From the NCBI RefSeq assembly GCF_000715075.1, contig NC_134085.1, positions 133,252,060 through 133,316,059 of the forward strand: a stretch of DNA of 64,000 bases. Direction: 5' to 3'. Shown piece by piece: positions 1-64,000 of this stretch (position 1 is its first letter; each line of letters begins with the position of its first letter). Source of the DNA: Nicotiana tabacum (taxonomy: Eukaryota > Streptophyta > Magnoliopsida > Solanales > Solanaceae). A program made the position numbers and the translations under genes. A model generated the notes under the pieces. That model was not told where the DNA came from, ran no database searches, and saw only the letters and a program-made list of their open reading frames with translations.

Positions 1-470
1 CTATGCCCTTGCCTCTCAAATTGGCCTCCACGCGCATCAAATCTATCCAAAATCAGAACGAATACGTCACAATATGCTAAGGGAACAAAGCCCAAGCGAA
101 AACATTCAAAAAATATCAAAAATCTTGAAATTAGCAAAACCCGAGCCCCGGGCCCACATCTCGAAATCGGGTAAAATTTATATTTTCAGAATCCTCATAC
201 CCTCACGAGTCTAACCATACCAAAATTATCCAATTCCGATACCATTTGGTCCTTCAAATCATCATTTTACATTTTTGGAAAGGTTTCACAATTTTTTCCC
301 TAATTCCATCTCAAATCACGAATTAAATAATGAATTTAGTGATAGATTCATGTATTCTAGCAAAATCTGAGTTAAAGTCACTTACCCCAATGAATTTCTT
401 GAAAAACCTTCAAAAAATCGCCAAAATCCGAGCTCTCTAGGTCAAAATATTAAATAAAACCCAAAACCTC

Positions 471-480
471 ATATTTATAG
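471..480 (-). promoter_or_regulatory. Putative LTR TATA box
   Basis: Minus strand reads CTATAAATAT, next to an AT-rich stretch and downstream of the CG-rich word cluster in the direction of LTR transcription. The same arrangement occurs at 23015-23022. A TATA role is inferred from position and consensus. Confidence 0.5.
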
Positions 481-499
481 GTACCCCTCAGGTATCAGC

Positions 500-890
500 T
501 ACCGCGAGCCGCACCAAAACTCACGCGGTCCACGCAAGCCAGTGCGGTCCGCGCAAAGGCAACGTGCGGCTGCACATGCCTCCCTCTACAGTGACAGGCT
601 TTAGTAATTTGGTCATACCTTTTGCTACATATGTCCAAATTGTGCTATCTTTACATTTCCGGAAACTAGACACGAAGCACTACAACTTTCGTTTTTGTAT
701 CACCTCAAACTTCTTTGTGGTTCAAAAGATATGGGCTTCCGAAGTAGGACTAGCTGAATGTTCTTCACCGCGGCCTCGCCCCACTTTGTGCGGTCCGTGC
801 GACGCCTACCGCGGCCGTGCCCATGTTTGTACGGGCCGCAAAGCACTCTTCGTGGGCGCACTCACCTTTGTGCGGACCGCATGGGTGAGT
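500..890 (-). repeat. CG-rich short-word clusters (GCGGTCCGC type) in U3
   Basis: Two clusters (about 500-570 and 765-890) repeat words such as GTGCGGTCCG, CACGCGGTCC and CCGCGGCC within an otherwise AT-rich LTR. Between them lies a block of about 200 bp that is also found in other LTRs (see 23090-23270 and 47240-47450). Confidence 0.6.
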
Positions 891-1578
891 TCTGGGGCCT
901 GCAACCCTTGTAGACCTGCTAAGCTATGATTTTTGCACTAAAAACATCCCGGAACCTACCCGGAACATCAAACCAATTGTACCAACACATATCATGACAT
1001 CGTTCAAACTTGCTCAAAACTTCGGAATGCTCACAACAACATCAAATCACCAATTTAACATAGGATTCAGGCCTGAGAACTCCAAGAACTCTTAAATTAT
1101 GCTTTCGATCAAAAGGTCTATCAAATCTCGTCCGAATGACCTAAAATTTTGCACACACATCCCCAATGACACAATGAAGCTGCTGCAACTCTTGGAATTC
1201 CATTCCGACCCCTATATCAAAATCTCGCCTATCAACCGAAATTTGCCGAAATATAAATTTCGCCAATTCAAGCCTAAATCTTCTCTACAATTCCAAAACC
1301 CGTTCCGATCACGCTCCTAAGTCACAAATCACCTCCCGAAGCTAACCAAACCATCGAAACTCACTTCCGAGCCTTCTAACACATAAGTCAACACCCGGTT
1401 GACTTTTCCAACTTAAGCCTTCTTAAAAGAGACTAAGTGTCTCATTTCTTACCAAATCCTCTCCGAACTCGAACTAATCAACTCGATCACATAAAACACG
1501 GATAACAAAGTGTAAAGAAGCTGAAATGGGGAAAATGGAGCGGCAACTCATGAGACGACGGGTCGGGTCGTCACACAT

Positions 1579-2283
1579 ACTCCCTACCAAGAGAGAGGGT
1601 GAGGAGGTTTATTGACGGTCTTATTCAGTCGATTCATCTTCGGATGGCTAGAGAGGCTAGGAGTGAGATTACTTTTCAGGAGGCAGCCAATATAGCCCGT
1701 AAAGTTGAGATGGTTCTATCACAGGGAGGCAGACATGGGTCAGACAAGAGGCCCCGTCATTTAGGCTGATTTAGTGGTACCTCATCTGGAAGTCAAGATT
1801 CGTATGGTAGAGGCCATCCTTCTAGGCCCTTCCAGTCAGCGCTCTAGGTTTCTCACGGTACTTCAGGTGGTCGTGGTCCCCAGATGCAGTATCCCGATCA
1901 GCAGTCCTACAGTGCACCACCTGCTCCTATTAGTGCACCACCGCTTCAGAGTTTTCAGGGTGGTCATTCAAGCCGTCAGGGCCAGTAGTCTCAGCAGCCG
2001 AGGGCTTGCTATACTTGTGGTGATACGGGTCACATTGCTAGGTTTTGCCCTCGAGCACCGAGTAGCTCTCAGCATCAGGGTTCTCGTGCTATGGTACAGG
2101 TACTAGGTGTTCGCCAGCCCGCCCAGCTAACTAGAGGTAGGGGTAGAGGTGTTAGAGGTGGAGGTAGAGGTACTAGAGGTGGAGCTCAGGTCGCCAAAGG
2201 TGGAGGCCAGCCAGCTGCAGGCCATCCCAGAGATGTAGTTCAGGGTGGTGGGCCTAGCCCTGATGTTACGCCCTTCCAGCCAG
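1579..2283 (+). pseudogene. gag: gag C-terminal half with CCHC zinc knuckle (element A)
   Basis: Gag packages element RNA. The C-terminal capsid part (residues RRFIDGL..., about 1598 onward) is followed by a Gln/Ser/Pro-rich linker and a zinc knuckle CYTCGDTGHIARFC at about 2007-2048, which fits CX2CX4HX4C. After it comes an Arg/Gly-rich tail (about 2110-2220). In-frame stops occur near 1768 (TGA where Arg is expected) and 1987 (TAG where Gln is expected). A frameshift lies between the Gly-rich tail and the protease, near 2230-2285. The N-terminal capsid half is absent because the family C LTR abuts at 1575. Confidence 0.85.
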
Positions 2284-2608
2284 GACCGAAGCTGAGGATT
2301 TAGATGCAGTCATTACAGGTACTATTCTGGTTTGTGATAGAGATGTTTCAGTGTTATTTGATCCAGGGTCTACATACTCGTATGTGCCATCTTATTTTGC
2401 ACCGTATCTGGTCATTCCTAGTGATTCATTAAGTATTCTTATTTATGTGTCTACACCGGTGGGTGATTCTATTGTGGTAGATCGAGTCCACCGTTCTTCT
2501 ATTGTAGTGATTGGGGGTCTTGAGACTCATGTGGATTTGTTGCTTCTAGACATGGTCGATTTTGATGTTATATTGGGGATGAACTAGTTATCACGTTACC
2601 ACGATATC
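2284..2608 (+). pseudogene. Retropepsin-type aspartic protease (element A)
   Basis: The stretch leading into VLFDPGSTYSYV (about 2350-2385) is the protease active-site region. The D-x-G-S/T core is present as DPGST, a variant seen in plant chromovirus proteases. The flap and second hydrophobic motif (VDFDVILGMN, up to 2587) follow. A stop at 2586-2588 (TAG where Trp is expected) separates it from the linker to RT. It would release Gag and Pol proteins from the polyprotein. Confidence 0.85.
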
Positions 2609-3610
2609 TTGGACTGTCATGCCAAGACGGTGACCTTAGCCTTACCGAATTTGCCCCGTTTAGAGTGGAGAGGCACTCCTGGTCATTCTACCCACATTGT
2701 TATCTCGTATGTGAAGGCTCGGCATATGGTCGAGAAGGGGTGTTTGGCCTATTTGGCATATGTTCGTGATTCTAGTGATGCGGTTCCCTCTATTTATTTT
2801 GTGCCCGTTGTTCGTGAGTTTCCTGATGTATTCCCTTCAGACTTGCCGGGTATGCCACCCGATAGGGATATTGATTTTTGTATTGATTTGGCTCCGGGAA
2901 CTCAGCCCATTTCTATCCTGCTGTATCGTATGGGCCCGCCTGAATTGAAAGAGTTGAAGGAACAGTTGCAAGACTTGCTTGAGAAGAGTTTCATTAGACC
3001 CAGTGTTTCGCCCTTGGGTGCACCAGTGTTATTTGTTAAGAAGAAGGACAGATCGATGAGAATGTGTATTGATTATCGTCAGTTGATCAAGGTTACAATC
3101 AAGAATAAGTATCCATTGCCGAGGATCGATGATTTGTTTGATCAGCTTCAGGGTGCCAAGGTGTTTTCAAAGATTGATTTGAGATCTGGCTACCATCAAT
3201 TGAGGATTAGGGCATCCGATGTCCCTAAGACAACTTTCTGCACTCGTTACGGGCATTATGAGTTCCTGGGCATGTCATTTGGTTTGACCAATGCCCCAAC
3301 AACTTTTATGGATTTGATGAACCGTGTGTTCAGGCCTTATTTGGACTCATTTTTGGTAGTCTTCATTGATGATATTTTGATATATTCCCGCAGCCGAGAG
3401 GAGCACGAGCAACATCTTAGAGTGGTTCTTCAGACCTTGAGAGATATTCAGTTATATGCTAAATTCTCGAAGTGTGAGTTCTGGTTGAGTTCAGTTGCAT
3501 TCTTGGGTCATATTGTGTCGGTAGAGGGTATTCATGTTGACCCGAACTGGCCTAGACCAGCATCAGCTAGCCTAGACCAGCATCAGCTGCAGAGATTCGG
3601 AGTTTCTTAG
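2609..3610 (+). pseudogene. pol: Reverse transcriptase (element A)
   Basis: The 333-residue open stretch covers the protease-RT linker and most of RT. Visible RT blocks are the palm entry ([21 protein letters not shown], about 3020-3085), [12 protein letters not shown] (about 3170-3210), [10 protein letters not shown] (about 3280-3310) and the catalytic FIDD box (about 3362-3376). In the thumb, about 21 bp expected after VDPN is missing, and a 20-bp tandem duplication (3551-3590) throws the frame. The correct frame resumes with the GLAGYYRQF motif at about 3610. Confidence 0.93.
3551..3590 (+). repeat. 20-bp tandem duplication in the RT thumb
   Basis: CCTAGACCAGCATCAGCTAG occurs at 3551-3570 and again, 18 of 20 bases alike, at 3571-3590. 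The minus-strand relative D (about 50400-50470) lacks it. It breaks the RT frame of element A. Confidence 0.9.
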
Positions 3611-3612
3611 GA

Positions 3613-4611
3613 TTGGCCGGCTACTACCGTCAGTTTGTGGAGGGGTTCTCATCTATCGCAGCCCCGATGACCAGGTTAACCCAGAAGAGTGCCCAGTTCA
3701 GATGGTCAAATGAGTGTAAGGCGAGCTTTCAGAAGCTCAAGATAGCTCTGACTATGGCACCAGTATTGGTTTTGCCCACAGGTTCAGGGCCTTATACATT
3801 TTATTGTGATGCATCTCGTATTGGGCTTAGTGCAATGTTGATGCAGGATGGCAAGGTCATTGCCTATGCTTCGCGGCAGTTGAAGATTCATGAGAAGAAC
3901 TATCCGATTGATGACTTGGAGTTGGCAGCCATTGTTCACGCATTGAAGATTTGGGGCCATTATCTGTATGGCGTGGCATGTGAGGTGTTCACGGATCACA
4001 AGAGTCTTCAGTATTTGTTCAAGCAAAAGGAACTGAATTTGTGTCAGAGGAGGTGGTTGGAGTTGTTGAAAGATTATGATATCACTATCTTATATCATTC
4101 GGGAAAGGCCAATGTGGTGGCCGATGCGTTGAGTAGGAAGTCAGCCAGTATGGGCAGTCTTGCTTATATTCCGGTCGGTGAGAGACCGCTTGCTTTGGAC
4201 GTTCAGGCTTTGGCCAATCAATTTGTGAGGTTGGATATTTCTGAGCCTAGTCATGTATTGGCCTGCACGGTCGCTCGTTCTTCTTTATTGGAGCGTATCC
4301 GTGATCGGCAGTATGATGATCCCCATTTGTGTGTCCTTAGAGACACGGTGCAGTGCGGAGGTGCCAAGCAGGTTACCTTAGATGATGATGGAGTTTTGAG
4401 ATTGCAGGGTCGAGTTTGTGTGCCTAATATAGATGGGCTCCGAGAGTTGATTTTAGAGGAGACCCATAGCTCCCGGTACTCTATTCATCTGGGCGCCGCG
4501 AAGATGTATCGTGATTTGCGGCAGCATTATTGGTGGCGTAGAATGAAGAAGGATATCATTGCATATGTAGCTCGGTGTTTCAATTGTCAGCAGGTTAAGT
4601 ACGAGCATTAG
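3613..4611 (+). pseudogene. pol: RT thumb, RNase H and integrase zinc-binding domain (element A)
   Basis: One 332-residue open stretch holds three parts. It starts at the RT thumb/connection ([10 protein letters not shown]). RNase H follows, with its acidic residues in FYCDAS (about 3800), [11 protein letters not shown] (about 3918) and FTDHKSL (about 3988), and VADALSR at about 4120. The integrase N-terminal HHCC domain comes last (H..H in [10 protein letters not shown] near 4465, C..C in CFNCQQ near 4577). It ends at a TAG at 4609-4611 where the D copy continues. Confidence 0.93.
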
Positions 4612-5155
4612 AGGCTTGGTGGTTTATTTCAGAGAATTGAGCTTCCCGAGTCGAATCACTATGGATTTCGTTGTTGGACTCCCCTAGACTTAGAGGAAGT
4701 TCGATGCAGTATGGGTCATTGTTGATAGGCTGACCAAGTCTACGCATTTCATTCCTGTGGCAGTCTCCTATTCATCCGAGAGGTTAGTTGAGATCAATAT
4801 CAGGGAGATTGTTCGTCTTCATGGTGTGCATGTATCTATCATTTCGGACCGAGGTACATAATTTACCTCGCATTTTTGGAGAGTAATTCAGTGAGAGTTG
4901 GGCACCCAGGTTGAGTTGAGTACAACATTTCATCCTTAGATGGACGGGTAGTCCGAGCGGACTATTCAGATTTTGAAGGATATGCTCCGAGCTTGTGTCA
5001 TTGACTTTGGAGGCTCGTGGGATCAGTTTTTGCCTTTAGCAGAGTTTGCCTACAACAACAGTTACCAGTCGAGTATCCAGATGGGTCCTTATGAGGCTTT
5101 ATATGGTAGGCGGTGTCTATCTCCAGTTGGATGGTTTGAGCCGGGAGAGGCTTGA
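4612..5155 (+). pseudogene. pol: Integrase catalytic core (element A)
   Basis: Element DNA insertion enzyme of the DDE superfamily. Visible parts are VDRLTKSAHFIPV (about 4722), the second Asp in IISDRGT (about 4840), and the Glu in SERTIQIL (about 4957). The open piece [29 protein letters not shown] follows. At least four stops interrupt the core (about 4859, 4892, 4938, 4950), several at positions where Gln is expected, and the frame breaks after 4640. Confidence 0.88.
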
Positions 5156-5746
5156 TTGTTGGTTACGGATCTGGTTCAAGAGGCTTTGGACAAGGTCAGG
5201 ATTATTCAGGATAGGCTACGTACAGCTCAGTCTAGGCAAAATAGTTATGTAGACTGCAAGTTTCGAGATGTGGCTTTTATGGTTGGAGAGCGGGTATTGC
5301 TCCGAGTGTCGCCTATGAAGAGTGTGATGAGATTTAAGAAGAAGGGCAAGCTTAGCCCTAGGTTCATCGGTTCGTTTGAGATTCTTGATCGAGTGGGAGA
5401 AGTGGCTTATAAACTTGCATTGCCGCTGAGCTTATCAGTCGTGCATCTAGTGTTTTATGTATCCATGTTCCGGAAATATCACGGTGATCCATCCCACGTG
5501 AAAGATTTCAGCACTATCCAGTTGGACAAGCACTTGTCTTATGAGGAGAAGCCGGTAGCTATTCTAGACCGGCAGGTTCGTCAGTTGAGGTCGAAGAGTT
5601 TTCCTTCTGTTCGTGTTCAGTGGAGAGGTCAGCCTCCTGAGGCATCGACTTGGGAGTCCGAGTCCGATATACGGAGCCGTTATCCCCATCTTCTGTCCGT
5701 TCGAGGACGAACAGTTATTTTAGAGGTGGAGAATGTGATGACCTAA
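5156..5746 (+). pseudogene. pol: Integrase C-terminus with chromodomain (element A)
   Basis: The C-terminal 196 residues hold the GPY/F-like region ([20 protein letters not shown], about 5332-5395) and a chromodomain-like end ([12 protein letters not shown]...[15 protein letters not shown]..., about 5560-5690). Chromodomains of chromoviruses are known to steer integration to marked chromatin. A TAG where Leu or Arg is expected stands at about 5153-5155, just before this piece. The reading frame crosses the polypurine tract and closes inside the LTR. Confidence 0.88.
5719..5733 (+). promoter_or_regulatory. Polypurine tract of element A
   Basis: TTTAGAGGTGGAGAA lies directly before the LTR start TGTGATGACC. 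Its position and purine content mark it as the plus-strand DNA primer site. The same tract, inverted, borders element B at 25525-25540 and D at 48250-48266. Confidence 0.85.
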
Positions 5747-6469
5747 AAGGTCATCACTTGTTTTAAAACGAAATATCCGCATTCTAAGGCCTTGAAAACC
5801 TCATTTAGAGCCACCTCAATTTGCGTGCATAGTCTGGGCGTGTAGCCGGAAAGCTTAAATATGATAATCTGTGAAAAATGATAAGTTTTGATTATAAAAT
5901 GATCTAATTTGACACCGGTCAGTATTTTGGGTAAACGGACCTGGATCCATGATTTGACGATCCCTGAGGGTCCGTAGGAAAATATGGGACTTGGGTGTGT
6001 GTCCGGAATTGAATTCTGAGGTCCCAAGCCCGAGAAATGAATGTTTAAAGGAAATTATTTTTTGAAATTGTTTAAAGAAATTTGAAATGGAATTTGATTA
6101 GAACGTGATGGTATCGGGCCCATATTTTGGTTTTGGCACCCGGTACAGGTTTTATATATGGTTTAAGTCATTTCTGTAAAGTTTGGTTGAAAACGGACGT
6201 TGTTTGACGTGATTCGGACCTAAATTGCTAAATTTGATACTTGATGAAATTTGAGAAAAAGTTCTTGATTTTGAGGTTTGATTCATTGTTATTGAGTTAT
6301 TTTGGCGATTTGATCGCACAGATGAGTTCGTATGATGTTGTTGAGTTAGTACGTGTGTTTGGTTAGGAGCCCGGAGGACTCGAGTATGTTTCGGATGTGT
6401 TTCGGCAAGTTTTTGAACTTAGGAAAAAGTTGCAGATTCAGAGACGTTGCAGGTCTCTGAAGCCAGGTC

Positions 6470-6635
6470 TCGCGGTCCGCGGTGGAAACTTCGCAGCCAC
6501 AATGGGGGCTCCGTGACTGTGGTGGGATTTGTGCGGTCCGCGGTGAGCAAGGCCAAGCCTCCGCGTCCGCGCTCGATTTCTTGCGGTCGCGGTGGATCTC
6601 CGTGGCTGCAGTCCTTTTTATGCGGTCCGCGGAGA
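6470..6635 (+). repeat. CG-rich word cluster upstream of TATA in LTR A
   Basis: Words of the type TGCGGTCCGCGGTG recur (about 6472, 6531, 6561, 6583, 6621) in a region otherwise poor in CG. The last copy ends 15-20 bp before the TATA box. Confidence 0.7.
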
Positions 6636-6649
6636 GGATAAGAGAGGGG

Positions 6650-6657
6650 TATAAATA
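6650..6657 (+). promoter_or_regulatory. Putative LTR TATA box (element A)
   Basis: TATAAATA preceded by a purine-rich GAGAGGGG run and followed by GACGGGA. The position, about 915 bp into the LTR, is consistent with the U3/R transition. Confidence 0.65.
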
Positions 6658-7574
6658 GACGGGATTTCCAGTTATTTTCATTTTTCAAAACCCCAAAAAC
6701 ATAAGAGGCGATTTTTCAAACAACATTTCTTCTCCAAATCAATTGTAAGTCATTTTTAACTAGTTTTCTTCAATCATTAACATTTTTAACATGATTTCAA
6801 CTTCAAATCAATTATTTTCATGGTGGAATTGGGAATTTTAGGTAAAACCCTAAGAATATTAAAATTTTTGGATTTAGACCTTAAATTGAGGTCGGATTCC
6901 AAAACCAATTATATATCCGGGCTCGAAGGTAAATGGGTAATCGGGTTTTGGTCCGAATTTTGGGTTTGGACCAAGCAGGCCCGGGGTCGATTTTTGACTT
7001 TTTGGGGAAATCTTTATAAAAACCGATTTCCATGCATTAGAATTGATTCATTTAGTATTTATTGATATCGTTAAGCAAATTGTGGCTAGAAACAAGCGAG
7101 TTGGTGGTGGAAACAAGAGGTAAAGCGGTACTTGAGGCTTGAATTGTGTTCGTTGCATCGAGGTAAGTGTTTGGTCTAACCTTAGCTTGAGGGATTAGGA
7201 GTTGTGTCATGTTTTCTATTTGCTTCTTGGCGAGTACGACGTATAGGCATGGTGACGAGTATCTATACGTTGGTGTCAAGCATGACCGTGGGTCTTATAT
7301 TGTGGTTTTCATGATTTCGTTGTATTATCCATGCCTTGGTGAAGATTCCTAATTGTTGTATAAAGCTTGTGGAAAGAATTGTGACCTATGAATATTGAGG
7401 AGCGTTGGCTCAAGTTGCATAGTGAAATTGTGAAAGTACAAGTGACAATTGAACTTCTAGAGCATTGGCTCGAGTTGTGAAAGAATAAGTGATAATCGAA
7501 CCTCTAGAGCATTGGCTCAAGTTGTGAAGTGAATTGTGAAGTAAAATTGAGAAAGAGTTATTAAATCGTTCCCT

Positions 7575-8000
7575 TGCCGGAATATTGTTGTTTGTTAATT
7601 ATCCCCCTTGCCGGGATGTTGAGATTATTGATGTTGTTCCCTTACCGGGATTTCTATTATTATTTTGTTTATTCCCTAGCCCCTTGGTTTGTGATCATTG
7701 TTTGGGTGAGGAAGAGTGTTAAAGCATGAAGGGTGATGTCGTGCATTGTTTGTTATTGTGAGGAAAGAGTGTGAAGCACGAAGGGTGATGCCATGCCGCA
7801 CGACGTACCATTCCGTGCCGATTCTATTGATTATATGGTGAGGAAAGAGAGTAAAAGCACGAAGGGTGATGCCGTGCACATTTTGATTATATGATTGTTT
7901 TGGTGAGGACGAGAGTAAAAGCCCGAAGGGTGATGCCGTGCTCATTTTTATTATATAGCTGCTTTGGTGAGGACGAGAGTAGAAGCACAAAGGGTGATGT
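7575..8000 (+). repeat. Short tandem word arrays in LTR A
   Basis: Three units of CCCTTGCCGGGAT type (about 7579-7655) are followed by about five units of GTGAGGACGAGAGTAAAAGC + GAAGGGTGATGCCGTGC (7705-8005, spacing about 50-65 bp). The second type can pair GCAC with GTGC around GAAGGGTGATGCC. The first pairs TCCC with GGGA around TTGCC. Confidence 0.7.
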
Positions 8001-8169
8001 AGTGCATTTGTTGATTTCTAATTCTTTGTTGATAATCCGAGTATGTTGTTTCTTTCATTACTTGATGTCTTTCTATTCGGAATTGTTATCTCCCCCAAAG
8101 CATGGCCCCCCTCCCATATTGATTTTTTATTTCTGTAATTCTTTTCCACTGTATATATATGAACTACAC

Positions 8170-9290
8170 AGGTTTATTTGGTAGTCTGGTCCTAGCCTCG
8201 TCACTACTTCGCCGAGGTTAGGCTAGACACTTACCAACACATGGGGTCGGTTGTGCTGATACTACACACACTCTGCACTGTGTGCAGATCCAGGAGCAGC
8301 TTTCGGACAGTAGTTAGAGTGCTTCCTTCAGTCCACCCGGAGACCCAAGGTAGACCTGCAGGCGTCCGTAGGCCCTGGCATCTCCCTTTATCTCTATTTC
8401 CTGTTTCATTTCCTTTTGTTCAGAAACAGTGCATTGTATTTCTTCAGATCTTGTATGTAGTAACTCTTAGACAGTCTGTGACACTGTGACACCAGGTTTT
8501 GGGGTAATTGAGGTTTTAAAAGATGTAATAGACGTACCCTTAAGATATATAATTGTTGATTTCCGCTTATTTATTTAAAATTTCGTTTTTATCATATTAT
8601 TGACTTGTGTTTGCTAAAAGGAAGCAAAAAAATGAAAGTGTAGCAATTAGTTAAGGTTTGGCTTGCCTAGCTCCCATTAGCAGGCACTTTCACGACTCCC
8701 GGGTGGAAAATCCGGGTCGGATTTCACACCCTCAAGAGCCGTGATGGCGCCTACTGGTAAAAGCTAAGCAAGCCAAATTATCCTAATTACTTAACCTTTC
8801 CCAGTTTTAAACCATTATCAGTGATGATTAGATATCATGTAAATAGCAAAAAAAAAAATAATAGGATGACAAAATTTGTCTATTTATCTTAATACAAAAT
8901 TGCGGAAGTCTAAATACAACTCTACTAAGAATTTGGTGTCAAAGATTCACAGACGGTCTAAGAATACTACATACAAATCTAAAAGATAAAATATACACAC
9001 TTTCTGAAATAAGTAAAGGAAACAGGATAAAGAAAAAGATAGGAGGTGACGCCAAGGCCCGGGACGTCTGTAGGACTACCTCGTGTCGCCTGAGTGGGCT
9101 GAAGACAGCACCCTCACTGCGGTCCAAGCACTCCGGTATCAGTATCTGCACACAGTGCAGAGTGTAGTATCAGCACAACCGACCCCACGTGCTGGTAAGT
9201 GCCTAGCCTAACCTCGGCGAAGTAGTGACGAGGCTAGGACCAGACTACCAAATAAACCTGTGCAATATAGCGTACAAAAATAATAGGAAG
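8170..9290. repeat. Inverted repeat at the A/B LTR junction
   Basis: Sequence 8170-8726 reading right (GGTTTATTTGGTAGTCTGG ... GACTCCCGGGTGGAAAATCC) is mirrored at 8727-9280 reading left (CACCCTCAAGAGCCGTGATG ... CCAGACTACCAAATAAACC). It is formed by the 3' end of LTR A and the inverted homologous end of LTR B meeting at GGGTCGGATTTC. The terminal bases TGACA/TGTCA expected at both LTRs are gone. Confidence 0.85.
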
Positions 9291-9449
9291 AAGATAACAA
9301 TGATGGCAACAATGATCAACCAGTGATATAAATAGCAGGCAACAAGAACACCATAAATGTTTCTCAACAAATAATAGATACAAGTGCAATCAATTTATCA
9401 AGTCCTTCAAATATAAATCTTTCGCCTATAAGTCCTTCAAGTAATAATC
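8727..9449 (-). mobile_element. 3' LTR of element B, piece 1
   Basis: Matches 28240-28967 of the right LTR, from ATTTCACACCCTCAAGAGCC to CCTTCAAGTAATAATC. It is cut by the solo LTR at 9450. Confidence 0.88.
9445..9449 (+). repeat. Target-site duplication (left) of solo LTR
   Basis: TAATC, repeated exactly at 12183-12187. The uninterrupted site with a single TAATC is at 28963-28967 in the other LTR of element B. Confidence 0.95.
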
Positions 9450-10127
9450 TGTAATGACCCGACCTGTCGTTATAAGAATTAGCATCTCGTTCAACTGCTT
9501 AAGACCTCGAGGAGCTTCGTAATATGCATTATGACCCGCATGTATGGTCAAGTTTGATTTTTCGTAAGATTCGGAGATAAATTTAAAGAAAAATAAAAAA
9601 TCTCATTTTTTTAAGCTCAAATGGAAAGAATTGCCCGAAGAGTTTAATTTTGAGCAAATGACCCCAAATTAGAATTTTAATGATGTCAATAGCTTCATAT
9701 AGTGATTTCGGACATAGACGTGTGTCCAAATTTGGATTTGGAAGTCCATAGGATAATTCGGCGCATTTTGGCGAAATAAGATAGTTGATGTGTTCTAATT
9801 ATATTATTTAATATGTGGAAGAGGTCTATTACCATGATGGATGCCAAATGGATATGATAGAAAGTGTACGAGGCGTACTATAAGATATATTGGGTCTAAT
9901 TAAAGTCCTAAGCCTAAGCCAAGTTGGAAAATTTCATAATATACTAAAGTTGCAAATGAGTGCGCACAAGACCTCATTTTAGATGAGCATATCTACATGG
10001 ATATAACGATTTGTATGATACACAACCTATCAAATCAAATCCCGTTGAGTCTAGTATCCATAGAATCAAACCGTTTGTCATTTGGAGGTGTATACAGAAA
10101 GTTATGACCATTTTACCGGACATGTGT

Positions 10128-10215
10128 CATAAGCGCGCCCAGGCGCGCGGCCGCGCCGAATCCGCGGCAATGCAAGAGTTTTCTGCCTTTGAGCGCGGCG
10201 GAATGCGGCGGAATG
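10128..10215 (+). repeat. CG-rich cluster in solo LTR U3
   Basis: GCGCGCCCAGGCGCGCGGCC is followed by GAATCCGCGGC and GCGGCGGAATGCGGCGG. It sits where other LTRs of the lineage have a different word cluster. The wording shares little with the GCGGTCCGC type. Confidence 0.6.
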
Positions 10216-11221
10216 CCACAGGAGCACGGTGGAGCATGTAAAATCCCTAAAATACCCTTAGGCAGTGTAAAACCGAAGGGGGTCCAAAATTCTTCCATTT
10301 TTGGTCATTCAAGCTCGGATTTGGGCGATTCCAAAGGGGTTTTTCACGATTACGACTTGGGTAAGTGTTCTATATCCGAAAATGATTACATTTCATGAAT
10401 CTATATCAATATTCATCGTTTGTTTCGGATTTGGATGAATGAAATTGAAGTTTTTGTAAAACTTTCCAAAAATGAAAATTTAGGATTTGAAGGTCTATTT
10501 GACATCGGAATTAGATAATTTTTGTATGGTTGAACTAATATCGGAATGGGTTACCGGATTTTATGAGTTTTGTCGAATTCTAAGATGTGGGCCCCACGGG
10601 CAAAATTTTGGGTTAATTTCGGATTTTGTTGGAAAATTAGTATTTCATATGGAATTAATTCCTATAATTAGTATTGACTAAATTGAATTAACTGTGGCTA
10701 TATTCGGATCGATTGGAGGCCGATTCGAGGGGAAAAGGCATTTCAGAGTAGGATTTTGCTCGGATTGAGGTGAGTAATGATTGTAAATGATGCTCTGAGA
10801 GTTTGAAACCCCGGATTGCACATCGTAGTGCTATATTGATGTGAGACACATGTTTGATGACGAGCGTGTGGTCGTATACTATTGGGGATTGTGACTTGGT
10901 CCATCCCGCATTGATGATTTTACCGCGTATTTGACTGAGACTTATTTGTTTTCATTATGCTTTGGGCTAATTGCCATATTTGGGCTTCGTGCCAATTATT
11001 TGAATCCTTTGGGGATTTTTATTACTATTTCCTCACTGTTTTGACTTATTAATTGAACTCAGTCATGTTATTTTCCACAGTTTTACTACTCAGCCATTTT
11101 TACTCCGTTTTGAGATTTAAATGATATTTTAAATGATGTTTTAGGCTGAGAAATACTGTTTTACTAATGCTCGAGGGGCTTGTGAGTATTTTTAACTGAG
11201 TAAGGACGAGGGCCTAGTTGT

Positions 11222-11610
11222 GAGAAAAAATTGATACTAATTGAGGCCGAGGGCCTGAGATATGTACGCCACGAGGTGGCTTGTTGATATTGTTTATGAG
11301 GCCGAGGGCCTGAGATACCTATATATGCCACGAGGTGGCTTGACTGATATGAGGCTAAGGGCCTAGATTTGATGCCACGAGATGGCTTGATATTGCACTT
11401 GGGCCGTAAGGGGCCCCTCCCGGAGTCTGTACACCTCCAGTGAGCGCGGGTACCCATTGTGATATGATATTGAGCCTGAGGGGCTGTCATTATTATGATA
11501 TTGAGCCCGAGGGGCTGGCACTGTTCTGATATTGAGCCCGGGGGGCTGGTTTTGTTGATATTATGCCCGAGGGGCGGTTTATTGTACATGTTTTGCCCGA
11601 GGGGCTGTTT
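11222..11610 (+). repeat. Array of mini-hairpin words in solo LTR
   Basis: Alternating words AGGCCGAGGGCCT, GCCACGAGGTGGC (11268-11280, 11327-11339) and GCCCGAGGGGC (five or so copies, 11465-11605) stand every 25-50 bp. Each folds on itself with a 3-base loop (for example GCCAC-GAG-GTGGC). They fall in the downstream part of the LTR. Confidence 0.8.
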
Positions 11611-12690
11611 ACATTTCTATCATTTTATTACTCACTTGTAAACTACTTGCTTTACTTGTTGGAAAAAAGGGATTTTCACTTGATTTCTCACTGCTTTACT
11701 ATTTAAAGTGATTTTACTGCTTCAGTATGGAATGCCTTGTGTTTTTACGTGATTTCTTATCTTCAGTCATTATTTATATTTATTACTCACTAGATCGGAG
11801 TACTCACATTACTCCTTTCACCATATGTGCAGATTCAGGCGTTGCTGGTTCCGCTCCTAAGTGCTGATTTCCTCCAGTTTCAGGCGGCTTTCAGGGATTA
11901 CAAGGTAGTTGTTGACGTCCGCAGCCCCGTGTCTCTATTATCTCGTCTTCTATATTCCATACGGACATTGTACTAGTTATTGGATTTAGCAGACTTGTAT
12001 TATGACTCATAGATGCTCATGACTTGTGAAACTCCGGTTAGGGCTGTGTCAGACTGGACTTTCGCATTATTATCTATATTTGTATTAATTAACTATTTTA
12101 AAAGATGATTTGGGTTTAGTCGGTTGACCTTGTCTTCACGAGAGGCACCATCACGACCGAGTTCGGGGTTAAGGTCGTGACATAATCTCTAAGATAATAT
12201 GCTTTTCAATGAATATATTTCCTTTAAATAAATATCTTTCAAATAAGCATCTTTCGAATAAAATTCTTTCGAGTAAAGGTCACCTTGTGACGCCTCATTC
12301 ACTTAACATAAAGTAGAGTACAACTTCCAACTCAATTAGGAAATCAACAAGAAAAGATGAAGTTATTTTTTTTTGAAATCATTTGATAAAGAAGATACCC
12401 TTTTCAATTAAAGTACAATATTGAATGAATTATTACCTTTAATACGAAAAATCAATTAATTATAACATAGTAGAAATTCCTTTTTAAGTAAAGTATAACC
12501 TCAAACGATTTAAGAAAAATTTAGTTGAGAAATCAATTGAGTTAAAAATGTAACAATTGTTGGAATTTGGAGTATTAAACATATAAAAAAGGTAAAAATA
12601 TAATATCAAGAGAATTGTAAAGGAACCAAAATCCAACCACTAACAAGAATAAGGAAAATAAAGGCAGATTTCACTTTCTTTTCATATCTT

Positions 12691-12870
12691 GTTGCAGGCG
12701 TGCAACCCGATACCATTTCCTGTATATCGTGGCAGGCGTGCCACCCGCTCCCATTTCATGTATCTCGTGGTAGGCATACCACCCGCTCCCATTTCATTAT
12801 ATCTTGTGGTAGGCGTACCACCCGCTACCATTTCATTATATCTTGTGGTAGGCGTACCACCCGCTCCCAG
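12691..12870 (-). repeat. Hairpin-word array (GGCG loop) in element B left LTR
   Basis: Five words at 38-39 bp spacing: GTTGCAGGCGTGCAAC (12691-12706), GTGGCAGGCGTGCCAC (12729-12744), GTGGTAGGCATACCAC (12767-12782), then GTGGTAGGCGTACCAC at 12806-12821 and 12845-12860. Each has a 6-bp stem and a 4-base loop. Three different stem sequences are present, all fully paired. The spacer words CCCGCTCCCATTTCAT are also repeated. Confidence 0.9.
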
Positions 12871-12889
12871 TTACAAGCGAATAATAATC

Positions 12890-13050
12890 ACAAAGAATCC
12901 CGGCAAGGGAACAAGAGCAATATAACAACTTCCTAGCAAGGGAACAATGATATTTCAACAACATCCCGACAAGGGAACAATACTATCAAAACAAACATCT
13001 CGACAAGGGAACAATAATATCAAACAAACATCCCGGCAAGGGAACAATGG
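12890..13050 (-). repeat. CCCGGCAAGGGAACAA word array
   Basis: Six units of the form TCCCGGCAAGGGAACAA (variants with GACAA or TAGCAA) at 30-40 bp spacing. TCCC can pair with GGGA across the loop. The same array is at 29720-29880 in the right LTR and inverted near 7579-7655 in LTR A. Confidence 0.8.
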
Positions 13051-13744
13051 TGGTAATAACATATGAAGCGCAATAAACCACAACGGAGTCATAACAATTA
13101 TAATATTGTCACGACCCCAACCCCGGTCGTGATGGCGCCCAACACACTGCTAGGCAAGCCTGACCAACTAACAACCCTTTCTGTTTTCTTATAAAAATCA
13201 TTATCAGCAAACACAGTTAAATTGCTAAATTAGTCCAATAAGAGTTTAAGACAACGAGTTAAATATGCAGAAATTCAGATGATAATACCACTACATAGCA
13301 CATACAGATCTGGTGTTACAAGTCTAGAGCCTCTAGTACAAGTTTAACAACCTAATACATGTCCATCTAGGGAATACTAATAAATAACAAGGATAAAAGG
13401 GAGAGATCAGGGCTGCGGACGCCATGCAGCTACCTCGATGCTCCCGGATATGCGCTTCTCAACTGAAATAATCCTTACTCAGCCTCAGATGCACCTGGAT
13501 CTGCACGCAAGGTGCAGGGAGTAATGTGAGTACTCCGACCCAGTGAGTAATAAGCATAAATAATGACTAAGAATAAGAAATCACGGATAACACAGAGTAA
13601 TCTATACTACCGCAGTTTAAAAACAAGTAATATGAGAGTAATAAACCAATGGAAGCGAAATGTAGAAATACTACAAGAAATAAGCAGTTTAGTGATAGAC
13701 ATATAAAGAGAAATCAACACATAGAACGGTACCCTATAGTACCC

Positions 13745-13759
13745 GCTGCGGCGTGCAGC
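13745..13759 (-). repeat. Hairpin word with GCTGC/GCAGC stem
   Basis: GCTGCGGCGTGCAGC in tandem copy 1: stem GCTGC/GCAGC with GGCGT loop. Later copies have partly broken versions (for example near 15141 and 17929). Confidence 0.6.
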
Positions 13760-16700
13760 CTGCTCCATTTATTTATCGTCGACGGCGCTCACTAGGTGTG
13801 TGCAGACTCCGGGAGGGGCCCCTTGCGGCCCCAGAGCAATATCAAGCCATCTCATGGCATCAAATCTAGGCCCTTGGCCTCATATCAATATCAGTATAAC
13901 ACTGGTGTGGTGCGCAGCCCAATCCCATAGTATCCTCACATCTGGCCCTTGGCCGTACTCAATCCAGAAATCATATAAGCCCCTCGGGCAATAGTAAAAT
14001 AGTAGTTCTCAGCCCAAAACATCATTTAATATATCTTTTGGTTTCAAAAATCGAGTAAAAGTGGCTGAGTTGTAAGACAGTAGAAAACGGTACGACTGAG
14101 TTCAAGTAGTAAGTCAAACAGTGAGGAAATAGTAAATAAACTCCCCGAAGGATTCAAAGAATTGGCAAGAAGCCCAAATATGACAATCAGTCCAAATAAT
14201 GATGATAACAAATAAGCTATAATCAAATACGCAGTAGAAACATCACTTGGGACGGACCAACTCACAATCCCCACTAGTAAACGACCCGTGCTCATTATCA
14301 AGAGCGTGTCTCACCTCAATATAGCACTACGATGTGCAAATTCGGGGTTTCAAACCCTCAGGACATCATTTACATTCATTACTCACCTCGAACCGGCGAA
14401 ATCTCTATCTCGCGATGCCTTTGCCCCTCAAATCGGCCTCCACGTGCGTCGAATCTATCCAAAATCAGAACGAATACGTCACAATATGCTAAGGGAACAA
14501 AGCCCAAGCGAAAAAAATCAACAACGGGCACTATTCCTAAAATTACCAAAACCCGAGCCCCGGGCCCATGTCTCGCAATTTGACAAAATTCACAAAACTA
14601 GAATCCTTATACTCTTACGAGTCTAACCATACAAAAATTATCCAATTCCGATACCATTTGGTCCCTCAAATCATCGTTTTACATTTTTGAAAGGTTTCAC
14701 AATTTTCTTCCCAAATTCCATCCCAAATCACGAATTAAATCATGAATTCAGTGATAGATTCATGTAATCTAGCCAAATCTGAGTTAAATTCACTTACCCC
14801 GATCAGGGATGCGGACGCCATGCAGCTACCTCGATGCTCCCGGATATGCGCTTCTCAACTGAAATAATCCTCACTCAGCCTCAGATGCACCTGGATCTGC
14901 ACGCAAGGTGCAGGGAGTAATGTGAGTACTTCGACCCAATGAGTAATAAGCATAAATAATGACTGAGAATAAGAAAACACGGAAAACACAGAGTAATCTA
15001 TATTGCGGCAGTTTAAAAACAAGTAATATGAGAGTAATAAACCAACGGAAGTGAAATGTAGAATTACTACAAGAAATAAGCAGTTAAGTGACAGACATAT
15101 TAAGAGAAATCAACACATAGAACGGTACCCTATAGTACTCGCTGCGGCGTGCAGGCCACTCCATTTATTTATCGTCGACAACGCTCACTAGGGGTGTGCA
15201 GATTCCGGAAGGGGCCCCTTGCGGCCCAAGCGCAATATCAAACAATCCCGTGGCATCAAATCTAGGCCCTCGGCCTCATATCAATATCAGTATAACACTG
15301 TTGCGGCGTGCAGCCCGATCCCATAGTATCCTCACATCTGGCCCTTGGCCGTACTTAGTCCAGAAATCATATAAGCCCCTCGGGCAATAGTAAAATAGTA
15401 GTTCTTAGTCAAAAACATCATTTAATATATCTTTTAGTTTCAAAAATCGAGTAAAAGTGGCTGAGTTGTAAGACAGTAGAAAACGGTACGACTGAGCTCA
15501 AGTAGTAAGTCAAATAGTGAGGAAATAGTAAATAAACTCCCTGGAGGTTCAAAGAATTGGCAAGAAGCCCGAATATGACAATCAGTCCAAATAATAATGA
15601 TAACAACTAAGCTTTAATTAAATACACAGTAGAAGCATCACTCGAGACGGACCAAGTCACAATCCCCAATAGTAAATGACCCGCGCTCATCATCAAGCGC
15701 GTGTCTCACCTTAATATAGCACTACGATGTGCAAATTCGGGGTTTCAAACCCTCAGGGCATCATTTACATTCATTACTCACCTTGAACCGGCCAAATCTC
15801 TATCTCGCGATGCCTTTTCCCCTCAAATTAGCCTCCACGTGCGTCGAATCTATCCAAAATCAGAACAAATACGTCACAAAATGCTAAGGGAACAAAGCCC
15901 AAGCGAAAACAATCAACAAAAGGCACTATTCCCGAAATTACCAAAACCCGAGCCTCGGGCCCATGTCTCAAAATTTGACCAAATTCACAAAACTAGAATC
16001 CTTATACTCTCACGAGTCTAACCATACCAAAATTATCCAATTCCGATACCATTTGGTCCCTCAAATCATCGTTTTACATTTATGAAATGTTTCACAATTT
16101 TCTTCCTAAATTCCATCCCAAATCACGAACTAAATGATGAATTCAGTGATAGATTCATGTACTCTTGCCAAATTTGAGTTAAAGATAGAATGGAGAGATC
16201 AGGGCTGCGGACGCCATGCAGCTACCTCGATGCTCCCGGATATGCGCTGCTCAACTGAAATAATCCTCACTCAGCCTCAGATGCACCTGGATCTGCACGC
16301 AAGGTGCAGGAAGTAATGTGAGTACTCCGACCCAGTGAGTAATAAGCATAAATAATGACTGAGAATAAGAAATCACGGAAAACACATAGTAATCTATACT
16401 GCGGCAGTTTAAAAACAAGTAATATGAGAGTAATAAACCAATGGAAGCGAAATGTAGAAATACTACAAGAAATAAGCAGTTAAGTGACAGACATATAAAG
16501 AGAAATCAACACATAGAACGGTACCCTATAGTACCCGTTGTGGCGTGCAGCCCGCTTTATTTATTTATCGTCGACGGCGCTCACTGGGGGTGTGCAGACT
16601 CCGGGAGGGGACCCTTGCGGCCCAAGCGCAATATCAAGCCATCTCGTGGCATCAAATCTAGGCCCTCGGCCTCATATCAATATCAGTATAACACTGCTGC

Positions 16701-19700
16701 GGTCGCATCCCGATCCCATAGTATCCTCACATCTGGCCCTTGGACGTACTCAGTCAAGAAATCATATAAGCCCCTGGGGCAATAGTAAAATAGTAGTTCT
16801 CAGTCCAAAACATCATTTAGTATATCTTTTAGTTTCAAAAATTGAGTAAAAGTGGCTGAGTTGTAAGACAGTAGAAAACGGTACGACTGAGTTCAAGTAG
16901 TAAGTCAAACAGTGAAGAAATAGTAAATAAACTCCCCGGAGGGTTCAAAGAATTGGCAAGAAGCCCAAATATGACAATCAGTCCAAATAATGATGATAAC
17001 AACTAAGCTTTAATTAAATACACTGTAGAAGCATCACTCGGGACGGACAAGTCAAAATCCCCAATAGTAAACGACCCGCGCTCATCATCAAGCGCGTGTC
17101 TCACCTCAATATAGCACTGCGATGTGCAAATTCGGGGTTTCAAACCCTAAGGACATCATTTACATTCATTACTCACCTCGAACCAGCGAAATCTCTAGCT
17201 CGCGACGCGTTTGCCCCTCAAATCGGCCTCCACGTGCGTCGAATCTATCCAAAATCAGAACAAATACATCACAATATACTAAGGGAACAAAGCCCAAGCG
17301 AAAACAATCAACAAAAGGCACTATTCCCGAAATTACCAAAACCCGAGCCCCGGGCCCATGTCTCGAAATTTGACCAAATTCACAAAACTAGAATCCTTAT
17401 ACTCTCACGAGTCTAACCATACCAAAATTATCCAATTCCGATACCATTTGGTCCCTCAAATCATCGTTTTACATTTATGTAATATTTCACAATTTTCTTC
17501 CTAAATTCAATCCCAAATCACGAATTAAATGATGAATTCAGTGATAGATTCATGTACTCTAGCCAAATCTGAGTTAAAATCACTTACCCCAATCAGGGCT
17601 GCAGACGCCATGCAGCTACCTCGATACTCCCGGATATGCGCTGCTCAACTGAAATAATCCTCACTCAGCCTCAGATGCACCTGGATCTGCACGCAAGGTA
17701 CAGGGAGTAATGTGAGTACTCCGACCCAGTGAGTAATAAGCATAAATAATAACTGAGAATAAGAAATCACGGAAAACACAAAGCAATTTATACTGTGGCA
17801 GTTTAAAAACAAGTAATATGAGAGTAATAAACCAATGGAAGCAAAATGTAGAAATACTACAAGAAATAAGCAGTTAAGTGACAGACATATAAAGAAAAAT
17901 CAACACATAGAATGGCACCCTATAGTACCCGCAGCGGCGTGCAACCCGCTCCATTTATTTATCGTCGACGACGCTCACTGGGGGTGTGCAGACTCCGGGA
18001 GGGGCCCCCTGCGGCCCAAGTGCAATATCAAGCCATCTCGTGGCATCAAATCTAGGCCCTAGGCCTCATATCAATATCAGCATAACACTGCGGCGGCGTG
18101 CAGCCCGATCCCATAGTATCCTCACATTTGGCCATTGGCCATACTCAGTCCAGAAATCATATAAGCCCCTCGGGCAATAGTAAAATAGTAGTTCTCAGTC
18201 CAAAACATCATTTAATATATCTTTTAGTTTCAAAAATTGAGTAAAAGTGGCTGAGTTGTAAGACAGTAGAAAAAACGGTACGACTGAGTTCAAGTAGTAA
18301 GTCAAACAGTGAGGAAATAGTAAATAAACTCCCAGGAGGGTTCAAAGAATTGGCAAGAAGCCCAAATATGACAATCAGTCCAAATAATGGTGATAACAAA
18401 TAAGCTATAATCAAATACGCAGTAGTAGCATCACTCGGGACGGACCAAGTCACAATCCCCAGTAACGCACGACCACACGCCCGTCATCAAGCGTGTGTCT
18501 CACCTCAATATAGCACTACGATGTGCAAATCGGGGGTTTCAAACCCTCAGGACATCATTTACATTCATTACTCATCTCGAACCTGCGAAATCTCTAGCTC
18601 GCGATGCCTTTGCCCCTAAAATTCGCCTCCACGTGCGTCGAATCTATCCAAAATCAGAACGAATACGACACAATATGCTAAGGGAACACATCCCAAGCGA
18701 AAACAATCAACAAAGGGCATTATTCCCGAAATTACCAAAACACGAGCCCCGGGCCCAAGTCTCGCAATTTGACAAAATACACAAAACTAGAATCCTTATA
18801 TTCTCACAAGTCTAACCATACCCAAATTATCCAATTCCGATACCATTTGGTCCCTCAAATTATCGTTTTACATTTTTGAAAGGTTTCACAATTTTCTTCC
18901 CAAATTCCATCCCAAATGACGAATTAAATGATGAATTCAGTGATAGATTCATGTACTCTAGCCAAATCTGAGTTAAAATCACTTACCCCGATCAGGGCTG
19001 CGGACGCCATGCAGCTTCCTCGATGCTCCCGGATATGCGCTGCTCAACTGAAATAATCCTCACTCAGCCTCAGATGCACCTGGATCTGCACGCAAGGTGC
19101 AGGAAGTAATGTGAGTACTCCGACCCAGTGAGTAATAAGCATAAATAATGACTGAGAATAAGAAATCACGGAAAACACAGAGTAATCTATGCTGCGGCAG
19201 TTTAAAAACAAGTAATATGAGAGTAATAAACCTATTGAAGCGAAATGTAGAAATACTACAAGAAATAAGCAGTTAAGTGATAGTCAAATAAATAAATGCA
19301 ACACATAGTACGGTACCCTATAGTACCCGCTGCGGCGCGCAGCCCGATCCATTTATTTATCGTCGACGGCGCTCACTAAGAGTGTGCAGACTCCGATAGG
19401 GGCCCCTTACGGCCCAAGCGCAATATCAAGCCATCTCGTGGCATCAAATCTAGGCCCTCGACCTCATATCAATATCAGTATAACCATTGTTGCGAAGCGC
19501 ATCCCGATCCCATAGTATCCTCACATTTGGCCCTTGGACGTACTCAGTCAAGAAATCATATAAGCCCCTCGGGCAATATTAAAATAGTAGTTCTCAGTCC
19601 AAAACATCATTTAATATATCTTTTAGTTTCAAAAATTGAGTAAAAGTGGATGAGTTGTAAGACAGTAGAAAACGGTACGACTGAGTTCAAGTAGTAAGTC

Positions 19701-21235
19701 AAATAGTAAGGAAATAGTAAATAAACACCCCGGAGCGTTCAAAGAATTGGCAAGAAGCCCAAATATGACAATCAGTCCAAATAATGATGATAACAAATAA
19801 GGTATAATCATATACGCAGTAGAAGCATCACTCGGGACGGACCATGTCACAATCCCCAATAGTAAACGACCCGCGCTCATCATCAAGCGCGTGTCTCACC
19901 TCAATATAGCACTGTGATGTGCAACTTCGGGGTTTCAAACCCTTAGGACATCATTTACATTCATTACTCACCTCGAACCGGCGAAATCTCTAGCTCGCGA
20001 CGCCTTTGCCCATCAAATCGGCCTCCACGTGCGTCGAATCTATCCAAAATCAGAACAAATACGTCACAATATGCTAAGGGAACAAAGCCCAAGCGAAAAC
20101 AATCAACAAAAGACACTATTCCCGAAATTACCAAAACCCGAGCCCCAGGACCATGTCTCGAAATTTGACCAAATTCACAAAACTAGAATCCTTATACTCT
20201 CACGAGTCTAACCATACAAAAATTATCGAATTCTGATATCATTTAGTCCCTCAAATCATCTTTTTACATTTATGAAATATTTCACAATTTTCTTCCTAAA
20301 TTCCATCCCAAATCACGAATTAAATGATGAATTTAGTGATAGATTCATGTACTCTTGCCAAATCTGAGTTAAAATCACTTACCCCGATCAGGGCTGAAGA
20401 CGCCATGCAGCTACCTCGATGCTCCCGGATATGCGCTGCTCAACTGAAATAATCCTCACTCAGCCTCAGATGTACCTGGATCTGCACGCAAGGTGCAGGG
20501 AGTAATGTGAGTACTCCGACCCAGTGAGTAATAAGCATAAATAATAACTGAGAATAAGAAATCACGGAAAACACAGAGTAATCTATACTGCGGCAGTTTA
20601 AAAACAAGTAATATTAGAGTAATAAACCAATGGAAGTGAAACGTAGAAATACCACAAGAAATAAGCAGTTAAGTGACAGACATATAAAGAAAAATCAACA
20701 CATAGAACGGCACCCAATAGTACCCGCAGCGGCGTGCAGCCCGCTCCATTTATTTATCGTCGACGGCGCTCACTGGGGGTGTGCAGACTCCGGGAGGGCC
20801 CCCCTGCAGCCCAAGCGCAGAATCAAGACATCTCGTGGCATCAAATCTAGGCCCTCGCCTCATATCAATATCAGTATAACACTGCGGCGGCGCGCAGCCC
20901 GATCCCATAGTATCCTCACATTTGGCCATTGGCCATACTCAGTCCAGAAATCATATAAGCCCCTCGGGCAATAGTAAAATAGTAGTTCTCAGTCCAAAAC
21001 ATCATTTAATATATCTTTTAGTTTCAAAAATTGAGTAAAAGTGGCTGAGTTGTAAGACAGTAGAAAACGGTACGACTGAGTTCAAGTAGTAAGTCAAACA
21101 GTGAGGAAATAGTAAATAAACTCCCCGGAGGGTTCAAAGAATTGGCAAGAAGCCCAAATAGGACAATCAGTCCAAATAATGATGATAACAAATAAGCTAT
21201 AATCAAATACGCAGTAGAAGCATCACTCGGGACGG

Positions 21236-21330
21236 AGGGAACACATCCCGAGTGAACACATCCCAAAATTCGCCTCCACGTGCGTCGAGCCCCGGGCCTC
21301 CACATCCCAAGCGAAAACAATCTACAAAGG
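21236..21330 (-). repeat. Scrambled segment in tandem copy 6
   Basis: After GGGACGGA the expected sequence is replaced by short shuffled pieces (GGGAACACATCCC twice, CGCCTCCACGTGCGTCGA, GCCCCGGGCC). All of them occur elsewhere in the unit. It accounts for the 1218-bp length of this copy. Confidence 0.7.
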
Positions 21331-23014
21331 GCATTATTCCCGAAATTACCAAAACACGAGCCCCGGGCCCAAGTCTCGCAATTTGACAAAATACACAAAA
21401 CTAGAATCCTTATATTCTCACAAGTCTAACCATACCCAAATTATCCAATTCCGATACCATTTGGTCCCTCAAATTATCGTTTTATATTTTTGAAAGGTTT
21501 CACAATTTTCTTCCCAAATTCCATCCCAAATCACGAATTAAATGATGAATTCAGTGATAGATTAATGTAGTCTAGCCAAATCTGAATTAAAATCACTTAC
21601 CCCGATCAGGGCTGCGGACGCCATGCAGCTACCTCGATGCTCCCGGATATGCGCTGCTCAACTAAAATAATCCTCACTCAGCCTCAGATGCACCTGGATC
21701 TGCACGCAAGGTGCAGGAAGTAATGTGAGTACTCCGACCCAGTGAGTAATAAGCATAAATAATGACTGAGAATAAGAAATCACGGAAAACACAAAGTAAT
21801 CTATACTGCGGCAGTTTAAAAACAAGTAATATGAGAGTAATAAACCTATGGAAGCAAAATGTAGAAATACTACAAGAAATAAGCTGTTAAGTGACAGACA
21901 TATAAAGAGAAATCAACATATAGAACGGTACCCTATAGTACACGTTGCGGCGTTCACCCCGATCCATTTATTTATCGTCGACAGCGCTCACTGGGAGTGT
22001 GCAGACTCCGGCAGGGGCCTCTTGCGGCCCAAGCGCAATATCAAGCCATCTCATGGAATCAAATCTAGACCCTCGGCCTCATATCAATATCAGTATAACA
22101 CTGCTGCGGCCGCATCCCGATCCCATAGTATCCTCACATCTGGCCCTTGGCCGTACTCAGTCAAAAAATCATATAAGCTCCTCGGGCAATAGTAAAATAG
22201 TAGTTCTCAGTCAAAAACATCATGTAATATATCTTTTAGTTTCATAAGTCGAGTAAAAGTGGCTGAGTTGTAAGACAGTAGAAAACGGTACGACTAAGTT
22301 CAAGTAGTAAGTCAAACAATGAGGAAATAGTAAATAAACTCCCCGGAGGGTTCAAAGAAATGGCAAGAAGCCCAAATATGACAATCAGTCCAAATAATGA
22401 TGATAACAAATAAGCTATAATCAAATACGCAGTAGTGGCATCACTTGGGACGGACCAACTCACAATCCCCAATAGTAAACGACCCGTGCTCATCATCAAG
22501 CGTGCGTCGAATTTACATTCATTACTCATCTCGAACCTGCGAAATCTCTAGCTCGCGATGCCTTTGCCCCTAAAATTCGCCTCCACGTGCGTCGAATTTA
22601 TCCAAAATCAGAACGAATATGTCACAATATGCTAAGGGAATAAAGCCCAAGCGAAAACAATCAACAAAGGGCACTATTCCCGAAATTACCAAAACCTGAG
22701 CCCCGGGCCCACATCTCGAAATTTGACCAAATTTACAAAACTAGAATCCTTATACTTTCGCGAGTCTAACCATACCAAAATTATCCAATTCAGATACCAT
22801 TTGGTCCCTCAAATCATCGTTTTACATTTTTGAAAGATTTCATAATTTTCTTCCCAAATCACGAATTAAATGATGAATTCAGTGATAGATTCATGTACTC
22901 TAGCCAAATCTGAGTTAAAATCACTTACCCCGATAAATTTCTTGAAAAACCTTTGAAAAATCGTCAAAATCCGAGCTCTCTAGGTCAAAATATTAAATAA
23001 AATCCAAAACCTTG

Positions 23015-23022
23015 TATTTATA
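23015..23022 (-). promoter_or_regulatory. Putative LTR TATA box
   Basis: Minus strand TATAAATA, matching the TATA-like site at 471-480 in the other family C copy. Confidence 0.5.
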
Positions 23023-23044
23023 GAGTACCCCTCAGATTTCGGTC

Positions 23045-23385
23045 ACCGCGGGCTGCAAAAACAACCGCGGCCGCAAAGGCCTTCCTCTACAGTGACAAGC
23101 TTTAGTATTTTGGCCATAACTTTCGCTACAGATGTCTAAATTGCTATATCTTTACCTTTTTTGAAACTAGACGCGATGGTCTACAACTTTCCTTTTTGAA
23201 TCATCTCAAAATTCCTTGTATATCAAAAGATATGAGCTTTCGAAGTAGGACCAGTGGAACGTTTCTTCACCGCGGTCGCGCCCACTTTTGTGCGGTCCGC
23301 GCGACGCCTACTGCGGCCACGCCCGCTTTTGTGCGGTCCGCACTGCATTCACTGCGGGTGCACTTATTTTTGTGCGGACCGCGTG
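23045..23385 (-). repeat. CG-rich word clusters in the expanded LTR
   Basis: GTGCGGTCCGC-type words at about 23291, 23331 and 23371 and a CCGCGG-containing cluster at 23045-23080 flank the shared module. Word choice is like LTRs A and D, unlike 9450-12182 and 40753-43713. Confidence 0.6.
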
Positions 23386-24083
23386 GGTGAATTCTGGGGC
23401 CTGCAACCCTCCTGGACCTGCTGCAGCTATGATTTTCGGCCTAAAACATCCCGGAACCTATCCGGGACCCCGAAACTTCAAACTAATTGTACCAACACAT
23501 CCCATGACATCGTTCAAACTTGTTCAAACCTTCGGAACGCTTACAACAATATCAAATCATCAATTTAATATAGGATTCAAGCCTAAGAACTCCAAGAACT
23601 CTTAAATTATGTTTTCGATCAAAAAGTCTATCAAATCACGTCCGAATGACCTAAAATTTTGCACACATCCCAAATGACACAACGAAACTACTGAAATTTT
23701 TGGAATTCCATTCCGACCCCTATATCAAAATCTCGCCTATCAACCGAAAATTGCCAAATATCAATTTCGCTAATTCAAGCCTAAATCTTCTCTACAACTC
23801 CAAAAAAAATTCCGATCGCGCTCCTAAGTCACAAATCACCTCCCGGAGCTAACCGAACCATCAGAACTCACATCCTAGCCCTCTAACACATAAGTCAACA
23901 TCCGGTTGACTTTTCCAACTTAAGCCTTCTTAAAAGAGACTAAGTGTCTCATTTCTTACCAAAATCCTCTCCGAACCCAAACTAATCAACCCGATCACAT
24001 AAAATACGGATACGAAGCATAACGAAGCTGAAATGGGGGAAAACGGAGCGGTAACTCATGAGACGACTGATCGGGTCGTCACA

Positions 24084-25524
24084 TATACAAGACTCACGGG
24101 CATGCTTGACACCAACGTATAGATACTCGTCACCATGCCTATACGTCGTATTCCACAATTAACCTGTAGCAAATAAGACACAACTCCTAATCCCTCAAGC
24201 TAAGGTTAGACCAAACACTTACCTCGCTTTGCAAGCAATTCAAAATTCCAACAAGCCTTTGCCTCGCGAATTAGCACCCGAAATTCTCAAATCTAGTCAT
24301 AAACAATTCGATTCAGTCAATAAAAATTATAGGAATTAATTCTATATGAAATTCTACATTTTCCATTAAAAATCCGAAATTATACTAAAAATTCGCCCGT
24401 GGGCCCACGTCTCGGAACCCGACAAAAATTACGGAATATGAAACCTCATCCAACCACGAGTCTAACCATACCAAAATTACTAAATTTCGATATCATTTCG
24501 ACCCTCAAATCCTCAAATCTATCTGAGAGAGTTTTCGAGCTCTTCCAACAAAATTCACAGATACCAAAACGAGTAATAGATTCGGGTAATCTAACCAAAA
24601 TTAAGTTAAGAACACTTACCCCGTTGTTTTCTCTGAAAATCTCCCAAAAATCGCCTATTCCCGAGCTCCAATTCGACAAAAATGGAAAATGGGACAGAGT
24701 CCCATTTTCAGAAATAAACGTTCTGTCCAGAATTCGGAGTTACTGTTCACGCGTTTTTACTGTTCACTGGGTACTGTTCATGAGCCTATTCACAGGTACT
24801 GTTCATGGGCACTGTTCAAAAAAGGCAGAAGCTTCCCAAAGAGAATTTTAGCAGCTTTTTCTGCCCGTTAACCTTCCGAAATCCACCCGAGGCCCTCGGG
24901 ACTTCAACAAAATACACCAACAAGTCCTAAAACATGATATGGACTTAGTCAAAACCTCAAATCGTATTAAATAATGCTAAAACCATGAATCACACCCCAA
25001 TTCAAGCATAATAAACTAAGAACGTCCAACTTCTATAGTCGATGCAAAACCTATCAAATTAAGTCCGATTGACTTCAAATTTTGCACACAAGTCATAAAT
25101 GACATAATAAAGCTATAAAAATTTTCGGAACTGGATTCCGATCCCGATATCAAAAAGTCAACTCTCCGGTCAAACCTAAGAAATCTTTAGCCTTAGATTT
25201 CCAGATTCCGTTAAATGACGTTAATTTGATCTAGGGACCTCCGAATTCGATTTCGGGCATATGAACAAGTCCCAAATTACGATATGGAACTACCGGAATG
25301 GTCAAAACTTTTATCCGGGTTCGTTTGCTCAAAATGTTAACCGAAGTCAACTCGGTTGAGTTTTAAAGCTCTAGTTCACAATTTAATCTATTTTTCACAT
25401 AAAAATCTTCCAAAAAATTATACGGACTATGCACGCAAGTCGAGAAATTATTGATACCGCTTTTCAAGGTCTTAAAACACCGAGATGATTATTTAATTTA
25501 AATATGACATTTTGGGTCATCACA
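24084..25524 (-). mobile_element. 3' LTR of element B, piece 3
   Basis: Collinear with 29934-31384 of the right LTR, ending GGTCATCACA next to the polypurine tract. Includes a TACTGTTCA word cluster at 24741-24818. The TATA-like site of the right LTR is not preserved here. Confidence 0.88.
24741..24818 (-). repeat. TACTGTTCA word cluster (left LTR of B)
   Basis: Five copies of TACTGTTCA or CACTGTTCA at 24741, 24758, 24772, 24797 and 24809, alternating with ATGGGC/CTGGG words. Confidence 0.85.
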
Positions 25525-25540
25525 TTCTCCACCTCTAAAA
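25525..25540 (-). promoter_or_regulatory. Polypurine tract of element B
   Basis: Minus strand TTTTAGAGGTGGAGAA immediately before TGTGATGACCC, matching element A. Confidence 0.85.
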
Positions 25541-27034
25541 CAAACGTTGTCCTCGAATGTACTAACAATTATTCTGAGGTTACCAAATTGATGCTTTTAC
25601 TTTTACACAAATATTCGCGATTGATCCCACATTACCGCATTCGACATAAGTCCGACAACACCATTTCAATTGAGATTATTTCCTTTATCCATATTTGTAA
25701 ACTTGAAGACCAAATTTCTTACACTCCAATCATTTCCAGAAAGGTCCAGTTTTCACGTCAACACACGATATTAGTCTCGACTGGCTATAGCAACTCGTGC
25801 CTACGCACCCATCAAATACGGGGTATTACATTCTCCCCCACTTAGGGTCATTAGTCCTCAAATGAGAAGTAGAGCATGTCCTTAAACACATAATATAACT
25901 TATCTCTTTCTTTGCACATCTCAATATCCCATATTTTTCTAACTCCCAAATTTTTCAGAAATTTCGGCATAGTCTTCCCTGTAATTGGGCCTATCTACCT
26001 GCTAGAGTAACAAAAACAACACCTAACAACATGTCCACAACCCATCAAAGCACTACAATGTATTTATCAATAACACCAATCTCCGCATTACAAGAGTGAC
26101 ATTATCACAAAGATATTTCGACATGAAACACATCATATGTATGACCTTAACCACATCTCTGATTTTAATAGTGGTACATAATCGATTACAAAATTGCCAA
26201 TTAACTTCATGTTAATAAGTTCTTGTTTCAAGCTTTCACTTTACTAACAACGTAGCATGAAGACCTCATAATTACTTACCCAAATTAATGATTCACAATT
26301 TAAAACTACATGGGCTCATACCTTATAGGCTAAAACTCAATAATTACAATATAATTTGGCAAATATGCACAGAGATATTCATACAAGAATTTTCAAATAA
26401 GCCTCATAGGCATGACTCCCGATAAGTACTATAGTACAAATTTTTAATTTCACAAGGGAGAATTTAAATACATAAATATTTTTCACCCCAAAGACCTCAT
26501 CCTTATATAACATCAACCGCAGCTTGTAACCCGGTTTAAATATTTCACATCATATAAAAGTACGAGGATCTCGTCCTCAACTCCGTACACAAGTAATTTG
26601 CACATTGTGCCAACTGAAATTTTCCATTTTTATTCTTTCTTCTTCTAAATAAATTCCGTTAAACAAAATCACTACATATAAAGAACCCTCATATCGATAG
26701 GGAATATAATTCACACTTGAAATCAATTATTTGAAAATTGCATCGAACTCAATGAAATGATTAACAAAAATTGTTTTTAGCCTCACAACAATTTTTAGTG
26801 ACCAACATATAGTGATAGACATAGCTATCTCCATATAATCTCCCAATAGGAGTATTCACATAAGTAGATTTTAGAATTACAAAGTTCACTCATGAGTGGA
26901 GGATATTAGGAGGACTTGCCTCGATACTCAGAACCGAATCAAGTTAAGGAAATTGTTCCTTTATGATAACTCGAGTTCGTACATGTAACGACTCCATCTA
27001 GTGTAGCGACCTCAACTATACTATAGCAAATATA
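25541..27034 (-). other. Element B internal region without recognisable coding
   Basis: About 1.5 kb of AT-rich sequence between the polypurine tract and the gag remnant. I see no RT, RNase H, integrase or chromodomain motif on either strand. A 113-codon plus-strand frame at 25504-25845 starts inside the LTR and resembles nothing I know. A full Tekay element would carry roughly 3.5 kb of pol here, so this looks like a deletion derivative or unrelated filler. Confidence 0.6.
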
Positions 27035-27426
27035 TCAATAGGTCGGTCCTCCACCTCTTAGGCACCATCTACTCGATTTTCCTCCACCCCTAATTGGTAG
27101 TGTAAGTAGAGTAGTAACTGTAATGGAGTACGTGGCATGTGTGCTCTGATGGAACAGATTTCTCCCAAGTCTATGCCAATTTCTCAGGATGTTCCTAGTA
27201 TCACCATTCTCAAAACAACCCATCTGCAGTTTGACTGCTCATACAGAGTCTGTACCGGATAATTTAAATAACCATTGTAGGAAATTCCATGCCACTTGTA
27301 CATTAAAAGATGACTGTCCCACATGAGTGTTGTGATTAACTTAAACATTACGAGTATACTGAATATGTTTCCATGACCCCGCTGATACTGAAATGTAGAA
27401 TTATTAAGGACGCGTGAATATCTCAA
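27035..27426 (-). pseudogene. gag: Decayed gag zinc-knuckle region (element B)
   Basis: The minus-strand reading at about 27035-27223 starts CFENGDTRNILRNW, which resembles a CCHC knuckle in which a Cys, the Gly-His and the last Cys have been lost. A tail with repeated GGG/Arg follows, like the Gly/Arg-rich tail after the knuckle in element A. Upstream reading to 27426 is open but not recognised. Inferred to be the only gene remnant in element B. Confidence 0.5.
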
Positions 27427-28213
27427 GTCTCATCATCATCCCATTCAAATATTAGCTCTTAATCATATACAAGTTTCGACAAACCTTTCAATATCACATA
27501 TATACAGCTCAAGCCAAAACTAATAAACACATGACCCCGCAATCTGATCGTTGATAGTGGACTCCCCTCACTTGGTGTGAAATCGTAAGACACATTCCTG
27601 ACGATCCATAATACTAACCTTCACCGCTCGTACAACACCAGTCATAAGACACCTCAAGCCATTTACTTGCCGATTGTCATCCTCATGACAATTAAACTCA
27701 CTTCCTCCAGTGTCTTGGCTACTAGTATGTACTCTTAGCTAATTAGAAATTCCATACGAACCACATAGTCTCTAATACCACTAACTATCTTTAGATATAC
27801 ATCAACTTGTGATGATTACGTAACCAATTAAACCTTCTTAAGATTGTACTTATCAACCAGATGTCAAAATCTGATGCACTCCATGCGCACAACTGAAAGA
27901 TCTCTCTGCACTTCCACAACCTCGATTCTGAACGACATGTGGTAACAATGATTGAGCAACTCTGGATCTCTTATAACCCTTTACGGTATCACAAACCATT
28001 GGCATAGTGCGCAATTACATACATGAGTGGATGCAAAAGAATATAAGATATATGCTTCAAGCTGAATAAATGCCGCACAATAAGGAATGAATGAAGTGGA
28101 AATTTTCTCCTACTAGTTCTGTAGCCTCTCGAAGATAAGTACTAACGTCTCTGTACTGATCCGCAAGACTCTACTAAACTTGTCTGTGAATTGTGAGATC
28201 TATGTAACCTAGG
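27427..28213 (-). other. 5' untranslated leader of element B
   Basis: About 0.8 kb between the gag remnant and primer site. Similar wording (CCTATGTAACCTAGG, GTCTCTGTACTGATCCGC, CTGTAGCCTCTCGA) occurs at 40620-40740 in the truncated element of the inverted-repeat spacer. No gene seen. Confidence 0.6.
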
Positions 28214-28225
28214 GCTCTGATACCA
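28214..28225 (-). promoter_or_regulatory. Primer binding site (initiator tRNA-Met), element B
   Basis: Minus strand TGGTATCAGAGC, the usual complement of the plant initiator Met tRNA 3' end, placed 3 nt from the LTR end at 28229. Confidence 0.9.
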
Positions 28226-28962
28226 ACTTGTCACCACCCGAATTTCACACCCTCAAGAGCCGTGATGGCACCTACTGGTGAAAGCTAGAGCCAAATTATC
28301 CTAATTACTTAACCTTTCCCAGTTTTAAACCATTATCAGTGATGATTAGATATCATGTAAATAGCAAAAATAATTAAATGGAAGACAAACTCTGACAATT
28401 TATCTTAATACAAAACTGCGGAAGTCTAAAAACAACTCTACCCAAAATTTGGTGTCACGGATTCATAGACGGTCTAAGAATACTACATACAGATTTTAAA
28501 AGATAAAATATACACTGTTTCTAAAATGAATAAAGGAAACAAGATAAAGGAAAAGATAGGAGGTAACGCCAAGGCTCGCGGACGTTTGCAGGACTACCTC
28601 GTGTTTCCTGAGTGGGCTGAAGACAGCACCCTCACTGCGGTCCAAGCACTCCGGTATCAGTATCTGCACATAGTGCAGAGTGTAGTATCAGCACAACCGA
28701 CCCCATGTGCTGGTAAGTGCCTAGCCTAACCTCGGCGAAGTAGTGACGAGGCTAGGACCAAACTACCAAATAAACTTGTGCAATAAAGCATACAAAAATA
28801 ATAGGAAGCAGATAACAATGATGGCAACAATGATCAACCAGTGATATAAATAGCAGGCAACAAGAGCACCATAAATGTTTCTCAACAAATAATAGATACA
28901 AGTGCAATCAATTTATCAAGTCCTTCAAATATAAATCTTTCGCCTATAAATCCTTCAAGTAA

Positions 28963-28967
28963 TAATC
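28963..28967 (+). other. Empty site for the 9450-12182 insertion
   Basis: Continuous AAGTAATAATCTCTAAG with one TAATC; the left LTR has TAATC on both sides of the solo LTR. Confidence 0.93.
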
Positions 28968-29481
28968 TCTAAGATAATATGCTTTTCAATGAATATATTT
29001 CGAATATATTTCCTTTAAATAAATATCTTTTAAATAAGCATCTTTCGAATATAATTCTTTCAAGTAAAGGTCACCTTGTGACGCCACATTCACTTAACAT
29101 AAAGTAGAGTACAGCTTCCAACCCAATTAGGAAATCAACAAGAAAAGATGAAGTTATTTTTTTTGAAATCATTTGATAAAGAAGATACCCTTTTCAATTA
29201 AAGTACAATATCGAATGAATCATTACCTTTAATACGAGAAATCAATAAATCAAAACATAGTAGAAATTCCTTTTTAAGTGAAGTACAACCTCAAACGGTT
29301 TAAGCAAAAAATTTAGTTGAGAAATCAATTGAGTTAAAAATTTAACAATTGTTGAAATTTGGAATATTAAACATATAAAAAAGGTAAAAATAGAATATCA
29401 AGAGAATTATAATAGAATCAAAATCCAACCGCTAACAAGAATAAGAAAACAAAGGCAAATTTCACTTTCTTTTCACATCTT

Positions 29482-29700
29482 GTTGCAGGCGTGCAACCCG
29501 ATCCCATTTCCTGTATCTCGTGGCAGGCGTGCCACCCGCTCCCATTTCATGTATCTCGTGGTAGGCGTACCACCCACTCCCATTTCATTATATCTTGTGG
29601 TAGGCGTACCACCCGCTCCCATTCCATTATATCTTGTGGTAGGCGTACCACCCGCTCCCAGCATTATATCTTGTGGTAGGCATACCACCCGCTCCCAGTT
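29482..29700 (-). repeat. Hairpin-word array in element B right LTR
   Basis: Six words: GTTGCAGGCGTGCAAC (29482-29497), GTGGCAGGCGTGCCAC (29520-29535), then four GTGGTAGGCRTACCAC forms. One more unit than in the left LTR, so the array changes copy number. The CCCGGCAAGGGA array follows to about 29880. Confidence 0.9.
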
Positions 29701-29929
29701 ACAAGCCAACAATAATCACAAGGAATTCCTGCAAGGGAACAAGAGCAATATAACAACTTCCTGGCAAGGGAACAATGATATTTCAACAACATCCCGACAA
29801 GGGAACAATACTATCAAAACAAACATCCCGGCAAGGGAACAATAATATCAAACAAACATCCCGACAAGGGAACAATGGTGATAATAACATATGAAGCGCA
29901 ATAAACCACAACAGAGTCATAACAATTAT

Positions 29930-29934
29930 AATAC
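29930..29934 (+). other. Empty site for the expanded LTR insertion
   Basis: Uninterrupted ATTATAATACAAGACTCACG; in the left LTR the same sequence is split by 13109-24083. Confidence 0.85.
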
Positions 29935-30545
29935 AAGACTCACGGGCATGCTTGACACCAACGTATAGATACTCGTCACCATGCCTATACGTCGTACTCC
30001 ACAATTAACATGTAGCAAATAAGACACAACTCTTAATCCCTCAAGATAAGGTTAGACCAAACACTTACCTCGCTTTGCAACCAATTCAAAATTCCAACAA
30101 GCATTTGCCTCGCGAATTCATGCCCGAAATTCTCAAATCTAGTCATAAACAATTCGATTCAGTCAATAAAAATTATAGGAATTAATCCATATGAAATTCT
30201 ACATTTCCATTAAAAATCCGAAATTGCACTAAAAATTCACCCGTGGGGCCCACGTCTCGGAACCCGACAAATATTACGGCATATGAAACCTCATCCAACC
30301 ACGAATCTAACCATACCAAATTACTAAATTTCGATATCATTTCGACCCTCAAATCCTCAAATCTATCCGAGAGAGTTTTCAAGCTCTTCCAACTAAATTC
30401 ACAGATTTAATAACAAAACTAGTAATAGATTCGGGTAATCTAACCAAAATTAAGTTAATAACACTTACCCCGTTGTTTTCTCTTAAAATCTCCCAAAAAT
30501 TGCCTCTTCCCGAGCTCCAATTCGACAAAAATGGAAAATGGGACT

Positions 30546-30552
30546 TTATAAA
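30546..30552 (-). promoter_or_regulatory. Putative LTR TATA box (element B)
   Basis: Minus strand TATAAAG, just downstream (in LTR sense) of the TACTGTTCA cluster at 30583-30665. Confidence 0.45.
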
Positions 30553-30582
30553 CGTTTTGTCCAGAATTCGGGGTTACTGTTC

Positions 30583-30665
30583 ACGCATTTTTACTGTTCA
30601 CTGGGTACTGTTCGTGGGCCTATTCGTGGGTCTATTCATGGGCACTATTAATGGGCACTGTTCAT
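30583..30665 (-). repeat. TACTGTTCA word cluster (right LTR of B)
   Basis: TACTGTTCA/CACTGTTCA/CACTATTAA words at about 10-17 bp spacing with interleaved TGGGC. One more, partly changed, word than in the left copy. Confidence 0.8.
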
Positions 30666-31396
30666 GGTGCAGTAAAAAAAAGACAGCAGCTTCCCAAAGA
30701 GAATTTCAGCAGCTTTTTCTGCCCGTTAACCTTCCGAAATCCACCCGAGGCCCTCGGGACTTCAACAAAATACACCAACAAGTCCTAAAACATGATACTA
30801 ACTTAGTCAAAACCTCAAATTGCATCAAATAATGCTAAAACCGTGAATCACACCCCAATTCAAGCATAATGAAACTAAGAACGTCCATCTTCTATATTCG
30901 ATGCAAAAGCCTATCAAATCAAGTCCGATTGACTTCAAATTTTGCACACAAGTCATAAATGGCATAACGAAGCTATACAAATTTTTAGAACTGGATTCCG
31001 ACCTCGATATCAAAAAGTCAACTCTCCGGTCAAACCTAAGAAATCTTTAGCCTTAGATTTCTAGATTCCGTTAAATGGCGATAATTTGATCTAAGGACCT
31101 CCGAATTCGATTTCGGGCATATGACCAAGTCCCAAATCATGATACAGAACTACCGGAATGGTCAAAACTTTTATCCGGGTTCATTTGCTCAAAATGTTGA
31201 CCGAAGTCAACTCAGTTGAGTTTTAAAGCTCTAGTTCACAATTTAATCCATTTTTTACATAGAAACCTTCCAAAAAATTATACGGACTGCGCACGCAAGT
31301 CGAGTAATTGTTGATACCTCTTTTCAAGGTCTTAAAATACAGAGATGATTATTTAATTTAAATATGACATTTTGGGTCATCATAGATAGTAATCAG

Positions 31397-31620
31397 TGTT
31401 TCATATGCAAATGGTACCCTAGTAGAAATAAAATAGTTTAATATAAATTATGCTATCTAGAAGGATGTATTTCATGTATAGAAAAATATTTTGAAATAAA
31501 AATAAATAAAGAAGAAAAATACCAAGAAATAAATGATCATACCATGAATTTGAGAATAATGACATTAGAAGCTAGAATAAATGAACTAAAAAAAGAATAT
31601 AGAAAATGGAAAAGAGAAAA
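31397..31620 (+). pseudogene. Zinc-finger-like C-terminal capsid/polyprotein fragment (caulimovirid)
   Basis: Reading from 31397 gives a CX2C pair (CFIC) followed, after an in-frame TAG, by C-X4-C-X2-C (CYLEGCISC). A Lys/Glu-rich helical stretch follows. Cys-rich zinc-binding motifs lie near the capsid end of caulimovirid polyproteins. The frame shifts in an A-rich run near 31610, where the protease frame takes over. Confidence 0.6.
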
Positions 31621-32120
31621 AAGAAATTAGAAGATATAAAAGAAAACATAACAGCAGTAGAAGAAGAACTAATGAGTATAGAAAATTATGATGCGCTGAT
31701 ATGTAATGAAGATAAAAAATTAAGTACAATAAAGATTTTAGCAAGAAACAAAATAGAAGATTACGAAATAGAAACATTAGCTCTAGTAGATTCCGGATGC
31801 ACAAGATGCATAATAAATAAAAGGATAGTTCCTCCAAATCTAATCAAAACCTTATATAAGCCAATTGCAGCTATGCAAATAGATGGAACCCACAATATAT
31901 AAAGACATTATGTAGATAATTCACAGATCAGCTTTATAAATACATGTTTAGATTTCTATAAACCTAGCTACAAGGTAGACAAAATCTGGGTAAGAGACTT
32001 AAACATAAATGTAGACTTTGTATTAGGATTAAGTTTTATATTACATAATAATGGTAGCTGCCTACTCAGTAGAGATGGAGTAATATTCTTTAAAATATTA
32101 CACAAACGCCCGTACAAATA
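31606..32120 (+). pseudogene. Aspartic protease (caulimovirid)
   Basis: The 98-residue open stretch carries LVDSGCTRCIINKRIV (about 31780-31828), the D-S-G active-site motif of pararetrovirus proteases. A stop at 31900-31902 is followed in frame-related sequence by KIWVRDLNINVDFVLGLSFI (about 31980-32040), the downstream hydrophobic protease strand. The N-terminal Lys/Glu-rich part may be a coiled-coil linker. Confidence 0.78.
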
Positions 32121-32462
32121 ATAGAAATTGCAACCAGGATAAGGACAAGACTGAACACAAGCCAGAAAAACCTGCAAGAAAATCAAGAAGAATGTTGTAA
32201 AGAGTGTAAAGATAAAAATACATGTTGTAACATTAAAGAAGAATCTAAAACCTTAATACTATAAGAAAATGAAGATAGAGATAGATTAGAAAAAGACTAT
32301 ACTTTAATAGATATTGAAACAGAATTATACAATTTTAAAACAAGATTACAAAAAATAAGAATAATAAAAAACTAAAAGGATCTAGATAATATAATAAAAA
32401 TATTAGATGAAATAGAAATAATAGGAGAAAAACCTTTAAAACATTAAAAAAATAATAAAGTT

Positions 32463-33366
32463 ATGTGTAAACTAGATATAATTAATCCAGAATATATAAT
32501 TAAAATAGCCTCAATAGATGCTAAAAATCAAGATCTAGAAAACTTCAAAATTCAAATTAAAGAACTTATGAATTTAGGAGTAATAAGAAGATCCACTTCT
32601 AAACACAGGTCAGCAGCCTTTATGATTAGAAACCATAGTGAGATAGTAAGAGGAAAAGCAAGAATGATAATAACTATAAAAGACTTAATGATAACACTAG
32701 AATAGACGGATATAAGTTACCTGATAAAACAGAACTAATAAATAGAATACATGGAAAAAGGATATTCAACAAGTTTGACTGTAAATCAGGATATTGGCAA
32801 GTAAAAATGCATGAAGAAATTATTGAGTGGACTGCATTTACTTGTCCAGAAGGACATTTCGAATAGTTAGTAATGTTGTTCGGACTAAAGACAGCTCCAC
32901 CAATTTTCAACGAAAAATGAATAGTATATTTGGAGAATATAAGAGATTTGTTTTAGTATATGTAGATGATATATTAGTATTTAGTAAAGATATTAAGGAA
33001 CATTAGGACATTTATAGACAATATTTAGATTATTTGTAGACAATGGAATAATAATTAGCAAAAAGAAAATGGAACTATGTAAAAATTATATAAATTTTCT
33101 AGGAGTAATCTTAGGGGATAGGAAGACTAAATTACAACCTCATATAGCCAAAAAGGCTCTAGAAATGCCAGATAAATTAGATAATACCAAAGAGCTACAA
33201 ACGTTTTTGGGAATAGTAAATTATGCGATTAATTTTATAAAAGACTTAGGAAAAATAGCAGGACCATTATATGCTAAGACGGGCTCTATAGGACAAAAAT
33301 ATTTTAACACAGAAGACATTAAATTAGTACAAAAGTTAAAGAAAAAAAAGAAGATATTCCTGATTT
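32463..33366 (+). pseudogene. Reverse transcriptase (caulimovirid)
   Basis: Begins with open stretch MCKLDIINPEYIIKI. RT palm motifs appear across frames: a GKARMII-type block (about 32655), a KSGYWQVKMHE block (about 32784-32816), a FGLKTAPP block (about 32880-32900) and the catalytic YVDD at 32959-32970. The thumb (FLGIVNYAINFIKDLG) is at about 33207-33253. At least three stops and two frame changes lie between 32700 and 33070. It would have copied viral RNA to DNA. Confidence 0.85.
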
Positions 33367-33370
33367 AAAC

Positions 33371-33800
33371 ATGCCACTACAAACAGACTACTTGATAATA
33401 GAAACAGACGATAGTTTTGAAGGATGGGGAGCAGTTTTAAAAGCAAAACCAAATAAATATAGTAACAAGAACACAGAAAAAATAAGTGTTTATCAAAGTG
33501 GTAAATATAAAGAAAAAGAAAACATGAGTAGTATAGATGTAGAGATATTAGCTGTAATTTACGGATTAAATAGTTTTAAATTATATATATTAAAAATAAA
33601 CAAGAAGTAACAATTAGAACTGATTGTGAAGCCATAGTTAAGTTTCACCAGAAGATAAACGCAAAGAATAGTAGTAGAAGAAGATGGTTAAATTTTATTG
33701 ATACTATATCAATATATAATTTGGTTTTTGAACATATTAAAGGAAAATATAATAATTTAGAAGATCAGTTAAGTAGGCTTAAAATTACTGTCAATTAATA
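33371..33800 (+). pseudogene. RNase H domain (caulimovirid)
   Basis: IETDDSFEGWGAVL (about 33390-33430) holds the first catalytic Asp, VEILAVIYGLNSF (33540-33580) the Glu, and RTDCEAIV (about 33616) the second Asp. LEDQLSRL lies near the end (about 33760). A frame change in the A-rich run near 33598 splits it. Pol ends at a TAA at 33797-33799. Confidence 0.85.
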
Positions 33801-33814
33801 AAAAAACATTTTAC

Positions 33815-34736
33815 ATGTACAGCATAAGACCAACAGTTTCCAAGACTGAATACAAAGGGAAGGGCATTCAAGCCTCACCCTCAGACAGATACCTGCAGAC
33901 AGTATTAAGTAATCTTCATTTTAAGCCACACCCTTTTGTAGAACAGACTAATATGGAAAGAATAAATTATGGAAAACATAATTTAATATTTTTTCCACCA
34001 TTAAACATATCGTTTAGAGTTCTACCAGAATGTGTAAGAAAGACACTAAATATTTTATAGCGGCTCTTAATGCCTTAAGACAATATTTTACAGATAAAAA
34101 CCAAGACAAAAGATTTAAGTATTATGTGGTTATACATGGTAAGACAAATGGTGTTTTTCAGACATGGTTAGAATTACTAGACTCTATTAAAGATATAGAA
34201 AAATCACTTTTCAAAGGTTTTAATGATTTTACTGAAGCATTAGATTATGCAAGAGGAATACTAGGACCAAACTACTATATTTCCCCAGCACTTAGACAAA
34301 ACCCAGAAAAAACTCCCCAATACAACATCCGAAAAGACAATGACAAGATAATATTTTGTGATCATTGCTCATCAATGACAGAAGCCTTTAAACGAATAAA
34401 CCATAAAAATGAAATTCTGACACAAGAAAAGACAAAACTTATGGAGCAGGTAAAGGTAGTAGAACACAGGGTACAAGCATTGAGATTTGAAGTGACACAA
34501 TCCTAGACTCAAGTTATTCCTAAACAAGACAGAGAGATGAACAGTCCAAAACAGTGTTCTCCATCTCATGTAAAAATGGATGAGAAGGGTGTGCAATCCC
34601 CAATGAATGCAGCAAGATCTACTGTATCAGATAATGATACAGCTAGTCCGGTTCAAACGGTGACCGGTAAAGACACACCAAATTCGTTTATGGCTGTCAC
34701 TTTGCCAAAAAGTGAAGATGAAGGTCCATTGAGATG
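33815..34736 (+). pseudogene. Transactivator/viroplasmin-like protein (caulimovirid)
   Basis: Two overlapping open stretches (33815-34060 and 34030-34506) plus 34537-34737. The second contains KYYVVIHGKTNGVFQTW...FKGFNDFTEALDYA (about 34115-34250). Its spacing of Tyr, Gly, Trp, Phe and Ala resembles the RNase-H1-N/viroplasmin domain that caulimoviral inclusion-body proteins share. A predicted coiled coil follows (34390-34500). In caulimoviruses this protein reinitiates translation and forms virus factories. A frame break near 34045 and a TAG at 34504-34506 inactivate it. Confidence 0.75.
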
Positions 34737-34879
34737 AAGACTACCTAGAACATTAACATAAGGAGAAGCATTAAAAAAAAGGGTATAATTTCAAAAAAGA
34801 AAAAAATGAGAAAATAGAAAATATAATCAAACAGACATTAGAAAATTTCTTTCAAGAAAAAGAAGAACAAAACAAACAT

Positions 34880-35062
34880 ATGGTTAAGAATCCAAATCCT
34901 AATCCAAGTCCAAGTCCAAGTCCAAATCCAGAAAGGACTCAAAGTTCAGGAGAAGATGATAACTACAAGGACAACCTAAATTATCAAGATGCTCAAGACC
35001 CATATGAAGATGACTCAGGCATGAGTTTTGATTCAATCGTTATACATAATTTAGACACATAA
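34880..35062 (+). pseudogene. C-terminal tail following the transactivator-like region
   Basis: A 60-residue frame with a Pro/Ser/Asn repeat (PNPSPSPSPNP) and an acidic tail ending ...SIVIHNLDT, stop at 35060-35062. It is separated from the preceding frame by about 140 A-rich bases. Probably the low-complexity C-terminus of the same protein, but homology is not visible. Confidence 0.5.
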
Positions 35063-35421
35063 AAGCAAGGTCTCAGTTAAAGACAAGAGTAATAATGCTA
35101 GTGTAAAAGACAGAGCAATAATGATGGAGTGCCAATGTGAAAAACAAGAAAGTAAAGAAGATGTGACAGGAAGAAATGTAAGTTGTGCTAAAAGACAGAT
35201 GTGACAAGTGACATAAAGTAGAAAAGATGTGACAAAAGGTAATGCTAGCTGTGCTAAAAGACAAGCTAAATTTTTGAGTGGAAGAAAAAATTATAAGCAC
35301 TAAGGGAATCTCCGACCAAGCCATGTGAAGATGGGGCCCAATGAAGTACCCTGCAAGGCTGGACAAGATAGATTTCTGAAGAGTTTGGAATCCATTCTTC
35401 AAATCTGTTCCAGAACTTAGC

Positions 35422-35429
35422 TATAAAAA
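35422..35429 (+). promoter_or_regulatory. Caulimovirid promoter TATA box (segment 1)
   Basis: TATAAAAA in the intergenic region after the last ORF. The same site is at 39151-39158 (TATAAAAG) in the left arm; in the right arm it has mutated (minus strand ACATAAAAAG, about 44726-44737). Confidence 0.7.
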
Positions 35430-35576
35430 GGAGAAGATAGAAGAAGAAAGAACACGAAGAAGAAAACCGATAACCGATCCCAACATCCTTCTCATCACCA
35501 ACCATCCTCCAATACAACCACTTTGTAAAATATTTTGTTATGAGTACTTTAGTAGTTCCTCCTCTAAGCTTGTAAA

Positions 35577-35582
35577 ATAAAT
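35577..35582 (+). terminator. Putative polyadenylation signal (caulimovirid)
   Basis: AATAAA within GTAAAATAAATAAATCC, about 150 bp downstream of the TATA box, as expected for a terminally redundant pararetroviral RNA. Conserved at about 39300. Confidence 0.6.
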
Positions 35583-35979
35583 AAATCCTTATGCTTATTT
35601 GTGATCTCTTTTAATTCTCAAAGCTCAGTAGACTTTTTCGAGTTTCCCGAAAGGGAAATCTCTCTCCTATAAGCATGTAAGTTACTCATCCTTATCTAAA
35701 TTATATTTCTGCTAGATATTACCCATGTTTATTTTACAGTTTTTATGTTATTATGTATAGTTTTTATGTTTATATGTTTGATTATTAGTTTGATAACAAC
35801 CAGATATCACTCTTAGTATATGGTTAGCTTCCAAATTTCTTAACAATTCTGATGGATTAACCTGTAAATTCCTAGGAGAAATCAGTTAAGTAAAACCCTA
35901 AAATAATTAAGAAGGGTATAAGTGTTTAACCATGGCCGGGGTGAGGTTAAAGAAATAAGAGTTAAGAAAAGAGTTAAAA
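35583..35979 (+). other. Caulimovirid leader region (segment 1)
   Basis: Non-coding, AT-rich sequence after the polyadenylation signal, matching 39310-39706. It stops abruptly at GAGTTAAAA, where LTR sequence begins; the second copy continues into the first ORF. I found no clear tRNA primer site in it. Confidence 0.6.
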
Positions 35980-36399
35980 GAAATGAATTTTTAAAGAAAA
36001 TTATTTTCTGAAATTGTTCAAGGAAATTTGAAATGAAATTTGATTAGAACATGATGGTATCGGGCCCATATTTTGGTTCCGGTGCCCGGTACAGGTCTTA
36101 TATATGACTTAAGACGTTTCTGTGGAATTTGGCGAAAAATGGATGTCATTTGACGTGATTCGGACTTAAATTGCAAAAAAATGATGTTTAAAGAAGTTTT
36201 GAGAAAATTTCATTGATATTGAGATTTAATTTGATGTTCATGATGTTATTTTGATGATTTGATAACACGAATAAATCCGTAAGATGTTTTTAAAGTTTTG
36301 TGTACACTTGGTTTGGAGTTTCGGGTAGGTTCCTAGGTGTCTTAGGCCTAAAAAAACAGAGCTATTACAGGCCCAGAGGGGTGGAGGACCTCTGAACAG

Positions 36400-36740
36400 G
36401 CCAGTGCGGTCCGCACGGTATGGACCGCGGCCGCGGAGGGGCCTATGCGGCCGCACTAGATTCTGTGCGGTCCGCGGTAAAGAACAGATTCACTGGTCCG
36501 ACTTCGGAAGCCTATATCTTTTGATCTACAAGACTACATGGAATATTGAGATGATTCAAAAATGAAAGTTTTAGCCCTTCATGTCTAGTTTCCATAAAGG
36601 TAAAGAAATCAAAATTTGGACATCTGTAGAGAAAGTTATGGCCAAAATACTAAGTCTTGTCACTGCAGAACACAGGAAGCCTGTGCGGCCGCGGTTGGCT
36701 TTGTGCGGTCCGCACAGGGCATCTGAGGGCAGTATATTTA
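36400..36740 (+). promoter_or_regulatory. U3 word clusters, shared module and TATA-like site
   Basis: CG-rich words (GTGCGGTCCGC, GCGGCCGC) at 36400-36475 and 36682-36715 flank a ~200-bp module (36490-36680) that is also present in family C LTRs. TATATTTAGACGGGA follows at 36733, in the position of TATAAATAGACGGGA of LTR A. Confidence 0.5.
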
Positions 36741-38048
36741 GACGGGACTTTCAGTTATTTTTCAATTTTCTAGACCCCAAAAATATAAGAGGCGATTTTT
36801 CAAACAACCTTTCTTCTCCAAATCAATTGTAAGTCATTTTTAACTAGTTTTCTTCAATCATTAACATCTTTTAACATGATTTCAACTTCAAATCAATGAT
36901 TTTTATGGGAGAAATTGGGTGTTTTGGGTAGAACCTAGGTTTTTCAAATTGGGGATTTGGACCTCGATTTGAGATCCGATTTCAAAACAAATTATATATT
37001 TGAGTTTGTGGGGGAATGGGTGATCGGGTTTTGGTTCGAACCTCGGTTTTTGACCATGTGGGCCCGGGAGCAATTTTGACTTTTGGGTAAAACTTTGGAA
37101 AATCCATTTTCATGCATTCAAATTGATTCATTTAGCATTTATTAATTTAATTAAGTAACTTGTGGCTAGATACGAGCGAGTTGGTGGTGGAATCAAGAGG
37201 TAAAGCGATAGTTAAGGCTTGAATTGCGTTCTTGACATTGAGGTAAGTGTTTGGTCTAACCTTAGCTTGACGGATTAGTAGTTTTGTCCTATTTGCTATT
37301 TGCTTCTTGTTGAGTACGACGTATATGCATGGTGACGAGTATCTATACGTTGGTGGCAAGCATGACCTTGAGTCTTATATTGTGATTTTCATGATTTCGT
37401 TGTATTATTCATGCCTTGGTGAAGATTTCTAATTGTTGTATAAAGTTTGTGGAAAGAATTGAGACCTATGAACATTAAGGAGCGTTGGCACAAGTTGTAT
37501 AGTGAAATTGTGAAAGTATAAGTGACAATTGAACTTTTAGAGCATTGGCTCGAGTTGTGAAATGAGTTGTGAAAGTATAAGTGATAACGGAAACTCTAGA
37601 ACATTGGCTCGAGTTGTGACGTGAATTGTGAAGTAAGAGTGAGAAAGAGAAGAGATCATTATGTTGCCCCCTTGCCGGGCTATTGTTGAATCATGATTCC
37701 CTTGCATTGTGTTCTTAATTGATATTATAGATGCTTAGGTTGATGATTGTTTGTGTTGGGTAGGGATTATGGGTATAGCTGAGGTAGTTAGGTGTCGGAA
37801 TGAGGTTGGTTATAGATGAGGTAGTTAGGTGTGGTAACAAGTTTGGTTATAGCTGAGGTGGTTAGATATTGTAATGAGTTTGGTTATAGTTGCGGTAGAT
37901 AGGTGTGGTATCAAGTTTGGTTATAGCTGTTTCTCCCTTGCCGGGATGTGATTTCTTATGTTGTCGAATCTCTTGCTGGGATAGTGTAGACCTTATTGAT
38001 CTCTTGTCGGGACTCACGTTATAATTGTAAATATTATATATGAATCGG

Positions 38049-38343
38049 GTTGCACGCCGCAACAACATTATATATGGATCGGATTGCATGCCGCAACAAT
38101 ATTATATGGATCGGGTTGCACGCCGCAACAACATTATATATGGATCGGGTTGCACACTGCAATAATATTATATATGGATCGGGATGCACACCGCAACAAC
38201 ATTATATATGGATCGGGTTACACGCCGCAACAATATTATATGTGGATCGGGTTGTACGTCACAACAAAAATATAACGAAATGGGAACGGGTGGTACGCCT
38301 ACCACAAGATAGGTGAAATGGGAGCGGGTGGCACGCCTGCCAC
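38049..38343 (+). repeat. Hairpin-word array in left-arm LTR
   Basis: About seven words of GTTGCACGCCGCAAC type (first at 38049-38063; GTTGTACGTCACAAC at 38251-38265) spaced about 35 bp within TATATGGATCGG context, then GTGGTACGCCTACCAC (38290-38305) and GTGGCACGCCTGCCAC (38328-38343). Some intermediate words are imperfect (for example with TTACACGCCGCAA). Confidence 0.85.
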
Positions 38344-39150
38344 GAGATATGAAAAGAAAGTGAAATCTGCCTTTGTTCCCTTTTTCTTGTTAGTGAGTGG
38401 TTTTGATTCCTTAATAATTCTCTTGATATTCTATTTTACCTGCTATTCCCCGAAGCATGTTTCCCCCTCCCAACTTTACTTGTTTATTTCTATATTTCTT
38501 TCCCGTTGTATATAATTGAATTGCACAGGTTTATTTGGTAGTCTGGTCCTAGCCTCATCACTACTTCGCCGAGGTTGGGCTAGGCACTTACCAACACATG
38601 GGGTCAGTTGTGCTGATACTACACTCTGCACTCTTTTGTTCAGACTCCAGTGTTGTGGACTTTAGACCGCAGTGAGATTGTTGATTCTTGATCGTCAGGC
38701 AACCCAAGGTAGTCCTGTAGGCATCTGCAGGCCTTGGCGTCTCCTTCTATCTACTTTTCTGTTTCTTACATGTATTTCCTGAAATAGTGTTGTAATTAAT
38801 TCTTTCAGACCTTTATTCGTAGTATTCTTAGACCATCTATGAAACTGTGGCACCAGTTCTGGGTAGTCGAGACTCAAATAGTTGTAATAGATATTCATGT
38901 TCAGATAGCTTATTATTTTCTTCCCCTTATGTTATATTCCGTTGTTTAAATGTTATTTCTTCGTAATTGTTAAAGAGAATAAAATTGGTAAAAAGGTAGA
39001 TGGTTCAATAATTTGCTTGCCTAGGTCATGTTAGTAGGCGTCATCACGACTCCCAAGGTAGAAAATCCGGGTCGTGACACTACAAGGCTGGACAAGATAG
39101 ATTTCTGAAGAGTTTGGAATCCATTCTTCAAATCCGTTCCAAAACTTAGC

Positions 39151-39158
39151 TATAAAAG
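39151..39158 (+). promoter_or_regulatory. Caulimovirid promoter TATA box (segment 2)
   Basis: TATAAAAG, same context as 35422-35429. It would direct transcription rightward into the inverted-repeat spacer. Confidence 0.65.
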
Positions 39159-39893
39159 GAGGAGATACAAGAAGATAGAACACGAAGAAGAAAATCGATA
39201 ACCGATCCCAACATCCTTCTTATCACCAACCATCTTCCAAAACAAACACTTTGTAAAATATTTCCTTATGAGTACTTTAGTAGTTCCTCCTCTAAGCTTG
39301 TAAAATAAATAAATCCTTATGCTTATTTGTGATCTCTTTTAATTCCCAAAGCTCAGTAGACTTTTTCAGGTTTCCCGAAAGGGAGATCTCTCTCCTATAA
39401 GCATGTAAGTTACTTATGTTTATCTAAATTATGTTTCTGCTGGATATTACCCCCGTTTATTTTACAGTCTTATGTTATTCAGTATAGTTTTTATGTTCAT
39501 ATATTCGATTATTAGTTTGATAACAATCAGATATCACTCTTAGTATATGGTTAGCTTCCCAATTTCTTAACAATTCTGATGGATTAACCTGTAAATTCCT
39601 AGGAGAAACGGTTAAGTAAAACCCTAAAATAATTAAGAAGCGTATAAGTGTTTAACCGTGGCCGGGGTAAGGTTAAAGAAATAAGAGTTAAGAAAAGAGT
39701 TAAAATCTTTAAAAGATTAGGAAGAAGAGATGAACAGAGTGAATTAAAAAAAGGGTAATCTCAGTTCATAATTTGGATAATATCGTAACTATACAAGTCT
39801 ATAGAATAAGAGAGAGAGAGAGAGAGTACCGAGTTGGATTTTCACAACATAAGAGTTTAATCGCAAAAAATAATTTATTGTTAATGTCCATTA

Positions 39894-40063
39894 ATTGTAA
39901 TAATTATACTCATCCAGAAAGCTTTGCTAGGAGCCTTACTCAAAGTTTAGAAGAATTTATATTAGACATAGAAATCAAATTTTATTCGATAGTAGATTTG
40001 GTCGTACATTTTATATACCTACAACACAATAATAGTATCTGTTCAGATATATATAGAAAATAA
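39894..40063 (+). pseudogene. N-terminal fragment of caulimovirid first ORF (left arm)
   Basis: From ATG 39894 the frame reads MSINCNNYTHPESF... and stops at TAA 40061-40063. The right-arm copy (43753-44004, minus) has CAA at the equivalent codon and continues 27 residues further. I do not recognise the protein family from this fragment; the position after the leader makes it the first viral ORF. Confidence 0.6.
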
Positions 40064-40737
40064 CTGCATCTGATATTGTTAATATTATCATACCATCAAT
40101 CATATCATCTATACCATCTAAGAAGAAGATTTTAACCCTATTAAATCTACTCCACTCCCAACTAGGAGACATGAAAAGATTCTTCACACGCCTATAACTC
40201 GAGCTATAACTCGAATCAAGATGGAAATTAAGCACCTAATAGTTCTTCTATCCTCCGGCAGACCTTTCTCGTCACTCCCAAATCATACGAATACATCTCG
40301 TAACACTAACATTCTCATTACATAGCCATCCAGCTGTCACTTCCACTAATAGGGAAAAATACTGAACATATAAATTCAAAAGCACTTGCTCACACAATTA
40401 GCACCTCGATGCTTAAGCTATAGGTAAAAGATCCGGCCTCAAGTCCTCCAGACTGGCCCAACATCAACACACAGAGATCGTATCTCGCCCCTTGATCGGG
40501 GAATTACAAGCCATCGATGCATATCCGATACTGACCGCTCATGCACGCATACGAACGCGTGGAAGGAATTTCAAAAGTTACTTTTCAAGTTGAATCAAGG
40601 ACGCACGATAAGAATTCAAGAATGTGAAGTTTTCCTAATGGTTCTGCAGCCTCTCGAGGATAAATACAGACGTTTCCATACCGATCCGCGAGACTCTACT
40701 AAACCTGCTCATGACTCGTGAGACCTATGTAACCTAG

Positions 40738-40749
40738 GCTCTGGTACCA
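40738..40749 (-). promoter_or_regulatory. Primer binding site (initiator tRNA-Met, one mismatch)
   Basis: Minus strand TGGTACCAGAGC, one base different from TGGTATCAGAGC, 3 nt from the LTR. Confidence 0.85.
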
Positions 40750-40996
40750 ACTTGTCACAACCCAAACCCCGAACCCGGTCGTGATGACGCCCCTCATGAA
40801 GACAAGGCCAGCCAATTAAACCCAATTCACTTTTAAAATAGTTAAACAAATATAAAGGCAGTCTAATCATGAATTAATGATACTGAGTAGCGGATATACA
40901 ACCCAACACAGCCCTAACCGGGGTGTCACAAGTCACGAGCATCTACTACGGTATAAATACAACAGAAAGCCTGGAGTGTGCAAATACAGACCAATG

Positions 40997-41001
<5 letters not shown>

Positions 41002-41036
<35 letters not shown>
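41002..41036. repeat. (GA)n microsatellite
   Basis: About 17 uninterrupted GA dinucleotides inside the LTR at 40753-43713. Confidence 0.95.
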
Positions 41037-41038
<2 letters not shown>

Positions 41039-41559
41039 AAGCAGTGCTGCGAATGCCGACAACTACCTTGCTAAACTCCGATGACTCTGCCTCCGATCAG
41101 CCAAAAACCCGCTACCGGGTGCATAAATACCTGAATCTGCACATAAGGTGCAGGGAGTAAAGTGAGTACTCCAACTCAGTGAGTAATAATAATAAATAAA
41201 GACTGAAGGCAAGAAATCACGTAAAGCATACCAAGATGTTGTATAGAAGCAGTTCAAAACCAGTAAGAAAGCAGTGAAGCTGTAAAATCTCTTTAGAATA
41301 TTTTGGCTCAGTTTACTTCTTTTGAAAATGTCTTTTCCAACAGTTACTCAAATGAATGCCAAAAACAATTAGTGCAGATAAGCATAGAAATCCGCCTCTC
41401 GGGCACAAATACCATAGTTTAACGAGTAAAATGACAAGTAAATATGAAAGGTAAACATATAAAGGTTCGTCCCTCGGGCAGAATGTCAACAACCTTATTA
41501 CATAGAACAATATCAGCCCCTTGGACTATATCTCACATCACAATGGGTACCCGTGCTCA

Positions 41560-41790
41560 CTGTGGGTGTACAGACTCCGGGAGGGGCTTACGGCCCAAGC
41601 GCAATATCAAGCCATCTCATGGCATAAAATCTAGGCCTTCAGCCTCATATCGATCAAGCCACCTCGTGGCGTATAAATGTATCTCAGGCCCTCGGCCTCA
41701 TATCGCTCAGTGTATCCTCACATCTGGCCCTCGGCCGCACTCAGTCAAAAAATCATCACAAGCCCCTCGGGATTTTGTAAAACAGTAGTG
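41560..41790 (-). repeat. Mini-hairpin word array in the spacer LTR
   Basis: Words GCCATCTCATGGC (about 41611), GCCACCTCGTGGC (about 41647) and GGCCCTCGGCC (twice, about 41686 and 41728). The first two differ at the closing pair (AT against CG) yet both pair fully. Confidence 0.75.
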
Positions 41791-42699
41791 CTCAGCCTAA
41801 AACATCGTTTAGAAATATCATTTAAGTCTCAAAACTGAGTAAAAGTGGCTGAGTTGTAAAATATTGGAAAACAACAGGACTGAGTTCAAGAAATAAATCA
41901 ATACAATGATGAAATAGTGATAAAAATCCTTGAAGGGTTCAAATAGTTGGCACAAAGCCCAAATATGGCAATTAGCCCAAATCGTGATGATAATAAACAA
42001 GTTTCAGTCAAATACGCGGTAAAATCATAAATTGGGATGGACCAAGTCACAATCCCCAATAGTAAATGACCCCACGCACATCATCAATCGCATGTCTCAC
42101 CTCAATATAGCACTACGATGTGCAATCCGAGGTTTCAAACCCTCCGATCATCATTTACAATCATTACTCACCTTGAACCGGCGAAATCCCTAACTCGCGA
42201 CGCCTTTGCCCCTCAAATCAACCTCCACGCGCGTCGAATCTACCCAAAATCAGAAGGAATACATCACAATATGCTAGGGGAATAAAGCCCAAGCGAAAAC
42301 AATCAATATCAGGCACAAATTCCCGAAATTACCAAAACTCGAGCCCCGGGCCCACTTTTCAAAACTCAGAAATTTTTATATAATTAGATTCCTTATCTCC
42401 TCACGAGTTCATACATATAAAAGGTTCTCAAATCCGACCCCAAATGGTCCTTCAAATTCCAAATTAAAAGTCCAATTTCTCAAGCCCTAGTTCTTCAATT
42501 TTAGGCTTAGTTTTCCATGAATTTCTAAGTGGATTTCACAATATAATCGAGTTTTAAGACCAAGATTCTGACCTCAAGTCGATTCCTCTTGAATCTGTCT
42601 TTAATTTCCTTCAAAAATCTCCAAATGCGAGCAGCCATGGGTGAAAATAGACCCAAAATTGCGGACAAGACGACTTAAAAACATTCTGCCCAGGTCTGA

Positions 42700-43010
42700 C
42701 ATACCTTCTTCGCGAACGTGGTCAACCACCCACGAACGCGTAGCACAAAAATTGCGTTGACCAACTTCACCCTACACTAACGCAACATTCCACTCGCGAA
42801 CGCAGTGCTTCCATAGCCTTGACCTTCACGAACGCGTTTGCTCTATCGCGAACGCGATGACTAACTGACCACCAAATCCAATTTCTCCTACGGGATCATG
42901 TATACACCCTCGCAAACATGATGCGGTCCTCTCACAAACCTTCACGAACGCGATGCTTATGAACCTCGTCCCTTCGCAAACGCGAGATCCCCTTCGCGAA
43001 CGCGAAGGCC
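42700..43010 (-). repeat. TTCGCGAACGCG word cluster in the spacer LTR
   Basis: About ten variants of CTTCGCGAACGCGAAG/CACGAACGCG in 300 bp, in the U3-side position where other LTRs have GCGGTCCGC, TACTGTTCA or GCGCGCC words. Confidence 0.8.
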
Positions 43011-43713
43011 AACATGCCTACAACTGAAACCTACAATTTCTGAAGTTCTCAAAACATGAAATTGATCCGTTTAACCTCCCGAAACACACCCGAGGTCCTC
43101 GGGACCCTAATCAAAACTACCAACATAACCCATAACATCATTCGAACTTGTTCCAATCATCAAAACACCTCAAACAACATCAAATTACCCGAAACGCATC
43201 GAATTCAAGCCTAAGTTTTCTAAAAACTTCTAAAATACGTTTTCGATCAAAAACCCAACCAAACCACGTCCGAATGACCTGAATCTTGGCACACACATCC
43301 CAAATGACATAATGAAGCTATTGCAACTCTCAAAATTCCATTCTGACTCCCGGATCAAAATCTCACCTACCAACCGGAAATCGCCAAAATTTCAACCTCA
43401 CCAATTCAAGCCTAGTTCTACTCCGGACCTCCAAAACCAATTTTGATCACGCTCCTAAGTCATAAATTACCCAACGAAGCTAACCAAATCATAAAAATTC
43501 CGTTCCGAGCTCATATACAAATAAGTCAACTCTTGGTCAAACCTTTCAAATTCAAAGCTTTCATCTGAGACTGTTCTTTCAAATTCATTCCGATTTTCCT
43601 GAAAACCAAAACCAACGATCTACATCAGTCATAATACATTACACAGGGCAAGTCATGCCCGATAACTGGCGATCAAAGTGCAAAAGCTCAAAACGACCGG
43701 TCCGGTCATTACA

Positions 43714-44805
43714 AAAGGTAAAGTCTTATGGTAGTCTCTGTCTTTAATAGGGTTAAAATTTTCTTCTTAGATGGTATAGATGATATGATTGATGGTATGA
43801 TAATATTAACAATATCAGATGTAGTTGTTTTCTATTTATATCTGAACAGATACTACTATTGTGTTGTAGGTACATAAAATGTGTGGCCAAATCTACTATC
43901 GAATAAAATCCGGTTTCTATGTCTAATATAAATTCTTCTAAACTTAGGGTAAGGCTCCTAGCAAAACTTTCTGGATGGGTATAATTATTACAATTAATGG
44001 ACATTAACAATAAAATTATTTTTTGCGATTAAACTATTATGTTGTGAAAATCCTACCCGGTACTCTCTCTTTCTTATTCTATAGACTTGTATAGTTACAA
44101 TATTATCCAAATTATGAACTGAGATTACCATTTTTTTTAATTCACTCTGTTCATCTCTTCTTCCCTATCTTTTAAAGATTTTAACCCTTTTCATAACTCT
44201 TATTTCTTTAACCTCACCCTGGCCACGGTTAAACACTTATACCCTTCTTAATTATTTTAAGGTTTTACTTAAACGGTTTCTCCTAGAAATTTACAGGTTA
44301 ATCCATCAGAATTGTTTTGAAATTGGGAAGCTAACCATATATTAAGAGTGATATCTGGTTATTATCAAACTAATAATCGAACATATGAACATAAAAACAA
44401 TACAGAATAACATAAGACTGTAAAATAAACGGGGGTAATATCAAGCAGAAACATAATTTAGATAAAGATGAGTAACTTACATGCTTATAGGAGAGATATT
44501 TCCCTTTCGGGGAACCCGAAAAAGTCTACTGAGCTTTGGGAATTAAAAGAGATCACAAAAAAGCATAAGGATTTATTTATTTTACAAGCTTAGAGGAGGA
44601 ACTACTAAAGTACTCATAAGGAAATATTTTACAAAGTGTTTGTTTTGGAGGATGGTTGGTGATGAGAAGGATGTTGGGATCGGTTATCGGTTTTCTTCTT
44701 CGTGTTCTTTCTTCTTGTATCTTCTCCTTTTTATGTCTAAGTTTTGGAACGGATTTGAAGAATGGATTCCAAAATTTCAGAAATATATCTTGTCCAGCCT
44801 TGCAG
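43714..44805 (-). mobile_element. Caulimovirid segment 3, inverted (right arm)
   Basis: Reverse complement of 39080-40145 from 43743 on, plus about 29 extra bases (43714-43742) before the spacer LTR. Contains first-ORF copy (43753-44004), leader, polyadenylation signal and a mutated TATA. Ends at CCAGCCTTGCAG next to LTR D. Confidence 0.88.
43753..44004 (-). pseudogene. N-terminal fragment of caulimovirid first ORF (right arm)
   Basis: The frame from the Met equivalent to 39894 runs 83 codons to a stop at 43753-43755. It is longer than the left-arm copy and may be closer to the original, but still ends where both arms share a TAA. Family not recognised. Confidence 0.6.
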
Positions 44806-47800
44806 TGTCACGACCCGGATTTCCCACCTCGGGAGTCGTGATGGTGCCTACTAATGTGAACTAGGCAAGCCAATTATTGAACCATCTACCTTTTTACCAA
44901 TTTTATTCTCTTTAACAGTTACGAAGAAATAACATTTAAACAACGGAATATAACATAAGCGGAAGAAAACAATAAGCCATCTGAACATGAATATCTATTA
45001 CAACTATTTGAGTCTCGACTACCCAGAACTGGTGTCACAATTTCACAGATAGTCTAAGAATACTACAAATAAAGGTCTAAAAGAATTAATTACAACACTG
45101 TTTCTGGAAATACATGTAAGAAACAAAAAAGTAGATAGAAGGAGACGCCAAGGCATGCGGACACCTACAAGACTACCTCGGGTCGCCTGACGATCAAGAA
45201 CCAGCAATCTCACTGCGGTCCGAAGTCCACAACACTGGAGTCTGCACAAAAGAGTGCAGAGTGTAGTATCAGCACAACCGACCCCATGTGCTGGTAAGTG
45301 CCTAGCCTAACCTCGGCAAAGTAGTGACGAGGCTAGGACCAGACTACCAAATAAACCTGTGTAGTTCAATTATACAGCGGGAAAGAAATACAGAAATAAA
45401 CAAGTAAAGTTAGGAGGGGGAAACATGCTTCGGGGAATAGCATGTAAAATAGAATATTAAAAGAATTATTAAGTAATCAAAACCACCCACCAACAAGAAA
45501 AAGGGAACAAAGGTAGATTTCACTTTCTTTTCATATCTCGTGGCAGGCGTGCCACCCGCTTCCATTTCACCTGTCTTGTGGTAGGCGTACCACCCATTCC
45601 CATTTCATTATATCTTTGCTACAGCGTGCAACTCGATACACATATAATATTATTGCATCGTGCAACCCGATCCATAAATAATGTTGTTGCGGCGTGCAAC
45701 CTAATCCATATATATTATTATTGCAGCGTGCAACCCGATCCACATATGATATCGTTGCGGCGTGCAACCCGATCCATATATAATGTTGTTGCGGCGTGCA
45801 ACCTGATCCATATATAATATTATTGCGGCATGTAACCCGATCCATATAAAATATTGTTGCGGCGTGTAACCCGGTCCATATATAATATTTACAATTACAA
45901 CGTGAGTCCCGACAAGAGATCAATAAGGTATACACTATCCCAGCAATGGATTCGACAGCATAAGAAATCACGTCCCAGCAAGGGAGAAGCAGCTATAACC
46001 AAACTTGATACCATACCTAACTACCTCAGCTATAACCAAACTCGTTACAACATCTAACCACCTCAGCTATAACCAAACTCGTTACCACACCTAACTACCT
46101 CAGTTATAACCAACCTCATTCTGACACCTAACTACCTCAGTTATACCCATAATCCCTACCCAACACAAACAAACATCAACCTAAGCATCCGTAATATCAA
46201 TTTAGAACACAATGCAAGGGAACCATAATTCAATAATAGCCCGGCAAGGGGGCAACCTAATGATCTCTTCTCTTTCTCACTCTTAGTTCACAATTCACGT
46301 CACAACTCGAGCCAATGCTCTAGAGTTTCAGTTATCATTTATACTTTCACAACTCATTTCACAACTCGAGCCAATGCTCTTAAAGTTCAATTGTCACTTA
46401 TACTTTCACAATTTCACTATACAACTTGAGCCAACTCTCCTTAATGTTCTTAGGTCACAATTCTTTCCACAAACTTTATACAACAATTAGAAATCTTCAC
46501 CAAGGCATGAATAATACAACGAAATTTTGAAAATCACAATATAAGACTCACGATCATGCTTGACACCAACGTATAGATACTCGTCACCATACCTATACGT
46601 CGTACTCAACAAGAAGAAAATAGCAAATAGGACACAACTCCTAATCCCTCAAGCTAAGGTTAGACCAAACACTTACCTCGATGTCACGAACGTAATTCAA
46701 GCCTCAACTATCGTTTTACCTCTTGATTCCACCACCAACTCGCTCGTATCTAGCCACAAGTTACTTATTTATATTAATAAATGCTAAATGAATCAATTTG
46801 AATGCATGAAAATGGATTTATCAAAGTTTTACCCAAAAGTCAAAATCGCCCCTGGGCCCACATGGTCAAAACCCGAGGTTCAAACCAAAACTGGATCACC
46901 CATCCCCCCACGAACTCAAATATATAATTTGTTTTAAAATTGGACCTCAAATCGAGGTCCAAATCCCCAATTTGAAAAACTTAGGTTCTACCCAAAACAC
47001 CCAATCTCCCCCATGAAAATCATTGATTTGAAGTTGAAATCATGTTAAAAGATGTTAATGGTTGAAGAAAACTAGTTAAAAATAACTTACAATTGATTTG
47101 GAGAAGAAAAGTTGTTTGAAAAATCGCCTCTTATATTTTTGGGGTCTTAAAAATTGAAAAATAACTGAAAATCCCGTCTAAATATACTGCCCTCAGATGC
47201 CCTGTGCAGACCGCACAAAGCCAACCGCGGCCGCACAGGCTTCCTGTGTTCTGCAGTGACAAGACTTAGTATTTTGGCCATAACCTTCTCTACAGATGTC
47301 CAAATTGTGATTTCTTTACCTTTCTAGAAACTAGACACGAAGGGCTATAACCTTTGTTTTTGAATCATCTCAAAATTCCTTGTGGTCTTGTAGATCAAAA
47401 GATATAGGCTTTCGAAGTCGGACCAGTGAATCTATTCTTCACCGCGGATTGCACAGAATCTAGTGCGGCCGCACAGGCCCCTCCGAGGCCACTGTCCATA
47501 TCGTGCGGACCGCACTGGCCTGTTCAGAGGTGCTCCACCCCTCTGGGCCTACAATAGCTCTATTTTTTTAGGCCTAAGACACCCTGGAACATATCTGAAA
47601 CTCATCTGAGACCTCGTAACTCCAAACCAAGTGTACACAAAACACCAAAAACATCTAACGGATTTATTCGTGTAATAAAATCATCAAAATAACATCATGA
47701 ACATCAAATTAAATCTCAAGATCAATGAAATTTTCTCAAAAATTCTTTAAACATCATTTTTTGGAATTTTAGTCTGAATCACGTCAAATGACATCCATTT

Positions 47801-48249
47801 TTCGCCAAATTCCACAGAAACGTCTTAAGTCATATACTGTACCGGGCGCCGGAACCAAAATACGGGTCTGATACCATCATGTTCTAATCAAATTTCATTT
47901 CAAATTTCCTTGAACAATTTCAGAAAATAATTTTCTTTAAAAATTCATTTCTCGGGCTTGGGACCTCGGAATTCGATTCTGGGCATATGCCCAAGTCCCA
48001 TATTTTCATACGGACCCTCCGGGACCGTCAAATCATGGGTCCGGGTCCGTTTACCCAAAACGTTGACCGAAGTGAAATTAACTCATTTTATAACCAAATT
48101 TTATCATTTTCATAGAATTTCATATTTAAGCTTTCCGGCTACGCGTCCAGACTGCGCACGCAAATCGAGGTGACTCAAAATGATGTTTTCAGGGCCTCTG
48201 AACACATAATTTTGTTTTTAAACAAGTGATGACCTTTTGTGTCCTTACA
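44806..48249 (-). mobile_element. 3' LTR of element D
   Basis: 3444 bp; plus-strand ends TGTCACGACCCGG ... GTGTCCTTACA. Contains a hairpin array (45540-45870) and CG-rich clusters (47200-47240, 47440-47520) around the shared module (47240-47450). Differs from LTR A by this module and by its word arrays. Confidence 0.92.
45540..45870 (-). repeat. Hairpin-word array in LTR D
   Basis: GTGGCAGGCGTGCCAC (about 45539), GTGGTAGGCGTACCAC (about 45577), then about seven words of GTTGCGGCGTGCAAC type separated by CCGATCCATATATAATATT. Some words have one broken pair. Confidence 0.82.
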
Positions 48250-48266
48250 TTCTCCACCTCTAAAAC
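48250..48266 (-). promoter_or_regulatory. Polypurine tract of element D
   Basis: Minus strand TTTTAGAGGTGGAGA directly before TGTAAGGACAC. Confidence 0.85.
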
Positions 48267-49145
48267 AACCGTTCGTTCTCGAATGGACAGAAGAAGGAAG
48301 TGCCTGAGTCGGGGAAAAGATGGGGATAACGGCTCCGCATATCGGGATCGGACTCCAAGGTCGATGCCTCAGGAGGCTGACCTCTCCACTGAACACGAAC
48401 AGAAGGAAAACTCTTCGACCTCAACTGGCGAACCTGCCGGTCTAATAGCCACCGGCTCCTCCTCATAAGACAAGTCCTTATCCAACTGGACAGTGCTGAA
48501 ATCTAACATGTGGGATAGATCGCTGTGATATTTTTGAAGCATGGACACATGAAACACTGGATGTACGGTTGATAAGCTCGGTGGCAATGCAAGTCTATAA
48601 GCCACCTCTCCCACTCGATCAAGAATCTCAAATGGATAGATGAACCTAGGGCTAAGCTTGCCCTTCTTCCCAAATCTCATCACGCCCTTCATAGGTGACA
48701 ATTGGAGCAATACTCGCTCACCGACCATAAAAGCCACATATCGAACCTTGCGGTTTGCATAATGCTTTTGCCTGTACTAAGTTGTACAAAGCCTGTCCAG
48801 AATAATCCTAACCATATCCAAGTCCTCCTGGACCAGATCCGTACCCAACAACCGAGCCTCTCCCGGCTCAAACCATCCAACCGGAGACCGACACCATCTA
48901 CCATATAATGCCTCATAAGGAGCCATCTAGATACTCAACTAGTAGCTGTTGTTGTAGGAAAACTCTGCTAAAGGCAAAAACTGATCCCACGAGCCTCCAA
49001 AGTCAATGACACAAGCTCGAAGCATATCTTCCAAAATCTAAATAGTCCGCTCGGACTGCCCGTCCGTCTGAGGATGAAATGTTGTGCTCAACTCAACCTG
49101 CGTACCCAACTCTCGCTGAACTACTCTCTAGAAATGCGAGGTAAA
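48260..49145 (-). pseudogene. pol: Integrase core end, C-terminus and chromodomain (element D)
   Basis: Reading leftwards: core motif with SERTI (about 49040-49050), [12 protein letters not shown] (about 48950), a GPY/F-like block ([16 protein letters not shown], about 48600-48660) and a chromodomain-like end ([12 protein letters not shown]...[11 protein letters not shown], about 48350-48440). Stops near 48770, 48930 and 49040, and a frame change near 48440, inactivate it. Confidence 0.88.
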
Positions 49146-49808
49146 CTACGTACCTCGGTCTGAAATGATAGACACAAGCACACCATGAAGACGAACAATC
49201 TCCCGGATATAGATCTTAGCTAACCTCTCGGATGAATAAGAGACTGCCACAGGAATGAAATGCGCTGACTTGGTCAGCCTATCAACAATGACCCATACTG
49301 CCTCGAACTTCTTCCGAGTCTGCGGGAGTCCAGTAATGAAGTCCATAGTGATCCGCTCCCACTTCCACTCGGGAAGCTCAATCCTCTGAAATAACCCACC
49401 AGGCCTGTGATGCTCGTACTTGACCTGCTGACAATTCAAACAACGAGCCACATATGCTACGATATCCTTTTTCATTCTCCACCCCCAATAATGTTGCCGC
49501 AAATCCTGATAATCCTTTGCAGCACCCGGATGAATAGAGTATCGGGAGCAATGGGCCTCCTCTAAAATCAACTCCCGAAGCCCATCCACGTTTGGCGCAC
49601 ACAATCGACCCTGCAATCTCGGAACTCTATCATCATCTAGGGTAACCTGCTTGGAACCTCCGGGCGGTACTGTGTCTCTAAGGACACACAAATGGGGATC
49701 ATCATACTGCCAATCATGGATACGCTCCAATAAAGAAGAACGAGCGACCGTGCAAGCTAATACCCGACTAGGCTCAAAAATAACCAACCTCACGAACCGA
49801 TTGGCCAA
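49146..49808 (-). pseudogene. pol: Integrase HHCC domain and start of core (element D)
   Basis: A 220-residue open frame with HHCC zinc-binding residues (HCSRYSIHPG, CLNCQQ), then MDFITGLP (first catalytic Asp region) and VDRLTKSAHFIPV, ending at IISDRGT with the second Asp. Better preserved than in element A, which lost this stretch to a stop at 4609. Confidence 0.92.
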
Positions 49809-49811
49809 GGC

Positions 49812-50330
49812 CTAAACATCCAAATCAAGCGGCCTCTCACCGACCAGAATATAAGCAAGACTGCCCATACTGGCTGACGTCCTACTCAAGGCATCGGCCA
49901 CCATATTGGCCTTTCCCGGATAATATAAGATGGTGATATCATAATCTTTTAACAACTCCAACCACCTCCTCTGCCTCAAATTCAACTCCTTTTGTTTGAA
50001 CAAATACTGAAGACTCTTGTGATCTATGAACACCTCACATGCCACGCCATACAGATAATACCTCCAAATCTTTAACGCGTGAACCATGGCTGCCAATTCC
50101 AAATCATGAACCGGATAGTTCTTCTCATGAATATTCAACTGCCGCGAATCATAGGCAATGACCTTCCCATCCTGCATCAACACTGCACCAAGTCCAATGC
50201 GAGATGCATCACAATAGATTGTATAACGCCTTGAACCTCTAGGAAAAACCAACACCGGTGCCGTAGTCAAAGCTATCTTGAGCTTTTGAAAGCTCGCCTC
50301 ATACTCATCCGACCATCTGAACTGGGCACC
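49812..50330 (-). pseudogene. pol: RNase H domain (element D)
   Basis: Open frame with [33 protein letters not shown] and VADALSR, the four acidic positions expected of Ty3/gypsy RNase H. A stop at 49812-49814 (TAG where Gln is expected) separates it from integrase. Confidence 0.92.
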
Positions 50331-51172
50331 CCTCTAGGTCAACCTGGTCATCGGGGCTGTAATGGATGAAAACCCCTCCACGAACTGACGATAGTAGCCT
50401 GCCAACCCCAAGAAACTACAAATCTTTGTAGCTGATGCTGGTCTGGGCCAGTTCTTGCTTGCCTCAATCTTCTTCGGATCAACCTGAATGCCCTCTGCTA
50501 ATACAACATGACCCAGAAATGCAACTGAACTCAACTAGAACTCACACTTAGAGAACTTAGCATATAACTAACTATCGCTCAAAGTCCGAAGAACCACTCT
50601 GAGATGCTGCTCAAGCTCCTCCTGGCTGCGGGAATATATCAAAATATCATCAATGAAGACTATCACGAACGAGTCCAAATAAGTCCTGAACACTCGGTTC
50701 ATCAAATCCATAAAAGCTATTGGGACATTTGTCAACCCGAATAACATCACCAAGAACTCATAATGCTCGTACCGAGTACGGAAAGCTGTCTTAGAGACAT
50801 CGGATGCCCTAATCCTCAGCTGATGGTAGCCAGATCTTAAATCAATCTATGAAAATACCTTGGAACCCTGAAGCTGATCAAACAGATCATCAATCCTCGG
50901 CAATGGATACTTATTCTTGATTGTAATCTTGTTCAACTGTCGGTAATCAATACACATTCTCATCGATCCATCCTTCTTCTTAACAAACAATACTACCGCA
51001 CCCCAAGATGAAACATTGGGCCTAATGAACCCTTCTCAAGCAAGTTTTGCAACTGTTCCGTCAACTCTTTCAACTCAGGCGGGGCCATACGATACAGCAG
51101 GATAGAAATAGGCTGAGTGCCCAGAGCCAAATTGATGCAAAAGTCAATATCCCTGTCGGGTGGCATACCCGG
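50331..51172 (-). pseudogene. pol: Reverse transcriptase, N-terminally truncated (element D)
   Basis: The piece [16 protein letters not shown]... (about 51000-51172) begins the RT linker; [10 protein letters not shown] near 50940; [10 protein letters not shown] near 50740; catalytic FIDD near 50660; thumb [18 protein letters not shown] near 50420-50480. It has stops near 50335, 50536, 50566 and 50850 and a frame break near 51030. Unlike A, it keeps the KKIEA residues. Confidence 0.9.
51168..51172 (-). other. Likely target site of element E
   Basis: CCCGG of the element D RT linker abuts the LTR end; in element A the homologous sequence is uninterrupted (about 2846-2850). The matching duplicate should lie beyond the right edge. 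Confidence 0.6.
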
Positions 51173-53616
51173 TGTCACACCTCCTTTTTCACCTACACCC
51201 CGGGGAGGGTATAATAAAGGGAGTTTTTTCCAATTTAAGTGACAATCGAAACGGGATTATTTTAATTAAAATTCAGAGTCGCCACTTGGGATAATTAATG
51301 GTGTCCCAAGTCACCGGTTCAAATCCCGAATCGAGGAAAAGATTGACTCTGTATTACAGTCTGCGAACACAGAAATCCGGGTAAGGAATTCTGTTAACCC
51401 GGGAGAAGGTGTTAGGCATTCCCGAGTTCCGTGATTCTAGCACGGTCGCTCAACTGTTATAATTGGCCTATTATCTGATTTTAGTACATGTTTAAACCTA
51501 TGTGCAAATTTTAACTTAAACTGCTTTTCTTTATTTAATTTTTAAGAAAAATTCAACGTCATCTAAAACACGTCTTGAACCCCGTCACATAAATTCACCC
51601 GCGGTCCGTGACGTATTTTATCCAACATTGTTGAGATTTAGATTTGGGTCACATAAATGCGCACCCGAGTTTAGGAAGATAAATTATTAAAATAACGCGC
51701 CTAAAGAAACTACGCTTTTTCAAATTTGCGAGGGCCATGGAAAATTCAACTAATGACACGCCTCGATTTCTAAAGGATTAAAATTAGTTATATGCGGGCT
51801 ATGGATTATGAACAAAATATATTGTGGAAACCATCTTCAATAGGAGAACTATTGTGGGTACATCTGCAGTACATTACTGCTAAAGTAAACATTTGCTCCA
51901 ATATATGCAGAAAACAAGCATATCAAAATTGTTTGACATAGGTTCAGGTGAAACCAAAATAGAAGAGATCAAAAGATATTAAATTCTTTATTCACAAAAT
52001 ATCGTAAGAATATTCATAGAATTTAATAATAAGAAACATGGCCATTTCACAAGTAGATATACGATACAGCACATCATTCAGGCATCTTTAAAGTTAACCG
52101 CTAATATAATAAATAAAGGCACTAATTTGACAACTACATACAACACATCGTTAAAACACATCTAAAGGACACAATGATATAAATAGCAATACTTTTCAAC
52201 TTTAGCTAACAATTTCCATAGCTTTTGTTGTTTACTTTCTAAATAATGAGTTTTAAATTCAAAGGGAAATCATGTACTTCTTCAACAACCTTCAAATAAA
52301 TCAAAAGGCCTTCAACTTAAACTCACGTTTCCAACTAACCAAAGATAATAAAATATTTTACGTCAAACAAATACAGGGATGCAAAATCGACAATAACCAA
52401 ACTAGCTGAGAAGATCAACACTGATACAGTAGTATTATCAAAGTGCTAGAAAATAGGAGCTGACCTTATCTTCCAAATTCAAACAAAATAACAGCGGCAA
52501 CCGCAAGCAAAATCGATACCATGAACCGGAAACCTCAGAACTACGTTCTTCGACGACCTCGAAACTCGCCGGAACAGTTTTGGAAGTGGACTATTTGGGG
52601 CGTTTTATGGGGTGTTTTTCAGGTGGAGAAGATGAGCTCTCATGGCTCTTTCATGGTGGATGTTAAGCTCTAGATGTAGAATTTTTAGGAGGAAGAAGAC
52701 CCTCTTTTCGTTGGTTGTCCGTGTATATCCAGTGTATATCGAGAGTATCTCTAGTGTATATGATTGTATATCGAGTGTATACCCCCTGTCTCCGTTAAGA
52801 AGAAGCCATTTTTTTTCCTCTCTATCTTTTGGACTTCCCCCTCCTCTTTCTCCAACTCTCTAATCTCTAAATAGGCATCAAATTAGTGCATCTTCTATTA
52901 CAAATTATACTTTTAACTTCTTTAATTATCCACTAGTTAGTGTTATTATTTAATTTTCATTAGTGTTAGTTTTACCCTACCAATATAGAAGCTTCCTAAT
53001 TAGTTAGGTAAGACTCTTTTTTCATTTTTTTAAAAATAAAACCTAAATTAATTTATATTCCCAAATTATCTTAGACAATTAAATTAATTAACCCTAATAA
53101 TTATTACAACTAATTAAAAACCAAATTAAAAGAAAATTGCCAAAATTTGAAAATTAAAGAGTAAAATGTAACATGACTATTTTTTTATGATCTTTTTCTA
53201 TTTTTTCAACAACAACTTACTTAATTAATCTAAAAATGTAAAATAAAATCCAAAATGCAGATGCAATATATATTCTTTTTGGATTTTTACATAATCCGAA
53301 ATACTACATAATGCATTTTAAAATAAGATAGAAATATTGCACAATACCAAAGCTAATCCTAATTAATTAAACTAAATATAAACTATTTTTGTGTTTTCGA
53401 AATTATATAAAGATAAAAATAAGGTACTATTTTTTTAAAATTGTTTTTTATGAAAAGTACATAAACTAAAATACTTGTTTGTAATTTTTATTTTTCTTGT
53501 AAGAAAATAAATTAAAAGAGTTAAAATGAGTTGAAATAGCTATATTAGGCCTAAATTAAATATTTACGTGCTAAAATATAAAAAAATTGGGGAAGGTCAA
53601 AAATCACATGTCTACA
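51173..53616 (-). mobile_element. 3' LTR of element E
   Basis: 2444 bp, plus-strand ends TGTCACACCTCC and CATGTCTACA, so LTR starts TGTAGACATG in the minus sense. Very AT-rich (52860-53600). A short array of GTGTATATCCAG/GTGTATATCGAG words lies at 52720-52785. No gene seen inside. Confidence 0.92.
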
Positions 53617-53635
53617 GCTGCCCCTCTTTGACTGG
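53617..53635 (-). promoter_or_regulatory. Polypurine tract of element E
   Basis: Minus strand CCAGTCAAAGAGGGGCAGC directly before the LTR start TGTAGACATG. Confidence 0.85.
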
Positions 53636-54189
53636 AAACGTGAAGAGTTTTCAGACAAAGAACAACTAGACATGTTTTTTGACCCGACCCTTATTTAAAG
53701 AGACCAAAACTTAAGAGAAAAGGGAAATGTGACTTAGCCCTGGTATTTGGGCTGTCTACATATCCTTGGCTATAAAGGAATCAGGTCACGTGTAGTTCAG
53801 AAGTGAGTGAGACGATTGAGTATGCCGAGGTGGAGAGCCAGTCGAGGTGCCGTTCCGTCGAGGTTCTGATCCGCGGTCCTGTTATTACATCAAAATGAAA
53901 AAAAAGCTAACTAAGTCTATCAACTATGAGTTACAAGATTTCTACCTACATCTTCAAACTCGATCTTGCAACTCTTGTTGCCATGTTGACTTGTATTCTC
54001 CCGGTGAAATCCATTGTTTCCGCTTTGCACCGACTTCTTGAAATGATCTCCCTCTCGCTATGCTAGTACCTGATTACTGATCCTTTAAATGTCTCCATCT
54101 TGATCATTGTCGTCTTCCTCTACTCTCTAGGCGAGCTCCTGACTTCTTGATCTTGAATGTATTTCTCTTGATTTTTGTTGTATTCCTCT

Positions 54190-55165
54190 TGATTTTTGTT
54201 ATATTCCTCCGCTCTCCCGGCGGATTACTGACTACTTGACTTAAAAAGGTATTCCTCTGTTCTCCAGGCGGGCTCCTGACTTCTCTATTTTTCAGGCGGG
54301 CTCTTCACTTCAAAACGTGAAATGTATCCCTCTATTATCCAGGTAGGCTCCTGACTTCGACATTTGAAATGTATTCCTCTGTTCTCCAGGTGGGCTCCTG
54401 ACTTCTCTGTTCTCCAGGCGGGCTCCTGACTTCAACACTTGAATTGTACTCCTCTGTTCTCCAGGCGGTCTCCTGACTACAAAACTTGAAATGTATTCCT
54501 CTGTTCTTCAGGCAGGCTCCTGACTTCAGCAAAATAAATACAACAAAGAAAATCTCTTGCCCCCGTTTGGTGGCTGAGCATCATACTACCAGATCTTGAT
54601 AAGAATTTGAAAATTAAAACTTGAATTTTAATACTTCTGTTCTTCAGGCGGGCTCCTGACTTTTGAAACTTGAAATGTATGCCTCTATTCTCGAGGCGGG
54701 CTCCTGACTTCAACACTTGAATTATAACAACCTCCGTTCTACAGGCGGGCTCCTGACTTCATCAACTTAAACGTTAACAACCTCCATTCTACAGGCGGGC
54801 TCCTGACTTCCTCAACTTAAAATTTAACAACCTTCATTCTACAGGCGGGCTCCTGACTTCTTCGACTTAAAATTATAACAACCTCCGTTCTACAGGCGGG
54901 CTCCTGACTTCATCAACTTAAAATTTAACAACCTCCATTCTACAGGCGGGCTCCTGACTTCATCAACTTAAAATTTAACAACCTCCGTTCTACAGGCGGG
55001 TTCCTGACTTCTTCAACTTAAAACATAAAAAACCTCCGTTCTACAGGCGGGCTCCTGACTCCAACTAAAAATTTAACAACCTCCATTCTCCAGGCGGGCT
55101 CCCGACTCCATCTTAAAATTTAACAACCTCCATTCTACAGGAGAGCTCCTGACTTCATCAGCAAT
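54190..55165 (-). repeat. 50-bp minisatellite in the element E 3' UTR
   Basis: About 18 copies of a unit containing CAGGCGGGCTCCTGACTTC. The regular part (54741, 54791, 54841, 54892, 54942, 54992, 55043, 55092, 55139) has 47-52 bp spacing with AACCTCCGTTCTA and CAACTTAAAATTT. Left copies use CTCTGTTCTCCAG and are less regular. Confidence 0.92.
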
Positions 55166-56344
55166 TACTTCCCTCAAACTGGTGTCTTCACTTCTCTGAA
55201 ACCTGCCGGGGATAACACTGCTGGGGAATTATCTTCCTTCTTTAAGACTACTTACTTTCCTCCTTTTAACAATGGTGGGGATGATACTGATTCAAAGACC
55301 ATTACCCTTAAAACTTGGGTTATTTTGCTTCTTCCAAGATTGTTTTCTTTAAAACTTGTATTGCCTTCTCCCGTAAACTGCTGGGGATTCCACTTCCTTC
55401 AAAACTTGTGTTATCTTCCATCTTCCCTAAGTGGGTATCTGATTTCAAGAAAATTTTCGCAATGAGAGAAAATTTTCTGCCCCTGTTTGATAATCTTCTT
55501 TGTGGCCATGTCTTCCCGATGTCAATAACATTTCCTTTCCCTGCTTCAAATCAAAGAAAAAATTGTTAGTTTAAAATGTGGTGAGTGATCGTGCCACTCC
55601 TGCTGGGGATGATTTTTCCCTTTTTCCTTTCCCTGCTTTGCGTTTTATTACAAAACTTATTGGGGATGATATTATTTGCTGGGGATGATATTCCTGCTGG
55701 AGATGGTTTTTCTTTTCTCTTCCTTCCCCGATTTGTGTTGTCCGACCATTGCAGAACTTGGTCGATAATCTGGCGGAGTTGTTCCTTCATCTCGCAAATC
55801 TGCTGGGGATCCTCTTGGAATTTGATCCATAACTTTTCAACCGTTGTTTTTTTGTTTTTCTCTAACTTCCCCTGGAAATTTGGTCCTCTTGGAATCTAGA
55901 CCCATTCATCATTTGGTCTTGCGACAAACTTCTTTTCGCTTTGTCGCCTTATATTTGGCCTGTCCTATTCGCATTTTGCTTTGCACCATTTTGGCAACTG
56001 GTAGTAAGCTCTGAAAAATCTTTCTCAAAACAAACTGCTGGAGGAAAAATTCTTAAAACAAAAGAAATGAAAAGTGATGGTTTCAAAAGATGGAAAAAGA
56101 AGAAGTCTTTCTAAACGAATGTTGGGGAGAAGAAAAGGAAAAGGACTTATCTGAATGATATAACCGATCCCAACAATCATGTCGTGCATTCTGGATTAAT
56201 CAACCCAGTCTATTTGTATCAATCAATCTTTCTGGTGGCCTCATTTTGCTGGGGGATATGCAGGCGCCGAACTCTTTTTGCCAAATCAACAATTTTGCAT
56301 TGCTTGATGCCTCGACGGATCCTTTCCACCAATCTTATCTTGTC

Positions 56345-56545
56345 GCCTCATAGTGCCCTTCAAGGGGTTTTCACTAATAAGACTCTCTCATTTCTCTCAA
56401 CTCCCGTCGCCTTCTGGTGCCTATGAAGGTTTTCACCATAAGACTCTCTCATTTTGTTTCTCTCAGCTTTCGTCGCCTTACGGTGCCTGTGAAGGTTTTC
56501 ACCATAAGACTCTCTCATTTTATTTTCTCTTTCTCAGCGGGGGAT
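56345..56545 (-). repeat. ~70-bp triplicate in the 3' UTR
   Basis: Three copies of a unit with GGTTTTCACCATAAGACTCT + CATTT...CGTCGCCTTCTGGTGCC, at about 56365, 56428 and 56491. Confidence 0.8.
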
Positions 56546-57181
56546 TGGAGTGTTGCCGATAAGATTCTCTCTACTGGGGATTCCTTTGGCTATCAATTCC
56601 GTCGGCTCATAATCCTCTTTCAGTCGGGGATTGGTGTGTTATTCTCGGCTTTCATTTGCCTGCTCGGCATCTCTCGGATACTGATCGGGAGGTCTTTTTG
56701 GACATCAAATATGGGTTTTTGTGTGGGGCTAAAAGGAACAGATATCAAAAGATTCAAAATAACTTTAATGGGTAAAATATTACAACTCTCGGAATCAAAC
56801 CTTTTTCCACAATTTAAAACGTAACTTCTGCCCCAGTTTTCTAGTTTGGGGGATTTTTTGATTTTTGTTATACTATGACCGAGCCGTGAGGCGCCTACGT
56901 ATCCTCTTTGAGGAATCAAGTCGAACGTAGTTCATTTGATTCCTTTGTATTTCTTTTTCTTGTGGCTTTTCTTTTTGTTTTGTTATTATTGTTTCTTCCT
57001 TTTCTTTCTTTTTTTTCATTTTCATTAGTGATTCCAAGAGAGGGGTATGAAAGAATAAATAAGGCTCAAAGGGGGAAGCAAAGGTTAAAGTGTTTGGATA
57101 GAAGAAAGAATTGCCTCCGTCATTTCATTCTCCGATAAATGCCAAGTACAAACAGACAAACATCAATTGCAATCAAAGGAA

Positions 57182-57849
57182 TTACACATAATATCTCTTG
57201 ATTGCGTCAGAATTGATAGCCATGTCGATGCATCTTCCCTCGACATCTGTCAGACATAAGGCACCGTTGGATAACACTCTGGTCACAATAAACGGCCCTT
57301 GCCAATTCAGGGCGAACTTGCCCTGTGCTTAGGCCTGATGTGGCAAGATTCGTTTCAGCACCTGCTATCCTACTTCAAATTTCCTGGGGCGCGCCTTCTT
57401 ATTATATGCTCTTGCCATCCTCTTTTGATATAACTGGCCAAGACATACTGCTGCCAATCTCTTTTCATCAATCAAGCTCAACTGCTCCAATCGGGCTTTG
57501 ACCCATTCATCATCATCAATCCCAGCCTCAGCGATAATCCGGAGGGACGGAATTTCTACTTCTGCTGGTATCACTACTTCAGTTCCGTACACTAACAAAT
57601 AAGGAGTTGCACCTACTGAAGTGCGGACAATAGTGCGATATCCCAACAATGCAAATGGTAACTTTTCGTGCCATTGCCTGGACCCTTCTACCATCTTCCT
57701 CAATAACTTCTTTATGTTCTTGTTGGCTGCCTCAATCACGCCATTCGCTTTGGGACGATACGGGGTGGAATTACGGTGTGTAATCTTGAACTGTTAACAT
57801 ACTTCTTTCATCAAACTGCTATTGAGATTAGCGCCATTGTCAACAATAA
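57182..57849 (-). pseudogene. pol: Integrase core (second half) and C-terminus (element E)
   Basis: VDNGANLNSS (about 57830) supplies the second Asp and MIEAANKNIKKLL (57700-57739) the Glu of the DDE triad. The C-terminal region KFALNWQGPF...DAIKRYYV ends at TAA 57182-57184. A TAA at about 57796-57798 and a TAG near 57330 interrupt. A one-base deletion near 57855 shifts the frame relative to the first half. Confidence 0.9.
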
Positions 57850-58344
57850 TCACTTTGGGATCCCAAATCTACAGATGATATGGGAATGAATGAAATCCAC
57901 CACTGCCTTCTTGGTTACCGACTTGAAAGTTTTAGCCTCAACCCACTTGGTGAAATAATCGATGGTGACCAGAATGAACCTATGACCATTAGAAGCTGCC
58001 GGCTCAATCGGTCCAATGACATCCATGCCCCATGCAACAAATGGCCATGGTACTGAAATTGTATGCAATTATGTTGGCGGAGAATGAATCAAATCTCCGT
58101 GTATCTGACACTGATGGCATTTTCGCACGAAATTGATACAATCACACTCCATAGTGAGCCAATAATACCCTGCTCGAAGAATCTTCTTCGCCAATACATA
58201 TCCGCTCATATGTGGCCCACAAACTCCCGCATGTACATATGTCATCACTGTCGTGGCTTGACCAACATCTATACATCTCAGCAATCCCAAATCTGGTGTT
58301 CTTTTGTATAACACTCCTCCACTGAGGAAAAATCCATTTGCCAA
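57850..58344 (-). pseudogene. pol: Integrase zinc-binding domain and first half of core (element E)
   Basis: HAGVCGPHMSG (about 58230) and CHQCQIHGD (about 58105) give the HHCC domain. WGMDVIGPIEP (about 58020-58035) carries the first catalytic Asp and VTIDYFTKWVEAK (about 57950) follows. A stop at 58066-58068 separates the two parts. Confidence 0.92.
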
Positions 58345-59000
58345 TCGCTGAATGGCTCTCTTTTGATCTCCGGTGGCCTACTCTAGGTATATCCCCATCC
58401 TGAGGTATTCCTTGACATCATAAAACCATGGCTCGCCATCCATTTCTTCCTCTATCATGTTGCAATAAGCATGCTGATCACGAACCTGGATATGCAACGG
58501 GTCAATATGAATTTTGTTTGGGTGGTGCAACATCGATGCTAAAGTGGCCAAAGCACCGGCAACCTAATTGTGAACTCTTGGAATGTGTCTGAACTCCACT
58601 GATCGAAATCGCTTGATCAGATCGTGCAAACATTGTCGATATGGTATAAGCTTCAAATCCCGTGTTTCCCATTCACCCTGGATTTGATGCACCAGGAGGT
58701 TCGAGTCTCCCAAGACCAAGACGTCCTAGACATCCATGTCTGCAGCTAACCGTAAGCCCAAAATGCATGCCTCATATTCAGCCATGTTATTGGTACAATA
58801 GAAATGTAGCTATGCCGTAACAGGATAATGATGTCCTGTTTCAGAAATAAGTACCGCTCCTATTCCAACTCCTTTCGCATTTGCGGTTCCATCAAAGAAG
58901 AGCTTCCAACCTGGTTCCTCAGATAATTCCAACTCATCTATATGCATCACTTCTTCATTAGGAAAATACGTCCTCAATGGCTCGTATTCTTCATCAACAG
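58345..59000 (-). pseudogene. pol: Second (archaeal-type) RNase H domain (element E)
   Basis: KLFFDGTANAKGVGIGAVL (about 58850-58905) has the first Asp, NNMAEYEACILGL (about 58745-58790) the Glu, and VLGDSNLLVHQIQGEWE (about 58680-58730) the second Asp. This extra RNase H between the RT/RNase H unit and integrase is typical of Tat elements. Stops at 58807-58809, near 58730, 58565 and 58380 break it. Confidence 0.9.
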
Positions 59001-59224
59001 GATTCTCAGCCAAGTGATCGGCCAATGCTTGGGCTTTCATGGCCGTCCTCGTCACATAGACGATGTCCAACTCCGTGAGTAATATTTTCCATTTCGCTAA
59101 CCTCCCTATGGGCATAGGCTTCTGGAAAATATACTTGAGTGGATCCAAGCGTGAAAGTATATGATGACAGATAATGTTTAAACTTCTGCACCACCCAAGT
59201 TAGGGCACAACACGTCTTCTCAAG
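59001..59224 (-). pseudogene. pol: End of first RNase H/connection (element E)
   Basis: LEKTCCALTWVVQKFKHYL (about 59165-59220) continues the first RNase H after a TAA at 59222-59224. A frame change near 59160 leads into LKYIFQKPMPIGRLAKWKILL and then the Glu/Asp-rich linker to the second RNase H. Confidence 0.82.
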
Positions 59225-60647
59225 TTAAGTGTACTTAACCTCATAGACCGTAAACTTCTTACTAAGATAATAGATGGCTTGCTCTTTCCTTCCTATGATA
59301 TCATGTTGCCCCAGTACGCAACCAAATGAATTCTCCAGTACCGTTAGATAGAGAATCAACGGTCTTCCTGGTTCAGGTGAGACCAACACAGGTGGGTTTG
59401 ATAGATACCCCTTGATTTGGTCGAAGGCTTCCTGACATTCTGCCATCCATTCTACCGCAGCATCTTTCTTCAGTAGCCGAAAAATGGGTTCACAAGTCGT
59501 CGTGAGTTGAGAGATGAACCTGCTGATATAATTCAACCTTCCCAACAGACTCATTACTTCTGTTTTGTTCTTCGGCGGTGGCAATTCCTGGATGGATTTG
59601 ATTTTTGATGGGTCCAACTCAATGCCTCGCCGACTGACAATAAATCCCAACAGCTTTCCAGATGGAACACCAAATGCACATTTGGCCGGGTTGAGCTTAA
59701 TGTCGTACCTTCGAAGTCTTTGGAAAAACTTCCTTAGGTCTGCCACGTGGTCTTCCTGATGCTTAGATTTTATGATCACATCATCTACGTACACCTCAAT
59801 CTCTTTGTGTATCATGTCATGAAACACTGTAGTCATTGCTCTCATGTACGCTGCTCCAGCATTCTTTAAGCCAAAAGGCATTACCCGGTAGCAATAAGTC
59901 CTCCACGGTGTAATGAAAGCCGTCTTTTCCGCATCTTCTTCATCCATCAGAATCTGATGATACCCAGCATAGCAATCCACAAAAGACCCAATCTCACGTC
60001 CGGCACAATTATCGATCAAGATATGGATGTTGGGTAATGGAAAGTTATCCTTTGGGCTTGCCTTGTTCAGATTGCGGTAATCGACACACACCCTGATCTT
60101 CCTATCTTTCTTCGGCACTGGCACCACATTAGCTAACCAATCAGGATATCGAGTGACCCGGATAACCTTTGCTTGCAGCTGCTTGGTTACTTCCTCTTTA
60201 ATCTTCACACTCATGTTTGTTTTGAACTTCCTCAATTTCTGCTTGACGGGAGGGCATGCCGGGTTAATAGGCAATTTGTGAACCACTAAATCCGTGCTTA
60301 ACCCCGGCATGTCATCATACGACCATGCAAAAATGTCTTTGAACTCAATAAGTGTTTTGATTAGTTCTTCCCTGATATTTGGTGCAATATGGATGCTTAT
60401 TTTAGTTTCCCTACCATCGTCTGCATCCCGTAAATTGATAGCTTCAGTGTCGTTCAAATTGGGCTTGGGTTTTTCTTCGAACTGGCTTAATTCTCTATTT
60501 ATCTCTTCAAAGGCTTCATTCTCATCGTATTCTGATTCATCATCATAATCGACCTCTTGTACAATTAGTTCGGAATCAGATTGATTTTTTAGACTAGGTT
60601 GAAGATCTGTTGTACATGCAATATCATTAGAATCAGTATAAAGAGAA
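59225..60647 (-). pseudogene. pol: Reverse transcriptase and degenerate RNase H (element E), exon 2
   Basis: A long open frame. After an acidic linker, RT blocks appear: VPVPKKDRKIRVCVDYRNLN (about 60065-60125), FVDCYAGYHQI (about 59955), FGLKNAGAAY (about 59850) and catalytic YVDD (about 59785-59796). The first RNase H has LYLTV where the usual catalytic Asp would be, consistent with the degenerate first RNase H of Tat elements. The hydrophobic start of the ORF (60648-60709) is best read as intron sequence, not as a signal peptide. Confidence 0.93.
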
Positions 60648-60828
60648 CTGTTCAGAAAGAGAAAAGAAGAAAACAGAATTAAAACAAAATAAAGAGAGAA
60701 AACTTTCACTTTATTAAAATGTGAGATAACAGAGTTTCACGCTTTTGTTGAATACAAAAATAAAACAAAACTGGATTACAACTCTGGAATAATCCAGAAA
60801 ACAAGAAAGAAAATCCAGAGCCTACTAC
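60648..60828 (-). other. Predicted 181-nt spliceosomal intron between protease and RT
   Basis: Minus strand: donor GTAGTAGG at 60828, pyrimidine-rich tract (TTTTCTTCTTTTCTCTTTC), acceptor ACAG ending 60648. The protease frame ends in TAG within this segment and the RT frame lies in another register. Removing exactly 181 nt joins the last two bases of a protease-side codon to 60647 and puts RT in frame. Ogre elements are known to carry an intron at this place. Predicted only. Confidence 0.75.
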
Positions 60829-61799
60829 CAAGACTCCCTCCGGGTAGGAAGAGGAGTAGCTGTCCAATTGTTGATATTGGCCCTAGGCCCCACAAACTGT
60901 ATATCTACCCTACTAGAACCTTCTCCAGCTTCTATCACGTTGACGTCGGCGAACAACCTTTCAAAACACTGATTCAAATCTCCATCTGACCCAATCAGAG
61001 GTCCGAGAATTTTGGGGACTGACAACCTTCTGATACCTGCTCTGACAAAGGATCTGGAAAGACGTGGAACTGGCTTGGGAAGAACCCAAACTTTCTTCTT
61101 CAACTTTCGGGCCTGCCTTACATCTGCTACCGTAGGCTTGAATCCTAGCCCAAAAGTGTCCAGGTTCTTGGGAAAAGAAACTGGCTGAACCATACCTTGA
61201 AGATCAACCCCCAAACCTTTACCTGGTACAAACCCGCAGTTTAGCATTTCTGAGGCTACCACGAAGGTCGCAGCTGCGATCCTAGGTAGTGGAAGGTCCT
61301 CGCCTTCAGAAATTTTATCCACTGAAACCGCGTCAAAAACCTGGTACACCCATGGACCTTTGTCGTCGTCAGTTTCAATGAATGGCACAATGGCATCACT
61401 CACAATGCATGTACCTTCATCCCCGTGCACCAATATCTCCTGCCTGTCCCATTCAAATTTCACCATCTGGTGCAATGTAGAAGGCACTACTTTGGCGGCA
61501 TGGATCCAGTGTCGCCCCAATAGAAGATTGTATGATACTGCCACGTCTACCACTTGGAATTCCATGGTGAATTCTACTGGACCAATGGTCAACCCCAGTA
61601 TGATATCACCCACCGTGTCGGTACCACCTCCATCGAATCCTCGGACGTAGACGTTGTTCTTGTGAATCCGGTCATGATCAACTTTCAGCTTGTTCAGAGT
61701 ACTCAAAGTACAGATGTTGGCGCTTGATCCAATATTAATCAATACTCGGGTGACCACTGAGTCTTCGCATTTCACGGTCAAGTATAGGGCTTTGTTGTG
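60829..61799 (-). pseudogene. pol: Aspartic protease with G-patch-like region (element E), exon 1 end
   Basis: VTRVLINIGSSANICTLS (about 61700-61755) aligns with the usual V-D-x-G-S-S-x-N active site of Tat proteases, but Asn (codon 61734-61736) replaces the catalytic Asp. A flap and a LLLGRHWIHAAKVVPS block follow (about 61490-61530). A Gly-rich stretch GFVPGKGLGVDLQG (about 61205-61245) resembles a G-patch, known between protease and RT in such elements. The frame is continuous with gag except for TAA at 61800-61802. Confidence 0.88.
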
Positions 61800-62912
61800 T
61801 TATGTACCCTCTACTGGCAATTCATCATCAGAAAACGTCACTCGGTTTACCTCGAAGATTTTGTGCACTATCCTCTCCAAGTGATTTACAGAGATTTTAT
61901 CCAGAACATGGGCCTCGTTCAGGATTTTCATCAGTGCCTGGCAATGATCGCTGGAATGGATCAGCAGTGATAGTAACGAAATCTGCGCTGGGGTCTTTCT
62001 TAACTGATCCACAATGGAGTAGTCTTGTGCCTTCATTTTCTTCAAAAACTCCTCAGCCTCTTCCTCCGTCACTGGCTTCTTTACCACCGCTGGGTTGGAC
62101 CTTCTTAAATCTACGGGAGCAAAACACCTTCCCGAACGAGTTAAGACCTGGGCCTCACATACTTCTTCCACAACCTCCTCCCCTTTGTACATTACCATAG
62201 CTTTACTGTAGCTCCATGGCACGACTTTCTCGCTGGTTATTGGCATCTGCATTACTGGCCTGATGACAACTGGCCCTATGCATGCTAGCTTGCTTGGTAC
62301 CCCTCGCACCGTTACTTTGACCGGCTCTGAATTCTTTGCAACAACACGCAAACTCTTCCCCATCACCACTACTGGCTTGACGTCTACCTTTTCCAACTGT
62401 ACCACCTCTTCTCTACCTGTCGAATTTTCTTTTGGACTGGAACGGATCATCATCACCGTTTGTGAGGGTTTCTTTAGCTCCCCTCCTTCGGGCGCAAGCT
62501 CGATCTTGTGGGTTTCGTGGTGTGCTGGCAACGGGTTCTGATTGATGTTGGGTGCCTCCGGTGTCTGAACCTCGATCTTGTTGGTGTCAATAAGATCTTG
62601 CACTGCACGTTTCAACTTCCAGCACTTCTCGGTATCATGTCTGGGAGCCCCCGAACAATACTCACAGCTTACCGAGTGGTCCATATTTTGGGGAAGGGGA
62701 TTCGGCAATCTGGGCTCAACAGGACTCAACAAACCTAACGGCCTTAATTTGTGGAACAAAGCAGTATAGGTTTCTCCCAACTCAGTGAATGTTCTTTGTC
62801 TCTGCACCCTTTCATTTCTGAAAGCTTGATTCCCCCAGAAACCTGGCCCTGCGGGATTCCTGTAGGACCTTGGTGGTGGATATATGTTTTGTAGAGGTGG
62901 ATATGTATTCTT
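61800..62912 (-). pseudogene. gag: Gag C-terminal part with zinc-binding motif (element E)
   Basis: Pro/Tyr-rich linker, then CEYCSGAPRHDTEKCW (about 62610-62660; CX2CX5HX4C), followed by KLKRAVQDLIDTNKI and a long basic/acidic linker to the protease. Ends at TAA 61800-61802, where the frame otherwise runs straight into protease. A one-base deletion near 62911 separates it from the N-terminal part. Confidence 0.85.
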
Positions 62913-64000
62913 GGAGGTGGATAGGTATTTTGGGGAGCCGGCGCGCGCCACTGTGGGCGAGCCAGAGGCTGGGTATATGTCCGGGCTTGATGGACGGAGA
63001 AATGTGGTTCTTGTGGTGGGTAGTAGGGTTGTGGGGGGTAATTTGGAGTGTGTGGGTAATTTGGGTAATGGGGTCTGGCTTGGTAGCGGGGGAAAAGACC
63101 TCTCGATCTCGACCAATTACCTGCCTCTATTGTTGCGACCTCTTCTCTTTTCTTCTTCCCGAGCGCACCTCCCATGCCGCTCTGAATGGCCTGAGTTATT
63201 GCTTTGATTGCCGAATAGCTCAGGATTTTGTTGGACTTAAGTCCCTCTTCAATCATACCGCCCATTTTTAAAACCTCGTTGAAAGATTTGCCAACTGACA
63301 TCACCAAGTGACCAAAGTAAGTTGGATCTAGAGTCTGCAGAAAGTAGTCCACCATTTCCCCCTCTCTCATCGGAGGATCAACTCTTGCTGCCTATTCTCT
63401 CCACCGGAACCCAAATTCTCTAAAGCTCTCTCCCGGCTTCTTCTCAAGTTTCAGCAATGTGAGACGGTCAGGGACGATCTCAAGGTTGTACTGGAAGTGA
63501 CCTGCGAATGCTTGTGCTAGATCGTCCCAGGTGTACCACCTGCTCGGATCCTGTCTTGTGTACCATTCCAGTGCAGACCCACTTAGACTTTGACCAAAGT
63601 AAGCTATTAGCAACTCATATTTACCACCTGCTCCTCTCATCTTGCTGCAAAACCCTCGCAGATGTGCAATTGGATCACTGTGCCCCTCGTATAGATCAAA
63701 CTTTGGCATCTTGAACCCTGCCAGTAATTGAACATCAGGGAAAGGACATAGATCTTTGTAAGCCACACTGACCTGATTGCCTAGCCCATGTATATTCCTG
63801 AAAGACTACTCCAGGCTTTTAAATTTTCAAAGCACTTCGTCCTGCTCCGGACCCTTAGCCGGCTTTTCAGTCTCCACGGGGATTTCAAAATGAGGATTAT
63901 AAGTATATGGCTCGGGTGCTTTGAGGGTAGGTTCAGGGGGTAATATTGGTTATCGTGAGCCTGTAACAACGGCCCACTGGATGATCTTTGTAACGTGGCT
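62913..64000 (-). pseudogene. gag: Gag capsid region (element E), continues beyond the window
   Basis: KMPKFDLYEGHSDPIAHLRGF (about 63640-63710), ALEWYTRQDPSRW (about 63540-63580), LTLLKLEKKPGESFREFGFRWRE (63392-63470) are capsid blocks of Tat/Ogre gag. EGEMVDYFLQTLDPTYFGHL and a Tyr/Pro-rich tail follow. TAG stops at about 63389 and 63807 replace Gln codons. The N-terminus lies beyond 64000. Confidence 0.88.

Follow-up and report, generated by a model that had tools for sequence, protein, structure and literature searches.

Arrays of self-complementary words in two related families of plant LTRs: hairpin units whose pairing may be kept in active lineages

What keeps an array of short palindromes palindromic while the letters of its stems change is the question raised by the window analysed here, a stretch of 64,000 nucleotides of plant-like DNA that is crowded with nested LTR retroelements. 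A preliminary description of this DNA had reported arrays of hairpin words in several LTRs, with stems that differ but remain paired around a kept loop, and had suggested that selection on folding, or a copying process that renews palindromes, would leave such a pattern. The hairpin words are present at the places described and have the stems described, with a single coordinate in error (GCCAC-CTC-GTGGC, put at 41647, lies at 41658); a second class of words with three-base loops is likewise real and also includes AGGCC and AGCCC words. The reading that we prefer, to which we give a probability of about 0.4, is that a long LTR leader holds the words as hairpin units, whose pairing is kept in active lineages and decays when copies are dead.

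Self-comparison of the window and searches for LTR ends identified two related LTR families, B and C, which hold the hairpin words (Table 1). TG...CA ends are present in C5, B1, B2, and B3; no perfect target duplication was found in the flanks of the LTR ends of B2. On the sense strand, the end of C5 is followed by AG and then by a primer site, TTGGTATCAGAGC, which we take to be of the tRNA-Met type, and the end of B3 is followed by the primer site TTGGTACCAGAGC; it is these two sites that fix the sense strand of the LTRs. Pieces of pol at 2609-4611 gave matches to reverse transcriptase, RNase H, and the integrase zinc-binding domain (H2C2), and an ORF at 5156-5746, immediately before LTR C1, matched SH3_Tf2-1 (2.1e-22) and Chromo (3.3e-08). 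Judged by these matches, the pol pieces adjoining C1 are those of a Ty3/gypsy element with a chromodomain, presumably a Tekay/Del-like chromovirus. A domain search of the pol pieces beside C3 gave a SH3_Tf2-1 match and no chromodomain match. Of the 120 relatives listed, those that bear a protein name come mostly from flowering plants; three (P0023, P0091, and P0102) carry bacterial names, which we took for contamination. LTRs of this type would point to a Solanaceae-type host. Two rearrangements were also observed: at 8167-9262 the 3' parts of two LTRs are inverted head-on with their junction at 8718, and 35979-40145 and 43743-47952 form an inverted repeat of about 4.2 kb with 92% identity, which takes in LTRs C2 and C3 as well as flank past the LTR end.

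Table 1. Positions of LTRs, candidate signals, and hairpin-word arrays in the window (a slash within a donor-like or acceptor-like site marks the predicted junction).
Feature	Position	Strand	Details
LTR C1	about 6033-8720	+	start not delimited by a TG end
LTR C2	about 35979-39079	+	start not delimited by a TG end
LTR C3	44806 to about 47952	-	start not delimited by a TG end
LTR C4	three pieces, one of them 8718-9449	-	interrupted by B1 and B2
LTR C5	28229..31382	-	ends TGATGACCC...GGTGACA
Solo LTR B1	9450..12182	+	inserted into C4; 5-bp target duplication TAATC on both sides
LTR B2	13107..24083	-	seven ~1396-bp tandem units inside
LTR B3	40753-43713	-	
TATA-like boxes	C1 6650, C2 36733, C3 47186, C5 30550, B2 23022		TATAAATA in B2
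Second donor-like site, B1	10768..10775	+	AG/GTGAGT
Second donor-like site, equivalents (starts)	C1 7161, C2 37241, C3 46678, C4 24224, C5 30070, B3 42173		
Acceptor-like site, B1	11826..11833	+	TGTGCAG/A
Acceptor-like site, equivalents	C1 8281, C3 45248, C5 28670, B3 41143, C4 in the 8718-9449 piece		
LTR-end stems	12150-12182, 13107-13140, 40753-40790, 44806-44850		
5'-end hairpins	9450-9476, 24083-24060, 31382-31360, 43713-43688		TAATGAC/GTCGTTA, GACGAC/GTCGTC, ATGAC/GTCAT, AATGACC/GGTCGTT
C4, five 39-bp units	12691..12860	-	sense GTGGYA/GTTGCA, loop CGCC or TGCC; word starts, read on the + strand, 12691, 12729, 12767, 12806, 12845
C5, six 39-bp units	29482..29688	-	word starts, read on the + strand, 29482, 29520, 29558, 29597, 29636, 29673
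C3, two 39-bp words	45540..45593	-	starts 45540 and 45578
C2, two 39-bp words	38290..38343	+	38290-38305 and 38328-38343
C2, seven 34-bp units	38049..38265	+	word GTTGC-ACGCC-GCAAC
C3, eight 34-bp units	45618..45870	-	
C4, 33-bp units	12897..13048	-	sense word TCCC-TTGCC-GGGA
C5, 33-bp units	29731..29876	-	
B1 words around CGAGG	11165..11606	+	stems AGGCC, GCCAC, AGCCC, GCCC; loop GAG
B3 words	41515..41773	-	same CGAGG class as B1

The words of family C occur in units of 39 or 34 bp (class I words) and in units of 33 bp. All fifteen 39-bp words are fully paired over stems of 6 bp (GTTGCA/TGCAAC, GTGGCA/TGCCAC, and GTGGTA/TACCAC), around a loop that reads CGCC on the sense strand (TGCC in two words) and GGCG or GGCA on the opposite strand, which is + in C3, C4, and C5 and - in C2. 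Among these words each difference between stem types is confined to one column pair, the T-A to G-C difference being a double transversion, and none of the 15 has mixed arms, which do occur in B2. Full pairing was found in 6/15 of the 34-bp words, in 9/21 of the 33-bp words (fuzzy-matched), and in only two of the 14 class I words of B2, the other 12 not being fully paired; a GTTGT/ACAAC word lies at 38251 and a GCTGC/GCAGC word at 13745. LTR C1 instead has a 64-bp unit with a GCACG/CGTGC stem and an 11-base loop, perfect in one of five cases, and lacks any short-loop word of the kind used in the count of GC-rich hairpins reported below. A GGATCGG upstream flank is common to the class I words of B2 and C2/C3. 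The tandem units of B2 contain CGAGG-class words and two class I words apiece; they span the donor-like site, the word zone, and sequence beyond the acceptor-like site, and may be an emerging satellite within the LTR.

In family B the words (class II) have a three-base loop, and their CGAGG cores carry three quite different fully paired stems; the arms AGGCC, GCCAC, and AGCCC have no half-site in common and share only the spacer. GCCAC-GAG-GTGGC occurs at 11268 and 11327 and GCCAT-CTC-ATGGC at 41611. The GCCAT/ATGGC stem had been put forward as a compensated change; we infer that it is most simply explained by one CpG deamination on an already mismatched GCCAC/ATGGC word, a state that is found at that place in B1 and in four B2 units. 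In an alignment across class II types the GCCAC words fell out of register with the others, and this alignment was left out of the counts. When unique words were anchored on CGAGG, at least three of four outer pairs were formed in 11/22 cases in the sense zones versus 4/67 elsewhere (P=1.5e-5), in a test that does not select by pairing and whose core was picked after the words had been seen.

This anchored test was clearer than counts of hairpins as such. In the zone bounded by the second donor-like site and the acceptor-like site, the count of GC-rich hairpins exceeded expectation in five of the six LTRs tested (observed versus expected, C2, 4 vs 0.79; C3, 5 vs 0.72; C5, 7 vs 0.50; B1, 6 vs 0.72; B3, 3 vs 0.56), tandem copies not being independent; C1 was the exception, with 0 vs 0.54. 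In four of the six, enrichment was also seen in the LTR upstream of this zone. Single unit consensuses were only moderately unusual, with P values of 0.010 for the 39-bp, 0.085 for the 34-bp, and 0.011 for the 33-bp unit and of 0.035 and 0.040 for the B1 units; among the 13 tested, four fell below 0.05 and nine above 0.08.

The covariation analysis used an alignment of 44 class I words, 38 of them distinct, that includes those of B2 and was built from listed coordinates; 89.5% of its cells pair. The covariation score of 0.367 compared with a mean of 0.196 in shuffled alignments and was reached in none of 500 shuffles (a control in which the alignment was slid by 3 also scored fairly high, at 0.303), and the numbers of paired cells and of cells changed on both sides were likewise above all 500. 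Two of the five measures, both of them stricter, showed no excess, namely pairs changed on both sides (3 vs 3.0, reached by 425/500 shuffles) and additional types of pair (6 vs 7.3, reached by 497/500). Under a tree-aware null, in which substitutions were re-dealt along the tree in 1000 simulations each, the 44 words scored 0.405 vs 0.11-0.15 (P 0.000-0.004 in seven runs), with 3-7 same-branch double changes vs 0.25-0.53 under the null. Trees were built with the stem columns and the analysis was repeated without them; as each tree is based on about 40 columns, the P values are rough. The C family alone gave P=0.002 (5 double stem changes and 11 others) and the 39-bp words alone P=0.003 (3 double and 0 other, i.e., single, changes); the 34-bp words gave P=0.089 (1 double, 9 others), and no covariation was found in the B2 words (P=0.864; 0 double, 14 others). 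The support from covariation is thus partial: an excess of paired changes over the tree-aware null is seen in the C-family words, on few events, is weak in the 34-bp words, and is absent from the B2 units.

Comparisons between related copies bear on whether pairing is still maintained where the LTRs now lie. When C2 is compared with C3, differences fall on 11/70 sites in the stems of the 34-bp words vs 27/299 sites outside words (P=0.12), and on 0/32 sites in the two 39-bp words; C4 and C5 differ at 0/60 sites in their 39-bp stems vs 6/107 in the array spacers (P=0.09), a conservation that is no more than suggestive. Since the 34-bp stems vary no less than the remainder of the stretch, dead copies do not generally keep pairing. 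The original interpretation is partly supported: the excess of paired changes in the C family speaks for it, and the 34-bp stems of C2 and C3, which were not spared, limit it.

In all eight LTR copies the arrays occupy the same place, flanked by the second donor-like site on one side and by the acceptor-like site on the other, both of which are conserved. The second donor-like site reads AG/GTAAGT in family C and AG/GTGAGT in family B, and is exact in 4/7 units of B2; the acceptor-like site varies to TGTTCAG in C2 (at 38637) and to GCGTGCAG in 7/7 B2 units. Past the acceptor-like site, at a distance of 67-74 bases, AAGGTAGT or GAGGTAGT occurs in C2, C3, C4, C5, B1, and B3, and neither occurs at that spot in C1 or B2. 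By our own estimate, chance alone would give one such short donor match in about two LTRs, so the splice-site argument rests on conservation between the families. In five of the eight copies (C1, C2, C3, C5, and B2) the first donor-like site (TTGTAAGT or GGGTAAGT) is preceded at 80-94 bases by a TATA-like box, which puts the arrays downstream of a predicted promoter; C4 has TTTATTTC at this place and no intact TATA-like box, B1 and B3 have no TATA-like box at the corresponding place, and these LTRs, being AT-rich, contain TATA-like strings at other places too. Since the box precedes the earlier donor-like site in these five copies, the word arrays are probably transcribed.

Other inverted repeats were observed in the same LTRs. 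One adjoins the LTR end, where the last ~35 bases form a stem, TCACGACC...GGTCGTGA, next to the primer site; one pair of this stem is G-U in B3 and one is mismatched in C5. It is reminiscent of a U5 inverted repeat. Four LTR 5' ends open with small hairpins whose stems vary and are mostly still paired. The acceptor-like site itself lies inside a hairpin, CTGCAC-loop-GTGCAG (8272, 9145, 28663, 13501, and 41137), with a constant stem and a variable loop, the opposite of the words; its stem is broken in C2.

Tests specific to RNA folding did not set the word zones apart. Mean folding z-scores of the zones were near zero, with no clear folding excess (-0.09 to -0.44 on the sense and -0.06 to -0.80 on the antisense strand, vs -0.57 to 0.04 and -0.54 to -0.06, respectively, elsewhere in the LTRs), and the zones that stood out were those on the antisense strand of C1, C5, and B1. 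Single words fold at -4 to -9 kcal/mol; within arrays the intended hairpins had mean probabilities of 0.17-0.53 on the sense and 0.16-0.77 on the antisense strand, values that probably reflect pairing of units with one another. An excess of G-U on the sense strand was not found among mismatches, which comprised 20 G-U vs 22 A-C in a hand tally that dropped 11/53 class II rows (mis-anchored or with a deletion) and 2/14 B2 class I rows (one-base deletion), with C3_34h added by hand. The folding and mismatch results do not favour RNA over DNA. Dimerisation by kissing loops was considered and rejected, the loops CGCC, ACGCC, TTGCC, and GAG not being self-complementary. No Rfam match reached the gathering score in the window. 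In viral contigs, two stretches matched reverse transcriptase patterns and neither encodes a relative, four matches to an 18-base word pattern had unrelated flanks and were taken as chance, and a 22-base word pattern was unmatched; a 23-base pattern was unmatched in genome contigs.

The absence of mixed arms in the 39-bp words, together with B stems that share only the loop, suggests that pairing itself is the property kept, and the results point to selection in moving lineages or template switching in reverse transcription as what keeps it. According to the reading that we prefer, the long leader of Ty3/gypsy LTRs, if transcribed as predicted, would contain hairpin units of which moving lineages retain a short stem of 5-6 bp presenting a fixed loop (for family C, CGCC or ACGCC; for family B, GAG with a closing C-G pair), which would leave stems free to drift through paired changes; in copies that were inserted or tandemly duplicated and then died, pairing would decay. 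The intron-like segment would be spliced or retained, and the loop may be read by a protein or another partner; which copies were live at which time is likewise a supposition. The position of the arrays downstream of a TATA-like box makes hairpins in RNA or cDNA the likelier form. A more specific version, in which a loop-reading hairpin array in an intron-like Ty3/gypsy leader would be a docking site, in RNA or single-stranded cDNA, for Gag or a host factor and would govern retention, packaging, or silencing of unspliced RNA, seems to us quite unlikely.

Three other accounts were weighed. Template switching at quasi-palindromes can yield paired changes in one event, and if it copied arm to arm during reverse transcription, pairing would be renewed in the absence of any selection on folding. 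That each 39-bp type difference lies in one column pair, as a single switch might leave, is consistent with such renewal, and the failure of B2 and 34-bp words to renew their pairing would place the process in the retrotransposon cycle; constant loops with varying stems, however, and the clustering of words in arrays are unexplained, and we regard mutational renewal without selection as unlikely. Still less probable, in our judgment, is that two or three old palindromes were spread by tandem duplication and exchange, with double changes arising by coincidence or by transitions at methylated C. The double changes that parsimony assigns to the trees do number just 3-7, deamination on both strands would fit the C-G to T-A changes, one CpG transition accounts for GCCAT/ATGGC, the GGATCGG flank in B2 and C2/C3 suggests exchange of modules, and two shuffle measures were without excess; against this stand the double transversion from T-A to G-C and the 3 double and 0 other stem changes of the 39-bp words (P=0.003). 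The words might also be dyad-symmetric DNA boxes, that is, double-stranded sites for dimeric host factors acting as enhancer units as in Sireviruses, but located here beyond the TATA-like box, in an intron or leader. This is a possible account, though a doubtful one; the RNA-specific tests were negative, GTKGYA could serve as one loose half-site, and arrays of palindromic cis-motifs are already known in plant LTRs (PMC2829016, PMC10760457). A loose half-site, on the other hand, predicts mixed arms, which were seen in 0/15 of the 39-bp words, though B2 has some, and the B arms AGGCC, GCCAC, and AGCCC share a spacer and no half-site.

The nearest known kind of structure is the repeated motif of Sireviruses (Ty1/copia; Bousios et al. 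2010, PMC2829016), a short palindrome that in most cases contains CpG and is present in 8-32 copies per element; its boxes are found in the LTRs, upstream of the TATA box, with conserved CGG-CCG half-sites and variable intervening bases. The statement that no named element matched the words was therefore only half right, as these elements are an established case of plant LTRs with palindromic repeated-motif arrays. The arrays in the window resemble the Sirevirus motifs in comprising many short palindromes in plant LTRs, and differ in superfamily (the sole element here with readable pol is the chromodomain-containing Ty3/gypsy element), in the conserved part (here the CGCC or GAG loop is mostly kept and stems vary, whereas there the half-sites are kept), and in position (here downstream of the TATA-like box where one was seen). 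Palindromes in maize Copia LTRs form hairpins proposed as a source of small RNAs (Bousios et al. 2016 as told in PMC10760457), and PMC10760457 describes maize Ty3/RLG elements as generally having no obvious peak of such structures; the LTRs studied here likewise contain potential hairpins, but, unlike those hot spots, their zones show no clear folding excess. Long R regions can be conserved by stem-loops, according to PMC3601003. Tandem repeats in plant retrotransposons have been described as sources of satellites (PMC7004042, PMC3648361), and the short and long retrotransposon-derived arrays resemble those found here; the titles and abstract openings of these two papers do not mention palindromic words with paired changes. 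Among the matches listed in a literature search, no title or abstract opening concerned such words in Ty3/gypsy LTRs, and the papers listed as literal matches to six word sequences had, by title, unrelated subjects. If the signal holds in large sets of copies, palindromic arrays of plant LTRs would include some that are kept for folding rather than for a half-site; dead and live copies should then differ, which would test selection against renewal by template switching. A further array in the window, at 54245-55160, has units of 47-50 bp with CAGG-AGCCCG-CCTG words; read along the - strand, it follows another element, one that has reverse transcriptase at 59225-60709.
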